Below are positions 1 to 64,000 of a stretch of DNA of 64,000 nt, one piece after another. Source of the DNA: Scilla litardierei. Lineage: Eukaryota > Streptophyta > Magnoliopsida > Asparagales > Asparagaceae. Within the stretch, counting starts at the first letter, position 1. Every line of letters begins with the position of its first letter. The position numbers and the translations under genes are program-made. The DNA lies in NCBI GenBank assembly GCA_030789695.1, contig CM061136.1:129494648-129558647 (forward strand). The letters are read 5' to 3'. Under the pieces are notes generated by a model. It made no database searches. It was not told the DNA's origin and saw only the letters and a program-made list of their open reading frames with translations.

Positions 1-32
1 GATCTCCATAATTCTTCATGGTCTTGAGTCTT

Positions 33-254
33 TTAGTTGAATGACTTGAATACAATAGCAGGAGATTGAATGGAGGAGGTGGACCCGATGGAGGGCATCG
101 AGTATTCCAGCAGAGATTTCTGGGGAGGAGTGTTCTCTCCCATGGCTTCAGCTTCTTCTCTTCTTCTCCTTTCTGCGTTTAAATGCCTCACGGTGGCGTT
201 AATTTCCTGGTCAATAGGAATCAAGTCGTCTAGACTCCTTGTATTCCTGCGCAT
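33..254 (-). pseudogene. gag N-terminal fragment, Athila-like
   Basis: The reading starts MRRNTRSLDDLIPIDQEI and continues through a charged helix (NAERRRREEAEA) to a segment with PAIVF before a TAA stop at 33-35. Athila gag proteins share this beginning: a basic N-terminus with LDDLIPID, then an Arg/Glu-rich stretch, then a short motif ending in IVFP. A start nine codons upstream (281) also exists, but it adds only unrelated hydrophobic residues. The rest of gag is off the window or lost behind the stop. Confidence 0.7.
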
Positions 255-435
255 GAAAAACAAGAAATACCCGTGAAGCAAGTATGGGATAGAAACAGAT
301 AAAAACAGAAAAATAAAAATAGAAAATAAAAATAGAAAATAAAAATGAAAATGAAGAATGCGAATACTATCGCGAGGTAGGGATATGAACTAGACTCAAG
401 GGTTCGAAGATCCTAAAATTAACAAGCACGTTACC

Positions 436-453
436 TCCCCGGCAACGGCGCCA
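436..453 (-). other. Primer binding site, tRNA-Asp
   Basis: The minus strand reads TGGCGCCGTTGCCGGGGA, an 18-nt complement of the 3' end of plant tRNA-Asp including its CCA. It lies between the LTR end and the gag start, where minus-strand DNA synthesis would be primed. Confidence 0.85.
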
Positions 454-460
454 TAAAGCT

Positions 461-2112
461 TGACGTCCCCCGGCTTTTAACTCATAAGAGTGCAGTTGGA
501 TAGGGGATACCAGATTTAAAATATTTGTACCGCAAGCGCACGGTGTTGTAGTGTGGCTTGGGGGTCGAACACAGGGAGGCGTGGTTGTGCTTGTTTCTAA
601 GAGGAACCAATTCACCCTACGGGTGAGCTAGCCCGATCGATCGATGGTTTGTCACGGAATGTAAATACGGAGGATGAACAATATAACGGGAAACCTAGGA
701 CTTCGGTTTCCACCCTATCATGTGTTCTCACTATTACGACCGGCGGATAGGAATACGATCGGAATTAGGGTTTAGAGGTGAGATGTTGCCTCTAAGAGTG
801 ATACCAGCGTCCCATGGGCCCGATATTCCGGTCGGTGCCCAGAATGATACGCCGGACTACCCGGCTTCGGTCAGTGGGCATTCCCATGTCCATTAACACT
901 GACAAACTCCGAGAGCACTAAGCTCGCAACGATAACTCCCAACATCTCGTCCTGCCTCTCCCGCGCGCTAGGATTCGATGTCTACGCTAAGCGCGTGAGC
1001 TGTGGCTAGGGAGTCAACTGCCAAGTTTATTCCCCCTTGGCCCTACGGTCAAAGGCGGTCTTTTTCCCGTCGATGACAATGAAACACCCCGCGTGACCTC
1101 TAAATTCCTAATCCATATCGATTTCCTAGTCCTATGGACGCATTAGGGAGAACCCACGAAGGGGTTTCCACCAAAATCCCAGATTTGGGAACTACTCACA
1201 CATTATAACTAAAAAGCAATCTAAATGAAAATCAACCGTAAAAATCATGATCAGGCAATTGAAACACGGTAGTAGCAATGCTATTAAGAGTATATTAAAG
1301 TTTGACAAAGATCAGAGAACTTACAGATAACAATAAAATTCCAGTCGTCACAAATAGAGAAAAAGACAGAAAAATACCAAAGCTGCGTTTTCTGAAAACC
1401 TAGGCAACTATATATAGAAAACGACTTCACCCGATCGGTTGAAGTATTAACCGATCGGGTGAGCTGCTTGATTCTTCGGCCGCGGTCTTCAAAAACTTCA
1501 ACCGGGCGCTTGGAACGATCGGGTGAAGCAAGCGGGTCGTCGTTTGAGGAGATGCGATCATCAGGTGAACCGATCGGTTGAGAATTCAACCGATCGGTTG
1601 GAAAAACGCCCCCAAAAGACAGAGACTTCAGACGATTTGGCACGGTCAGTGAGCTGTCGGGTGAGCTCTCCGGGTCGTCGTTTGAGAGAATCAGCTATAA
1701 CCTGACCGGTTGGAATTCAGCTCCAAATTCCCGAGAACCCTGTTGTGTTCAACCGGTCGTCGAACCGGTCGGTTGGGCTGCACTTCGCTTCAGCTTGCGT
1801 CCGGGTCGGATACACGTGCATCACCCGATCAGTTGGCTGTGTCCAACCGATCGGGTGGGGGCTAAAACATGGCAATCTTCGTCGTTTGGCCCCCATGGAT
1901 CACGCATGACTCCTCCCGTTGCTCCGGGGACTCATGATATCTTTGTTATATGTCCCCTACACTGGCGATCTCCTGCAAATACACAAAAACACCAAAAAGT
2001 GAAAGAAAACTAAAAATCCCAAGAAAATGGGCACGAGACGATGGAAAACAACGGAAAAATACAAAGAAGACGTGCGTGAATATATAAAATATACACACAC
2101 GTCACTACTACA
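461..2112 (-). repeat. Putative 5' LTR of the Athila-like element
   Basis: The segment runs TG...CA in both readings: TGACGTCC at 461 and CTACTACA ending at 2112 on the plus strand. It lies directly upstream of the primer site in the minus direction. A TATA-like CTATATATAG sits at about 1407-1416, with the repeat-rich U3 upstream of it (higher coordinates). The R/U5 part is the GC-richer stretch near 700-1150. The right end is chosen from the TG rule only; a second LTR copy is needed to prove it. Confidence 0.5.
1425..1862. repeat. Array of CCGATCGG palindromic words in the LTR
   Basis: About ten copies of a word built on the palindrome ACCGATCGGT, often extended to ACCGATCGGTTGA or ACCCGATCGG, some degraded to ACCGGTCGG or AACGATCGG, spaced irregularly over about 440 bp. 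The array is directly upstream, in the minus direction, of the TATA-like sequence at 1407-1416. In the LTR model it is therefore part of U3, where enhancer-type sites would act. Confidence 0.75.
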
Positions 2113-2123
2113 ATTATTATTAC

Positions 2124-2300
2124 AATGACTTCGAGCTTGAGAAGTGGAGACAATTACCGTTCTTTTATGGCTTCAAGGATAAATTCAGATATGATGATTG
2201 GGAGTACTATCTAGAAAAGTTTTTCTCCCGTTTTAATTTATCTAATAAAGCAAAATATAAATATACATATCTCAAGCTAGGAGGGGAAGCGCTATCTTGA
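2124..2300 (+). pseudogene. Retrotransposon gag core fragment
   Basis: One open stretch reads FELEKWRQLPFFYGF followed by DWEYYLEKFFSRFNLSNKAKY and ends LGGEAL with a stop. The pattern (Lys-rich, F.G..D..DW..YLEKFF, then L.G.AL) is that of the plant Retrotrans_gag core. It begins right after the putative Athila LTR end, so its own 5' part is missing. Confidence 0.5.
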
Positions 2301-2426
2301 TGCTTGAATCTTCGAGTTCCTTATCATCGATTGTCAACATTCAGATCTGCTCTTCGATGTCGATATTCTTTCCAGCATTGGTACATTCCCAAGAAGCCAC
2401 AGTAATCTTCAATCCCAAAGGTAGAA

Positions 2427-2990
2427 ATGTGGTCAGAAGAAGAGCTAATTGAGAGTAACAAACGAATTTTTCAAGCGATTGATAAGTGTGAAAAGGAACA
2501 ACAGAATAAACTAAAGTGTGAGCGTGAACAAGAGCTGAAGCCCGATCCCGATCCAGAAATTAAGACATAGTTAAAGTCTGAGCCTAACTTGGAATCTGAG
2601 CCAGTATTGGTGCCACAGCAAGAGTTAGGACCTGAACCAGAGTTTGAGCTTGTGCCACATTTCAAATCTGAGGCAAAGCCTCATCCAGAGTCATCAATTG
2701 AGCCTGTGCCAGAACTGCTTATAGAAGCACTATTGGATCCGATTGAGCATATTGAGTTCGTGATCCCAGATTCTCATCCCCTAACCAACAGACAGATGCT
2801 CAGTATTTTCCTATCTTTCATGAACTGGAAGAAATTATTAGAGGATGTGCTTCTACCACTCTGCATCACGATACACTTTAGAGTTCGTAGACGCGTTTTT
2901 CCAACTGTCGAGAACTACCGATTTCTGTACAGGAGTGCTACTTCTGCCTACTTTCACCAGGAGGTGAAGTTCTCAAGCGGAGGAGAATGA
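2427..2990 (+). pseudogene. Pro/Glu-rich ORF of a gag-only remnant
   Basis: An ATG at 2427 opens MWSEEELIESNKRIF followed by a Lys/Glu-rich segment and a long low-complexity stretch of PEPE, EPVPE and SEP repeats; one in-frame TAG interrupts it at 2568-2570. The frame closes with TGA at 2988-2990, which overlaps the first bases of the LTR, preceded by the purine run GCGGAGGAGAA. That arrangement (ORF, purine tract, LTR) is the usual 3' end of an LTR element. No pol motifs are present between gag and LTR. Function beyond retrotransposon origin is unknown. Confidence 0.45.
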
Positions 2991-3333
2991 TATGGATCGG
3001 AATTTGTAAGTTTAGTTGTATTTTTATTTTATTGAGTCTCTTAGTTTATTTTGAGTCTTTTAGGAGTCTTGAGTTTTTTGGGTGAGTTTAGTCCTGCATC
3101 GGATAGGTTAGGAGAACTGTTGGGTTATAAGGCTACATAAAGGTCACTAGACTTGTTATTTCAATCAACGAATGAATGAACAGAGAAATTTTCTCAAAAC
3201 TTGTGAAAGGTTCTACTCCACTCCTTGGTGTCAAGCCTCGAAAACCCTTGGTGTGAAGCCAAGAAATCCCAAATTATCTAGTTTTTCCTCAAATCCTCCA
3301 CCAAATCTCTAGATCCCACCACGTTCTACATCA
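2988..3333 (+). repeat. Putative 3' LTR of the gag-only remnant
   Basis: Starts TGATATGGATCGG after the purine tract GCGGAGGAGAA and ends at TCTACATCA (3333), giving a TG...CA unit of 346 bp with a T/G-rich first half and a GTGAAGCC-rich second half. Its last about 40 bp form the start of the 144-bp tandem repeat downstream. No matching 5' LTR is visible. Confidence 0.4.
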
Positions 3334-3703
3334 GGCAGCTTGGGTGGCATGCCTGGCCTCCTCCTCGTTCCCTCTTGTTGCAATTTTGAACAGTCAGACT
3401 AGCAGTGAATGAAAGGGTGACCCGTCTCTTCCCCAATTCCTCCACCAAATCTCTAGATCCCATCACGTTCTACATCAGGCAGCTTGGGTGGCATGCCTGG
3501 CCTCCTCCTCGTTCCCTCTTGTTGCAATTTTGAACAGTCAGACTAGCAGTGAATGAAAGGGTGACCCGTCTCTTCCCCAATTCCTCCACCAAATCTCTAG
3601 ATCCCACCACGTTCTACATCAGGCAGCTTGGGTGGCATGCCCGGCCTCCTACTTGTTGCCTCTTGTTGCAATTTTGAACAGTCAGACTAGCAGTGAATGA
3701 AAG
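3293..3703. repeat. 144-bp tandem repeat, 2.9 copies
   Basis: The block CTCTAGATCCC...CATCAGGCAGCTTGGG recurs with its AGATCC at 3311, 3455 and 3599, a period of exactly 144 bp. Copies differ by few bases (CACC/CATC, CCTCCTCCTCG/CCTCCTACTTG). The third copy breaks off after GTGAATGAAAG. The unit contains the end of the adjacent LTR plus flanking DNA, so the duplication happened after that LTR was in place. Confidence 0.9.
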
Positions 3704-3747
3704 AAGTCTAAGGTTCCGATTCAGGTTGGCTGACTAGTTCGCAAAAG

Positions 3748-3996
3748 CTAGATCCAAGAAGTACAAGGTAGGATGGTGTCTGTGTCAATCAGCTCCATCA
3801 AGAAACAAGACCTACATCTGAAATAGAAATTCAGAACCATCCCAGCCCACAACTGCAATAGAAACTGAGATGGAATAGCAATAGTTTTCACTTTGTTGAC
3901 CACTTCTACATCCAAGAAGAACAAGGTACTGCAACCCAGTTTCTTTGTTGACCACTTTCCTGCGCTTACCAATTCCACTGTTGTCTGAAATAGCAA
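3748..3996 (-). CDS. Possible downstream exon of the homeodomain gene (tentative)
   Basis: On the minus strand a good acceptor (pyrimidine-rich GCTATTTCAG) precedes a reading frame that stays open in phase 0 from 3996 to a TAG at 3748-3750, about 83 residues starting TTVELVSAGKW. In another phase the first codons read DNSGIGKRRKVVNK, a nuclear-localisation-like basic stretch that would suit a transcription factor. The position about 380 bp downstream of the homeodomain helix-3 exon fits a 3' coding exon, but the phase is not decided, no domain is recognised, and part of the sequence is internally duplicated (GTGAAAACTATTGCTATT occurs twice). Confidence 0.2.
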   Translation of the reverse strand: MLFQTTVELVSAGKWSTKKLGCSTLFFLDVEVVNKVKTIAIPSQFLLQLWAGMVLNFYFRCRSCFLMELIDTDTILPCTSWI

Positions 3997-4377
3997 TAGT
4001 TTTCACCAGGAAACAAAGCAGATACACCTCAAGATGCACCAAATATCATACCTTAGGGATAGATAAAGAACCAGAGAAGCAAAAACTCTAGAACATACAA
4101 TTTTAAGCCAAGCGAGCAAGACAAATATTTTGGGACAATTTGCATAGTTATGCACAGAAGCGAATTCTATCCTTAGGATTTAAAATGACTGTTCTATTTC
4201 ACCATATTTATTTTTTACTTGGAGAAAGATACTGCATTAAAACATTGGTCCATGCAATACTTGTAGCCAACATCAGGCCATAGCCAAATCAAAGATCCTC
4301 AGCACATCAAAGAGCAGAAGTGTCAACATTTAATTTCACAACAGAAAGCAAAATGGATTTGAAGAATGAGAGACAAC

Positions 4378-4428
4378 CTTTCTGATTTTAATAGCAGTGT
4401 ATCTTGCATTCTTAAACCATTTGCTAAT
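4378..4428 (-). CDS. Homeodomain helix-3 exon, PHD-type homeobox protein
   Basis: This 51-bp exon reads ISKWFKNARYTAIKIRK, the DNA-recognition helix of a homeodomain with the invariant W-F-x-N-x-R. It is bounded by CTGCAG on the acceptor side (4429-4434 region) and a GT donor (4377-4376), and it is in phase 0 at both ends. Read after the exon at 21311-21400 it completes homeodomain helices 2 and 3 without a break. KWFKNAR followed by a Lys-rich tail matches plant PHD-finger homeodomain proteins (PRHA/PRH, HAZ1, HAT3.1 group). These are nuclear DNA-binding proteins. The PHD finger exons are not recognisable in the window. Confidence 0.75.
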
Positions 4429-7400
4429 CTGCAGACAGTGAATTAGAGGAACCCCGGTTAGGGAACATTAATCAGAAAATCAAGAAAATTTTAACACTGA
4501 TTACAGATAGATATTACTTATCAAACGGACTGAATTAGGCAGCAAAAGGTGTTTGATAGCTATAGATTATACCCTCACAACTTAATTCCCAGACATTTTC
4601 ACCTGAACTTCAAGCCTTTAAGATAATAATAAGTTCCATGTAATGCGACGGCACCTATGTAAATGAAGTTTTTGCAGACTCCAACAGCCCATTGCAAAAC
4701 CTCTCTCCATCTTATGCAGACTATCGTGAAAGCTATAGACAGTGACAAATACAACTCTTTTGAAAGGGCAGGTATAGTTAGCAATTTAGCGACAGATACA
4801 GTACAGCAATAACATAGCCTGCAAATGCTTTGAAGTCAGCAATTTTTAAGTTAAAACATGATCATTTTCCCGCACCTTCTATAGTTAAGGTTCCAAGCTT
4901 TTTACATGCATGTTGAAAGTAGCTTCAGAAGCAGATGGTATATGAGGCATCCTTAGATTCCCCACTAAGGGTGAGAAATTCATACAAGTTCTGCAGGAGT
5001 TGGAGACGGTGCATATCACATTGTAAAAATTGAAGCCAAGAAAGAAGCTGTTTGGGTAATTTACATGAGTGAAGGTTCAATGTGGTGTTTACTTCCCAAA
5101 GACACCTGGATGGTTATCAGCAAAGGGATCTTGAGAATGGTTGTGATTGGAATAATCAATTGATTAGTGGAAGGCACAATAAGAATGGAAAGATTATTTT
5201 ATAAATTCTTTATAACTATTGTTCTGATTATGATTAGTCAATAAATTGACCAGGTTATAATATTACTTACTCTCGTGTATCTAATTACAGGTTAAGACAA
5301 TCCTTATTAGATAATTATGAACTAAACCCAATCAATATGGAGGTGGATGGCCAATTCTAATCAACAAATCCTAGTGAAGAGCACAAAAGTTGAATCAAGG
5401 ACAAATCAGAAAAAGCTACAAGTATAATTTTTCTATATCACTGGGATTATTAATGTTTGTACAGTGTTATTGATAAACTAAAAAAAGGATAACCTTAGTT
5501 TTGATTTCTATCATTTGAGATTTTTTTTCTAATCTGTCCATCAGAAGTCAATTCCTAATTATGACTTGGTCTCATATATTTTATCCAAATTTATCATGTA
5601 GGTCCTAACTTGATTCGGCCAAACCTTAAAAGATTTTGCCAATATGGTGCAGTGGTTCTGCAATGTGCAGCCATATGCCTTAGCTATATTATTTTTCAAC
5701 AAATGATGCTTAAACACGGTTGCAAATCCTATCACATCTTGTTTTCAACAAATGATGCTTAAACACGGTTGTTAATCCTATCACATCTTGATATGTGTCC
5801 CTATCTTTCTGCGGGCTGCTAGAGTGCCTAGTTATTTAGCACTAGACATCCTCATGTGACGACCTCGCACAAAAAAGCAACAGCACAAAACCCATGTGGC
5901 AGTAACACCTCCCTTGTTTGACATTGGAACAATTGAAAGAACAACCACCTTTGCTCTGAAATCATCCATTCTGACTATTCGAAAAGCGGTAAAGGTCGTC
6001 TTGACCAACTACTCGCTTCTGCAACCATATTTAGTGCAACTACACTTTGCTAACCCGTCTTGCCCTGGCTGCTTCCATGACCTGTATTACACAGACTTGC
6101 ATGCTTTAAAAATGGAGCTGCTGGGGAAATTTCTATGTTTGCTGATAATCAAACTCAACCACAGCAGGGAGCTTTTTCAGACCAATTGTCAGGCCAAAGG
6201 CCTTCTGGGAACATCGGAGACAAGCAAGTTAATTAAATTGATAGGGGAATCCTCTAGTGACAATCATTTATATACTTCTCTTCCTTCCTATATCCTCTAG
6301 TGCCAATCATTTATACACTCCAGAGTCTCAATTGCATTAATGTGTATGAGCTTACTTGGTTCTCTATCTTGTTATATAGAATAAATTTTTTCTTGCTGTA
6401 TTTTATTTGGTCACTCCTCGGTTGGAAGCGGGAATGAAGACCAAATACTTGGATGGAGAAGTTGGCAAGCATATAATCTAGATGGTGTTAGAAGCCTAAC
6501 CAGTGGTGGTCGAAATCCTAAACATAAAGGTTTCTAGTTGATGGAAGCATGTTGTTGCCCAAATCACCTCAAAGTCAACATGCCGACACTTGCTCTCCTT
6601 ATCTAATCTCTCCTAACTCTTGGTTACCACTGCTTGCATTCACAGGCGAATCATTATTAATTTACAACATCATTTAATTAGCTGTCTGCATACTAGTTCT
6701 ACCAGGAATCATACACAACTTATGTCAAAAAATTCTGGCTAAGCTATACCATCCTGTCATAACTTTTTTGCATTGTCCCAAGAAATTTAATGCAACTATT
6801 TCGTTAATTAAAACCTTGGTACGATGGACATTAGCATGCCTACGGGCATAACATGGCAAGTCAGACCAACAAAAAGCAAATTCTAAAATATACACAACAA
6901 CAATGACAGAGCAAACAACTTGGTGTCCAACATGGTGTTGGACATGGCCACCCTCTTCTAGGGGGGTTTTAAATATTGTATATCAATAAAAAAGATTTTT
7001 TCCATGATAAATTGTAAAAAGGTTTCTCATTTGTTGAGGACATCTCCATTTTCATCAATTATATACTTATCATTAAAGGTGGTCCCTTTTTAATGGACTT
7101 CAACAACCGTCACATTTGACCAATTTTATCCGTCTTCAACTAGGCAATTGATCATTTGCAGGTAATATTACCTCCTGAAGAGTGAAGACCCATTCACTCA
7201 TTAACATATGCCAAATGGTTAAAGAGAAAATTATAAACATAAACCAAACGAAGATAGGAAAAGTAGATATAATTAGCACATGTCATTAATCCAACCCTAA
7301 AGTTAGAGATTATCGATTGAAAAAAACATACTAGGAATTAGCGGGTCTAACTTTGCTTAATCACACCATAAAGCTAGAGTTGGAAAGTGCTACGAGAATA

Positions 7401-7954
7401 ATGGCTGATAATGGGTGAAGTAGAACTTTAAAAAAAGAGATATGTGAATAACTGGTCATAAATCATTCATAAGCATCTGAACCAATAACACAAGTCCTAT
7501 AGAATGTTGATCTGACATAGGTGGTTAGATTACCCGCCCGCAACACAATTTTGTGGAAGAATATGATGATGGCATTTGAGCAATTTGGAACTATTGGAAC
7601 GTCTAAAATGATAGTCATCCTAAATAGTCAGTACACTTGCAGCTTCCAAGCAGACTGTTATTCCATGTAGCTTCCAACATAAGCTTGAGCATGCTATTTA
7701 ATAGAAATAATCTAATAACACTTCTTCCTTGGATGTAACATAGAACAACTGTATGGATTCGTTGCTTGGGAGGAGTCAAGGCTTGTCGGTTGAAGCGCTC
7801 ATTTATATAGTTTGAAGCAATCTTCATGGGCATGGTTTAGGAGATGTGCTTCCATTATCTAGGAATTTAGACTACACTGTGCTCGGAAGCATCAATCAGT
7901 TTTTATCGAATGCACCAATCGGTTTTTATCGAATGCACCAAGAAAAATGAATTT

Positions 7955-9012
7955 TACTGAATGTATATGTAGATGATATTGTCATCACTGAAGATGATGC
8001 TGAGGGGATCGATGCAGAGAAGAATATCTACATCAGTGCTTCCATACAAAAGATCATGGACCATTATGATACTTCCTTGACGAAGCTGCAATGTCTAGGA
8101 AGAAATTTATTTTATATCGAAAGTATATTTTAAATATATTATAAGAAATGGATTTGCTAGGATATGATCGACCACATCCCTTATGGATCTGAATCCCAAA
8201 CTGCTGCTAAATCAAGGGAAATCACTTGATGATCCAGGAAGAAACAAAAGACTCGTAGGAAAGCAGAACTATCTGATTATAACAAGACCTGACCTCACAT
8301 ATCCAGCAAGCGTGATTAGTCGGTTTATGTTAGCTTCACACGAAAGCCATTAGAATGCAGTACTCTGAATTTTTTACTAGAAGTGTGCACTAAGAAATGG
8401 ACCCATATTTAAATTGTGGTCATAGTCAAGTAGTTGCCTGCTCTGATCCAAATTAAACAGGATCTCCTATATACAGAAGATATATCACAAGGTATTGTGT
8501 ATTCGTTGGTGGTAACTACTTGCCTGCTTTGATGCAGATTAAACAGGATCTCATATATACAGAAGATCTATCACAAGGTATTACCACAAGGTATTACGTA
8601 TTCGTTGGTGGCAACTTGATGACGTTAAATAGTAGAAAAAAAGGATGGTGTATCTCAATCTAATGCAGAATCAGAGTTCAGAGCCACGGCTAATGGCATG
8701 AGTGAGCTCATTTGAGTCAAGAACTTGATGATTGAGTTTCAGTTCACTATCTTATTGCCAACTAGACTTTATTATGACAACAAAACTACTATTTACATTT
8801 CAAAAAATTCCTATGTTTTATGAGCAAACGAGACGGAAAATTACTATCATGCACCTAAGAAAATAGTGGAGGAAATGACTATGAAGGATAAACATGTATC
8901 TTTAATAAATCAACGGTCAAATTTGTTCAATAAATCGCTTAGCAGTTTGCATATCCAGTACATATATGACAAACTAGGCATGTATAAGATGTATGCTCCA
9001 GCTCAAAAGGGA
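7955..9012 (+). pseudogene. Copia pol remnant (reverse transcriptase to RNase H)
   Basis: The catalytic reverse transcriptase box YVDDIVIT is read at about 7962-7988, followed after gaps by RNase H pieces: SNAESEFRATANGMSELI, a LYYDNK segment, and the terminal KLGMYKMYAPAQKGVLE before a stop. Order and wording match the C-terminal half of plant Ty1/copia pol. The frame is broken many times. Between about 8440 and 8610 a 70-100 bp piece of the RNase H region is present twice in a row (TTGCCTGCTTTGATGCAGATTAAACAGG pattern), an additional rearrangement. Gag, protease and integrase are absent. Confidence 0.75.
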
Positions 9013-9225
9013 GTATTAGAATAGGAAATTAATTAGTGTGATCCCACATGCAAGGTGTTAGTATAGGAAAATAATTAGCGTGATCATACATGAATGGCAT
9101 ACATTGCATGTGTCCATATTCATTGTATCTGGGCCTATTTATCTTATTTATATCAAGAATAAGAATAGAAATCATAAGCTCTCTCAAATCCTTCCTTCTC
9201 TCTAAAATATTTCAATACCTTTAGA
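9013..9225 (+). repeat. Copia 3' LTR remnant
   Basis: Follows the purine tract AAAAGGGAGTAT at the end of the Copia pol remnant. TTAGAATAGG and TTAGTATAGG mark two consecutive copies of a roughly 45-bp segment that also contains AATTAGTGTGATC. Then comes a TATTTATCTTATTTATA promoter-like stretch and a CTCTC-rich end, as in short Copia LTRs. Confidence 0.45.
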
Positions 9226-9857
9226 TGGCATGGAGGTAAACAGGTGGTCATGGTGATGCAAATGAGGATTTAAGAGTAATGATGACTCAAAGTGAAGCCC
9301 AAGTGCCATTTTTATCTTTATTTTTTGGATGGGTCGCACTAACATTACATGTTAAAACTACATGGAGAAACAATCCATTCTGAAGCTGCTAATGATATTG
9401 CAAACTTTCAGTATCCAATGTCGTTTCTATGTCAAAGAATGAGTGTTTATAATATCAAATGATCCACTGGTTTTGAGCTACTCAAAACACCACCATCTTC
9501 TACTATAGGAACCGTGGTACAAACAAGTAATCCAACTCTCTTACATAAGCATCCTCAAAGACTTCAAGTCAACTCAGATGCTTCCGATCACATGTGGGGC
9601 TTAGATATTTTTACATATTTTCAATCCTCGTTCACCTTTTCCTGGTTCTATCTTAGTAAATGGTTTGATTTCCATTTGAATAGTGCCAATATTGTTGATC
9701 CTGCTTCATCATTGACTTTTACCATATGTTCCTTATGTGTCATTTTCCATTTAACCTATGATTTGTAATACAACTCAAAACTTACTCATCCCATGAAATG
9801 CTCTCTCTCATTTTCCCCCAAGTAATGTATTTTTCAAAATCTTGGAACTAGTAAAAC

Positions 9858-10890
9858 CAAGGATTAAGGTTTCGGCCGAAACCTCCTGGTTTCGACCGTT
9901 TCGGATCGGTCCTGGAGGGGGACTGATCCGAAACCACTTACCTTGTTTCGGTATCGGTCGAAACCGCCCAGTTTCGGCCGGTTTCAGCCGGAACCGGCCG
10001 AAACTTGGCGGTTTCGGTCGATACCGGCGAGCAACAACAAAAAAAATAGAGAAGAAGAAGAAGCGAGGGATTCAAAAAAAGAAGAAGAAATCAAAGTGAA
10101 AGAGAAAGAAGAGAGAGGGGCTTACCTGATAGTCCCGATCGCCGCCCTCCAGCTTCACTCCCTCTTGCCATAGATAGGTCACCCCGATTGGGGTGTGAGG
10201 GCTCTTATATTTTAAAAAGAGGTCAATGGCAAACTTGTAGATAAAAGAAATATATTAGCATAAAGTGGATACACTATAGCAGTACAGATATTTTGGAGAA
10301 TTACTATGCGAAAGACCCAACTTATTTACAAATTTGCCATTCAATTCTTTTGATGCAGAATTGATATGCAAACAGACCCAACTTATTTACAAATATGCCA
10401 TTTAATTCTTTTGATGCAGAATTGCTATGTGAACAGACCCAACTTATTTACAAAATTTCACATTCGATTCTTTACCTGCAACATATTTAGCAAAATACAT
10501 TTACAACTACTTACTATGCATCAATATATATATATATATAAACTTATATAGAAAAAATTGTAATATATTTTTATATATTTTGCAAAATGTGTCACTTATA
10601 ATAAAGTATTTGATAGTAAATAAGTTGTATGTGCGCAGAGTAAAACGGTGGTGCGCAAAGCAACTCTCTACTTCTTTCCAATATTTAAAATATAAAAATA
10701 TATACACATATTTATAAATACATATAAGTAATACAAATGTGACAAGTATTTGATAGTATATGATTAATACTTTAATTTTGGGACGATACCGAAACTTACT
10801 TCCGAAACCACCGAAACGGACGATACCGATACCAAAACCTAAATTTTGGGAGGAGCGATACCGAGACCGAAACCGAGACATAAAACCTTG
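9858..10890. mobile_element. hAT-type MITE, GGTTTCGG family, copy A
   Basis: A 1033-bp element flanked by near-identical 8-bp duplications AGTAAAAC (9850-9857) and AGTAAGAC (10891-10898). Its ends are CAAGGATTAAGG and, inverted, CAAGGTTTTATG. Both terminal regions are packed with CCGAAACC/GGTTTCGG and CCGATACC/GGTATCGG words, some as palindromes such as GGTTTCGGCCGAAACC. The middle is AT-rich with a 61-bp tandem repeat. No transposase is encoded. The 8-bp duplication and subterminal repeats suggest mobilisation by a hAT transposase. Confidence 0.8.
10305..10490. repeat. 61-bp tandem repeat inside MITE copy A
   Basis: ACCCAACTTATTTACAAA recurs at 10315, 10376 and 10437, a period of 61 bp, with the third copy diverging at its end. 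It lies in the AT-rich core. A GCGCAAAGCAACTC-type segment nearby (10640-10660) also occurs inverted in copy B. Confidence 0.85.
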
Positions 10891-11929
10891 AGTAAGACTA
10901 TTGGCATTGGGCATGAGACTGAAGGCGGGACTCATTCAGATGAGGATCATGTTCCAACGGTTTCTTCACTGTCACTGGATATTCACTGACCTCGACAATC
11001 CTTGCAAAGTATAAAAATAGTTACTTTTCTGGGTCATTTGAATGTTTTCCAAGCAAGTATTGTCAATTTCGAAAACATATTTCTTATCTTTTGAGTCCAA
11101 AAAAGAATCGGTCATGTCAATGACCCTATTCATGTTAATGTATACCGTACACGTCTAGTTGAGTGGAAACTAGGCTTTAGGAATTTCACTACCATTGTTT
11201 ATAATTTTTCAAGATTTAATTATAATTAAAGAAAAGGTTCCCTTTGCTGTTTTCAACTTTCTATGTTGAAATAAAAACAAAGTCTTCTGATTCATGTGTT
11301 GCAGAGTGATAACGCATAGGATATTTTAGCTCTTCATTCGGTGAATTTATGACACTGATATTCATACATCAATCTTCAAGCTGATATACACTACAACAGA
11401 ATGTTGAAAAAATTGTGCATTTAATATAAGTTATTTATATAGAGTTAATTCATATTGCGGCTTGAAAATCCATTTGGCTGATGTTTTTATCCCTAAATTG
11501 GACTCCATATTTATAAAGTGCATCTTTTTAGGGTCGCTTAGGTCAACAGTACAAGAGTTACAGTTTCCTCTAAATGATTGTTAATCACTATATATCACTT
11601 TATTTGATTTTTCAACATGAGTACAATGTTTCATAGCTAAATGGATTTTCTTTGTACCATTAGGACTTCCTCATTTAAGACATCTGGGGTGATATCGTAC
11701 CTCGGATGTAAGAGATGCTATAAGGGACCCTGCGGGGCTACACACACTAGAGGGGGGTGAATAGTGTAATAGAAAACAAAGTGCTTAATTAAAAGTTACT
11801 AAAATTAAAGCAGAAATAAGCAGCGGAAATTAAATAGAGTGCTCAACAACAACAATCGCAAACACAAGGATTTTACCCTGATTCCCCAAAACTTGGGTAC
11901 GTCCAGCCACACCAATATTCACTATATTC

Positions 11930-12150
11930 CCACAAAGAGAAGTGAATACAAATCCCACAAGGGGATACCTCACCAAGAGGATTTTGTCCTACATAAGGAC
12001 CCAACCAACCTTAAACGAGGGTCAAGACTCCCACCTAGAGAATCACTAACTCCCACTCAGAGAATTAGAGTTAGCCCTACACTAAGACACCAAACTCCCA
12101 CAAAGAGAGTTATTCCCACTAAGAGAATATCTAATTCCCACAAAGAGAAT
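11930..12150. repeat. Short CCCACAAAGAGAAT-type repeats in the LTR leader
   Basis: Seven or more imperfect copies of a 15-25 bp word (TCCCACAAAGAGAATTAG, TCCCACTCAGAGAATTAG, TTCCCACTAAGAGAATAT) lie downstream of the TATA box in the minus direction, in the R/U5 part that would be transcribed. They may form local RNA structure; function is unknown. Confidence 0.7.
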
Positions 12151-12616
12151 TAGGATTTCGAAACAAAAACAAAACGAAACACTTACTTATGCCTTGATAT
12201 GATCTTACCAATACGATGAAGAAGGCATGCAAGTGAATGACCAAGTGCTTGAGATAGCTTTGATTGCACTTGATGATCTTTCTCTCTTCTAGGAATGAAT
12301 CCTAACACTTCTCACATGAGTGTATGAAATGAAGAGAAGAAAGATGTTCTCCAAGAAAGGAATGAGATTGAAATCCCTTGGAGAAATTCCCTAGAGCTTA
12401 GATGCTATATCATAAGAATGAAGCTCTAATTAGGGAATGTGGGAGGAGTGGCTTAGAGAAGAGATTAAATGATCTTCTATGAATTCCTAACCCTTTCAAG
12501 AGTTCTAAAAGAACTAAGCCAATCCCTATATATATGAAGCCAAGAAGAGCCTATAAACACAGCCAAAACCCCAAAGGGAAGAAATCTGCAACGGCTAGAT
12601 TTTGACAGTTTACGGC

Positions 12617-13271
12617 ATGAACAGTCGACTGATGATCATTAGACAGTCGACTGATCAACGGCTAGAAAATATCCCAACGGCTATAATCTGAGCCAGGACA
12701 GTCGACTGTAGAAGACTACACAGGCGACTGTAAAGCAGACAGTCGACTGTATATCCTTCATCAGGCGACTGCAGCAGGGATGGACAAGAAACAGAGAGAT
12801 GCATCTTACTCCCAGTATGCATACAGGCGACTGAAGACCAAAGTACAGTCGACTGTAAAATAGACAGGAAACTGTATATCCATCATCAGTAGACTGTTGC
12901 AGAGGAGGGAAGTAAAACAGAGAGAGATGCATATTTCGCACTAACGCCTTTCAGACGACTGATAGCCATTTCACAGGCGACTGTAAATATACATGCGACT
13001 GTAAAAACAGCAACATGTGACTGTCTTGCAAATTGGGATGAAGCCCAGAAAATGCAAGAAGCGCACAGGAGACTGTCGATCAATTCACGGGCGACTGTAA
13101 GAGTACAGGCGACTGCAAATTGAACATCAGTTGACTGATGCGAAATGCTCAAGATGAGTCAATAGAAAAGTTGACTTGAGCAGTGCATCACAGTCGACTG
13201 TAGAAGGCTCGACAGACGACTGGAAATCACACAGTCGACTGTAAAACCTTCAGCAGTCGACTGCAGGAGAG
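12617..13271. repeat. Array of CAGTCGACTG palindromic words in the solo LTR
   Basis: About 22 copies of the ten-base word CAGTCGACTG in 655 bp; eight are the perfect palindrome, and the rest are one-base variants, most often CAGGCGACTG, which breaks the symmetry. Copies are usually followed by TA and separated by 10-45 unique bases. The array ends about 80 bp upstream of the TATA box in the minus direction, so it occupies the promoter-proximal U3. Confidence 0.9.
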
Positions 13272-14216
13272 CCAGAGACTCCAAATGAGTCTTTGGGCTA
13301 GATGAACCTATTGGGTTGGATTCTATGATAATCCTAAGGCTCACTAAGATGGTTAAAAGCAAATGCAAGAGAGTATGACCATCTATCAAGGCATTACAAT
13401 AATCCTAGACTCAAAAAGAGAAATGCAAGTAAATGAAATTACATGGATTACAAATTGCATCTCCTAGAGTCTAAGTCTTCAAGCTCACTATACCTTGATG
13501 CTCTCCATCATCTCCAAACTTTGGCACTCCTTGATGAGCTTCCCTTCATCAAGCTCCAAGCTTTGACAATGCTTCTCTAGATGTACATCCATCATCATGC
13601 TCCAAGCTTTGGCTTCATTAGATGATCTTCATGACGTCATCCAAGCTTGAGCACTCCATCACTCTTAGAGGTCTTTAAGATATCCCTTGTAATATCCTCC
13701 AAGTCTTATGCTTTGTCTCATTAACATATAATCATTAAGATAAACTGAGACTAAAACATAAGATTGATTAGCACACTAACATAATGTATTGATCATCATC
13801 AAAACAACGTTAGTTTTGAACTCAAGAACTAACAGATGCTTCTGAATGTGTTTACATGTTGTAATACTAGATTTCTAACGTGGTGGCCCATATACCATCT
13901 TCTTTAGTCCAAGATTTTAAACAATTTCATCTACGGGTCGTCCGAACTCGATCTTCTCATTGCACTTAGGAAGGTAAGTCAAAAGTTTTAATTCACATCC
14001 ACTCTGACATTTTTGCCTCTCAGGCACATTTATCTTAGTGATGTTACGTCTTTCTTTCATCTGATCATTCTATTTATATTCCAAAGTAGAAGCACCGTCT
14101 CACCTAAGTTAGAGAAAATCTATGTAAGAAGAAATGATGGCGCTCGAGCAGGATGGTAATGGGACTCAATGCACTCTCTCGTTGCAGAGAAATATGTAGG
14201 ATGTCATGAGTTTGAA

Positions 14217-14313
14217 CATGGTTTGAGAACTCGGTTTCGGTTTGAGTCGTTGGAAAATTTTTAGGTTTCACATAGTTTCGTCCATTCGTCTTGAGTTTCA
14301 TTTTGGTTTTATA

Positions 14314-14356
<43 letters not shown>

Positions 14357-14752
14357 ATAGCAATGTATTTATAATAATTTTTTCAGAATTTTTGTGAATT
14401 TTAAATTTTAAATAAAATTTTAGATTTATAATTTTTAGAATTTTAATAAATATTTTTATGTATATAGTTCAAATAGATTCATGTATTTAAATAAATACAA
14501 ACTGATATCTTATTAAAAAATGATGTTTCGGTTGAAATTGGTCGAGACCCAAAATTGATCGAAACCTAGCAGAATAGAGTGAACCAAAACCACATGGTTT
14601 CGTCCGAAATTGACTGAAACCATACCAAATGGTTTCGGCCAAAACCGGGCGAAACCGAATGAAACTGGACAAAACCGAGTTTTAGCAGCACTTTCATCGC
14701 GTCCATCTTTGAAACGGAAACCAAATGGCTGAAACCAAGAGGTTTCAGCCGA
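14217..14752. mobile_element. hAT-type MITE, GGTTTCGG family, copy D
   Basis: Starts CATGGTTTGAGAACTCGG, the same terminus as the other copies of this family, and carries many GGTTTCGG and CCGAAAC words on both sides of an AT-rich core with a (TA)n run. The right end is degraded (GCCGAATCCTCATTC) and no 8-bp duplication could be matched, so that boundary is approximate. Confidence 0.6.
14317..14354. repeat. (AT)n microsatellite
   Basis: An uninterrupted run of about 18 AT dinucleotides in the core of MITE copy D. Confidence 0.95.
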
Positions 14753-14821
14753 ATCCTCATTCTTTTTAATAGTTAAGTTATGTCAGCAGTCCCTTGCTAG
14801 ACCAAAAGGTCACTTTGTAGA

Positions 14822-15186
14822 TGATATGATTGGAGATAGATTTGGGCAAAAATTAGGGCAAGATGAGATTTTTATTAATATTTTTCGTGAAACCACAAGA
14901 TTTGAACTCAATTCGAGAGAGATGTCACTCTCCCAATAACCTAGGACTAGCTAATCTAGATAATTACTAATACTCTTTCACAATTTTTTTCATAATCTCC
15001 CTCTGATTTCCCTGCACCTATTTATAATAAACTCTCCTTAATGAGACACCGCCCCGCCTCTGACCTAGGGTTTTGAGCTGCTACCCTGAAATTACAGAAT
15101 TGCCACACCGTCGTGAAAGTACAGAATTGCCACTCCGCCTTAAAATTACATATTACCACTCCCTTATTTTGCCCCCGATCATATCA
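14822..15186 (-). repeat. Possible small solo LTR, gypsy type
   Basis: A 365-bp stretch with ends TGATATGAT and, inverted, TGATATGAT. In the minus direction it holds a TATAAATAGG box and closes with a segment resembling the U5 of the nearby short gypsy LTRs. No convincing target duplication was found (GTAGA versus TTACT), so it may be a fragment rather than a clean solo LTR. Confidence 0.4.
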
Positions 15187-15479
15187 TTACTAACATACCA
15201 AAGCGACACCTTGTCCGCATGGTGAAATTCCAAACAGATGTGCTAGATTGCTCACGGCCTTGTCGAAACCCGAGCTGCATCCCCCAAGCTCGCGAAAACC
15301 TTGGTTGCCTCCCCAAATCTTATAGGAACCCAGGAGGCCTCCATCACCATCAAAATCATAAACCAGTCGCCCCTGGAATGCGAAAAGCATGTGTCACCCA
15401 TCCCCTTATGCGCGGAGCCATTGCGGGAAAAAAAATCGCCACCGGCGCACTCGTAATCGATTTGTGAGGCACTTGTAAT

Positions 15480-15788
15480 CTTCTCTCTTGGAGAGTTTGA
15501 TTACTGGAAATCTAAGCACGGATTAGGACTGGACGTAGCACACGGTAGTGTAAACTAGGATAAAATACTTTGTCTTTGCACTTGCTCATTGTCTCTATCG
15601 CTATCTCTTATTTGCATATTGTATTTGTTTCTGATGTGTATTTATTATCTTGCAAATAGTTGAGATTTGTTGATTACGTCCCAAGAGAGGTAACACTCAT
15701 TGGATGGACTAAAGTTTTAAATTATGATTTTTTTTATAACACTACTCATTCCCCTAGTGTTTACTTGCCATCTACAGGATCCCCAACA
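15480..15788 (+). repeat. 3' part of a SIRE-like 5' LTR
   Basis: Contains the SIRE/Maximus U5 wording: TTGGAGAGTTTGATTACTGG, then GGACTGGACGTAGC, AAACTAGGATAAAA, then a decayed CTCATTCCCCTAGTG block corresponding to the CTATTCACCCCCTCTAG segment, ending AACA directly before the primer site. Upstream (15187-15480) the homology is unclear. Confidence 0.6.
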
Positions 15789-15790
15789 CA

Positions 15791-15802
15791 TGGCATTAGA
15801 GC
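15791..15802 (+). other. Primer binding site, initiator tRNA-Met (decayed)
   Basis: TGGCATTAGAGC differs at two positions from TGGTATCAGAGC, the standard complement to plant initiator tRNA-Met. It sits two bases after the LTR end and is followed by GAGAC as in SIRE elements. Confidence 0.7.
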
Positions 15803-15820
15803 GAGACATATCTACTCCCA

Positions 15821-16903
15821 AGATTTGATGGCTCCAACTACTTGTTTGGAAAAGAATGATGTTGGGTTACATTGAATTCCTCAACAGCAATGCATGGAGT
15901 TTTGTGGACTTTCCATACCACAAACCAATGACACACACATCACATTGGACGAGCCGAGAGATTGACATGGAAATACTGCATGCAAAGGTAACGAACGTTT
16001 TATTATGTAATATTGATGAGATGGTCTTTGAGTATGTTTAAGAAGCTATAATTGCATATCAAATTTGGAGACTGCTTAAGGATAACTACGAAGAGGAGTC
16101 CAATGAAGAGGACTCAATATTCAATAAGCCATGCTACACCGCACAACAGAAGAGTGACTCATAATCAGATGATTCTGATGAAGACGAAGAAGAAAGAGTG
16201 GATGATGACATACACCTTGCCTAATGGGGCATCAGGTAAACTCAACTCTGAAACTGAATCTGATTCAAATTCTGATATAGATGATGGTCAACCAGAGAAT
16301 GCTTTTAAATTGTTATATAAAAAGCATAAGAAGCTTTTATGTGATTTTTGAAAATTGAAGAAGAATTATAAAAAAAATTAGAAGATAGTCATAATATTTT
16401 GCTTCATGATCATGACAAACTAAAAGTTGAGCATGATTACGCTTATTTGAAAAAGCATGCTATTACTATTGCTAAATTGAATGATTGCAATGATATTGAT
16501 ACTAGAATTAACGTGCGTGCTAGTGATATTGCATCTAGTAGAGTAAAGAATAAAGAGTTTGTCCTTAAGCTTGATAATACCAAGAGTAATACTATTGTTA
16601 AGACTATTCTTTCATGGTATGATTTTAGAGATGTTGCTAAAATTAATCATGTTAATAATCATGCTAAAAATCAATTGCATGCAAATCATAATTTATGCTT
16701 TTATGTATGGTAGATATGCACATAATAATAGACCCAATGCTTACAATGTTCATTGTAAACATTTGGATAAATCTCGTGCTAGAAATCATGTTAGAATTGA
16801 TTTGCGTAATAAGATATGGATTCCAAAGAATTTGAATGATATTGATAGACATGCATATATTAACAATATTGTAAAGAATATGAATGAATTTTATGGTTCC
16901 TAA
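15821..16903 (+). pseudogene. SIRE-type gag pseudogene
   Basis: The first frame reads RFDGSNYLFGKE and LNSNAWSFVDF, matching the start of Copia/SIRE gag (FDGTNYxxWK...). A following segment is acidic (SETESDSNSDIDDGQ). The last frame gives KIWIPKNLN, a relic of the region downstream of the zinc knuckle. At least four frame changes separate these pieces, and the zinc knuckle cysteines are lost. The function in a live element would be virus-like particle formation. Confidence 0.65.
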
Positions 16904-17149
16904 TAGTTGATTTATTTTGAACCCATTTTTGTAGAATACCCTTTGGTTATATGCTTAGTTTATTGGTACCTTAGTTTAAATAAAATTAGAATCTTATTTG
17001 ACTTGATTAGAATAATTTGTTTACTTGAGCAGTTAGACAAATTTATGCTTAATTAGATGTTTGATAATATAAGGATCATATAGATTCAATTGTATATATG
17101 TCACATATGTTGGCTAATGACTATTTGCTTAACTGCAACCCATTCTTTG

Positions 17150-17245
17150 TCAGTCAGCCAACTAGCCGACTAGTGCAGGTTGATTAGCCGACTATTTATC
17201 AACTAGTCGCCTAGTCAATATGTACTAGCCGACTAGCTGATGTTA
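17150..17245. repeat. Array of AGCCGACTAG words between the two ORFs
   Basis: Four copies of a word related to TAGCCGACTAG (one as AGTCGCCTAGTC) within 90 bp, upstream of the second ORF of the SIRE-like element. The style, a short near-palindromic word with CGA at its core repeated at irregular spacing, is like the arrays in the two LTRs at 1425-1862 and 12617-13271, but with a different word. Confidence 0.6.
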
Positions 17246-17603
17246 CTTTAGCTTTCAGCTTTCAAACTGTTTCGGGTTTTGACTGTTTTTATTGGGTTTC
17301 ATGTATTCTTTTAAGTCAACCCGTGTACCGAGTGGGTTTATGACTTAAACCCACTAAGGAAAATTCAATCCTAGCCTTCCTTTGATGATCATATGGCTTA
17401 TAATCATGCATCTCTTCATCAAAACATCATGTGATCTAATCCTAGCCCCTCTTTTCCCCTAAGCTATTCGACTATTCCTCTCTTCTCCTCTGTGCTGCCA
17501 AAAACCCATAAAGATGAAATCTTTCTAGGTATAATTTCTTCTTCTATTGATTTCTATATTTTGAGCCCTAATTTCAATCACAGCTCTCATTTCTCTAAAT
17601 ATC

Positions 17604-18648
17604 ATGCCTAAAAGAGTTAGAACTGCATCTCAACCCTCATCTTCCAGAGATTCATGCGATTCATTTCATATATATCTTAAGGATCCTTCATTAGAAGATG
17701 AGTATTTGAAATATGTTAGGGATAAGATCATGTGCAAAAGATTTATCAAATTTGAAGAACTTGTGGATTATGTCATCCCGTAAATTTTTGAGTTCCCATC
17801 TTCATGATATATTTATTTATCGCAATAGGTACAATTGTTACCCTAAGATTGTGTTGCTATTCTATACACATCTAGAGAAAATTAGTTAACACAAAATCAA
17901 AAGTTTTGTGAAATGCGTTGATATCAAGCTAACCCCTAGGAAACTTAAGTAGAATTTTCAATGTCCCTTGCAATGGTCTTCCCTTGAATGAGATGCCACA
18001 CAATGACCCTGAAATCCTTGCTAGATTTTTATTGATCCCACACAATCTATTATGTCTAGTGTGTTGTTAAATTCTATGCGCCCTGAAGCTAGAGTAATTG
18101 CACGTACTTTATCATACAATCTGATTCAAAAGATATGCAGCTTTAGTCAGGTTTCCATGGATGTGGCTAAGTGTGTTAATGCACGATATGGCCAAATTAA
18201 GATCAATTGGACTCAAATCTTCTTTGATAATCTTGTTAGAACTTCCTATCGTTCCATCTATCATGGTTGTCTTCTCAGCAGAATCTTCGAACATTTTGGT
18301 GTCACTCTTGATTCAAAAACCGATGTCTTACCTCTTAATGTCCGCATTGATAGATCGATTCTTTCTAGGATGCATCTTGACAACGAACCCCGTCGTAAAC
18401 CTCCACCTCCCTCCACGCCTCCTTCATCTGGTCCTCCTCCTCATGCCCAACCCTCAGATATTCAAAGGATGTTGGAGATGCAACCCTCAGATATTCAAAG
18501 GATGTTGGAGATGCAGCAAGTCATCATGGAAAAAATGGGTAGAAGTCAGTTGGATCAACATTCTTACTTTAACCTCATCCTTGATAGGCAAGAAGAATTC
18601 AAGGAGGAATTCCGTACTAAGAATTTTGGTCATCCTCCTCAAGAATGA
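17604..18648 (+). pseudogene. Putative plant transposon protein (PF20167-like), broken
   Basis: An ATG at 17604 starts MPKRVRTASQPSSS and continues into the family's helical N-terminus before a TAA at 17781-17783. After a broken stretch the C-terminal half is open from 18052 to 18648 (198 residues) and contains the family's hallmark segment around residues 60-86: W..IFFDNLVRTSYR, SIYHGCLLSRIFEHFG. A Pro-rich linker follows, then a duplicated 11-residue unit (QPSDIQRMLEM twice) and a Gln-rich coiled-coil-like tail. Proteins of this family are found inside plant LTR elements and their role is unknown. Frame breaks make this copy a pseudogene. Confidence 0.65.
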
Positions 18649-19392
18649 AGCTTGATTATGTAGTTTGGTTGCATGGATATGTATGTATTTAAGATGTTTA
18701 TCGCCGATGTGATGTATTGTGATGATCCATGTTTGGAAAAGTATGTATATACTTTTATGGTTATGTGTTGTATCAAACTATTGAAGCTATAACCTTTGTA
18801 TTGTGATGGATTCCTTATTTAATTTCATTTTGATATATCATCTCTATGATGGATTGAGTGTTAACTCTATGCATGTCTTTTAACCATCTTATGCTCTTGA
18901 GTGATATATGGTTTTATCTTGATCTATATTGATGGATATTGGTGAATTGATATATTGACAAGTCTTTATGAAATATGTTTATTAACTATTGTATCATAAT
19001 TACACATATGGTATCATATTGCCCACACATTGTTTATTAACGCATGGAAACCTCCCCTCGTGTTCCTCCTGGTAGTCTCTGTAGTCTCCCCCAAACTCTT
19101 CAGGGCGTCCCTCATGAGTACGTGGTGGTGGTCGCCTTCTGTCATTGTCATTGCTGTATCGAGGGTCGAGAGGATCCCGAAACCCTTCCACAGTCATCAT
19201 ACTCCTGAAAAATTCTCGGGTCATAACCATCATCGTAACCATACGCCGGGTGCTCCGAATAGGGCTGAAAATCTCCGACAAGCCCCCCCACTCCCATGCG
19301 ATGCTCCAAACCCTCCGCGGGAGGGGTTTCCCTGTTCGGCGGGGCCACGACGGCCCTGGAAAGGGACCGTCAGGCTCTGTCGGTGGTTGTCC

Positions 19393-19872
19393 TCAGCGGC
19401 CATGCCGCTGCTCGGTCGGGCCCGTTGGGGCCTGCGGTGCTTTGTCGGGCCCCCAGAGCCCCGTGGGAGGGGCCCAAGGGCCTACCGAGGGCCATGGGGC
19501 CTGCAACTTCCTGGGAGGGTGCCACCGGCCCCCCTGCTTGCTGCCGCGCCGTCGGGAACTTCTGCTCGGGCCACCGACCTCCTGGCGATGTTCCTCCACC
19601 TCTGATCCGCTATCCTCTGGATCCGTGAACCTCCAATCTTCTGATTCCTTTGCCATGTACTTCACCTTGTCCAAAGGTGGCTCCTTTGTCACTGTTTTAG
19701 GGTTCGCGTTCTCTCCTTTCAATTGCATCGAGATCTCTCCAAGTTGGAATATGATTTGTGCTAGGGCTTCGCCGTGTTGCTTCAACTGTCCCCCATGATC
19801 CGTTAGGGTTTCTTTCATGCTCATGACCTCACCCTTAATGCCATCGATCTCTTCCGTCAATTTCTCCTCCAT
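19393..19872 (-). pseudogene. gag N-terminal part, gypsy, frame-broken
   Basis: MEEKLTEEIDGIKGEVMSMK starts a coiled-coil-type N-terminus of about 60 residues, then an acidic segment (EDWRFTDPEDSGSEVEE), then a Gly/Pro/Arg-rich GC-heavy insert. Another frame continues (RPEEFGGDYRDYQEEHEG, about 19045-19130) toward the junction. In the sister element the same order leads to a gag core and zinc knuckle, which are missing here. Confidence 0.6.
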
Positions 19873-19938
19873 CGCATCGAGATCCGATCTTGGGATCTCG
19901 TAGCCGCCGCCATGGATCGACGTGCTCTGATACTAAAA

Positions 19939-20313
19939 TGATAGGACTTCGACGAGACTGAAATTTATTTGAATAAAAATGAATAAAATCGGAATTTTTA
20001 TTAGATAAATAGGCTACAAATAAGAGTAAACCTTCTCTCCCAAGACGTCGATTGATAAGGGACGTCTACACCTTTCCCGGAGAACACGAAGAACTATCTT
20101 TCTCTCATACAATAATCAAAATTAGCATAATCCCAAAACCGGCTGCTAATCCTAGCCTATTAATCATCCCCCTGCTCTCTAATTACAAGTTTGCCATTAT
20201 TAATAATAATAAATAGAAATAGGAGGTAGAGAATTGCGAAAACGCCCCTTTAGGACTTTGGCATGGGCCGGTCTCTCCCCTTGGTGCGCTGCTTGTACAC
20301 GAGGAGCCCATCA
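19939..20313 (-). repeat. 5' LTR of the truncated gypsy element
   Basis: A 375-bp unit with ends TGATAGGACTT (plus strand, left) and GAGCCCATCA (right), adjacent to the primer site. TSD cannot be tested because the other end is lost. Confidence 0.6.
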
Positions 20314-21310
20314 AATTACTAGAGCTATATATACCTTAAAAATAGCTCGATGTTTCGAACATTGTTCTCAAGAATTTAGCACCAACTGATTGAGGACTCA
20401 CGTCAGATCAACAGCAGGTCATGAATACTAGATCTTTTATTATATGAAAGTCTTGGGTTTGAGCTGTGCTACATTGCCATCCCATTTGACAGATAAAAGG
20501 CTTAGATGTTAATGACAATGACATGCCATTTCAAAGTCAAAGAGAATAACTTAGGACTGAATGTTAAAGCATGATTCATGCAAAGGATCCCCCAAGGAGC
20601 CACACCACAAATCATGAGGTGAGATAAGAATGCTCAAAACTGATTAACACTTCTACTACACATCTTGGGAGTGCCAGTAGATTTACAAATGTTATGGTTG
20701 GTTGCATTTGGAAACTAATAGTTCAATATTATCTGACATATTTAAGTCATGCATTTGGACATCCTCGATTAATTCGCATATCAAACTTGCAAACTATTCA
20801 TGCACACGTTTGTCCAAATCCATTTGAATGTTACCTTGAAATAGCTTTTTATTGCTTTGAATATTAAAGAAATACAGTTACCAATCTAGACAATCAAGCA
20901 TACAAGTAGATATGTCATATGTGCTTGCCTATACTTTTCAGATACAATGGTATAACATAATACAAGGAGCCAAGGACATATAAAATCATTCTGCAATGAT
21001 ATAACATAGTACAAGGAGCCAAGGACATATAAAATCATTCTGCAATGGTATAACATAGTACAAGGAGCCAAGGACATATAAAATCATTCTGCTTTGCAAC
21101 CGAATAATGAAGTACGAGGCAAGCAAACTACACTATTTTATCTCCCCGTTTTAATTTCAACATTATAGACCCAACGAAATTATTAAAAAACTATTGTATT
21201 GAATCAAACTGACCAATGCTACCAGCAAAAGTTATTGGAAAGAGGAAGTACAATTATTTACTAAGTTCTATCTGCAAAGATTGAGATGGTTAAGAAGAAA
21301 TACTATCTAC
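20314..21310. other. Intron sequence with a 49-bp tandem repeat
   Basis: No gene seen. From about 20947 to 21091 the sequence TATAACATAGTACAAGGAGC and the following 29 bases are repeated three times with a period of 49 bp (starts 20951, 21000, 21049). The rest is AT-rich intron. Confidence 0.8.
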
Positions 21311-21400
21311 CTTCTCAGCTGAAATGCCCAACTCCTGTGCAAGGTTCTCCTTGATATCCCTAGAAGGAAGTTCATTCTTGGCAAATACTTGGCGTAGCTT
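21311..21400 (-). CDS. Homeodomain helix 1-2 exon, PHD-type homeobox protein
   Basis: A 90-bp exon of exactly 30 codons reading KLRQVFAKNELPSRDI then KENLAQELGISAEK, the helix 1-turn-helix 2 part of a homeodomain. Acceptor CATGACTAG (21404-21401, after a TTTCTTTTT tract) and donor GTAGATAG (21310 down) are on the minus strand. KLRQVFAxNELPSR and KENLxxELG are characteristic of plant PHD-finger homeodomain proteins (PRHA/PRH, HAZ1). It splices in phase 0 to the exon at 4378-4428. The upstream exon with the start of the homeodomain was not found up to 64000. Confidence 0.8.
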
Positions 21401-21971
21401 CTAGTCATGCACCGGAAAAAGAAATTGGTCATGATATATTACTTGGTACACTAGTAAGCAACTCAATTCAAATAGAAAAAATTCATAAATAATCAACTAC
21501 TCAACACAATAGAGAGCACCTAAGACCAACCTATAAACAACAATATGATCTCAACTCATGGCCAATCTATTCAGCATACAATTCAACGTAGAAGTCGAAT
21601 TTCAAATTTAATTTCCTATGGATGTTCATGTCCACTATTAGCTAAAAGCATCTACTTAGCCATTTCAATCTATATAAATGGTGACATATCCTCAACTTAA
21701 AACTCGTCATTTCAAAAGAAAGAAAACATGCTGGACACAATCTAACTAGTCATAAGGAGGGAAATCATAGATTTTCTTCTTCTTTTTCCACTTAAATTGG
21801 TGCTCTGTTTTGATATAGAAAATGGGAAATAATGAACAAATGGTTTCACTTACCGTCTGGATACATTAGTTAGATTATTAATAACTCCCCACCATTTAGG
21901 TCAACCGCCATCATTAAATCAAGTAAATTTTTGCTTTATAGAGAGCAGAAACAGAAAGATGTGTGTGTTTG

Positions 21972-22296
21972 TGTTAGGATCCAATATAAAGAGACAATTT
22001 TTATAGATAAAAAGTAGCAAAAACAAGATATTTGAGCACAAAAGAGGTGCGCTCTCCTCCCAAGACGCCGAAGAGGACTTCCGCACTCGTTTAATCTAAG
22101 ATCTAAACCTAAAGACGCTCAATAGAAAATATCCAATATCAAGCATAAAAATCCTAATGACGGCTAGCCCTTATTTATAAAAGAAACTAGGGTTTTCTTA
22201 GGCTAATGGGCGCGCGCATAAACACAAGGGAAAGGGGGGCGGCAGCCCACATGGGCCGGCCCATGCTTGGGCGGACATAGACCGCCAGGTCTATCA
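21972..22296 (-). repeat. 3' LTR of the gag-only element
   Basis: 325 bp with the same ends as the 5' LTR, preceded in the minus direction by the purine tract TTTGGGGGGAGTAT (22297-22310). Confidence 0.9.
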
Positions 22297-22350
22297 ATAC
22301 TCCCCCCAAAGAACCACCTTATCCTCAAGGTGGTGTAAGTCCCGACGGTA

Positions 22351-23679
22351 CTACTCCGAGTGGGAGTCGCCCTGCCCTCCAATCCGTTCGTCCTCCACGT
22401 CATCTTCCTCATCGGCTTCCGCTATCAACACTTGCAGCTTTCGATCCATACAGCGGTGTCCGGGAGTGAAGCGCTCGTCGCATCTGAAACATAGCCCCTT
22501 TTGCCTTTTCTCCCTCATCTCCGCATCGGTCATCCGTCGAAATGGGCCATCGGCCGGTAGTGGAGTGGTCTGCTCACCCGTCTTCTCAGGTCCTGCTGGA
22601 ACTGCCTCAGTAGTGGCCTCCGCTCCGCCTGCTCCAGTCGAGGAGACTCTCTGCAACTGCCCACTGTAGCTCCCCCCGCCTCTCCTATCCTCAGCTCGGG
22701 AGTCCTCCACCATCTGGGCCATTTCGATGACCTCTGAAAGCCCACGGGGCTTGTAAGGCCTCACCGCAGCTCGAAGACTAGGGCGCAGCCCCTTCAAGAA
22801 GGTGCCCTCCAGCGACTCGTCTGAAACTCCATGAACTCGCCCGGCCAGTGTCTCAAATCTCTCGATGTACTCCCGCACCGGCCCCTCCTGCCTGAGGGTA
22901 AATAGCTGCTCGTGTAGGTTCCCCAGGCGGGGGTCTCTAAACTTCTCCAGCACCAAGTCTTTCAGCTCGTCCCAGCTCCGGATCTGCTGCCTCCTCTCTT
23001 TCCACTGGAACCACCATAAAGCTCTGCCCTCCATGCAGATGGTTGCTGCCTCTAGCTTCTGTGCCTCGGTCATGTGGTGCGCCGCGAAATATCTCTCCGC
23101 CGTGAATAACCAGGCGTGTGGATCCTCCCCAGAAAATATCGGCATTTTCAGCTTCCGGACTCTGCAATCTCCACCAAAGCGCCACTGCTCTGGCCTCCCC
23201 TCCTCCCCGTGATACGGGCGGTAATGTTGTCTCCTCTGGTCCTGAGTCTCGTACTGCCTCGGTGGCCCTCCTCCGCGGACCTCGTAGTGTCCTCGGTAAT
23301 CCTCTCGACGGCCATCGAAATCGTCCCAACCTGCGTCGTCACCGAACTCCGCCCTGTAGCCACCTTCGCCGTCATAATAATGGTCTCCACCGTCACCGTC
23401 TCCGTAAATGTGGTCATCTGCTACTGGCAGCCGTCCCGAAGGGTCATAAAACCTTCCCCGAAGCTGTCCGCAGGGGTCTTCCCCTCTGAAATCTGCCCTC
23501 CTGGCCTCTGTCCGCTGTCCGGGGGGCTCGAAACCCCCTCCCCGTCCTTGGACGTGAGCATCCACCCCCACCTGGCGGCTGCCAGTGGGTTTCCCCTCTG
23601 CCTTGGGGTTCGCCGGCCGCCCCCCGGCGGCTGCCAGGGGGGTTCCCGCCCCCCTTGGGGCTCGCCGGAAGGCCCCCAC
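22351..23679 (-). CDS. gag core with zinc knuckle
   Basis: An open frame of 442 residues. Residues about 1-60 are Gly/Ala/Pro-rich, 60-175 are Asp/Tyr/Arg/Gly-rich, 176-325 form the Retrotrans_gag core (KMPIFSGEDPHAW, WFQWKERR, SWDELKDLVLEKF, then F.KGLRPSL), and 397-410 carry a zinc knuckle CFRCDERFTPGHRC followed by an acidic tail. This core plus CFRCDE..xPGHRC is typical of plant chromovirus gag. It would assemble the particle and bind RNA; protease to integrase must come from another element. The core has no internal stops, unusual among its neighbours. The true start is in the other frame at 24356; the first codons here are only the overlap. Confidence 0.85.
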   Translation of the reverse strand: MGAFRRAPRGAGTPLAAAGGRPANPKAEGKPTGSRQVGVDAHVQGRGGGFEPPGQRTEARRADFRGEDPCGQLRGRFYDPSGRLPVADDHIYGDGDGGDHYYDGEGGYRAEFGDDAGWDDFDGRREDYRGHYEVRGGGPPRQYETQDQRRQHYRPYHGEEGRPEQWRFGGDCRVRKLKMPIFSGEDPHAWLFTAERYFAAHHMTEAQKLEAATICMEGRALWWFQWKERRQQIRSWDELKDLVLEKFRDPRLGNLHEQLFTLRQEGPVREYIERFETLAGRVHGVSDESLEGTFLKGLRPSLRAAVRPYKPRGLSEVIEMAQMVEDSRAEDRRGGGSYSGQLQRVSSTGAGGAEATTEAVPAGPEKTGEQTTPLPADGPFRRMTDAEMREKRQKGLCFRCDERFTPGHRCMDRKLQVLIAEADEEDDVEDERIGGQGDSHSE

Positions 23680-24356
23680 CCCCCGGTGGCTGCCGGGGGG
23701 TTCCCGCCCCCGTTGGGGCTCGCCGGAAGGCCCCCTCCCCTGGCGGTTGCCAGGGGGCTCCTGTCCTTGGAGGGACCCAATCGGGGCCCTCCGACCATGC
23801 CGGAGGGCCTGCGGGCCTCGCCGGGCCTCCGACAGGGCCGGCGGGCCCTGCCGGGGGTCCGGCTAGTTCGCCGGACCCCGCCGACCTCCGACGGGGCCTG
23901 GCCCCCCTGCCGGAGATCGCCTGAGGCAGGGAAGGGCTGCCTCCTTCGCGCGGCACTCCTTTGGCCCTCCACTGCCTTCCGCCGTACCTCCTCGCGGTAG
24001 TCGATCTTCCATGGCTCCTCGTCTTCGTCTTCGTCTAATTCCTCCACCAAAAAAGGTTGATTTTGGATAAAAATCTCCTCTTTTTCCTTCTCTTTCTTCA
24101 AAGGTGCCGTCTTTGGTGTCGGATTAGGATTCCCCTCCCCTTTGTTGTTTGCCGCCAATTGATTTAGGGTTGCCATCATTTGGGCGAATTGTTCGTCGTG
24201 CTTCGCTTGATTTACCGTCAATTGGTTGATGGAAGTTGTCAATTTTGCCATGGATTCATCGTTGGCCGCTAATGATTTCTTGATTTCGTCGATTTCGCTC
24301 GTGAATTTGTCCTCCAAAGCTTCAATTTTGTCGTGGGATCTTGTCGTAGCCGCCAT
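23421..24356 (-). CDS. gag, N-terminal reading frame
   Basis: Begins MAATTRSHDKIEALEDKF and forms a coiled coil over about 90 residues (EIDEIKKSLAANDESMAKL...), then an acidic/basic linker with EELDEDEDEEPWKIDY, then a Gly/Pro/Arg/Ala-rich tract from roughly residue 130 encoded by GC-rich tandem repeats. The frame runs into a stop at 23421 in the zone where the second gag frame (23679-22351) is already open. A single frame change within the G/C-run repeats (about 23580-23760) would join them; whether it is a mutation, a sequencing slip or programmed frameshifting cannot be told here. Confidence 0.75.
   Translation of the reverse strand: MAATTRSHDKIEALEDKFTSEIDEIKKSLAANDESMAKLTTSINQLTVNQAKHDEQFAQMMATLNQLAANNKGEGNPNPTPKTAPLKKEKEKEEIFIQNQPFLVEELDEDEDEEPWKIDYREEVRRKAVEGQRSAARRRQPFPASGDLRQGGQAPSEVGGVRRTSRTPGRARRPCRRPGEARRPSGMVGGPRLGPSKDRSPLATARGGGLPASPNGGGNPPAATGGWGPSGEPQGGREPPWQPPGGGRRTPRQRGNPLAAARWGWMLTSKDGEGVSSPPDSGQRPGGQISEGKTPADSFGEGFMTLRDGCQ
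23585..23760. repeat. GC-rich minisatellite inside gag
   Basis: About three imperfect units of 55-60 bp, each with GGCTGCCAG-GGG-TTCCCGCCCCC and GGGGCTCGCCGGAAGGCCC. Runs of five to seven C or G lie in each unit. The gag reading frame changes within this block. Confidence 0.8.
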
Positions 24357-24368
24357 GGATCGTCACGT

Positions 24369-24380
24369 GCTCTGATACCA
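24369..24380 (-). other. Primer binding site, initiator tRNA-Met
   Basis: The minus strand reads TGGTATCAGAGC, a perfect 12-nt complement to plant initiator tRNA-Met, three bases after the LTR end. Confidence 0.9.
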
Positions 24381-24383
24381 AAA

Positions 24384-24709
24384 TGTTAGGATCCAAGATA
24401 AAGAGACAATTTTTATAGATAAAAAGTAGCAAAAACAAGATATTTGAGCACAAAAGAGGTGCGCTCTCCTCCCAAGACGCCGAAGAGGACGTCCGCACTC
24501 GTTTAATCTAAGATCTAAACCTAAATACGCTCAATAGAAAATATCTAATATCAAGCATAAAAATCCTAATGACGGCTAGCCCGTATTTATAAAAGAAACT
24601 ATGGTTTTCTTAGGCTAATGGGCGCGCGCATAAACACAAGGGAAAGGGGGGCCGGCGGCCCACATGGGCCGGCCCATGCTTGGGCGGACATAGACCGCCA
24701 GGTCTATCA
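24384..24709 (-). repeat. 5' LTR of the gag-only element
   Basis: 326 bp, TGTTAGGATCC (plus strand) to AGGTCTATCA. A TATAAATA promoter box reads on the minus strand near 24585-24594. It differs from the 3' LTR at about seven substitutions and one indel, roughly 97.5 percent identity by eye. Confidence 0.9.
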
Positions 24710-26239
24710 GTTTGTTAGGTGGGGTTTTGATGATGGGTTATTATGGTTTTTGATAATTTTTGATCAGAGACAGAATAAAGAAAGAAAAAGGCTACTGCTT
24801 TATAATTTATAAAGTTGAAGTAGGAAAATTAAGAGACAATGGCCTTAAAAGAGATAATGGCCTTAAAAGGCCTTCTTAGTATGTGTTTGTGATTTGACTG
24901 TGTTTTGTTCAGCTTATTGTTGTTGAACCGTACACTCATACAGCTAATATGTCACATATCATTTGTTAGATGGTCATTTATTTGTATAATTGTATCTATC
25001 CTGCAAGAATGAAAACTACTGCAACAGTCAAAAAGATGAATATATAAGAAAATTTCATTATTCTAAGCAATATAGAAATCTTAAAATATCTTCAATAGTC
25101 TATTTGCTAACATGGAGGATGGTCCAGTGACGATAGCACTACATGAGATATTTTTGAGAGTTTGGTTGCAGTTGGGGGGCTTATTTATTACATGAAAAAT
25201 ATAAAAAATTTAGAATTAAACCTCAAATGTTCATTTGTACATTGGGTTAGTTTACCACATATGTTTATTTATTTTTCAATGCAACATATAAATTACGTTT
25301 TAGCTTCCATACTTTGGCTTAGTTTACCTTTATTTGATCACATTTATACATTTAATTGGATGCATAATGTCGAATTTGGCTGAGAATATTCCTCCTATAC
25401 CTCAAGAGATTGTAGAAGCGGTTGATGAAAAGAGGTCTACCCCTCATCAACATCAACCCTGCCTATCAGTACTAAAAGAAACAATTCATCGGTTTGGAAT
25501 GACTTTGCAAGGAAACAAATCAATAGCCAATGGAAAGTAATATGTAATCATTGTCACAAGAAACTAAGTGGTAATTCAAGTACGAAAACGTATCATTTGC
25601 ATGCTCACATCAAGATGTCCTATTAAAAAAACTAGAGACCAACAATAAAGGGCATGTTTTATTGGGACATATGTTTTGATCAAGAATTAGCCAGACAAAA
25701 ACTTGCAATGATGATGGTCTTGCGCGATTATCATCTTTCCATAGTAGAACAATATGGATTTAAAAATTTATTAATTGCCTACAACATTTCTTTAAGTGTC
25801 TCTAGGAATACACTGAAAAATGACATATTGAAGTTATATCAAACGAAGAAACAAAAGGCAATGAATTAAATTGAAGATGATCAAAGTCAAATTGCCAAGT
25901 TGTAACCAAATTAAGGGTTACATGGTGGTGACATCGCATTTCATTGATGACTCTTGGACTTTGCAAAGTTGATTTTTTGGGTAACTTATTTCTCTTATTT
26001 CAAATAACTTCTAATTTTTTCTTACATTATTTGTATTAATCTAATCATGTGTTTTCATTGATCTATTTTAGGTTTTTGTATGTCACAGGTCATCATATTG
26101 CTGATGTTCTTATTAGTATATTAACAGAAACATTATATAATTGAAACATTGATAGGAAATTTTCAATCCTAACAGTAGACAATTGTGGTAGAAATAATTG
26201 CATGATGGATATGATTTTGGAAAAACTTGATGAAAATTC

Positions 26240-26582
26240 CAAGGTTTTATGTATCGGTTTCGGAGAGGGTATCGCTCTCTCGAAAATTTAAGTTTTGGTA
26301 TCGGTATCGTCTGTTTCGGCGGTATCGGACGTGGGTTTCGGTTGGTCAGTATCGTTAGTTTTATATACATAAAATCTATCAGATATGTAAAAAATAAAGT
26401 AGCTAGAATTTTGCCTTGCACACCCACCGTTTTACTTTGCGCACATATCACTTATTTGCAAGTTTGCCTTGGAGTTGCTTTGCGTACCTACCATTTTGCT
26501 TTGTGCACATATCACTTATTTACAAAGTTGACATATCTTCCTCTACACATATAACTTATTTACAAGTTTACCATTCAAAATA

Positions 26583-26634
<52 letters not shown>

Positions 26635-27001
26635 GGTCCCCCCCTCTCTCTCGTTCTCTCACGGAAGCGGCAGCAACGGTAGCAAGTGGCATCAGGCGGC
26701 AGGCGGTAGGCGACGACAGGCGGCGACAAGGCACAGCGGCGGCGAGGCGCGGCGGCGGCCAGTAAGTTTGATTTTTTTTCAGTTTCTTCTTTTTCTTCCT
26801 CTTTTTTTTTGATTTTGGCCAGTTTCTTACCCATTTGCTGGCCGAAGTTTCGGCCAGTTTCGTCCGATACTGGACGAAACCGGCCGAAACCCTAGGGTTT
26901 CGGCCAATACCGATTTTATGCTGCCGTTTCGGACCGATACTGGACGGTACCGGTCCGATACGCCCGATACCAAGAGGTATCGGGCGATACCTCAAACCAT
27001 G
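26240..27001. mobile_element. hAT-type MITE, GGTTTCGG family, copy B
   Basis: A 762-bp element inside the left-arm transposase, flanked by the perfect 8-bp duplication GAAAATTC (26232-26239, 27002-27009). Ends are CAAGGTTTTATG and, inverted, CATGGTTTGAGG. The left 100 bp (TATCGGTTTCGG, CTCTCGAAAATTTAAG, GTATCGGTATCG) match copies A and C closely. The right side carries dense CCGATAC/CCGAAAC words. A (CT)n run lies in the core. No protein is encoded. Confidence 0.9.
26583..26632. repeat. (CT)n microsatellite
   Basis: About 24 CT dinucleotides without interruption, in the core of MITE copy B. Confidence 0.95.
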
Positions 27002-27814
27002 GAAAATTCATTAATGTTGAGTAGGACATTGACACATGTGTTTCTATACACATATTTTGAACTTAATTATGAAAAGATAATTTAGCAATAATTGGTGAAA
27101 TTATTGAGACAATAAAATTTATTGTTGTTTATTGGTCAGCCTCGCCAAATAGGGAAGAGAAATTTGAAGATTGAATACTCTGATAAGTTTGCATTGAATT
27201 GTAAAACTAGGTGCAATTCTACCTATTTGATGTTGAGTGTTGCATGTTCCTACAAAAATGTTTTACATCGTATGAAGACATGTGACACCTAATATAGAAA
27301 ATAACTATCTGATGAAGAATGGGAATTTGCTGAATTGATTTATGAAAAATTGGAGCATTTTTATACAATGACGTGTTTATTTTCGGGCTTTAATTATCCT
27401 ATAGTCAATGTCTATTTTTCTCAAGTTACCTTTCTCAAAATGCATCTAAGAGATTGGTTGAATGGTGACAATGACACAATTAGGGAGATATCACAACATA
27501 TGATCTCAAAGCTTCATACGTACTGGCCTACCATTTATAAAGTCATGGTTATTGCAACTGTTTTAGATCCACGATTCAAGATTGCATTGCTCAAGTTTTT
27601 TATGATAAGTCTTATGACAATGATTCTGCCAAAGAAGCTGGAAGTGTGAAGGAATGTTCGGTGATGTTGGTGAGCCAGTTCAAAAATGGCGATGGTTGAA
27701 AATACAAGTAATGAATTAGGATCTTACTTAGGGCATGTGTTACGTAAAAGTTCAACGGAATCATCCAAGTTTATAGCGCACTTGCACATGTCAAACTATA
27801 AGTCCCCTGTAAAA

Positions 27815-29480
27815 TGAAAATTCGCATTTCTTGTATTTTCACCATCACCATTTTTGTACTGGCTAAACCAACATCTTCGAACATTCCTTCACACTCAACT
27901 TCTTTGGCAGAATCATTACTATAAAACTTATCATAAAAACCTAAGCAATGCAATCTTATATCTGGAATCTAACATAGTTGCAATAGCCATGACTTTATGA
28001 ATGGTGGACCGGTACTTATCAAACTTAGAGATCGTATCTTGTGCCATCTTACTAGTTGTGTTACTGTCACCATTCAACCAATCTCTTAGATGCATTCTGA
28101 GATTGGCAACTTTATGAAAATAAACATTTGCCGTCAGATACTTAGTGCTTGAAAATAAACACGTAATTTTATAAAAATTCTCCAATTTTTCACAAATTAA
28201 TTCAACACATTCTCATTCTTCATCAGCTGGCACTTTTCTACAATGGAAATGCACCTAATTTTACACTCCAATGCCAACTTCTTAGAGTATTTAATTTTCA
28301 GTTGCTTACACGCCTCTTTAAATTTCTCCTCTCTTTGGCTAGGCTGACCAATAAGCAACACTAAATCTTATTGTCTCAATAATTTCAGCAGTTATTATTA
28401 AACCATCTTTCACAAATAAGTACAAAATATGTGCAGAGCAACACATATGTGTAAATGTCGCACCCAACATTAATGCATTTTCATCAAGTTTTTCCAAAAT
28501 CATATTCATCATGCAATCATTTGTACTACAATTGTTTACCATTATGATAGACAATTTCCTATCAATGTTTTAGTCATATAATGTTTCTGTCAATGTACTA
28601 ATTAAGTAATATGAGGAAATGTGACATACAAAAACCTAATCATTAAACGCACCTGATTAGATTAACATACAATAATGCAAGAGAAAATTAGAAGTTATTT
28701 GGAATAAGAGAAATAAGTTACCCGAGAAATCGAATTTATAAAGTCAAAGTCCAGGAGTTATCACTGAAATGCGACGTCACCACCATGTAACCCTTATTTT
28801 GTTCACAACTTGTCCACATATCAGTTCTAATGGAAATTCGACTTTGATTATCTTCAATCCGATTCATTGCCTTTTGCTTATTTGTTTGATATAACTTCAT
28901 TATGTCATTTTTCAGTGTATTCCTAGAGACACATAAAGAGATGTTACAGGCAATTAACAAATCTTTTAAATCCACAGTGTTCTATAATGGAAAGAGGATA
29001 ATCATGTAAGACCACCATCATTGCATGTTATTGTCTTGCTAATTCTTCATCAAAAACGTATGTTTCGATAGATACATGCCCTTTATTGTTGGCATTTCCA
29101 CTCAAAATTGCTTGCTTTATGTCTTCAGTTTTTTCAAAGGACATATCTTGATGTGAGCATGCAAATGAGAAGTTTCCGCAGTTGAATTACCACTTAGTTT
29201 CTTGTGGCAATGATTACATATTGATTTCCACTGACCGTTGATCTATTTCTTTGTAAAGTCATTCCAAATCAATGAATTGTTTCTTTTAGGATTGACAGGA
29301 GGGATTGATGTTGATAAGGGTCAAACCTTTTTTTCACAATCCGCTTCTACAATCTCTTGAGGTGTAGAAGGAATGTTCTCAGCCACAACTTCTAGATCGT
29401 CTGATTGAGCAACATCTTTCCCATAATATTTTTGAAACACCACCCGAATTCGACATACTGCATCCAATTAAATGTATAAA
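27815..29480 (-). pseudogene. hAT transposase pseudogene, right arm of inverted repeat
   Basis: The same gene as the left arm, read from the minus strand: BED finger (CNHCHKKLSG...HLHAH, about 29150-29230), LCVSRNTLKNDIMKLY with IRTDMWTS (about 28780-28940), KLDENALMLGATFTHMCCSAHIL (about 28400-28510, the AHIL core of the RNase-H-like domain), then LRDWLNGDSNTT and HKVMAIATMLDSRYK (about 27960-28090). It keeps the uninterrupted version of the MITE target. The frame is broken several times. Like the left arm it lacks the C-terminal dimerisation region, so the gene was already truncated when it was duplicated. Confidence 0.8.
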
Positions 29481-29659
29481 TGTGATCAAATGAAGTTAAC
29501 TAACCCAAAGTATGAAAGCTAAAGTGTAATTTATACGTGGAATTGGAAAAATAATAAACATATGGTAAAAACTAACCCAATGTACAAATCAACGTGTGGT
29601 TTAATTCTAAATTTTTCCTATTTTTAATGTAACAGATGAGCCCCCTTAACCGCAACCAA

Positions 29660-30920
29660 CCCCTTAAAAATACCCCATGTAGTGCTATTGTTACCGGACC
29701 ATCTCGCCATGTTAGTAAATAGACTATTGGATATACTTTATAAATTTTATATTGATTAGAATAATTTTCTCAGATATGCATCTTTTTGACTGTTGCAGTA
29801 GTTTGTATTCTTGCAGGATAGATACAATTATACAAATAAATGGTCATCTAACAAATTTCAGGTGAGATATTTATTTGGTGTATGAGTGTATGATCCAACA
29901 ATAATAAGCTGAGAAAAAACACAGCCAAATCACGGACACACTAAGAAGGTCTTTTACGAATATTGTCTTTTAATTTTCCTATTTCAACCTTATAAGTTAT
30001 AAAGCAGTAGCCTTTTTCTTTCTTTCTTCTTTGTATCTGATCAAAATATTCAAAACCCGTAATAGCATATCATCAAAATTCCACCAGACAAACACATTGT
30101 TTCTGCTCTCTGTAAAGCAAAAACATGATTTAATAATGGTTGTTGACCGACATAGTGTGGAGTTATTACTAATCTAACTAATATATCCAAACGATAAGTG
30201 AAGCTTCTGGTTCATTGTTTCTTACTTTCTACAACAAACTAGAGCACGAATTTATGATGAAAAAAGAAGAAAAGTTCCTATCATTATTGAAGATTATAAA
30301 TAATAATGGTTCATGTCCTTCATAAATGGAAAGTAAAGTACAGACCTTGATTAGAAGAAAACAGCATATACTGATTATTGGGAAACATGAGATTCGTAAA
30401 AGGCTAAGGCACTAAGCTGGGTGAAACGGAGATCGGGGAAATGGAAAATGGGACACCGTGGCCCATCGAAGATGGGTCAATGGACACTGATTGCTGCTGG
30501 AGATGCGTGAAATGGAAGAATTGCCAAATCTGGAAAGGTGATAGGGGAAAGGCCAAAGAGACTCAAGTCGAAGGAAAACCTTAGAATCGTAAATTCCTAG
30601 TACGAAATAAAATTAGTAATAGTGTTTTAATTTTATTTTATTTTATTTTATATTTTTAGTGGTTGCAATTACAAATATAGGTTTATGTATTATTTTTATA
30701 AAATATGTCAAGGGGTTTATATGTAATCTAATCTATAAAATCGTATATTAATATTAAAATGACCAAGTACGGATACTCGCGGGTATGGATATATAATATT
30801 CATGACAGTCTAGTTTTACCCACAGATAAAAAACGTGTACTCATTTCCATACACGTGTGTATTAAAGTCTACCCATACTCGTACCCGAACGGGCAGATAT
30901 CTGCGGATAGAATTGTCACC
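29660..30920 (-). mobile_element. 5' region and terminus of the hAT element (right arm side)
   Basis: Upstream of the right-arm transposase the element continues to about 30920, ending (minus direction) at GGGGTGACAATTCTATCC, a common hAT terminus. The last 150 bp hold GGGTATGGATAT and CCCGAACGGGCAGATATCTG words. The part 30285-30920 occurs again, in the same orientation, at 50630-51330, and is absent from the left arm of the inverted repeat. No gene lies in 30930-31480. Confidence 0.6.
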
Positions 30921-31489
30921 CCGAGTATTGCTTATATCATATTTAGATCTCACGTGTGCTAATACGATTCATCCAAAACTGAATCTTACTGATACCACCG
31001 TTATTAACAAATAACATCTAATACAAGCAGAGATCTAGAATTTAAAGTACCAAAGTTAAAAATCAGACTTATTTTCATATTATAGTTGAAAGATCAAATA
31101 AAAATTATAAATCTTGGTTCGGAAGCTCAACCAGTATCAATACATAACAGCCTAATACATAACAGCCTGCTTTTATCAAATTTATATGGATGATACAAAT
31201 CAGACCCTTCTTGATTGGACCAAACAGGTCTTCAAATTTTACCATGACACGTAAAGGATTAAGCCGTTTCAGTTATGATATAAGACAAAAACCACAAAGC
31301 CAAAATGGAAGTATATTTAAATTGAGCTAATTAATTTTGATATTATCTTTTTGTGATGATAACCTGCTTTGGTTATTGAAAAAAGGACAATGACTTTGAT
31401 GATATATATGATTAATGGATAAATGAAGCATGTGCTAAAGATGAAACCTTTCTTGCAACTAACACTAGGCAATCGATATCTAAGGTCTA

Positions 31490-31590
31490 ATGCTTCTAGT
31501 AAGTATTGTCTGATACTACCGATACAGTATACTACCAATACTGCAAACCACTTACCGATACTGATACCGAAACTAAGATTTCAAACCTTG
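31490..31590. mobile_element. GGTATCGG-family MITE fragment, copy E
   Basis: A short end fragment with ACCGATACTGATACCGAAAC and the terminus TTTCAAACCTTG, like the right end of copy C. The rest of the element is not present. Confidence 0.5.
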
Positions 31591-32089
31591 TTTAAAACTA
31601 TTCATCTCAACTTGTTAATCTTATCATGAAGAACAAGTCTCTTATAGATACTGAAATTTAAGATGGAGCTCAATATGGGAAGATTTTTTTATTTGGAGTC
31701 ATTTTTATTTATTCAAGATATAAACTTTTTTATTAGGGCTTTAAATTCCTAGTTGACATTAAATTCTAATCGATCTTGATTTTATCCAATATTTAAATTT
31801 TGTTGGATGTTGCCTTAAGGAGTTAGATCAGATGAGATAATGTAAGATACTAGGATTGAAAAAATAGCATCATGAATATAGTGAAATATTTTACATAGAA
31901 AAATATAAAAGCTGGAAAATATTCATTTGACTATGTATTAATGTCAGTTTGTATAGACACCCATTAATCTTTTAAAAATGATCCCATCTGCATGCTTTAT
32001 TCATAGTCCATTATGGGGTGAATTAAGTCAAATTGGCCTCCAAAGTAATCTCTCTTTGGTTCCTTCTTTTTCGCACCTATCTCCTCGTT

Positions 32090-32440
32090 ACGAGAGAGCA
32101 TCTGTGTGTGCGCGCGCGCGTGTGTGTGCGTAAGTTTAATGGGGGTCAGCGGGCCAATGAGGAAATTCCTCCTTGGCCCACTCACAGCCCACCCCAAAAA
32201 AAAATTTAAATTTTTTAAAGTTGATGTACACATCCTAGACCCCAAAACCCCAAATATGTGTGAACCCTATGAGCATTTGACTCTCGATCCACCCGTTGCA
32301 AGAAGTTCTATGTTCTGCAAACATTGAATTTGTAACGAGTAGATCGAGGGTCAAATAGCGTTGGATTTACTTGATTTTTGGTGTAGTGATCATCCATGAG
32401 TTGTAGTACATATCCCAAAAAAATTCAAAAAATGAGGGGG
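32090..32440. repeat. Member of a dispersed non-coding repeat family (GATCGAGGGTCAAAT)
   Basis: CCCCAAAACCCCAAATATG, GTGAACCCTATGAGCATTTGA, TAGATCGAGGGTCAAATAGC and ATCATCCATGAG recur with changes at 40230-40420; GATCGAGGG with the AACAATAGAACATTTT neighbour recurs at 39580-39700 and 39960-40060. Ends and class are unknown. Confidence 0.5.
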
Positions 32441-32545
32441 CTTGTAAGCTGCCAAGGAGGAAACTTCTCCTTAGAAAGCTGATTCCCATTTATCACTATA
32501 TATGGATATGTATGTATGTATATTTATGTGTGTGCGTAAGGATGT

Positions 32546-32935
32546 CAATTATGATTCATCCGAATGTACCAATCATTTGGATCCAACCAAGTCAAATTTA
32601 AAACTAGACAATCCAAATGGTAAATCTATTTAGTTAGATGTGATCTACCAAGTTTAAATTACCGCAAATAAAATTCAATTGATTTGGATTGTTTTGACGT
32701 AAAATGTTCTCACAAAATCAACATTTAAGGATTGTCATAAAATAACCAATTTGTCATAACTTGATGCATGGGTAAAAATGTTCAAATCAATTTAAACTTT
32801 ATTTTTAAATGATTTTGACATGTTAGATCACATCCAACAAAATGGATTTTCTACTTGGGTTGCCTAATTTTGAATTTGACTTGGTTGAATCCAAATGTTT
32901 GATCTATTCGAATGGATCCTAGTCAACCTCTATAT
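32546..32935. mobile_element. Fold-back MITE, copy 1
   Basis: About 390 bp that is largely one inverted repeat: CATTTGGATCCAACCAAGTC near the left is matched inverted by GACTTGGTTGAATCCAAATG near 32880. Each arm is about 130-150 bp, with TTAGATGTGATCTA in the inner part. A second copy is at 38978-39375. No coding capacity. Confidence 0.75.
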
Positions 32936-33105
32936 AGAAGAATAGTTTCAATATGAACATTAGATAGCTAACGATAAACTGATGAGCTCAACCATCGAAG
33001 TAAGAAGAGGTTGATGGTTTTATGACAGCTTTTAACGGGAAAATATGCAAGGAAGTGCCATTTGACTTTGTAGTTCTCTGATTTAGATGTAAAGTATAGT
33101 CCATA

Positions 33106-33707
33106 GTTTGAGGTCTCGGTTTCGGTCTTGGTATCGCTCTCCCGAAAATTTAGGTTTCAGTGTCGGTATCGCCCGTTTCGGCGGTTTCGGACGTGCGTTT
33201 CGGTTCGTCCGTATCGGTAGTTTCAAAAATTGTAAGTTACATGTAACTAACTATATTAGTTAAAATTTGTTACTAATAAGATAATGGCAAACTAATAAAG
33301 ATAATTTGTAACTTATAACATAATTATGAACAATATTAGTTAAAAATATGCTATTCACGTTAACCATTTAGCTAAAAACACTCTCTCGTTAGTTACAATA
33401 TGTCAAACTTGTAAACAATACGTAATATGTTTAGACAAATGTAGGGTGTGAATAGCGTGTCAATATCTCATTTTTGGGGTTTTTTAGAATTGTTATTAAA
33501 TTACACATTCTTCTTTCTTCGTCCTCGACCGATACTGAATGGTATCGGTCGGTATCGGCTGGTTTCGACCGGTATCGATCGAAACTGACCGATACCGTTC
33601 AGTATCGGCCGATACCGAAACTAACCCCTAGTTTCGGTCTCGTTACCCACCGATACCGAAACAATACGGTCGATACCCAAGGGTATCGGTCGAAACCTCA
33701 AACCTTG
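33106..33707. mobile_element. hAT-type MITE, GGTTTCGG family, copy C
   Basis: A 602-bp element flanked by the perfect 8-bp duplication AGTCCATA (33098-33105, 33708-33715). The right end is CCTCAAACCTTG; the left starts GTTTGAGGTCTCGG, four bases shorter than in copies A and B. Dense GGTATCGG, GGTTTCGG and their complements fill both ends around an AT-rich core with GTTAC/TAACTAA words. Confidence 0.9.
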
Positions 33708-34206
33708 AGTCCATACATACATGGATACATATACACATGTGTATGTACGTATATGTATGTGTGTACGTGCATGTATTGGTTACGTGTGCATAATGTGACT
33801 CCTTAGATAAATTATCTTAGGGGTCGCTTTAATTCACACCATGAACAAAGTACCAACTGTGTGGAATATCCACCTCTGTTCATCATGATCTGAGCCTAAA
33901 TATTTTTGTACAAAAATCATGCCCTTTTAATACCTTTTAACCATCCAGTATGTGGTTATAAATGAATGAAATAACATCATTTGACCGGTAAAGAAATATC
34001 TAAACCACATTATTTTTTTCAGCTAAACCATTTTGGACCACAAAGATCAAGACAAACAAGCACATCACCTTTAAGGTTGCTCCATAATCTGATGTTAGCT
34101 GACTTCGTAGGTAATTATCTTAGCCACATAAGGACCATTTTTCCTCTATATATAGAATAATAGAAAACATGACATATGTGATTAAGCCACATGTGTCTTA
34201 AACAGT

Positions 34207-37200
34207 CAGTGTTCTAAATATCGGATATCGAGCGTGTATCGGCTTGAAAAATATGATATCAGATAGCGGATATCGGGGATATAGACTAAATATTGGAATA
34301 TCATATCGGACGCTAAAAAGGATGTCATATGCAAGCCATAGATGTATCTAAGAAGATACGAATTATACAAACTCAATAAAGTATGTTTAGTATACTTATC
34401 TCAATACGTGGCATTAAACGTGAATATACCGTTCACTTGGTGGAAAACCTTTCCTATTTCAATTAGTCACGAACCAATCGAGTACAATACCTACAAAATA
34501 TGATAATAACTTCAGTATTAGGCAACCATCTTCTCCATGATCGGATTGTGACACATCAGCAATGTGGGTGTCAAGCTCGTTGCCCGATGATGATTCTGAT
34601 GATGATTCAAACTCCTATTCTTCTATTGCCAGTTCATTTTCTTTTGATGATGAAAATGATCCTTCTCTTTTTGTTCTCTTAAGTCATCATTCTTGCGCTC
34701 TTAAGTCATCATTCTTGCACTATTCTTTTTCTTAGGGTTAGCTCTCATAACTTTGGCTACTTGTTTTCAAGTCAATTGCTCACCATGAAACACTGCACCA
34801 TCACTATCTGAAACTTATGCACCATTATTTTTGGACATTAACCACTCTGACACCTTTTATTATCATTGTCAGTGGCCAAATGATCCATTTCTTTGTTTTT
34901 ATGCTTATCCTTTATCTCATCATTGAATTTGACAAAGACTAATTCGTGTAACTTGTTATGACTTAGTTTATTTCTTTTATTTGTATGAGTCTACAGAAGA
35001 TAAACAAATAATCATCAAATGATTGTTTTTCAATAAATTAAAAGTTTTTGAATATGTATAGATATATATATATATATGATATTTTAGTGTTATCATCTTA
35101 AATTTGCTCCAACTTTTTTCACACACGGAAGAACTGGTTGTCAAATTTTGGACCCTTAATGTCAAATGCTTTAAATATGTAGTAAAAGTCTCATAGAAAC
35201 TCCACCATGTGATTGTCGAATTGATATATAAATCATCGCATAACATGCATGTATTTAAAAATTGATAAATAACCGTATGTATTCTTTGGTAATAAATATT
35301 AAACATGTGTTAATTTTAGGATTTTTTTGGCTTTGCAAACTCCCACCCAAATCAACTCTTTTGGTTTTGATACAAATACAGCTACTCTCCAAGCTTTTCA
35401 ATAAATTCGGGCTCATTCTCATACATAACGTGCATGCATTTCACAAAACCATAAAAATATTACTATTTCCAATAGCTTCCTTATTTGGATAATAATAAAA
35501 TGGGTTCAAGCAATAACCAGTCTTACATAAGGGTGACTTACATAAGGGTGACTTGAGCTTCTTATCACATCTTTTATAATTATCTTTCATATTGAAAGAT
35601 ACATCTTCTCTTTTTGGGCATGAGCTGATGCAATTTCATTTTTCGTTTCTACCAAATCACCAAAAACAAATCACATTGATGAGACTTTATCACCATCCGC
35701 AATCCTTAAAACGTTTACTAAAGGGGAGAAGATTTTCAGAGTAAGATTCACATTATCTCAAAACTTGCTACTTAAAACAATTTCTTGCACCTAAAAACAA
35801 GGATATATAATTTAGTTATCATTAAAAAGGTGATCAATTTTCAATTCATATATTCTTATAATGTAAATTAATTAAAATTTTAAATACCTTTCTTCCTTTA
35901 TGCTTACTTAAAAGAGTGCAATTTTCCCTCTTTTTAGAGTAAAACATTTGCTTCAGTTGTTTTTTCTTTTCCCTGATTGAACTCAAAGATAAAAAACTGT
36001 GGCAAACCTAGCAACGTCAGATCTTTCTGTCTCCTTTAGTAAACTCTCTCAGCATGCTCAAAGTGATGGTATGACAGTAGATGAAAACCGAGACATCTCT
36101 ACCCATGGTAATTCACTCCCGATTGTCTTAATTGTAGCAATGTCAACTGATATCAAATTGACGGTGTGTGCCGCACAACTCGTCCAAAAAACTCTTGGCC
36201 TCTTTACTGTCAGCACGTTTATCGTTATCATGTTATTGAAAGCATTATCTATAATTATCTAAACCACATTCTCTTCTTATATCTTGTCTATAGTTTTGTC
36301 CACAAAATTATGAATGAAGACCCATGATGTCGCTCTGTTGTAACATCCTTGGAGCACAAAAAACAATTCTTGTTGGGCAGCATACCACTATGTTCATGAT
36401 GCTATGTTGCTTCTGATCAGACCAAGCATCGGTCTCAAGGAAGCAACCATGAATGCTACAGCTCTCTTTAAATGATTTTAATCTTTTATGTGTCTCCTCC
36501 ACTTTCTTTTCAAGACATGTCTCTCTTAGCTTATACGAAGTTGGAGCTTACAAGAATGGTCCAAATTGACCGACAGAATGCAATAATTGTTGAAATGATC
36601 CAAATGTTACTAATGGTACGACATTGAAAGAAATTTCAGCTTTAAACAACCACTTCATGCTATAGCTGATTGTATTCTTCATTTTCTTCTTTCTTTGCTT
36701 CGAAACAATAGTGGTCCGCTTTGTCTTTTACCGGCCCACGTCTAATTCTTCTATTGTTTGAGTTGTAAACTTATCCACCGGCCATGTCTTCTTAAATGAA
36801 GAAACCCCATTTGAATGTAATGAAAAACCAGTCCCACTCTCATGTTCCTCCTGAGATTCTTCTACGCCAATATTAACAGTATCCATTAAAGCCTGAACTC
36901 TGATCACCTTGCGCTCCTTTTTCTTCTCAAATTTTGTTATAATTTCTTTCACCTTATGCTTCACATCTTCTAGGACACATTCACATGGTAGAACATTTCC
37001 CCTTTTACCCGCAAGATGTGCCAAGAATCGGATAATTCCTCCATTAATTATTTGGCTACAATAAATGTATGGTATTCTATTAATATTCACTTGCTTTTCA
37101 TATGCCCAGTAAGGGTCACCTTTGGAATAATTTTGTTAGAATCTCCCGATGACATTTTCACAAGACTACTACATATCATATATCTTAAATTATATGACAA

Positions 37201-38684
37201 AAAAGACATTGAAAAATGTTATAAATAAAATGAACAAGGAAAATTATCAATGAAAATGTGCATGTATCAACATGTATGAAATACTTCATAATCTACATTG
37301 ATTATTATTAAATATAAACAAGATTTATAAATTAATTTGTAATCATCTCATCCTTAATTAACTGGGGTCACTCTCGATGGATCATGCCAGTACACTGTGA
37401 TTTCTCCATTCCATTATTGAAGTAATTCTATTTCATTAAGCCATGGTCTGTGTCATCGACATTTGCGTAGATTGGAAGTTGGGTAGGTGACCTATTCGTT
37501 CAGACTTGAGAGAGAGTTTACAAGCATGAGACTAGTCTAATGCATAGTACTAAATTACTAATGCTATACAACTACTAAATAGCATGGCGATCTTAACGAT
37601 AATGATGACTCATGAGATATTAATACTGATTGGATACGTGGAATTCTTTAAAGAATTGAAGATCACTTTTTTGCAAATTCAGTGGAGGGGGTCTTTATGT
37701 TTTTTGATTGGGTCGTTATGTGTTTGATGACAATTGCTTGAAGATTTATTAGTAGCATACTAATAGGTTGTCAATCAAAATTTTTAAGCCTACTTTTACA
37801 TTTTAAATAATGTAGGCAAGTTTGAAATTTGATTACAAACAAATGAAATTAACAATGAAACAAGGCAAAGAATACAGCGTCAAAATTAATACTTCTAGTT
37901 CTTAGTCGACTGCCACAATAATCAATAGTTTACCAAAGAAATAGCTTCGAATGTAATTAACAAAAATATAACTTGTTTACTCGTAATAATCACTACTCGA
38001 ATTTTGTCCAAAAGTTCACGTACACAGTGAAAATCGTCTGAAAAACTTGGAAAAGACAGAAAACATTAAAAACTGAAAAAAAAACTGAAAAAATTAAAAA
38101 AATTGCAATAAAATGCAAAAAGTGAAAAAAAAAAACCTGTGCAACATACTCGGTCCAAATACCCTTAAAACTCAAAAGGCTGCAAAATATTGCAAAAAGC
38201 GAAACATAAACTAACCTAAATCGATTGCCGCTTTTGGACTGCCGATCACGACTCTTCACCTCTATAGCAATCGGAGGAGTTTGGACCAATGAATCGACAA
38301 CGATCGCTGCCGATCATCGATGAAAATTTGAGAAAAGTTGAAGACGTCAAGAAGAGATGATAAAATCGACGAGGGGGGATTAGGGTTTTTCACCCTTACA
38401 CCCGAACCTGCTCTACTTATCGCATAGGTTTCGGATGGGGTCGGGTAACCAATTATATAATGGACCTCTCACCCGACCCGCTAACCCAAACTTAAAAACC
38501 ACAATTGTGTTTGATATGTAAAACTGAAATATCGGTTGCAATATCAGCCCACTAACTGATATATTGGTGATACAACACTAAAAATAAAAAATCGCAACCA
38601 AATTTCAAATATCATATCGGCCTTGTATTCTTTTCCGAAATATCGGTGGAGATTTCGGATATCGGTATGATATTTAGAACAATG
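34207..38684 (-). mobile_element. DUF659-type hAT transposon, 4.5 kb, decayed
   Basis: Termini are CAGTGTTCTAAATATC (left) and, inverted, CATTGTTCTAAATATC (right), 15 of 16 matching. Both subterminal regions repeat ATATCGG/CCGATAT. Between them is a minus-strand hAT transposase with a BED finger, DUF659 domain and dimerisation remnant. The flanking 8-mers TAAACAGT and CAAATCGT match at only 5 of 8 positions, so the target duplication has decayed or the outer bases are slightly off. Confidence 0.7.
34550..37130 (-). pseudogene. hAT transposase with DUF659 domain, broken
   Basis: N-terminus (about 37130-36960): DPYWAYEK, then two Cys positions and GGIIRFLAHLAGKRG, a BED-type finger with decayed second cysteine. 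The middle (about 36690-36290): FNVVPLVTFGSFQQLLHSVGQ, GPFLQAP, then HGCFLETDAWSDQKQHSIMN, the DUF659 core. Next (about 36230-36110): IIDNAFNN and VFWTSCAAHTVNL, the hAT catalytic-domain motif with AH. C-terminal (about 35160-35090): LTTSSSVCEKSWSKF, the hAT dimerisation signature, and an acidic tail near 34600. Several stops and frame changes separate these blocks. The active enzyme would cut and paste DNA with 8-bp target duplications. Confidence 0.75.
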
Positions 38685-38977
38685 CAAATCGTCAACCATC
38701 CTATATTTTTTCGAACGATCACAATTATTCATTTTGATATTCATAAAACATTAAAAGACCAAATATTAGATGAACCTAATTGGTTTTTCTCGTTGATATA
38801 CTCATTGCAAATTTAATGGTTTTGCTAAAATAGAACCTTTATGATGGGTAGATGAGCGAGCAAAATTTCTTAGGTTCACCTAATATTAGTATTTTGAGAT
38901 TTTTAGACTGTGGTTGCATATGTGGCTTAACCACACATATCATATGATATGTCATGTCTCTCATTATGTGTGTGTAG

Positions 38978-39375
38978 AGTTTGACTAAGTTCCATTCGGA
39001 TAATTAAACGTGCAGATCCATCCAAGTCAATTTTAAAATTAGACAACCTAAATGGAAAATCCGTTCCGTTGGATGTGATCAAACATGTCTAAAGTACCTA
39101 CAAACAAAATTTCAAGTGATTTGGACATGATTTTTCCATGCATCAAGTGGTTGCAAAATCAATGTTTTAGAATAGTCATAAAATCGACTAATTTTGAAAC
39201 CACTTGCTGAATGAGAAAAATGCCCAAATCACTTAAAATTTTGTTTATAGGTAATTTACACATGTTTGATCATATCAAACAGAACGGATTTTCTATTTAG
39301 ATTGTCTAATTTTAAATTTGACTTGGATGGATTCGCATGGTTGATCCATCCAAATGGATCCTAGTCTACGTCTAT
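38978..39375. mobile_element. Fold-back MITE, copy 2
   Basis: About 400 bp, same family as 32546-32935: GTTTGACTAAGTTCCATTCGG at the left is matched inverted by the right end (CCAAATGGATCCTAGTCTAC), and GTTGGATGTGATCAAACATG is mirrored by CATGTTTGATCATATCAAAC. Each arm is about 150 bp. Confidence 0.75.
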
Positions 39376-39378
39376 GTA

Positions 39379-39384
<6 letters not shown>

Positions 39385-39417
<33 letters not shown>

Positions 39418-39465
39418 ATTTGTATATATGTAAATATGTATATATATGTGTGTGTGTGTGTGCAT
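39385..39465. repeat. (TA)n/(TG)n microsatellite
   Basis: Runs of TATATATA and TGTGTGTG with TATG interruptions directly beside the fold-back element. A second short TA run is at 39874-39892. Confidence 0.85.
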
Positions 39466-39559
39466 GCATAGGGCCATAGTCAGGTTCAAAAATTTTGCAC
39501 GGGATTATAGGGGCTAAAAATTTAGACTTTTTTCAAAATTTTAATTGATACATATATAT

Positions 39560-40440
39560 ACTTTGGGAAAAATAATGTGTGAACATTAGGGAAATTTGAC
39601 CCTCGATCAAGTTGTTACAAATTCAACTGTTTTAGAACAATAGAACATTTTGTACTGATTCGATCGAGGGGTAAATTTGGGGGTTTTTCTTGATTTTTGG
39701 TATGTTGGTATATTAACATGTATAGAACACATTCAATATTTGGATCTTTGAAAAAGCACTACTACTTTTTTCTAATGTTTTTGCACCAATGACTTTTTAC
39801 AGATGAAAATTTTCCATATACATGGGGCTATCTTTGTGTGGAAAATTTTCGCACAAGAAGAGGGTGTGAAAAGATATATATATATATATATTTTGAAACA
39901 TTTTAAAAAAATTATGGTTTAATCCAGACACACACACACCACATGGAAAATAACAGGTAAACCTTAGGGGAATTTTACACTTGATCAAAGCATTACATAT
40001 TTAATAGTTTTAGAACAATAGAACATTTTATAACGATCCAATCGAGAGGCAAATATGGGTTTTTTTTATTTTTGGTGTACGTGTATTAGCATATGTAGAA
40101 CACATCTAAAAAAGCCCAAAAATCATTTTTGCATTATTTTCTCACGGGAAATTTTTTGCACATGAAAAGGTTCATATGTATATCGTACAAAAAATTCATA
40201 TTTCCTTATTTTTTGAAATTTTTTAAGGATTGTTGTGCACATTCTAAAATCCCAAAACCCCGAATATGGATAAACCCTAGGGGTATTTGAACTATTCACT
40301 CATTTCAAAAAGTTATATTGTTTTGAAACTGTTGAATTTGCAAGGATTATATTGAGGGTGAAATAGCATTGGATTCACTTAATCATCCATGAGGAGGTGT
40401 ACAACAATCCTATAAAAACACTTTCAAAAAAATAAGGGAA
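39560..40440. repeat. Cluster of three members of the GATCGAGGG dispersed repeat
   Basis: Related segments at 39580-39730, 39955-40090 and 40230-40430, each with a 'TAGGG(A/G)..TTTGA.C', 'AACAATAGAACATTTT' or 'CCCCAAAACCCC' landmark, repeat the unit also seen at 32090-32440. They are separated by AT-rich DNA with no ORFs of interest. Confidence 0.5.
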
Positions 40441-40817
40441 AATAGGTTTTATGTGCATGTGCATAGCTAAGTTAGCTATGTACGACCCATTTTTCCCACA
40501 CCCACACATAGTCTATTTGGGTTCATGAATGTGATCTAAGATGGGTATCCTATCACTCAAATTTGAAAGTTGGCAACCCAAACTACATATAATTAATAGT
40601 TCAAATGATTTCAATTTGTTGCCCATGGAAAAGTGCCAACAAGAACAACACCCCAGAATGCAATACAATTGATTAATTTTTCCCTTTGTTTTACCATTAC
40701 GCTGCAACAAAATGACAAACAATATGTTATTCACAGTCTGAACATATTATTCTGCCAATTTCTTTCAGACGGTTCAAGCAGTAGAATTTCACTATGATGC
40801 AAAATTCCTCATAATTG

Positions 40818-41139
40818 TGAGCCGTCCATATCTACACCGGGCAAAGGCGGCACGCGGCACGAGTCGTGATGAGTGACTTATCTATTTAGGCTTATTTCTT
40901 TAGATGTGTGTTCAGTAATTAGAGGGGCTTATTAGTCTTTCATTATCTTTTGTGTTAGGAGGGGGTTTAAAGCGCCTACGAGCCGGCCCTAGTTTTCTTT
41001 TAATCGAAGAACGATAATCTGATAGTATTTTCTTGTTAGGGATTTGGGAGATTAGGTTTGATCCATGGATGATCTATCTTAATATCAATTTCCACTTTTA
41101 AAATTCTTTTCTTCTCGTTAAATTCTACAAATCGTATCA
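40818..41139 (+). repeat. 5' LTR of the 1.7-kb gypsy element
   Basis: 322 bp, TGAGCCGTCC to AAATCGTATCA. It lacks about 30 bp (AATTCAAGCTAGGGAGAGAT and following) that are present in the 3' copy. Confidence 0.8.
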
Positions 41140-41164
41140 TACTTGTTATCAGAGCATAGATCCT

Positions 41165-41566
41165 ATGGCGACGTCAAGAAAGTTTGCCTCTTTAGAGAAA
41201 GAACTGTGGGCGGTGCTCGAGAGATGTGAAGACAGAATGAATCAAGCGATGGAAAAAGCCTTTATGCATAATCGCGAGATTTGGGCAAAGATCGATCGTC
41301 GCTACCATTCGTCGCTACCATTCCCCTGCGAAGACAAAGACAGATCTGAAGCCTGCGGCTGTCGGCGATCCAGATCTGAAATTTTCTTCAGATCCAGATC
41401 TGATACTGTATCATTCCCCTGCGAAGACAAAGCCAGATCTGAAGCCTACCGCTGTCGGCGATCCAGATCTGAAATTTTCAGATCCAGATCTGAAATTTAC
41501 TTTAGATCCAAATCTGAAAATTTCTTCAAATCCAGATCTGAAATTTTCAGTACCAGATCCAGATGA
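41165..41566 (+). pseudogene. gag N-terminal remnant with RSRSE repeats
   Basis: MATSRKFASLEKELWAVLER starts a helical N-terminus of about 45 residues. From residue 60 on, the ORF is made of repeats of RSRSEIFF/RSRSENFF encoded by tandem AGATCCAGATCTGAAATTT units (41360-41560). The ORF ends at 41566, just before the GC-rich block. No gag core or zinc knuckle remains, so it is not a working gag protein. Confidence 0.6.
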
Positions 41567-41569
41567 GTG

Positions 41570-41860
41570 GGGAGCATTTCCGGCGACCTCCCCGCCACGG
41601 GGGGGGTGCGTCGGCCACCGGAGGGGGTGGCCACCCCTCCGGCTGCCTTTTGGGGGGCCGGCGAACCCACCGAGAGGGGCGGCAGGTGCCAACCGCCCCT
41701 CCAGGGGCTGCGAAAGCCCCCCGTGCATCGGCGAGGGGCCGTCGACCCAAAATTTGGGCAGGCAGGCAGGCACCGCCGCCCCCGTTGGGGGCTTCGTCCA
41801 GCCAGCGCGTCCCCTTCCGAGGGACGCCCAACCTGCAGGTGGGTCCGACGTGTTTCCGCT
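41570..41860. repeat. GC-rich minisatellite-like block in the 1.7-kb element
   Basis: Runs of GGGGGG, CCGGAGGGGG, GGGGGCCGGCGA and CACCGCCGCCCCC, in the same position (gag linker) and style as the blocks at 19390-19560, 23585-23760 and 47800-48180. All frames are open across part of it because of its composition, which produces spurious ORFs. Confidence 0.6.
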
Positions 41861-42197
41861 GGGCCTGACAACACCTTCCGACCTTATCAGCGCCACCTGG
41901 GGCACAGTATGGGGCCCGAACAGCTCATACACCATATTTTCAGCTACTGGAAGGGCCCGGAGGAGGATGCCAGCAGCGCAACGACGACGATGATCCTCCA
42001 GAGTATTTGTGGGGGCCCGACGACGCCTTTCGGGTCCCACCTTGGCCCGACAATATTCTGACGGACGTCATTGAAAGAAGTGAAGACCAATCTCATCTGT
42101 TTGACCCGGGAGGAGGCTTGCAATTTACTTGGAACGGATGACACACGGACATCATGCACCACCTTGAGGACAAGGTTCGTTTTTTGGGAGGAAGTAA

Positions 42198-42551
42198 TGA
42201 TGCGGTCCGGATCTACACCAGGCAAAGGTGGCACGCGACACGAGTCGTGATGGGTTGCTTATCTATTTAGGCTTATTTCTTTAGGTGTGTGTTTAGTAAT
42301 TAGATGGGCTTATTAGTCTTTCATTATCTTTTGTGTTAGGAGTGGGTTTAAAGCCTACGAGCCGGCCCTAATTTTCTTTTAATCGAAGAACGATCATCTG
42401 AGAGTATTTTCTTGTTAGGGATTTGGGGGATTAGGCTTGATCCATCAATTCAAGCTAGGGAGAGATCCACTCCAGAAGGGTTCGTCTATCTTAATATCAA
42501 TTTCCACTTTTAAAATTCTTTTCTTCTCGTTAAATTCTACAAATCGTATCA
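42198..42551 (+). repeat. 3' LTR of the 1.7-kb gypsy element
   Basis: 354 bp, TGATGCGGTCCGG to AAATCGTATCA, preceded by a purine tract. Confidence 0.8.
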
Positions 42552-42556
42552 GATTG

Positions 42557-43023
42557 ACTGGTGGACGCTGACTACCTTAGCATCTGACTTGACTGAATAG
42601 AACCACTAATCTGATCCCAGCATGGCACACCATTTGATGAATCTATCCGAAGCAAGCCAAATTTCATGAAATTGTTCCAGCAAGCTGAATATTGAATGTT
42701 TTGAAGGGATGATAGATTATTCAATATGATGGGTATTTGTATGATAGTATATGTAGTTCATGAAGTCGAGATGAATAAAAAGTGGATAAACAAACCTTCC
42801 AGGGAGATGTAAACAGCACACGAAGAGATCAAAATGTCAAAAAACTTGAGATATTATAGATCGTGAAGTATAGTTCAAAGAGGACTTTGCGGTTGGTTTT
42901 TCATTAAGGTTCAAAAGTGAACTTCATTTTGGAAGTCCAACTGACCACTCTAGGAACCTGTAATGTGATCCACGGTCAGATCCTATAGCGGCTGCAACTT
43001 GAAGTAATCTGAGATGCTGCCAT
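42557..43023. other. Unassigned sequence between two gypsy elements
   Basis: About 470 bp. Together with 48980-49100 it is the split target of the 5.9-kb element. I see no reading frame with recognisable motifs in it. Confidence 0.5.
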
Positions 43024-43028
43024 GGACC

Positions 43029-43466
43029 TGATGCGATCCACTCAAATAAAGAGGATAATTTCAAATTTGTGGAAAGGAAGTGAGAAGAAATTTAATAGTG
43101 GAATATAAAGATTGCTTGTATTGAAGATAAATTGATTCTTTTCTGGAGTGGATCTCTTCCTAACTTGTGTTAATGGAACAAGTCTAATCCCCCAAGAACC
43201 CTAACGATATTTGTCTTCAATTCCAAATAATCGATAAACCAAAACTAGGGCCGACTCGTAGGCTTAAAACTCATCCTAATCAACTTCATAATAAAAGACT
43301 CATATGCCCCTCTAATTACTAAACCCACTACTAAAGAAATAAGCCATGAGAAATAACCCACTATTAAATAAGTCACCCATCGGGTTAAATAGGGTCCGAG
43401 CCCACGTCTTGACCTACGCCTTGTGTCACGCGCCGCCTCCGCCTCACATAGACTCGGGTCGCATCA
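43029..43466 (-). repeat. 3' LTR of the 5.9-kb chromovirus
   Basis: 438 bp, TGATGCGATCCAC to GGGTCGCATCA. It is longer than the 5' copy because of a short insertion around the 'ACCCACTATTAAATAAG' region and other indels; a CTATTTAAC box (minus) lies near 43385-43394. Confidence 0.9.
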
Positions 43467-43499
43467 TCACTCCCCCAAAAGACAAACCTTGTTTTAAGT

Positions 43500-46400
43500 C
43501 AGGAAACTGCGATAGTATGATGTCGTATGACTCTCAAGTCGTCTCATGATCCGACAGTCCCCGCCATCGTACCAACACCTCTATGCCCCGTCCGCCCCCT
43601 CACGCCACACCTCCAAGACATCCCGGGGCTCCAGCAGCACTTCCAAATCTTCCGTTAGAGTAGGTGGTAAGGTGGATATAGCCACGTGATCTCATATAGC
43701 CCGCCTCAACTGTGATACGTGAAATACTAGATGCAATGTCGATCCTGGGGGGCAGATTCAACCTGTAAGCGACTGGGCCTATTTCGCTAAGATCTCGGCA
43801 GACCCATAAAAGCGAGCAGAAAGCTTTTCATTTCTCCTCCTAGCCAGGGATTTCTGTCTATATGGCATCAGCTTCAAATAAACATGATCTCCCACCTCAA
43901 AGTGAACTTCCCTGCGACGCACATCAGCCTTTGCCTTCATAATCTGTTGCGCCCTCGTAAGGTGCTTCTTCAACTCCTCCAAAATGTCACCTCTCTTGCT
44001 CAAGTACTGCTCCAACTGCGAAACTAGAGTTGCTCCCTTGTTTAGTGGACCAATGAAGGGGGCTCTCTCCAATACAAAATCCGGAATGGCGTAGTCTGGA
44101 CAGACGAGTGATAGGAAGTGTTGTACCAATATTCTGTCCAGGATAAGCACTTATGCCAACTCCTCGGACACTCGGAAGTAAAACGTCAGACGTACGTCTT
44201 GACACTCCTGTTGACGACCTCCGTCTGACCATCAATCTGGGGGTAATAGGCAGTACTCCTCCTCAAGGCGGTCCCCTGCACTCGGAACAGTTCCTTCCAG
44301 AACTGACTCATAAATACGGTATTTCGATCTGACACTATCGATGTGGGAAACCCATGTAAGCAAACCGCCTCCGGTATGAATGTCGTCGTCACCGTCACTA
44401 CCGTGTAAGGATGTCGTAATGCGATAAAATATGCATACTTGCTCAGACGGTCAACCACACCAGAATCACCGTGTAACCATCAGACTTCGGGAGCCCGTTA
44501 ATAAAATCCATACTAATGCACTCCCACGCCTGCTCTGTAAGAGCCAATGGCTGCAGTAGCCCTGCTAGAGCCATGGCAATGTACTTGTGACACTGGCATA
44601 TGTCACAACTGACAACCAGTCTCGCAATGTCTTTCTTCATACCCCGCCAAAAAAGCTCACTAGACATGCGCATGTATGTCTGTTGAATACCTGAATGCCC
44701 CCCAACTGCGCTTCCATGGAACTCCTGAAAAATCGAAGGAATATGCACCGAAGTCCGCGGTATCACCAATTGCCCCTGAAATAGTAATCTCCTCCCGTCA
44801 AGCGAATAACCGGGGTGATCAGCTGTCCCTTGGGTTAGATCCTCTCGTATCCTGTACAACTCCTCATCTGCATCAACCTCTTGCCACAACGGCTCCCAAT
44901 CCGTCAACAGTTGTACCGACAATGCTGCGACGCAAGCGATCTTCTCCCTACGTGAAAGAGCGTCCGCTGCCTTGTTCTCCAATCCGGATCGGTACTAAAT
45001 CTCAAACTTGGAGTCTATAAGTTTAGAAATCTACCTCGGGTGCTCCTCCACAACCAACTTCTGCTCTAGTAGGTACTTCAAGCTTTGATGATCCGTGCGT
45101 ACTATGAATTGTCGCCCCAATAGGTAGGACCGCCACTTCTGGATTGCTAATACAATCACCATCAACTCTCACTCATATACGGACTTCAGTCTAGCCCGCG
45201 CTGACATGACCTGGCTGAAATAGGCTATTGGTCGATGCTCCTGCATCAGTACTGCCCCCAAGCCGTACCTCGAGGCGTCAGTCTCCACCATAAAGGCCTT
45301 GCTGAAGTCCGTAATGCTAACACAGGAACAATGGTCATCGCTCGCTTTAACACCTCAAACGCCTTCGTGGCCTCCTCATTCCATTGAAAACTGTCCTTTA
45401 ATTGCTCCGTTAACGGCCAGGCGATAGTACTGTACCCCTGCACAAATCTATGGTGGTACCCCCTTAGGCCCAAGAACCCCCTCGAAGCACGCACCGTCGT
45501 CGACTGTGGCCAATCTAGCATCACCTCTACCTTTGCTCTGTCAGTTGCCACTCCTTCCGCCGAAACGACATGACACAAATACTCCACCTTCGGCTGCGCA
45601 AATGCACATTTCTTCTTGTTTGCATACAACTGGTGAGCATGCAACTCCTGTAAAACTGTCTCTAAATCCCGCAGATGCTCCTCCACTGACCGACTATACA
45701 CTAGAATGTCGTCGAAAACACCAAAACAAACTTCCTCAAATATGGCTTGAAAATCTTGTTCATCGGTGCCTGGAAAGTGGCTGATGCATTTGTCAGCCCA
45801 AAGGGCATGACTAGGAACTTGTAATGTTGTCCCTTATGAGTCCGTAAGGCTGTCTTTGAAATGTACTCAGCCTTCGTTCTGATTTGGTGGTACCCCGACT
45901 TCAGGTCAATTTTCGAAAAGACTGCCGCTCCATGTAACTCATCCAGTAGCTCATTTATCACCAGTATCGAAAACTTGTCAGGCATAGTCTCCTTATTGAG
46001 GGCACAATATCCACACAAAACCTCCAGCTGTCGTCCTTCTTTACCCGTAGTACCGGATTGGAAAAAGGACCAACACTAGGTTGTATCACCCCCGCCTATA
46101 GCATCTCCCGTATGAGCCTCTCAATCTCATCCTTCTGTATGTGAAGGTACCTGTACGGGCGCATACTAACTGACGACCCTTCCTCACACAAAACAATAGC
46201 ATATGTGTGATCTCGCTGAGCAGGCAGCCCCTGTGGCATCTGGAATACGTGCTCAAAACTATCCAACAACTCCCCCACCTCTGCGGGTACTATTTGCTCC
46301 TCTGCTACTGCTCCCAACTCCTGGTATTGCACCATAAAGCCTTCCCCTCCCTCAAGCATTGTCCACGCTATGGACCTGAGGGACACTGCACAACAAATAG

Positions 46401-46794
46401 GCTAGGGTCGCCCAACAGCACCCCCGTTCTGCCCTCCTCCTGGTACTCCATCTGGAGTAACTTCTAGTTGAACTTGGTGTCGCCCAACTTCTTTAGCCAT
46501 TACATGCCCAACACTACATCAACCTTCCCCAACTCCAGGGGTAAAAATTCTCCACTATCTGAGCCACATGCACGATCAATATCACTCCTCGGTAGACCCC
46601 CTGCTCTCTTCTCTTTGACCCGTGTCTAAAATCATCCCAAGTGTCGTTGTATCGCTAAGCTGTAGCTCCTGCTGCTCCACCACCTTCTGCGAAATAAAAT
46701 TGTGAGTCGCCCCAGTGTCTACAAGCACTGTAACCTCCTGAGCTGTCACACTCCCTACCAACTTCATGGTATGATATGAAGTGAATCGCACCAC
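43500..46794 (-). pseudogene. pol pseudogene of the chromovirus (PR-RT-RH-IN-chromodomain)
   Basis: Protease: VLVDTGATHNFIS (about 46670-46710). Reverse transcriptase: [24 protein letters not shown] and FDDILVYS, with a frameshift just before FDD at about 45700. RNase [10 protein letters not shown] and AADALSRREK. Integrase: the HHCC zinc region (VGGHSGIQQTYMRM...CDICQCHK), [21 protein letters not shown] and DGQTEVVNR, which carry the D-D-E residues. C-terminal: HVYLKLMPYRQ, then a decayed chromodomain (about 43500-43600, with VRWRGLSDHE..WE in one frame). Stops occur between RNase H and integrase and at 46096. The reaction in a live copy would be reverse transcription and integration. Confidence 0.85.
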
Positions 46795-46836
46795 GGAGTT
46801 GACAGAAATCTCGGCTGCGTCTAGATGTGAATGCTG

Positions 46837-48528
46837 CTATGTCTCATCCTCGCCTCCGCCAAGTATCACTACTTCCTCCTCTTCCTCATCTCCCGCAACC
46901 TCCAACTGCATAGCCTTCCCTGCACATCGGTGCCCATGTGTTAATCTCTCGTCACACATAAAGCAAAGGCCTTTAGCACTTCGCTCACTCATCTCTACCT
47001 CTGTCATGCGGCAAGTCTGTCCTCTGAGCCTTGTCTCCGTCGCCTCTACCTTGGACATCGATGGAGCCCCTACAGGGGTCTTGGGTGCCGCAGTAGGTGC
47101 TGGACTGCGGAAGGTTGTTTCCCCAAGCCCCCATAGACTTCCTCTCTTCAGCCAACCTGTCCTCCACTCGCAGTGCCACCCGCATCATGGCAGATAATTC
47201 CTGAGGGTCCTGAACCCTAAGCACAGGCTTCAGCCTCTTCAAGAAGTTTCCCTCCATTGATTCGGCAGATACACCCTCCACTCGACTCGAGAATCTATCA
47301 AACTTTTCTATATATTCCCGCAGCAATCCATCCTGCCTCAAGGCATATAACTACTCAAATAGTCCTCCATGAATTTCCGAAAATCTCTCCATGAGACACT
47401 CGGTCAACTCTCTCCAAGTCCGTATGGACATCTACTTCTGGGTCCATATGTACCAAGATAGTGTTTCGCCTTCGAACCTTAGTGCTACTGCACTCAGTCT
47501 CTCTGCCTCAGTGAAGCCTGCGACGTCAAAATATCTTTCAATCTGGTACAATCACCCATCCCATCAAAGAGGGGTGCCTTCAGCTTCATCATCTTATTTT
47601 CTGGATTGATATCACCTTGTGGTGGCCCCTCCCGGTTCCCCGACAGGCGTCTTTGATAAGGAGGCTCCTTAACCCGCCACGGTGCCTCAAGTCGCTGCCT
47701 ATCGTATCCTCGATCTCCTCCCTTGGACCTCTCATTGGTGAGTTCTCCTACATCTTCACATTCTTCCTCCTGATCCAGACGCATCCCCTGCTCACGCTAA
47801 GGCTCCCATTGGAGCCGCCCCCGTTCGCCGCCCCCCCAACTGAGGCTGATCGAACCCTGCACCCCCAGGTGAGGCTGCCCACCTTTGTCGCCCCCAAGGG
47901 GGCGGATTACCTCCCGCGGCCCCCAGATGGGGCCGCCAGCCATCGACGCTCCCCCAAGGGGCAGAAATCCTCTCGGCCCCCAGGTGGGGCCGTCCAGGTG
48001 GGGCCGCCCGCCCTTCGCCCCCCCCCACAGGGGGCGGAAAACCTCCCGCGGCCCCCTGTTGGGGCCGCCAACCATCGACGCCCCCAGGGGCAGAAACCCT
48101 CCTGCGGCCCCCAGGTGGGGCCGCCCGCCTTTGCCGCCCCCAGATGGGCTAAACGCCTCACGCGCCCACAGGCAGGGCCGTCTGCCCTCGTCGACGTCAG
48201 AGAGAAGCAGATCCACTTTGCCGACACCCTGGTTCTTCTCATGACACCCCGAATTTGTCTGAGAAACCCGATCAGATGATCCCGACGTTTTCGGATCTGG
48301 GTCTCTTTAGAAAAATTGTTGTTGAAGCATCTTCACCATCTCAGCAAAACCTTCTTTCATTTCCTTGGAACTTTGCTCAGACATCCTCTTCATGTTCGCC
48401 TCCAATGACGCGTTCAGATCTGTCTTCAACTCAACCTTTAGGTCGGTCATCTCCTTCCTCGGCCCCAAGATCTCCGCATCGAGTCGTTTCTCCAGAGTTT
48501 TTGCTGCAGCTGCTCGCGTGTTCGTCAT
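46837..48528 (-). pseudogene. gag pseudogene of the chromovirus
   Basis: MTNTRAAAAKTLEKRLDAEI opens a coiled-coil N-terminus of about 73 residues, ended by a stop at 48307. The same frame continues through a Gly/Pro/Trp-rich tract encoded by GC-rich repeats (47800-48180). The gag core appears in pieces: KAPLFDGMGD, WRELTECL, then REYIEKFDRFSSRVEGVSAE and LKRLKPVLR. The zinc knuckle CFMCDERLTHGHRC is at about 46925-46970. At least three stops or frame changes are needed to connect these. Confidence 0.8.
47800..48180. repeat. GC-rich minisatellite in the chromovirus gag
   Basis: About six imperfect units of roughly 55-60 bp, each with CCCCCAGGTGGGGCCGCC or a close variant, and GGGGCAGAAACCCTCC-type segments. 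Encoded residues repeat as GGRP-LGAA-GGF-PLG. The unit size resembles that in the gag-only element. Confidence 0.8.
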
Positions 48529-48538
48529 GGGATCGAGT

Positions 48539-48550
48539 ACTCTGATACCA
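48539..48550 (-). other. Primer binding site, initiator tRNA-Met type
   Basis: The minus strand reads TGGTATCAGAGT, one mismatch to the initiator tRNA-Met complement, three bases after the LTR. Confidence 0.8.
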
Positions 48551-48553
48551 AAA

Positions 48554-48974
48554 TGATGTGATCCGCTCAAATAAAGAGGGTAATTTCATATTTGTGGCAA
48601 AAGAAGAAGAAATTTAATAGTGGAATATAAAGAGTACTTGTATTGAAGATAAATCGAGATCCTTTTCTGGAGTGGATCTCTCCCCAACTTGTATTAATGG
48701 AACAAGTCTAATCCACAAGAACCCTAACGATATTTCTCTTCAATTTCAAATAATCGATAGACCAAAGCTAGGGCTGGCTCGTAGGCTTAAACCCCCTCCT
48801 AATCAGCTTCATAATAAAAGACTCATATGCCTCTCTAGTTACTAAACCCACTACTAAAGAAATAAGCCAGGAGAAATAAGTCACACATCGAGTCAAATAG
48901 GGTCCGAGCCCACGTCTTGACCAGCGCCTCGTGCCGCGCGTCGCCTCCGCCTCACATAGACCCGGATCGCATCA
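48554..48974 (-). repeat. 5' LTR of the 5.9-kb chromovirus
   Basis: 421 bp, TGATGTGATCCGC (plus strand) to GGATCGCATCA, bordered by GGACC on the outside and the primer site on the inside. Confidence 0.9.
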
Positions 48975-48979
48975 GGACC

Positions 48980-50629
48980 ATTAGGAAGGAACTGCAATTG
49001 GTGACGGTGAAATAAACATTGCATGGGAAGGAGTCTAGTTTGTCGAAGCCTTTGCTGATTGGTAGAAGACTGAACCCTGATCATGATTAACTTTCTTGCC
49101 AACTCTCAGGGGAACTTGATCTAAAGCTATCCTGATGCAGATCTGATATGTAACCTATTTCGAGAGCTTATATGGATTTTGGTGCTGACGAGTGAACCCA
49201 TGAGATTTTTTCATAGCAATGTTACGAACAGGTCTTTTCTCAACGGGTTTTGTAACAACCACTTTATGCCCCGAGTCAGCTGGAAGAATGGATGGAGAGT
49301 TTCTATATTGATGGTTCTTCCATATATAATAGAGTGAACTTAATGAAGTTTCATTTTTTTTTGCTCGTTATTGCCATGGCTAGAAGTCTTTCTGGGCCAT
49401 CCACAAGGATATGAATGGAGGCTTATGGCCTTCCACTCTCCTTAGAAGAGCATGCTTTAAAGAACATTGGGTTAGCTGATAGCCTGCTATGGGTGTTGAT
49501 AGAATTAACCAGCAAATGTCCATGTAGTAGATTGGAGGATGTAGAAGAGAATATTTTACTATGTTTAAGAAAGAATATCTATCTTGATTGTCAACTTTTC
49601 TGTTTAAAGGCTAAAGCAATCGGGTTGTGGGCTATTAAGATGATGGACAGACTTAGCACCTCCCCTCCCATGGGAATTAGGGCCATGTGGAAAGGCCCCC
49701 ATACCAAACTACTTTTCAAAGGCTAAAGCAAACGAGTTGGGGCGACCAAGCTGTATGAAACAAACATACTAAACACCTTCTTTTACATGTGACTTTGGGC
49801 GAAAAGTCATAGACTATACATGAGGCACTTGGAAAGATAGAGTTAATGTGCATAAGTATGGACATTTTAAGTGTCAATGTGGGTTTGAACCAGTGACACT
49901 TGAACATGGTGTTTCTAAACCATGGCAGGAGACCACTTTAGCCAAAGGTGTAAGTTCATCTCTAAAAACATCAACATTCATCTCTAAGAACAGAAAAAAG
50001 AACACATTAACATGCTTTATGGTACTCATGTACTCATCTGTATTAATGGCCAACACCCATCTATAAGAACATCAAACAGGGCACATTAACATGCTTAATT
50101 GTACTCATTTACACTTCTGTGCCAATGGCCTTTTTCTTCCTGTTTTGAGTTTGGTCGGGAATGACCTGACTCAAATTTGTCTATCTACATTCCAATGATC
50201 AATAAAGTCCTCCTCTTTTGTCTTTTTGAACAAGACAAAATGTTAAGTGCCATATGACCAGTGACTCCCATTAATTTGGGCTTGAACCGCTCTTTATAAT
50301 ATTAAATCTAAAAAGTAGATTAAAAACCTTTCCTGCTTTAAATTTTCTTTAGAAACAGTGCACCCATCATTATTTTGTTCTGCACTTCACTGAAATTATA
50401 AAATTGGAATGTTATTAATGGTGGGAAAGGTATAACTAGGACCTTTTACCAGTTAAGACAAACGCTATTTTTGAAACCTTTTTATTTATAAAAAAAATGT
50501 TAGGACATCGTAGATTAAGTTGCACTACTTGTTCTTGATGAGGTTACCCTTTCTATAATAAAGGCAAGCACACACCCCCACTTATGATTTCCCTAAGTAT
50601 GGCAGGATTATATCCACCGAGTTTATATC
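48980..50629. other. Stretch without recognised genes
   Basis: AT-moderate sequence. ORFs such as 49415-49726 have no recognisable motif. GTGGGTTTGAACCAGTGACACT at about 49879 resembles an RNA polymerase III box B, but no box A is seen at a proper distance. Confidence 0.4.
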
Positions 50630-51330
50630 TAACAATCTATCATTATTAAAGATGATAAATAATAATGGTTCTTGTCCTTCATAAAAGGAAAGTAATAATA
50701 CACTTTGATAAGAAGAAACCGCATTACTAATTATGAATGAAACATGGGATTCGTAAAAGGCTGAGGCGCTGAGCTGGGTGAAACGGAAGATGGGGGAAAC
50801 GGAAGATGGGACACCGTCGCCCGTCGAAGATGGGACACTGGACATTGACTGCCACCGGAGATAGGGAAAACGGGAGAATCGTCGAATCAAAAAAGTGGAG
50901 AGGGAAAAGGTCGAAGAGACTCAAGTCAAAGGAAACCCCTAGAATCCTAAATTCCTAATACGAAATCGAATCATTAGTAGTGTTTTAATTTTGTTTTATT
51001 TAATTTTATATTTTTAGTGATTGTAATTGTAAATAAAGGTCCCGGTATTCTTTTTATAAAATATGCAATATGGGTTTATATGTAATTTACTCTATAAAAA
51101 TAATGTATTACTATTAAAATGACCGTGTATGGCTACCCGCGGGTATGGATATATAATATCCATACCCGTCCAGTTTTACCCACAGGTAAAAGAGGGTACA
51201 CATTTCAATACCCACATTAAAATAGAGTACACATTTCAATACTCGTGGGTATAAAAATCTACAAATACACGTACCCGAACAGACAAATATCCGCGGGTAT
51301 CCATTCCGTGGATGGAATTGTCATCCCAAA
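50630..51330 (-). mobile_element. hAT 5'-end fragment, second copy of 30285-30920
   Basis: Matches the hAT promoter end at 30285-30920 in the same orientation: ATAAATAATAATGGTTC, GAGCTGGGTGAAACGG, TTTTATATTTTTAGTG, CGCGGGTATGGATATATAAT. It ends at GGAATTGTCATCCCA, the hAT terminus, directly beside LINE sequence. There is no transposase here, so it is an end fragment or a deletion derivative. Confidence 0.65.
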
Positions 51331-51404
51331 CTTCAACCATTTTGCTTTGATTCTATAATTATTGTCATCCCAAACTTCAACCATTTTGCTTTGATTCTAT
51401 AATT
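51317..51404. repeat. 44-bp direct duplication at the hAT/LINE junction
   Basis: ATTGTCATCCCAAACTTCAA and the next 24 bases occur twice in a row (51317 and 51361). The unit spans the boundary between the hAT terminus and the LINE, so it was duplicated after the hAT end was there. Confidence 0.85.
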
Positions 51405-51704
51405 AATCTTTCTTAATCATTGCATCCTCCTAGATAACTGACCCAAGATATCAAAAGCACTTGCTCGATTCTATGATCTTTATGTCTCACTCTACTAAAC
51501 TCACATTCCATTCACTCGATATTAGTCTTAATAAGTCTAAATCTCCGAGTCTCTAATGTCTATCTCCAATGTTCTAACTTGACATTGTACGTCATTTTTG
51601 GTCTCATCTATCAAAATAATATCATCTGCAAATAACATACGCCAAACCATATCATCTTAAATATGCCTAGTGATGTGATTAATCATTATAGCAAAAAATA
51701 TTAG
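51405..51704 (-). pseudogene. RTE-like LINE reverse transcriptase, downstream half
   Basis: Minus-strand frames read NHITRHI, then MLFADDIILI (the catalytic FADD box, about 51625-51655), RTLEIDIRDSEI and MECEFS-like pieces, and YRIKAKWLKF: the second half of a plant LINE reverse transcriptase, broken by stops. The piece begins exactly at the left border of the 7.36-kb gypsy element; the upstream half resumes at 59067 on the other side. Confidence 0.75.
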
Positions 51705-51736
51705 TGTCATACCCCGCAACCCAGGGTCGCATCATG
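51705..51736 (+). repeat. 32-bp terminal inverted repeat, left
   Basis: TGTCATACCCCGCAACC followed by CAGGGTCGCATCATG. Its inverted partner is at 59035-59066. Confidence 0.85.
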
Positions 51737-54376
51737 TTTTGCAAAGGAATAACATGTCTTGTAGTTAATCAGTAAAAACAATCTAGACAAGCATATATGC
51801 ATCAAAATGCTTAACAAAAATTTTCATTTATATATATGTGTATGTGTGTGTGTGTGTTTGCAAGTTTACAAAATGGTATACATCGTATCCACATACCAAC
51901 AAAAGTAGAACCGACACGATCATATGATTACATACACTATCTCTAAGTCAAAAGTCAACGGTCTCTACCGCAAAGTCTGAGTGCTCAAACACCAGCGCAT
52001 CATCTGTCTCTGACTCCACACCTGGTGGTACAACAACAATTAAGACCCACCAGATAAATCACAATGATTCTATAATTTTGGAATTTAAAATATGTGAACA
52101 TGTATAAACACTAACTAGGAACGGGAACTGGGAACGTAACAGATTAATTAATATTTCTATTAATATTTCTTATCTGACTTGCATTGGAATTTAAGATAAA
52201 CATGCAATTCAATGAAGATGTAAAGTGATACAACATGGTCGTATCAATTTAAACCAAACCTAGGCTGTGAATCATATTGGAGAGTACAGAAGCAACCAAG
52301 GAGTCCCTCAGTACCACAGAGGCGCTCATTCGGGCTAGGCCCAAAGTAGGAACTGTAGGAAAAATGAGTCCAGAAGTACCAACGTGGAACTCATTAATTA
52401 AGTACGTGTACACTAGGGGTCAGACCCTGATTCATGAAGTGACCATGGCCGGAAACAACCTGATGCGGTCAAGTCATTAGGAGCGTGGCTCCAGTCACTC
52501 CTGCACTCTCACTAATATGATTTACCCCAAAACCCAATGAGTCTGAAGTGCCAAGTGTAAGTCAAATGTACATCTCTCCGTGCCTCAATAATATGATACA
52601 TATGTAATTCTAAATTAATGTTATTTTAAAACATGGTGTCTAAATTAAAGCTTGAATTAAATTTAAGGACACATTGAAATTAATTCATATATCGGTGTGC
52701 TATGCCATTCCAATTTCAATCATATTTCCAACATTCTATTTCACTGACATTTCAAATTCATTTTCATTTCCATAACACACCCAACATATCAATTAATCTC
52801 AATGTCATGGACCACTATGCAAGAATTATACTACGATTATCTATGGAACATGTAGCAGATAATGACGGGAAATATGTAACATTTAGCATGTGATAGATGT
52901 GCAATAAATTAAACATCTAACCATGGAGCATATTTATGTGACAGTAAGCAGGATATTCTAACAGAATAGATAAACTAAAATTGAAATATAAATAATTTGA
53001 GCTAACCTGCATGTCGATGTAACGATCGGTGTCGCACCCTTGGGAGACATGGGAAGATTGGATAATGTGGGAAGGACAATCTGGTGATCTCAGATAACTT
53101 TCATTATCGATCATTTTCAGGACTTAACCATGTATTCATGGTTTTATATGATCCTTCAAGCAGTGTTTTTTGATCCCAATCCTTCAAGCAGTGTTTTATG
53201 ATCCCACTGGTAGAAACTAAGATCTTCAGGCAATAGTATTGCCTGGTGTATGATCTGACAGGCAGTAATTTCCAAACTTTTCCAACGGTCTTTAGAGACC
53301 AAACCCTCATCTTCAATCATCGGGCATTTCTAAATCAATTTCTGACATGTAAGACAAGGCCTATGTATTCCCACACCAACCTACGGCCTTTGCCAAGCCT
53401 CAAATCTAGTCAAAATTATCAACTACAGCTATTTTCCGAAATGACGGCATCGAAAAATCCCAAATAGTCATGACATGGGGGAAATCCCTTTGGTCAGTCA
53501 CAATTTAGGGCATGGTGCCCAATTTCAGTCATAATCGGGTCAAGGAACGCACTGCGAAGGCTCTGGGGCCATTAGTCACGGCAGACGAGAGGGGAACGCC
53601 TGACAGTCCAAATGAGGGGAGGAAATCCCCAAGAAACAGCACGCATGCAAGGCAAAAAGCCTCAACTGGTCACGCCCAAGAGCGAGATCCCTGGACAGTC
53701 GCAGTGAATGTAAAAGGGGCTGCAGCAGGGTCGCCGCCATGCCCGGAGCTCAGAAAACATCATCGCAGTATAAGGGAATGAGATCACAAATTTTAAAAAT
53801 CAAAATTAGAGAATCAAAGTGATTTTACCAGAAATTGTGAACTATGGGAAAGAACTGAAGATAAATCCCAACTCTAGAACAAGGTTCGAGTTCAAATCCA
53901 GAAGAAAAACCCGAAATTTTTCGAAACTAAACTCAGTTTTGAAAACTAAAACACTAAGCTCAATTGAGCTTAAATAGAGGAAAGAGTGGACCTAAGATAG
54001 ATGGAGAGAGGCTATGAGCAGCCATGAGGATGATCGGCCTCGAATCGAGGGGAGAACGCATCGAAACCCAAGGATTTCGGGCGCAGTGGAGACGTGAGGC
54101 CATGCCACGTGCTTCATGATGTGGAGCGAGGAGAGCTTCCTTCATGTCGAAGGATCGACGCGAGGGAGAAAGAGAGAAGAGGCGGCAAAAAAAATTTTGG
54201 CAGCACTTTGCGTTCGAGGGAGAGAGATCGCGAGCGAGTGGGGGAGAAGAGAGAGCGTAAGTGGGGGGCTGTGGGCCTCTGAGTTGGGCCGGGGAAACAA
54301 ACAACAAAAAAAGAAGGAAAAGGGGAAAAAAGAAAGAGAAAGGGGATAATGGACCGAGCCCTGTTGGACTTTTACA
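51705..54376 (-). repeat. Putative 3' LTR of the Tekay-like element
   Basis: In the minus direction it starts TGTAAAAGTCCAACAGGG after the tract GGACGGAATTTTTTGTAAGA, matching the usual Del/Tekay pol-LTR junction (GAGGACGAAATTT..). It has a CTATTTAAG box near 53970-53978 and ends GGTTGCGGGGTATGACA at 51705. With no 5' LTR to compare, its start is inferred from the junction motif only. Confidence 0.5.
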
Positions 54377-54455
54377 TTCTACACTCTTACAAAAAATTCC
54401 GTCCTCAGAATAACAAAAAAAACTAAGATACAACAAACAAATAGGAAAAACGCTC

Positions 54456-57400
54456 TCACATCTCATCCTCTCTTTCACAGGTGGACTCCCCGGGTGAGTC
54501 TCGATGCCACATCACTTTCACCAGGTTGACGACTCTGTTCCGAAGGACCTTCTGCTGACGATCAATGATTCGCATTGGTTGCTGCTCAGATGTCAGATCA
54601 GGTCGTACTGTGATCTCAGAGTGGGGAATAACATGCGTCAGGTCCCCTATATACTTGCACAGCTGAGATACGTGGAACACATCATGCACTACCTCTAAGG
54701 CTGGAGGCAGTGCAAGTCTATATGCCACTTCACCCACGCACTCCAAGAAGTCAAAAGGTCCAATGTAGCGGGGGCTAAGCTTTCCTCTCCGTCCAAAACA
54801 AATCATGCCTCTGGTAAGAAAAATATTCAAGAAAACATGGTCAACATGATGGAATTCTAAGTGTTTGTGTTTCGCATCTGCCTAGTGTTTGTACCGATCA
54901 TGTGCCACTTTAAGCTTCTCTAATGGTGCGTACAACATCTACAGCCTCAATAATCATCTCTGGTCACATCAACTCCATGTCACCCACATCATCCAACTCA
55001 AGGACGGGCGGCACTTTCTTCCATATAATGCTGCAAAAGGTGTCATACCGATATTGGCCTGATAACTGTTGTTGTATGCAAATTCCACGAGATGAAAGTG
55101 ATCTTTCCACGACCCTTTGAAATCTAACATACATGCACGCAGCATATCCTTTAAGATCTGAATAGTACTCTCTGACTGACCATCTGTCTAAGGATGATAG
55201 GCCGAGCAACAACTTAAGTGGGTTCCCAAATGATCATGTAAGCTCTTCCAGAAATATGATGTAAAACGAGTGTCACCATATAACAGAATGCTCACATGAA
55301 CTCCATGAAGCCTAACAATCTCATTCATGTACTTCTAGGCAAGCACTTCTGTGGACTAGCCAACTCTGAAGGGAATGAAATGTGCTGACTTAGTTAACCG
55401 ATCAACGATTACCCAGACACATCATTGTGCTCCGTACTTCTAGGTAGTCCAGTCACAAAATCCATCGTAATTTGATGTCTGTTCCATTCTGGGATGGATA
55501 AAGGATGTAATAAACCAGCAACATGATGATATTCAGCCTTCACCTGCTCCTGCTGGCATACCATGCACTTCGCTACACTTCCTAGCAACACTTCTCATCA
55601 TGACATACAACCAATAATGTTGCATCAGGTCCTTATACATTTTGGTCCAGCCTGGATGATTGGAATATGGGGAACTATGAGCGTCATTCAACAACTCTTC
55701 TCGAATATCTCCAGACGGCACACAAATCCTGCTGCCATATCGCAAGGATCCATCTTCATGCATTCTGAACTCTGATCTCTATCCTGCCAACACCGGACTC
55801 CTAATACTCTGCAGCTTCTCATCACTCGCCTGAGCGACCCTGATTCTATCTATTAGAGTCGACCAAATCTGCATATTCTTTAACGAGACAGTCAGCCCAG
55901 GAAAAATCACATCTATCTCCATTTCCCTGATTTCCTGTTGCAGCCTCTACTGAGTCGTGAGTGTCATTACTACTGAAAAACAACTCAGGGCATCATGTAT
56001 GACATTGACCTTCTCAGGATGCTACTGAAGGTCAATATTATAATCTGCCATCAGCTCTATCCACCGGTGCTGCCTCATGTTAAGCTCCTTCTGGGTGAAG
56101 ATATACTTCAAACTCTTATGATCTGTAAATATCTTTACATGCTCACCCAACAAAAAATACATCCACATCTTCAATGCAAAAATAACCGATGCTAACTCCA
56201 AGTCATGGGAAGGATAGTTCTTCTCGTGGTTCTTCAACTACCTGGATACATAAGCTACAACTTCGCCATGTTGATGCAATACACACTCAAGTCATCTACC
56301 TGATGCATCACAGAATACTTCAAATCCTCCCATCCGATCAGGAATAACCAAGATTGGTGCAGATGTCAATCTCTTCTTCAGCTCCTGAAAAGCTTCATCA
56401 CATGCCTTGGACCAGATGATCACCACATCCTTTCTCGTTAATTGCGTCATAGGCTCTACGATCTTTGAAAAATCCTTAATGAATCTCCAATAATAACCGG
56501 CCATCCCCAAGACGCTACGGATCTCTGTAACAGTCCGTGGAATAGGCAAGTTTTGGACAGCCGTTACTTTTTCAGGATTTACAGTGATTCCTTCTCAAGA
56601 CACCACGTGGCCTAAATAACCCACCTTGTACAGATAGAATTGACATTTGCTGAGTTTGGCGAATAATTGTTGTCGTCTCAAAGCTTTCAGGACCTTCCTC
56701 AAATGTCTAGTATGCTCATGTGCATCCTTCGAAAATATTAGGGTATCATCAAGACATACCACTACGAACTTATACAGATACTCATATAGTACTTGGTTCA
56801 TAAGGCACATGAATACTGCTGGAGCATTGATCACGCCAAATGGCATTACCAAGAACTCAAAGTGCCCATACTTAGTCTTGAATGTAGTCTTATGGATGTC
56901 CTTCCTCTTTACTCTCACATATTGGTATCATGTCTTCAAGTCCACCTTCGAGAAAATGCTCGATCCTCCGAGTTGGTCAAAAATGTCATCAATGCGGGGA
57001 AGAGGATATTTGTTCCACTGTCAACTTGTTCAATTCCTTATAATCGATGCAAATGCATAGAGTCACATCCTTCTTTGGTATCAATAATATAGCATCACCC
57101 CAAGGGGATAAGTTGGGCCGTATCCATCCCTTCTTCAACAGTTCATTCAACTGGGCACGGACTTCTTCTAGCTCTGGTGGCGCCATACGATATGGTTTCT
57201 TGGACATCGGATGGACGCCTGGTATCAAATCAATGTAAAAGTCAACGGCACGTTCTGGAGGCAATCCTATAAGATTGTCCAGAAACACATCCATGAATTC
57301 CCGCACTACCTTAGGTATCTCTGGTTCATCAACCTCCATGGCACTCACCACAGCTTCTGCGGGTCGGGCACTAAATCGTACTGGCCCCTTAGATTTGCTT

Positions 57401-57700
57401 CTGCTGATAAACTCAAACCTTGGATGATCGGGCATCTCGAACAATATCTTCCTTTAACGACAGTCAATGATGAAATATCGCCAGCCAATTCATTCCAAAG
57501 ACAACATCAAAACTTGGCATCTCGATCACCAGGAAATCTGCAAATAGCTCTCGGCTACAAATAACTACAGGACACTGAGGGTATGCAGTGGTTGTCTTCA
57601 AGATGCCACCATCAGTACTAACATTCCAATAGGTAGTCAAGGGTTTGACAGGAATGGTGTGCTAACAAATTGATAGGTTAGTACAATACCTATTATCAAT
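54456..57700 (-). pseudogene. pol pseudogene of the Tekay-like element
   Basis: Protease remnant FDVVFGMNWLA (about 57480-57515). Reverse transcriptase from 57444: [56 protein letters not shown], and GYLGHVVS, so the catalytic Asp pair is present, with Leu before it. RNase [42 protein letters not shown]. Integrase: WTKMYKDLMQHYWL and MDFVTGLPR. C-terminus: GKLSPRYIGPFDFLECVG and VHDVFHVSQLCKYIGD. Stops and shifts separate the blocks. The wording is that of the Tekay/Del branch, clearly different from the pol at 43500-46794. Confidence 0.85.
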
Positions 57701-57839
57701 GGCAGGTCTACCCGCGACTAATACAATACATATTATTAATGGCACTATGTGTAAGTAAACAAGTAATGACATATGAAAGTAATTACTTGAAAGAGATAAA
57801 ACCTAACCAGTAATCACTTCGCCAGTGGCCTCGGCCTCT

Positions 57840-58880
57840 ACTGTCGTCATAGTGAATGTATGGCGCTTCGGAGGTGGTGCTTGTGATCTGGCCTGCTAAA
57901 AGACCTTCTAAAGAGGAAGCGATGGTCTACGAGGTGCATTCCCTGCTGGGGTAGGAACAGGAGGAGCATAAACAGAAGCTGGAGGAGTTGGTGATGCTTA
58001 TCCTCTCTGCGGACAATCCCTGTCACTATGCTCCTTGGATCTACAAACCAGGCAAAGGCCTAAATGCCATCGACACTCATCCTTATGATGACCACTCTTG
58101 CCAGAGTAGTGACATACTAGACGTGGCTGCTGCTAATGTGATGCCGACCTCTTGAACTGTATCTGTTGCACAGGCTGGTGCACGTGTTTAGCTAGGGGAA
58201 AAGGTCGATGACTCATCCCTTCGGTATTAGTTGTAGGTGGTGGTGGTCGCCTCGAAGGGACAGACATGAGACGCTCCCGCTCAGCTTCCCTCTTTATGTA
58301 CTCGTACTCACGGCTATTGCAAGTATCTCCGCATGGGTCTTCAAGTTCAACCCAACCATCTTCTCCCGGAGTTTTATGTTCATGCCCTGTTGGAAACGTC
58401 GAGGTCGAGCTGCAGGAGTGGACACCATCTCCTTCGCAAATCTGCTGAGCATAAAGAACTCAACATCATACTACTCAACAGTCCTGGTGCCCTGCTTCAA
58501 ACTGATGAATCGCACCTCCAACTCCATCGAGCCTCATGAGAAAAGTATTGGGCATTGAATTGCTCCTTGAATATATCCCCGGTGATAGGATTCGTCAACC
58601 GATTCTCTGCCAACTGTAACTTTGCAATGTGCACCCAAGATTCTGTTGGGAACCCTACTGCGGTCAGGTTATCCACAGCGCTGTGTAACCACTCCTCTGC
58701 CTACAAGGGGTCTTTTCGACCAGTAAATGTAACCGGACACAGGACCTGAAACTGTTGTACCCTCCTGTGGTCTTAGGCTCCTCATGAATAGTCTAAACAA
58801 GCTCACGTATGGCCTGATCTGAGATCTGATAGACCGTATGGTTGCTCGAACCAGAGCCAAAAGTGTTCTGTGCTAGTTTT
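57840..58880 (-). pseudogene. gag pseudogene of the Tekay-like element
   Basis: A relic of the N-terminal core (RRLRPQE near 58770) is followed by VRFISLKQGTRTVEYYDVEF and MLSRFAKEMVSTPAARPRRF (about 58380-58520), the L.QG..TV.EY...F..LSRFA motif of Tekay/Del gag. The zinc knuckle CLVCRSKEHSDRDCP is near 58010-58050. Several stops break the frame. Confidence 0.75.
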
Positions 58881-59034
58881 TCCGATGCGTTTTCGGCGAT
58901 TGTAAATTCGCATGCGCCTGCGTTCACAAGACAATGTCATTTCTAATTAAGCATTTTTTATCACGATGCATCCTACTCATTCTAAACTGTTCACGAGGTT
59001 GGTTGCAAGATTCTGCATGGGCCACCAATAAAAA

Positions 59035-59066
59035 CATGATGCGACACCAGGTTGCGGGGCATGACA
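59035..59066 (-). repeat. 32-bp terminal inverted repeat, right
   Basis: Read on the minus strand: TGTCATGCCCCGCAACC, then TGGTGTCGCATCATG, differing at four positions from the left end. Directly outside is ATAAG and LINE sequence. Confidence 0.85.
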
Positions 59067-59507
59067 ATAAGACTCAGAACTGAGCTTTATTGTAACCCAA
59101 AAATGATCGAAAAACTATCAGTTATTTCTCCATAAATCTTCACATTAGTGACTGCTCTTTGTTAGATGCCTTAATTAGAGTAACATATTTTAAAGGAACC
59201 ATGTTCTTCATTAAGGCGCATCACAGAACATCACTAGGGACTCAATAGTATGTTTTTCTATGTCAATAAAGATCATATGTAAATATCTCTCCATTACTCT
59301 ATATTGCTTCAAAATCTACCTGATGAGATGGATTATTAACGTTATTGAACATCCCCGCATGAAACCAAATTAATGTTGTGACATGGTAACATTTTTTCTC
59401 AACCTAAACTCGATCACCTTCTCCCATAACTTCATGATATGACCCAATAACTTGATTACATTATAGTTAAAGTAACTTTGTATATCATATTTACTTTTAT
59501 ACAAATG

Positions 59508-60140
59508 TAAAGGTGGCAAAATGAACTTGATCCGACCCGAACCCAATCTAATTAATCGGGTATATGTAGGTACATAAATTGGTGTGGTCGAATTCGAGTT
59601 GATCCAGCTGATCCAGATAAACATCTCAATCAAGTACGAATTTGACCTGTCGACCCGGATCGACCCGAATGCTACATGTTTTAATTTAAATTTAAATTTA
59701 TATAGAAACATGGGAACACATGTTGCACTAGGAATTTTGGTGAGGGTTTTGACTTGTTTGACACAATTTTAAATGTGATATATGGTGTGATTCCCCACAT
59801 TATAATCTTTTTTCTTAATTTCAAATCTTAACTCTTAATTACATAAACAATTTGAGTGTCTTCAAGCAACATCAAGCCACTTAGCTTAGCTGGTGGGCAC
59901 TTGTTCACGTGGCCAAATGATCATGGTTTGATTCTTGTGGACATCTATATATTCAACCAAAAAATTAAAAGGAAAAAATCAATAAACTCAGGTTCAACAA
60001 GCCTAATAACCCGTTGGGTCGGATATGTGTTTTAAATTCCAAACCCAAATTTGGTCCATGTCGTGTTAGGGTATAACTCAAAACGGGTCAGGTCTAACCT
60101 GACCCAACCTGTACCTGGCATGTCATGTTTGCCACCCATG
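59508..60140. mobile_element. Non-autonomous hAT element, 633 bp, inserted in the LINE
   Basis: Flanked by the perfect 8-bp duplication TACAAATG (59500-59507, 60141-60148). The ends share GGTGGCAAA in inverted orientation (TAAAGGTGGCAAA and CATGGGTGGCAAA). Subterminal GACCCG/CGGGTC words occur on both sides (GATCCGACCCGAACCC; CGGGTCAGG, CTGACCCAACC). The interior includes a tRNA-like segment. No protein. Confidence 0.9.
59882..59935 (+). ncRNA. tRNA-derived SINE head (box A and box B)
   Basis: TAGCTTAGCTGG (59882-59893) fits the RNA polymerase III box A consensus, and GGTTTGATTCT (59925-59935) fits box B with two changes, at tRNA-like spacing. A full tRNA fold is not evident. This looks like the head of a tRNA-derived SINE caught inside the hAT element. 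Whether it is transcribed cannot be seen. Confidence 0.5.
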
Positions 60141-61870
60141 TACAAATGTACCAAAGTGCAACTCCACTCCTTTGGTAATCTATTTTATTTTTAAATTTGT
60201 TAAACAGCTTTACCAACCGTATAATAGCTACATCTTCTATGCATTTTTATACCTTAATATGAATCTCATCGTATCCACGTGCTTTTCTTAATTTCATTCG
60301 CTTTCAAGCTTATCTCAACTCATATACTTCAATTCTTCGCATAAAACTGTGATTTAGCTCTTTCGATGAAACCTCAATATATCCTATATTATAGGTATGA
60401 CTTCCATTAAAAAATTTGTCAAAGCAATCTATCCATCTACCTCTGATTTTCTTATTTTGACCAAAAATTTTGAATTTTACCTTTAATACACTTAACTGCA
60501 CACAAGTTTGCTTTTTTCCATTATTCGTGCTCGTCGAAAGATGTTCTTCTATTCATCAGCTATATCTAACTTCTTATAAGTATTGACATACATTGTGGAT
60601 CTAGCCTCCATAACTTTTTTAGCTTCCTTCTTGACTGATTTATATCATTTGAAGGCATCATCATATCTACATCTCCTATCTACATCTCCTGATATTTCTA
60701 TAGTTATCGTGTTTAGCTCTAATAGTAACATTCGCTTCCTCGTTCCAGTAAGATGTCTCTTGATGGTGCAATATCTTTAAATATACCAAGTTGTTCTATA
60801 GCTATTGTTCTAATGTAGCATGTTATTCTCATCCACATAGCACTTGCATCCCCATTAAACTCCCAGTCAACCTCCTTTAGACTCTTTCTTTAAAACTCCA
60901 TTGTGTATCATCTTTTAATTTTTACAACGTAATCATAAGATCTATCTTAGCTTGGTAACTTTTTTACCACTTCATAAGATGCATATCTAGAATTAAAGTT
61001 CTATGTTGGATAGTTACACTCTCCTAGCATTACTCTATAATCTTTACAATATTTTTTATCTACCTTTCTAGTCAAAAAAGAAATATATTTGACTAGCATT
61101 CATTCCATTTCTAAAGATTATCAAGTGCGACATCTACGGTTTTTCTACGAAACATTGACTTTTAAAATATTAATTGGATAAGAAACTGATGGAATCTCTT
61201 TTGCAAAACCAAGTGTTGGCTAATATTAAATCATAAGCAACGAAGAAGTTCAAAATGGAGTCTTATGATGTATTTCTTTTCCTGAAACCAAAGCATCTAT
61301 GCACACTCTCATAGCCTATTCTGTACTTGAGTTCACCCATAATTAAAAAAAGTTCTCCAAATGTATTCTTTGCACTATATCCTTCAAATCTATCCAAAAT
61401 TGTAATTTACTTACATTATACAATCATGTTTATGGTGGGTAAATGCCAACAATATTCATCACCTCGTCCACCAATACCAATTTAACGCGTGCATAATCAT
61501 GACGCATTTTCTTCTTCCGTCTAGTACATTCCTTTGCAATACTTTATCAATTATTATTCCAACCAATTTTGATTTCACTTCTTATCAATGTATCAAAGTT
61601 TATGACCACATTGTCTAACTACTCTAGCATTCTCACCTACCCCTTGATCAATTGAATGCATAAAATATCAATCCTCATCATAAACATAACATCAAGAAGT
61701 TCTCCTAACTTTCGTGTTAAGAGATAATATGTTCCAAGATGTTACCATAATCATTTAATTGTGGACTAACTTCTTTACACATCCCGTCCACTAGGAAGCA
61801 GGAACCTTTGCATATTTAATATCACATCCAGGTGACGATATGGCGCACCACTTACAAACCAGACTAGTGT

Positions 61871-62440
61871 GTTTTCTACAAAATTCAAAGCTTCAAGTAT
61901 GGATCTCTATGTTGCTAAAGGGGGCCAAATCCAAATAAAATCATAAATCGGCCTCCATGACATTAGAAGCGGTTAAATCTAAATAATCAAGTGTAAAACA
62001 ACACCTCGTTAAAAGGGACAACTATAAAAATCAACTACTAACGTATACATCACTAAAATGGGGCCAAATTAAGGTTCACATTGGTAGATGCAAATCCAAG
62101 ATACGGTGTAACACTCTTAAGTTGCTAAACAAAAGTGCAACTCAAGATGAAATGCAAGGTTAAAAGGTCCCTAAACTATAACAAGATTTCAAATTCAATC
62201 CAGATTAAAATCAAATCATGTTCAAGCTCGAATGGTTCCTCATCCTTAAACTAGAATGAAAATAAAAATTCAATCAATTCAAAATCAAATCAAATTCTGC
62301 TGAAGCCCGTTTTGACCACTAATTTCCTGAACTAAACAAATTTCAAATTCAATCAAGATACAAAGTCAAATCAAATTCCCTTTAAGCTCAAAATGACCAA
62401 TTTTTCCAAACTAATATCAACGTGAAGATCGAGAATTTAT
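61871..62440. repeat. Degenerate approximately 75-bp tandem repeat region
   Basis: Three imperfect copies of a unit containing TTTCAAATTCAATC(C/A)AGAT and TCAAATCAAATTC..TTAAGCTC, then TGACCA, lie at about 62185-62270, 62270-62335 and 62335-62405. The first 300 bp before them have no recognised feature. Confidence 0.55.
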
Positions 62441-62932
62441 ACCTTTAATCGTAATGTATAAAATCAAGTTGGTTCAAATATAAAATGAGGGTATGAATTT
62501 GGTGAATCTCAACAAAGAAATTGAGATAAATGGTGTTTTTTACTGTTGCATGATTTTCTTTTAATTGTTTACCATTGGTCAAAGGTTCCTCTAAAAAAGA
62601 AGAATCTAAAATATTGGACTCTTGAGTCCATTTGACTCCTTGAACTCCAATAACACAATAACCCCAGTGGACAGGTGAATTACAGAGAGATGGATCATTT
62701 TGGAGCATGCAATTCTCTTGTTCCTTACTAGCTTGAGGAATAGCAAACTTCTTAGCATATCACTACCATGTACTCTTTAAGACCCACAAGATCAAACAAT
62801 CAAGTGTTATCCAAATATTTTTTGAGTCTGGGCGTATATGATTTTTAACAATCAATCATATTAAGGGTGATAGCCACATTAAATTGAGCTTGGCTCACAT
62901 TATTTTAAGCCGATGTTTCGTTTGTTCTTCTC

Positions 62933-63175
62933 TCATTCAACCTCTTGGCAGAAAACCTGCAGTGTCCCTCTTAATATAGCCATATCAATGGTACATGGGA
63001 CTACAATTTTGGTTGGTCTGTCACCTTTCCCGGTTTTATCATAAATCCATTTTACCATTCTCATCTCTCTATTGATACTGTCTTCTTTGGCTCTTTTCTT
63101 ATCAACAATCCAAACCATATAATTTGGCCTTTTCAGCATATTGCTTATAACAATGTCCTTTTCAGCTGCCAGCAT
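62933..63175 (-). CDS. Exon-like open frame, unknown
   Basis: On the minus strand TTGTGCAATTGACAG, a good acceptor, precedes a frame of 80 residues starting MLAAEKDIVISNMLKRPNY that stays open to a TGA at 62933. The composition (KKRAKEDSINREMRMVKWIY) is protein-like and codon use is not repeat-like. REMRMVKWI..KT..GD faintly resembles the end of plant LINE reverse transcriptases (EMRMLRWM.G.T..D), but the order relative to the LINE at 59067-61870 is wrong. It could be a host exon or another LINE scrap; I cannot decide. Confidence 0.25.
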   Translation of the reverse strand: MLAAEKDIVISNMLKRPNYMVWIVDKKRAKEDSINREMRMVKWIYDKTGKGDRPTKIVVPCTIDMAILRGTLQVFCQEVE

Positions 63176-63529
63176 CTGTCAATTGCACAAAAAATGAAAG
63201 CATAACCTATGGATACTGAACAAACAAGGAAATAGCTTGTGTTCACACATGGTAAAAGAAAGATTCCAGTGACATGAGTTGGTTTTCAGTCACTATATCC
63301 ATGTCTGACATTGTGGCAGATGCATCACTTAGAAATTTGTGTGCACGCATATTAGACCGTCCTTCCCAGTTTAGATATATCCTTTTTGTATTTATAAAAC
63401 TTCTCTAACATGTGTTTCCATCATTTTCTGAGATCTCTAATGTCCCAGAACGTGAGATGTGCTTCCAGTTTCAATTTACAAAAAGATTACAAGTACAAGA
63501 ATGATCAATTGCTACGTTACATAATACAT

Positions 63530-64000
63530 TATATTAGAGATGTAACTGTTTGAATATCGTTCGGATATGTGTTTTACCATATCTGTAACCGAAATCATTT
63601 ACCAAATACAGATGCGGATATGGATCCATATCCACAAAAACAGATATGAATATCTATCAGATATGGGGTGGATATGGATAAAAGAATCATGATTGCTATA
63701 AATTATACATATCATATGTCAATGTATGGATAAAAATGCATATAATACATAGATATTCAATTATATTATTGGGTTCGGACTAATCAAGCATCAAATATAA
63801 ATGGATGTATGATCATGAATGAAAGTAATAAAGTATAAATGAGTTGTGAGTATAGTATGTTATCGGCATATCAGATATCGTATTTGTATCCAAAAAAACC
63901 TAATTTTACTATCCGAACCTATATCTGTATCTGGCCGGATTGGAAGTTTTGATATTTGTATCCGCATTTGAACGGATGCAGATGCGGATCCGATTTGGAC
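63530..64000. mobile_element. hAT-like non-autonomous element, cut by the window edge
   Basis: From AGAGATGTAACTGTTTG at about 63536 on, the sequence has repeated GGATATGG/CCATATCC words (GCGGATATGGATCCATATCC, GGTGGATATGG), an AT-rich core, and again TATCTGTATCTGG and GATGCGGATCCG at the end of the window. This is the word-rich-ends, AT-rich-core layout of the other hAT MITEs here. The right end is off the window. Confidence 0.45.

Follow-up and report, generated by a model that had tools for sequence, protein, structure and literature searches.

Can a transposase gene duplicated in inverted orientation inside a host intron act as a natural silencer of its own family, and how would such a structure arise? 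The question is raised by a palindrome in the window, the 64,000-nucleotide stretch of Scilla litardierei DNA that we analysed as a whole. A preliminary description had read this locus as two hAT transposase copies placed tail to tail, a reading borne out by self-comparison of the window, by BLAST of arm against arm (two pieces at E=0) and by alignment. One big inverted repeat spans 21771-30274, and 23 inverted-repeat pairs were listed by self-comparison within 21000-31500. The two arms, placed by self-comparison and alignment, and the sequences lodged in the left one are as follows.

21771-27714, plus strand (sense on plus): left arm, the 5' half of a hAT transposase gene, with two inserts and without the hAT terminus
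27833-30274, minus strand (sense on minus): right arm, the 5' half of a hAT transposase gene
21972-24709, no strand assigned: LTR retroelement within the left arm, with a gag ORF on the minus strand, LTRs at 21972-22296 and 24384-24709, and target duplication GTTTG
26238-27001, no strand assigned: MITE-like insert within the left arm, with ends CCAAGGTTT...AAACCATGG and flanking AAAATT duplicated

The two sequences in the left arm had already been taken for later insertions, and the duplicated flanks of the LTR element (whose LTRs are 97.5% alike) and of the MITE-like insert confirm this. Once they are set aside, the left arm (21771-21971, 24710-26237 and 27002-27714) measures 2442 bp, as does the right (27833-30274), in agreement with earlier estimates of about 2430 and 2460 bp. 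Of the 2296 bases aligned between the arms, across 40 gap events, 1960 (85%) agree, and identity in the BLAST pieces, gaps counted, is 76-81%, so the earlier figure of "roughly 80 percent" was fair. Part of the hAT RNase-H-like domain is encoded by both (Pfam 1e-17 and 2.6e-17), and stops and frameshifts are present in each. Substitutions between the window arms amount to 77/470, 72/470 and 64/467 by codon position (0.164, 0.153 and 0.137) and to 8/73 (0.110) in intron sequence. Divergence is even across the three codon positions, with a similar value for intron sequence, which shows both arms to have decayed without coding constraint; the same evenness led us to reject two separately functional lineages. 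The pair, two decayed 5' halves of one hAT element set tail to tail, is a real, well-bounded structure and a partial inverted duplication of a transposase gene.

Two natural inverted-transposon silencers are named in the commentary PMC12449043 and in PMC3440606, namely NSt and Mu killer. In NSt (New Stabiliser) of Antirrhinum majus, two inverted copies of the hAT element Tam3 lie within a transcription-factor gene, in one of its introns; an RNA that runs through both copies is reported to fold into a hairpin, 21-22-nt RNAs and suppression of Tam3 are reported as well, and the copies stand head to head, with small RNAs coming from the 5' terminal region, the effective part (commentary PMC12449043). 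The window pair is likewise hAT, inverted, and inside an intron of a regulatory gene. Unlike those of NSt, its copies are tail to tail, truncated and about 85% alike, with one terminus apparently moved away. Maize Mu killer, as PMC3440606 portrays it, is a partial inverted duplication of the MuDR transposase with both ends from the transposase side. In that account, host genes lie alongside with read-through, silencing is tied to antisense transcripts starting inside the locus, and flanking-gene read-through was found in plants failing to silence. Set against Mu killer, the window pair is similar in being an inverted duplication of a truncated transposase with a host gene around it, and would have two same-side ends if a detached fragment, copy 3, were rejoined; it differs in that Mu killer derives from MuDR, is newly arisen and is genetically proven, whereas the window pair is old, its two termini are putative, and its domains are those of hAT, not of the Mutator superfamily. 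The earlier label "Mu killer-like" is therefore structurally apt if copy 3 is reattached, but NSt, as an inverted hAT pair in an intron, is the closer precedent.

The setting of the pair bears on how it might be transcribed. It is enclosed by the following parts of a host gene.

21311-21400, minus strand: homeodomain exon (KLRQVF...ISAEK)
4378-4428, minus strand: next homeodomain exon (ISKWFKNARYTAIKIRK)
21401-64000 and on to about L032:920, minus strand: intron of about 43.5 kb holding the palindrome and copy 3
L032:921-1133, L032:2444-2600, L032:2900-3010 and L033:7423-7512, minus strand, approximate ends: upstream exons

PHD parts of the gene lie near L033:7423-7512 and L032:2900-3010, and the joined exons match PHD at 1.2e-9 and homeodomain at 1.1e-9 (Pfam). 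We take the gene to resemble PRHA/HAT3.1 and presume its exon order. Minus-strand host exons flank the palindrome on both sides; since they keep order and strand, sister-chromatid breakage-fusion is unlikely. The palindrome, copy 3 and both putative breakpoints described below all fall in the single ~43.5-kb intron (about L032:921 to 21400), so that two hAT copies are inverted within a gene intron in the manner of NSt. Because the palindrome sits in one intron of this minus-strand PHD-finger/homeodomain gene, host pre-mRNA would cross it, and a single RNA would then carry right-arm sense followed by left-arm antisense. The hairpin had been expected to come from transcription starting at the right-hand hAT end; a transcript across the palindrome is plausible, but its likeliest source is the host pre-mRNA and not the element's own end. 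The intron is crowded with LTR and DNA elements, and the next intron downstream (4429-21310) spans ~16.9 kb. Fold-back repeats of one family, about 76% alike, occur at 32550-32936 and 38975-39378, and an LTR retroelement at 43029-48974, inside the segment that may have been inverted, has LTRs about 87% alike and minus-strand ORFs that by eye resemble gag and pol.

The relatives of the pair give it both a family and a relative age. A 909-bp exon query returned at least 18 matches in the 3.68-Gb assembly: the two window arms, nine other full-query loci (L002-L010) at 81-84%, two matches that belong to a single locus on C4, and five that span 81-83 bp. The nine full-query loci (L019-L027) and the C4 locus were compared over 9.9 kb each. 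At all nine the arm region occurs in a single orientation, with no inverted hAT partner found in the 9.9 kb, and the transposase region is 84-87% identical to the arms; at L027 the element order is widened by other sequence. These ordinary hAT elements are single, ~4.8 kb in L020 (~4.77 kb, 4769 bp), and have a different inner 5' region from the window pair. Short terminal inverted repeats and 8-bp target duplications were read by eye in L020 (GTTGTAAG) and L021 (GTTCCAAC), and the ORFs of L020 encode zf-BED (3.4e-5), RNase-H (1.2e-30) and Dimer_Tnp_hAT (9.4e-33) domains (Pfam), which place it in the hAT superfamily. The palindrome itself has one kind of terminus, without a matching target duplication. 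The nine loci have in common their 5' end and everything from ~2748 of L020, with modular differences between ~1730 and ~2748; the 5' region of the palindrome's subfamily is different again from these modules.

In a 13-sequence tree the two window arms group together as sisters, at an ultrafast bootstrap of 96 and a FastTree support of 0.946, with a common stem of 0.011 and tips of 0.084 and 0.092, while the tips of the nine other copies measure 0.0006-0.053. These shorter tips suggest that, at like rates, the nine were inserted after the pair formed. Grouping the right arm with the young copies was excluded by the AU test (0.029), which did not reject the left arm with them (p 0.081). The C4 locus (L028:4304-7960; C4:301.28 Mb) holds another pair from this hAT subfamily, also tail to tail, with arms 77.5% alike (BLAST), a centre of 20-40 bp and nearly symmetrical inner ends at ~4443 and ~4467 of L020; its arms have no resolved placement in the tree. 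Its left copy is only ~700 bp long, and its right copy contains a ~290-bp palindromic MITE-like insert. A palindrome shifted between C7 and C4 as a mobile unit was rejected (AU p 0.022 for left-left/right-right and 0.0155 for the crossed grouping), with the same groupings borderline by the SH test (0.052 and 0.049).

Between the inner ends of the arms lies the following part.

27715-27832, no strand assigned: palindrome centre, in which 27776-27822 (perhaps to 27748) is the right copy's hAT 3' sequence past a ~570-bp deletion

Both copies had been thought to stop at the same point before the dimerisation domain, with a spacer of ~100 bp between the arms. Along L020, the right copy can be followed to ~4638 and, after a gap of ~570 bp, again from ~5206-5209 (window 27822 down to 27776); the left copy extends to ~4638 or some 10 bp beyond it. 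The inner ends of the arms are thus within ~12 bp on element coordinates, ~90 bp short of the dimerisation domain, which starts near L020 4728. The 27776-27822 stretch matches hAT 3' sequence in all nine relatives, reaching 27763 against L023 and perhaps 27748. Because this 3' sequence resumes in the "spacer" past the deletion, the right copy does not simply stop; the dimerisation region, absent from the arms, was removed from it by the internal deletion. The nearly shared end and the short centre therefore stand, but the centre is partly hAT sequence, and the left copy may go on for ~10 bp beyond the point at which the right one breaks off. The preliminary description had set its reading against independent copies with different endpoints: at the centre no such difference is found, while the outer endpoints do now differ, probably for a reason supplied by copy 3.

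The outer ends involve three further features.

30275-30924, minus strand: 5' terminal region of the right hAT copy, ending in a degenerate terminal repeat (sense TCGGGGTGACAATTC)
50637-51329, minus strand: copy 3, a hAT 5' terminal region alone, which stops where the left arm begins and is the probable detached left-arm terminus
21771-50636, no strand assigned: segment putatively inverted inside the intron, with proposed breakpoints at 21770/21771 and 50636/50637

Only the right arm had been credited with a terminus. One does adjoin that arm alone, but a counterpart lies in the same window: copy 3 is 82% identical to the right terminal region over 30278-30852, and is the only other sequence in the window that 30278-30909 matches, the two being in the same orientation. 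The left arm starts (21771) at the homologue of 30274-30276, and copy 3 ends inward at that same point. In a genome search with 30278-30930, for which 40 of 286 candidates were scored and counts are lower bounds, near-full cover among the 42 matches listed was given only by the right copy, copy 3 and the C4 copy. A search with 29390-30274, its counts again lower bounds, listed 14 matches; five (right arm, left arm and C4 copy) extend beyond the last ~116 bp, and the other nine are young copies covering those ~116 bp only. By the matches listed, and with ends only a few bases apart, copy 3 and the left arm complement each other. They are oriented so that one inversion of 21771-50636 would bring them back together, and the breakpoints have a short motif in common (AATCATAGATT on the left-arm side, AATGATAGATT on the copy 3 side).

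On this complementarity, copy 3 is probably the left arm's missing terminus, and a 29-kb inversion likely moved it away inside the intron. The palindrome's right end is the transposase-side terminus, and its left end would be so only if copy 3 were reattached; the palindrome would then resemble maize Mu killer in having this terminus at both ends. The outer flanks show no common target duplication: AGCAATAC and GTTGAAGT, read by eye into the termini, agree at 3 of 8 positions after complementing. There is accordingly no support for the palindrome having been inserted as a single unit. The flanks are also unrelated: in 338,490 bases, a total that counts overlapping loci, four pieces of flanking sequence had no match other than their own. 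A natural element boundary at 30276 was rejected, since the C4 copy continues through it, interrupted only by a MITE-like insert whose two sides overlap by 9 bp at 30297-30305. In cod, insertions of hAT elements are described at the breakpoints of inversions (PMC12368964), a report to which we give no weight here.

Taken as a whole, the explanation that we favour, and consider reasonably probable, is one of sister copies, a lost centre, a later inversion and a host-driven hairpin that is now weak. Two sister hAT copies would have come to lie tail to tail with both transposase-side termini present. Their centre, dimerisation domains included, may then have been lost nearly symmetrically, whether by cruciform trimming between nearby copies or by fold-back repair of one copy, and the 29-kb inversion would later have taken the left copy's terminus (copy 3) from its place. 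Host transcription through the intron would yield right-arm sense and left-arm antisense RNA, and the resulting imperfect hairpin could serve as a substrate for Dicer-like enzymes, in line with what is reported for NSt of Antirrhinum. Today the pair would at best be a minor source of small RNAs and would not silence its hAT family effectively.

Alternatively, both arms may have arisen at once in a single fold-back event, in which one broken hAT copy was copied onto itself through a hairpin or template switch. We hold this as a tentative second choice. The nearly identical inner endpoint, the short centre made partly of the element's own 3' sequence and the sister relationship of the window arms would all follow naturally from it, and the C4 pair is also nearly symmetrical about a ~20-40-bp centre. 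If copy 3 is the left terminus, however, both arms end at a terminus with unrelated flanks, which chromosomal copying would not produce, and the ~10 bp possibly in the left arm are absent from the right copy.

A second alternative leaves the pair as it is and makes copy 3 an unrelated solo end fragment, with no inversion. The case for the inversion is indeed one of complementarity and not of junction-spanning sequence. By pairwise identity in the terminal region copy 3 is closest to the right copy (523/635, against 468/600 for right copy and C4 copy and 469/586 for copy 3 and C4 copy), but a small terminal-region tree groups it with the C4 copy instead, with support 55 and a near-zero branch. 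On the other side, two of the three near-full matches among those scored lie within 21 kb, the end of copy 3 matches the start of the left arm within ~4 bp (about 0.2% under a uniform model), and its orientation fits an inversion. We therefore regard a solo copy 3 as unlikely, and retain the inversion as part of the favoured explanation.

Does the pair silence its family today, in the way of Mu killer or NSt, as a functioning natural source of hairpin RNA? Its architecture and intron location resemble NSt, and host pre-mRNA would cross it. In the host-transcript direction, the central 946 nt are predicted to form one long stem at -501 kcal/mol, compared with -199.83 (sd 5.55) for 20 shuffles, so the centre would still fold as a ~400-bp hairpin. 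The arm duplex contains 13 perfect runs of at least 21 nt, the longest of 36, and 837 of 2422 right-arm 21-mers lie within two mismatches of three young copies (of the nine), as opposed to 1/1981 and 0/1981 for control sequence. Against a working silencer, only 10-21 of the 92 perfectly paired 21-mers occur in any one of the nine other copies, the left arm is split by two inserts, and the stem no longer includes the hAT 5' terminal region, which the commentary gives as the effective part in NSt; just 38 of that region's 628 21-mers lie within two mismatches of the three young copies. The nine other full-query copies, by their tip lengths, appear themselves to have been inserted after the pair had formed; there is no sign in these sequences that the pair stopped the hAT family, and the later insertions would speak against strong silencing. 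We thus find present-day silencing by this locus quite unlikely. A silencing role in the past is possible, any present one is probably weak, and the pair is probably an old NSt/Mu killer-like structure that is now inert.

Finally, we consider it very unlikely that two independent hAT fragments came to abut tail to tail with a common endpoint by chance: the want of a common target duplication and of a terminus on the left arm at its present site would suit such fragments, but inner ends at most 12 bp apart have a chance of only ~0.5% (uniform ends, 4769-bp element), two of the three copies of this 5' region among the matches listed are in the window, and a like pattern recurs on C4.

A decayed intronic pair, together with a second pair in the same genome, would open the way to asking how frequently such loci arise, for how long they remain competent and what brings them to an end. 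Should the window pair be inert, it would be a useful warning that a locus can have the anatomy of Mu killer without being a silencer. A bolder reading, which we offer as speculation and think doubtful, is that this hAT family twice and independently gave rise to tail-to-tail hairpin loci, one of them in a PHD/homeodomain intron and driven by host transcription, and that an inversion then took the terminal transposase-binding part out of the stem, disarming the locus before the family expanded. If this were true, the locus would record both the birth and the loss of a host-encoded transposon silencer.
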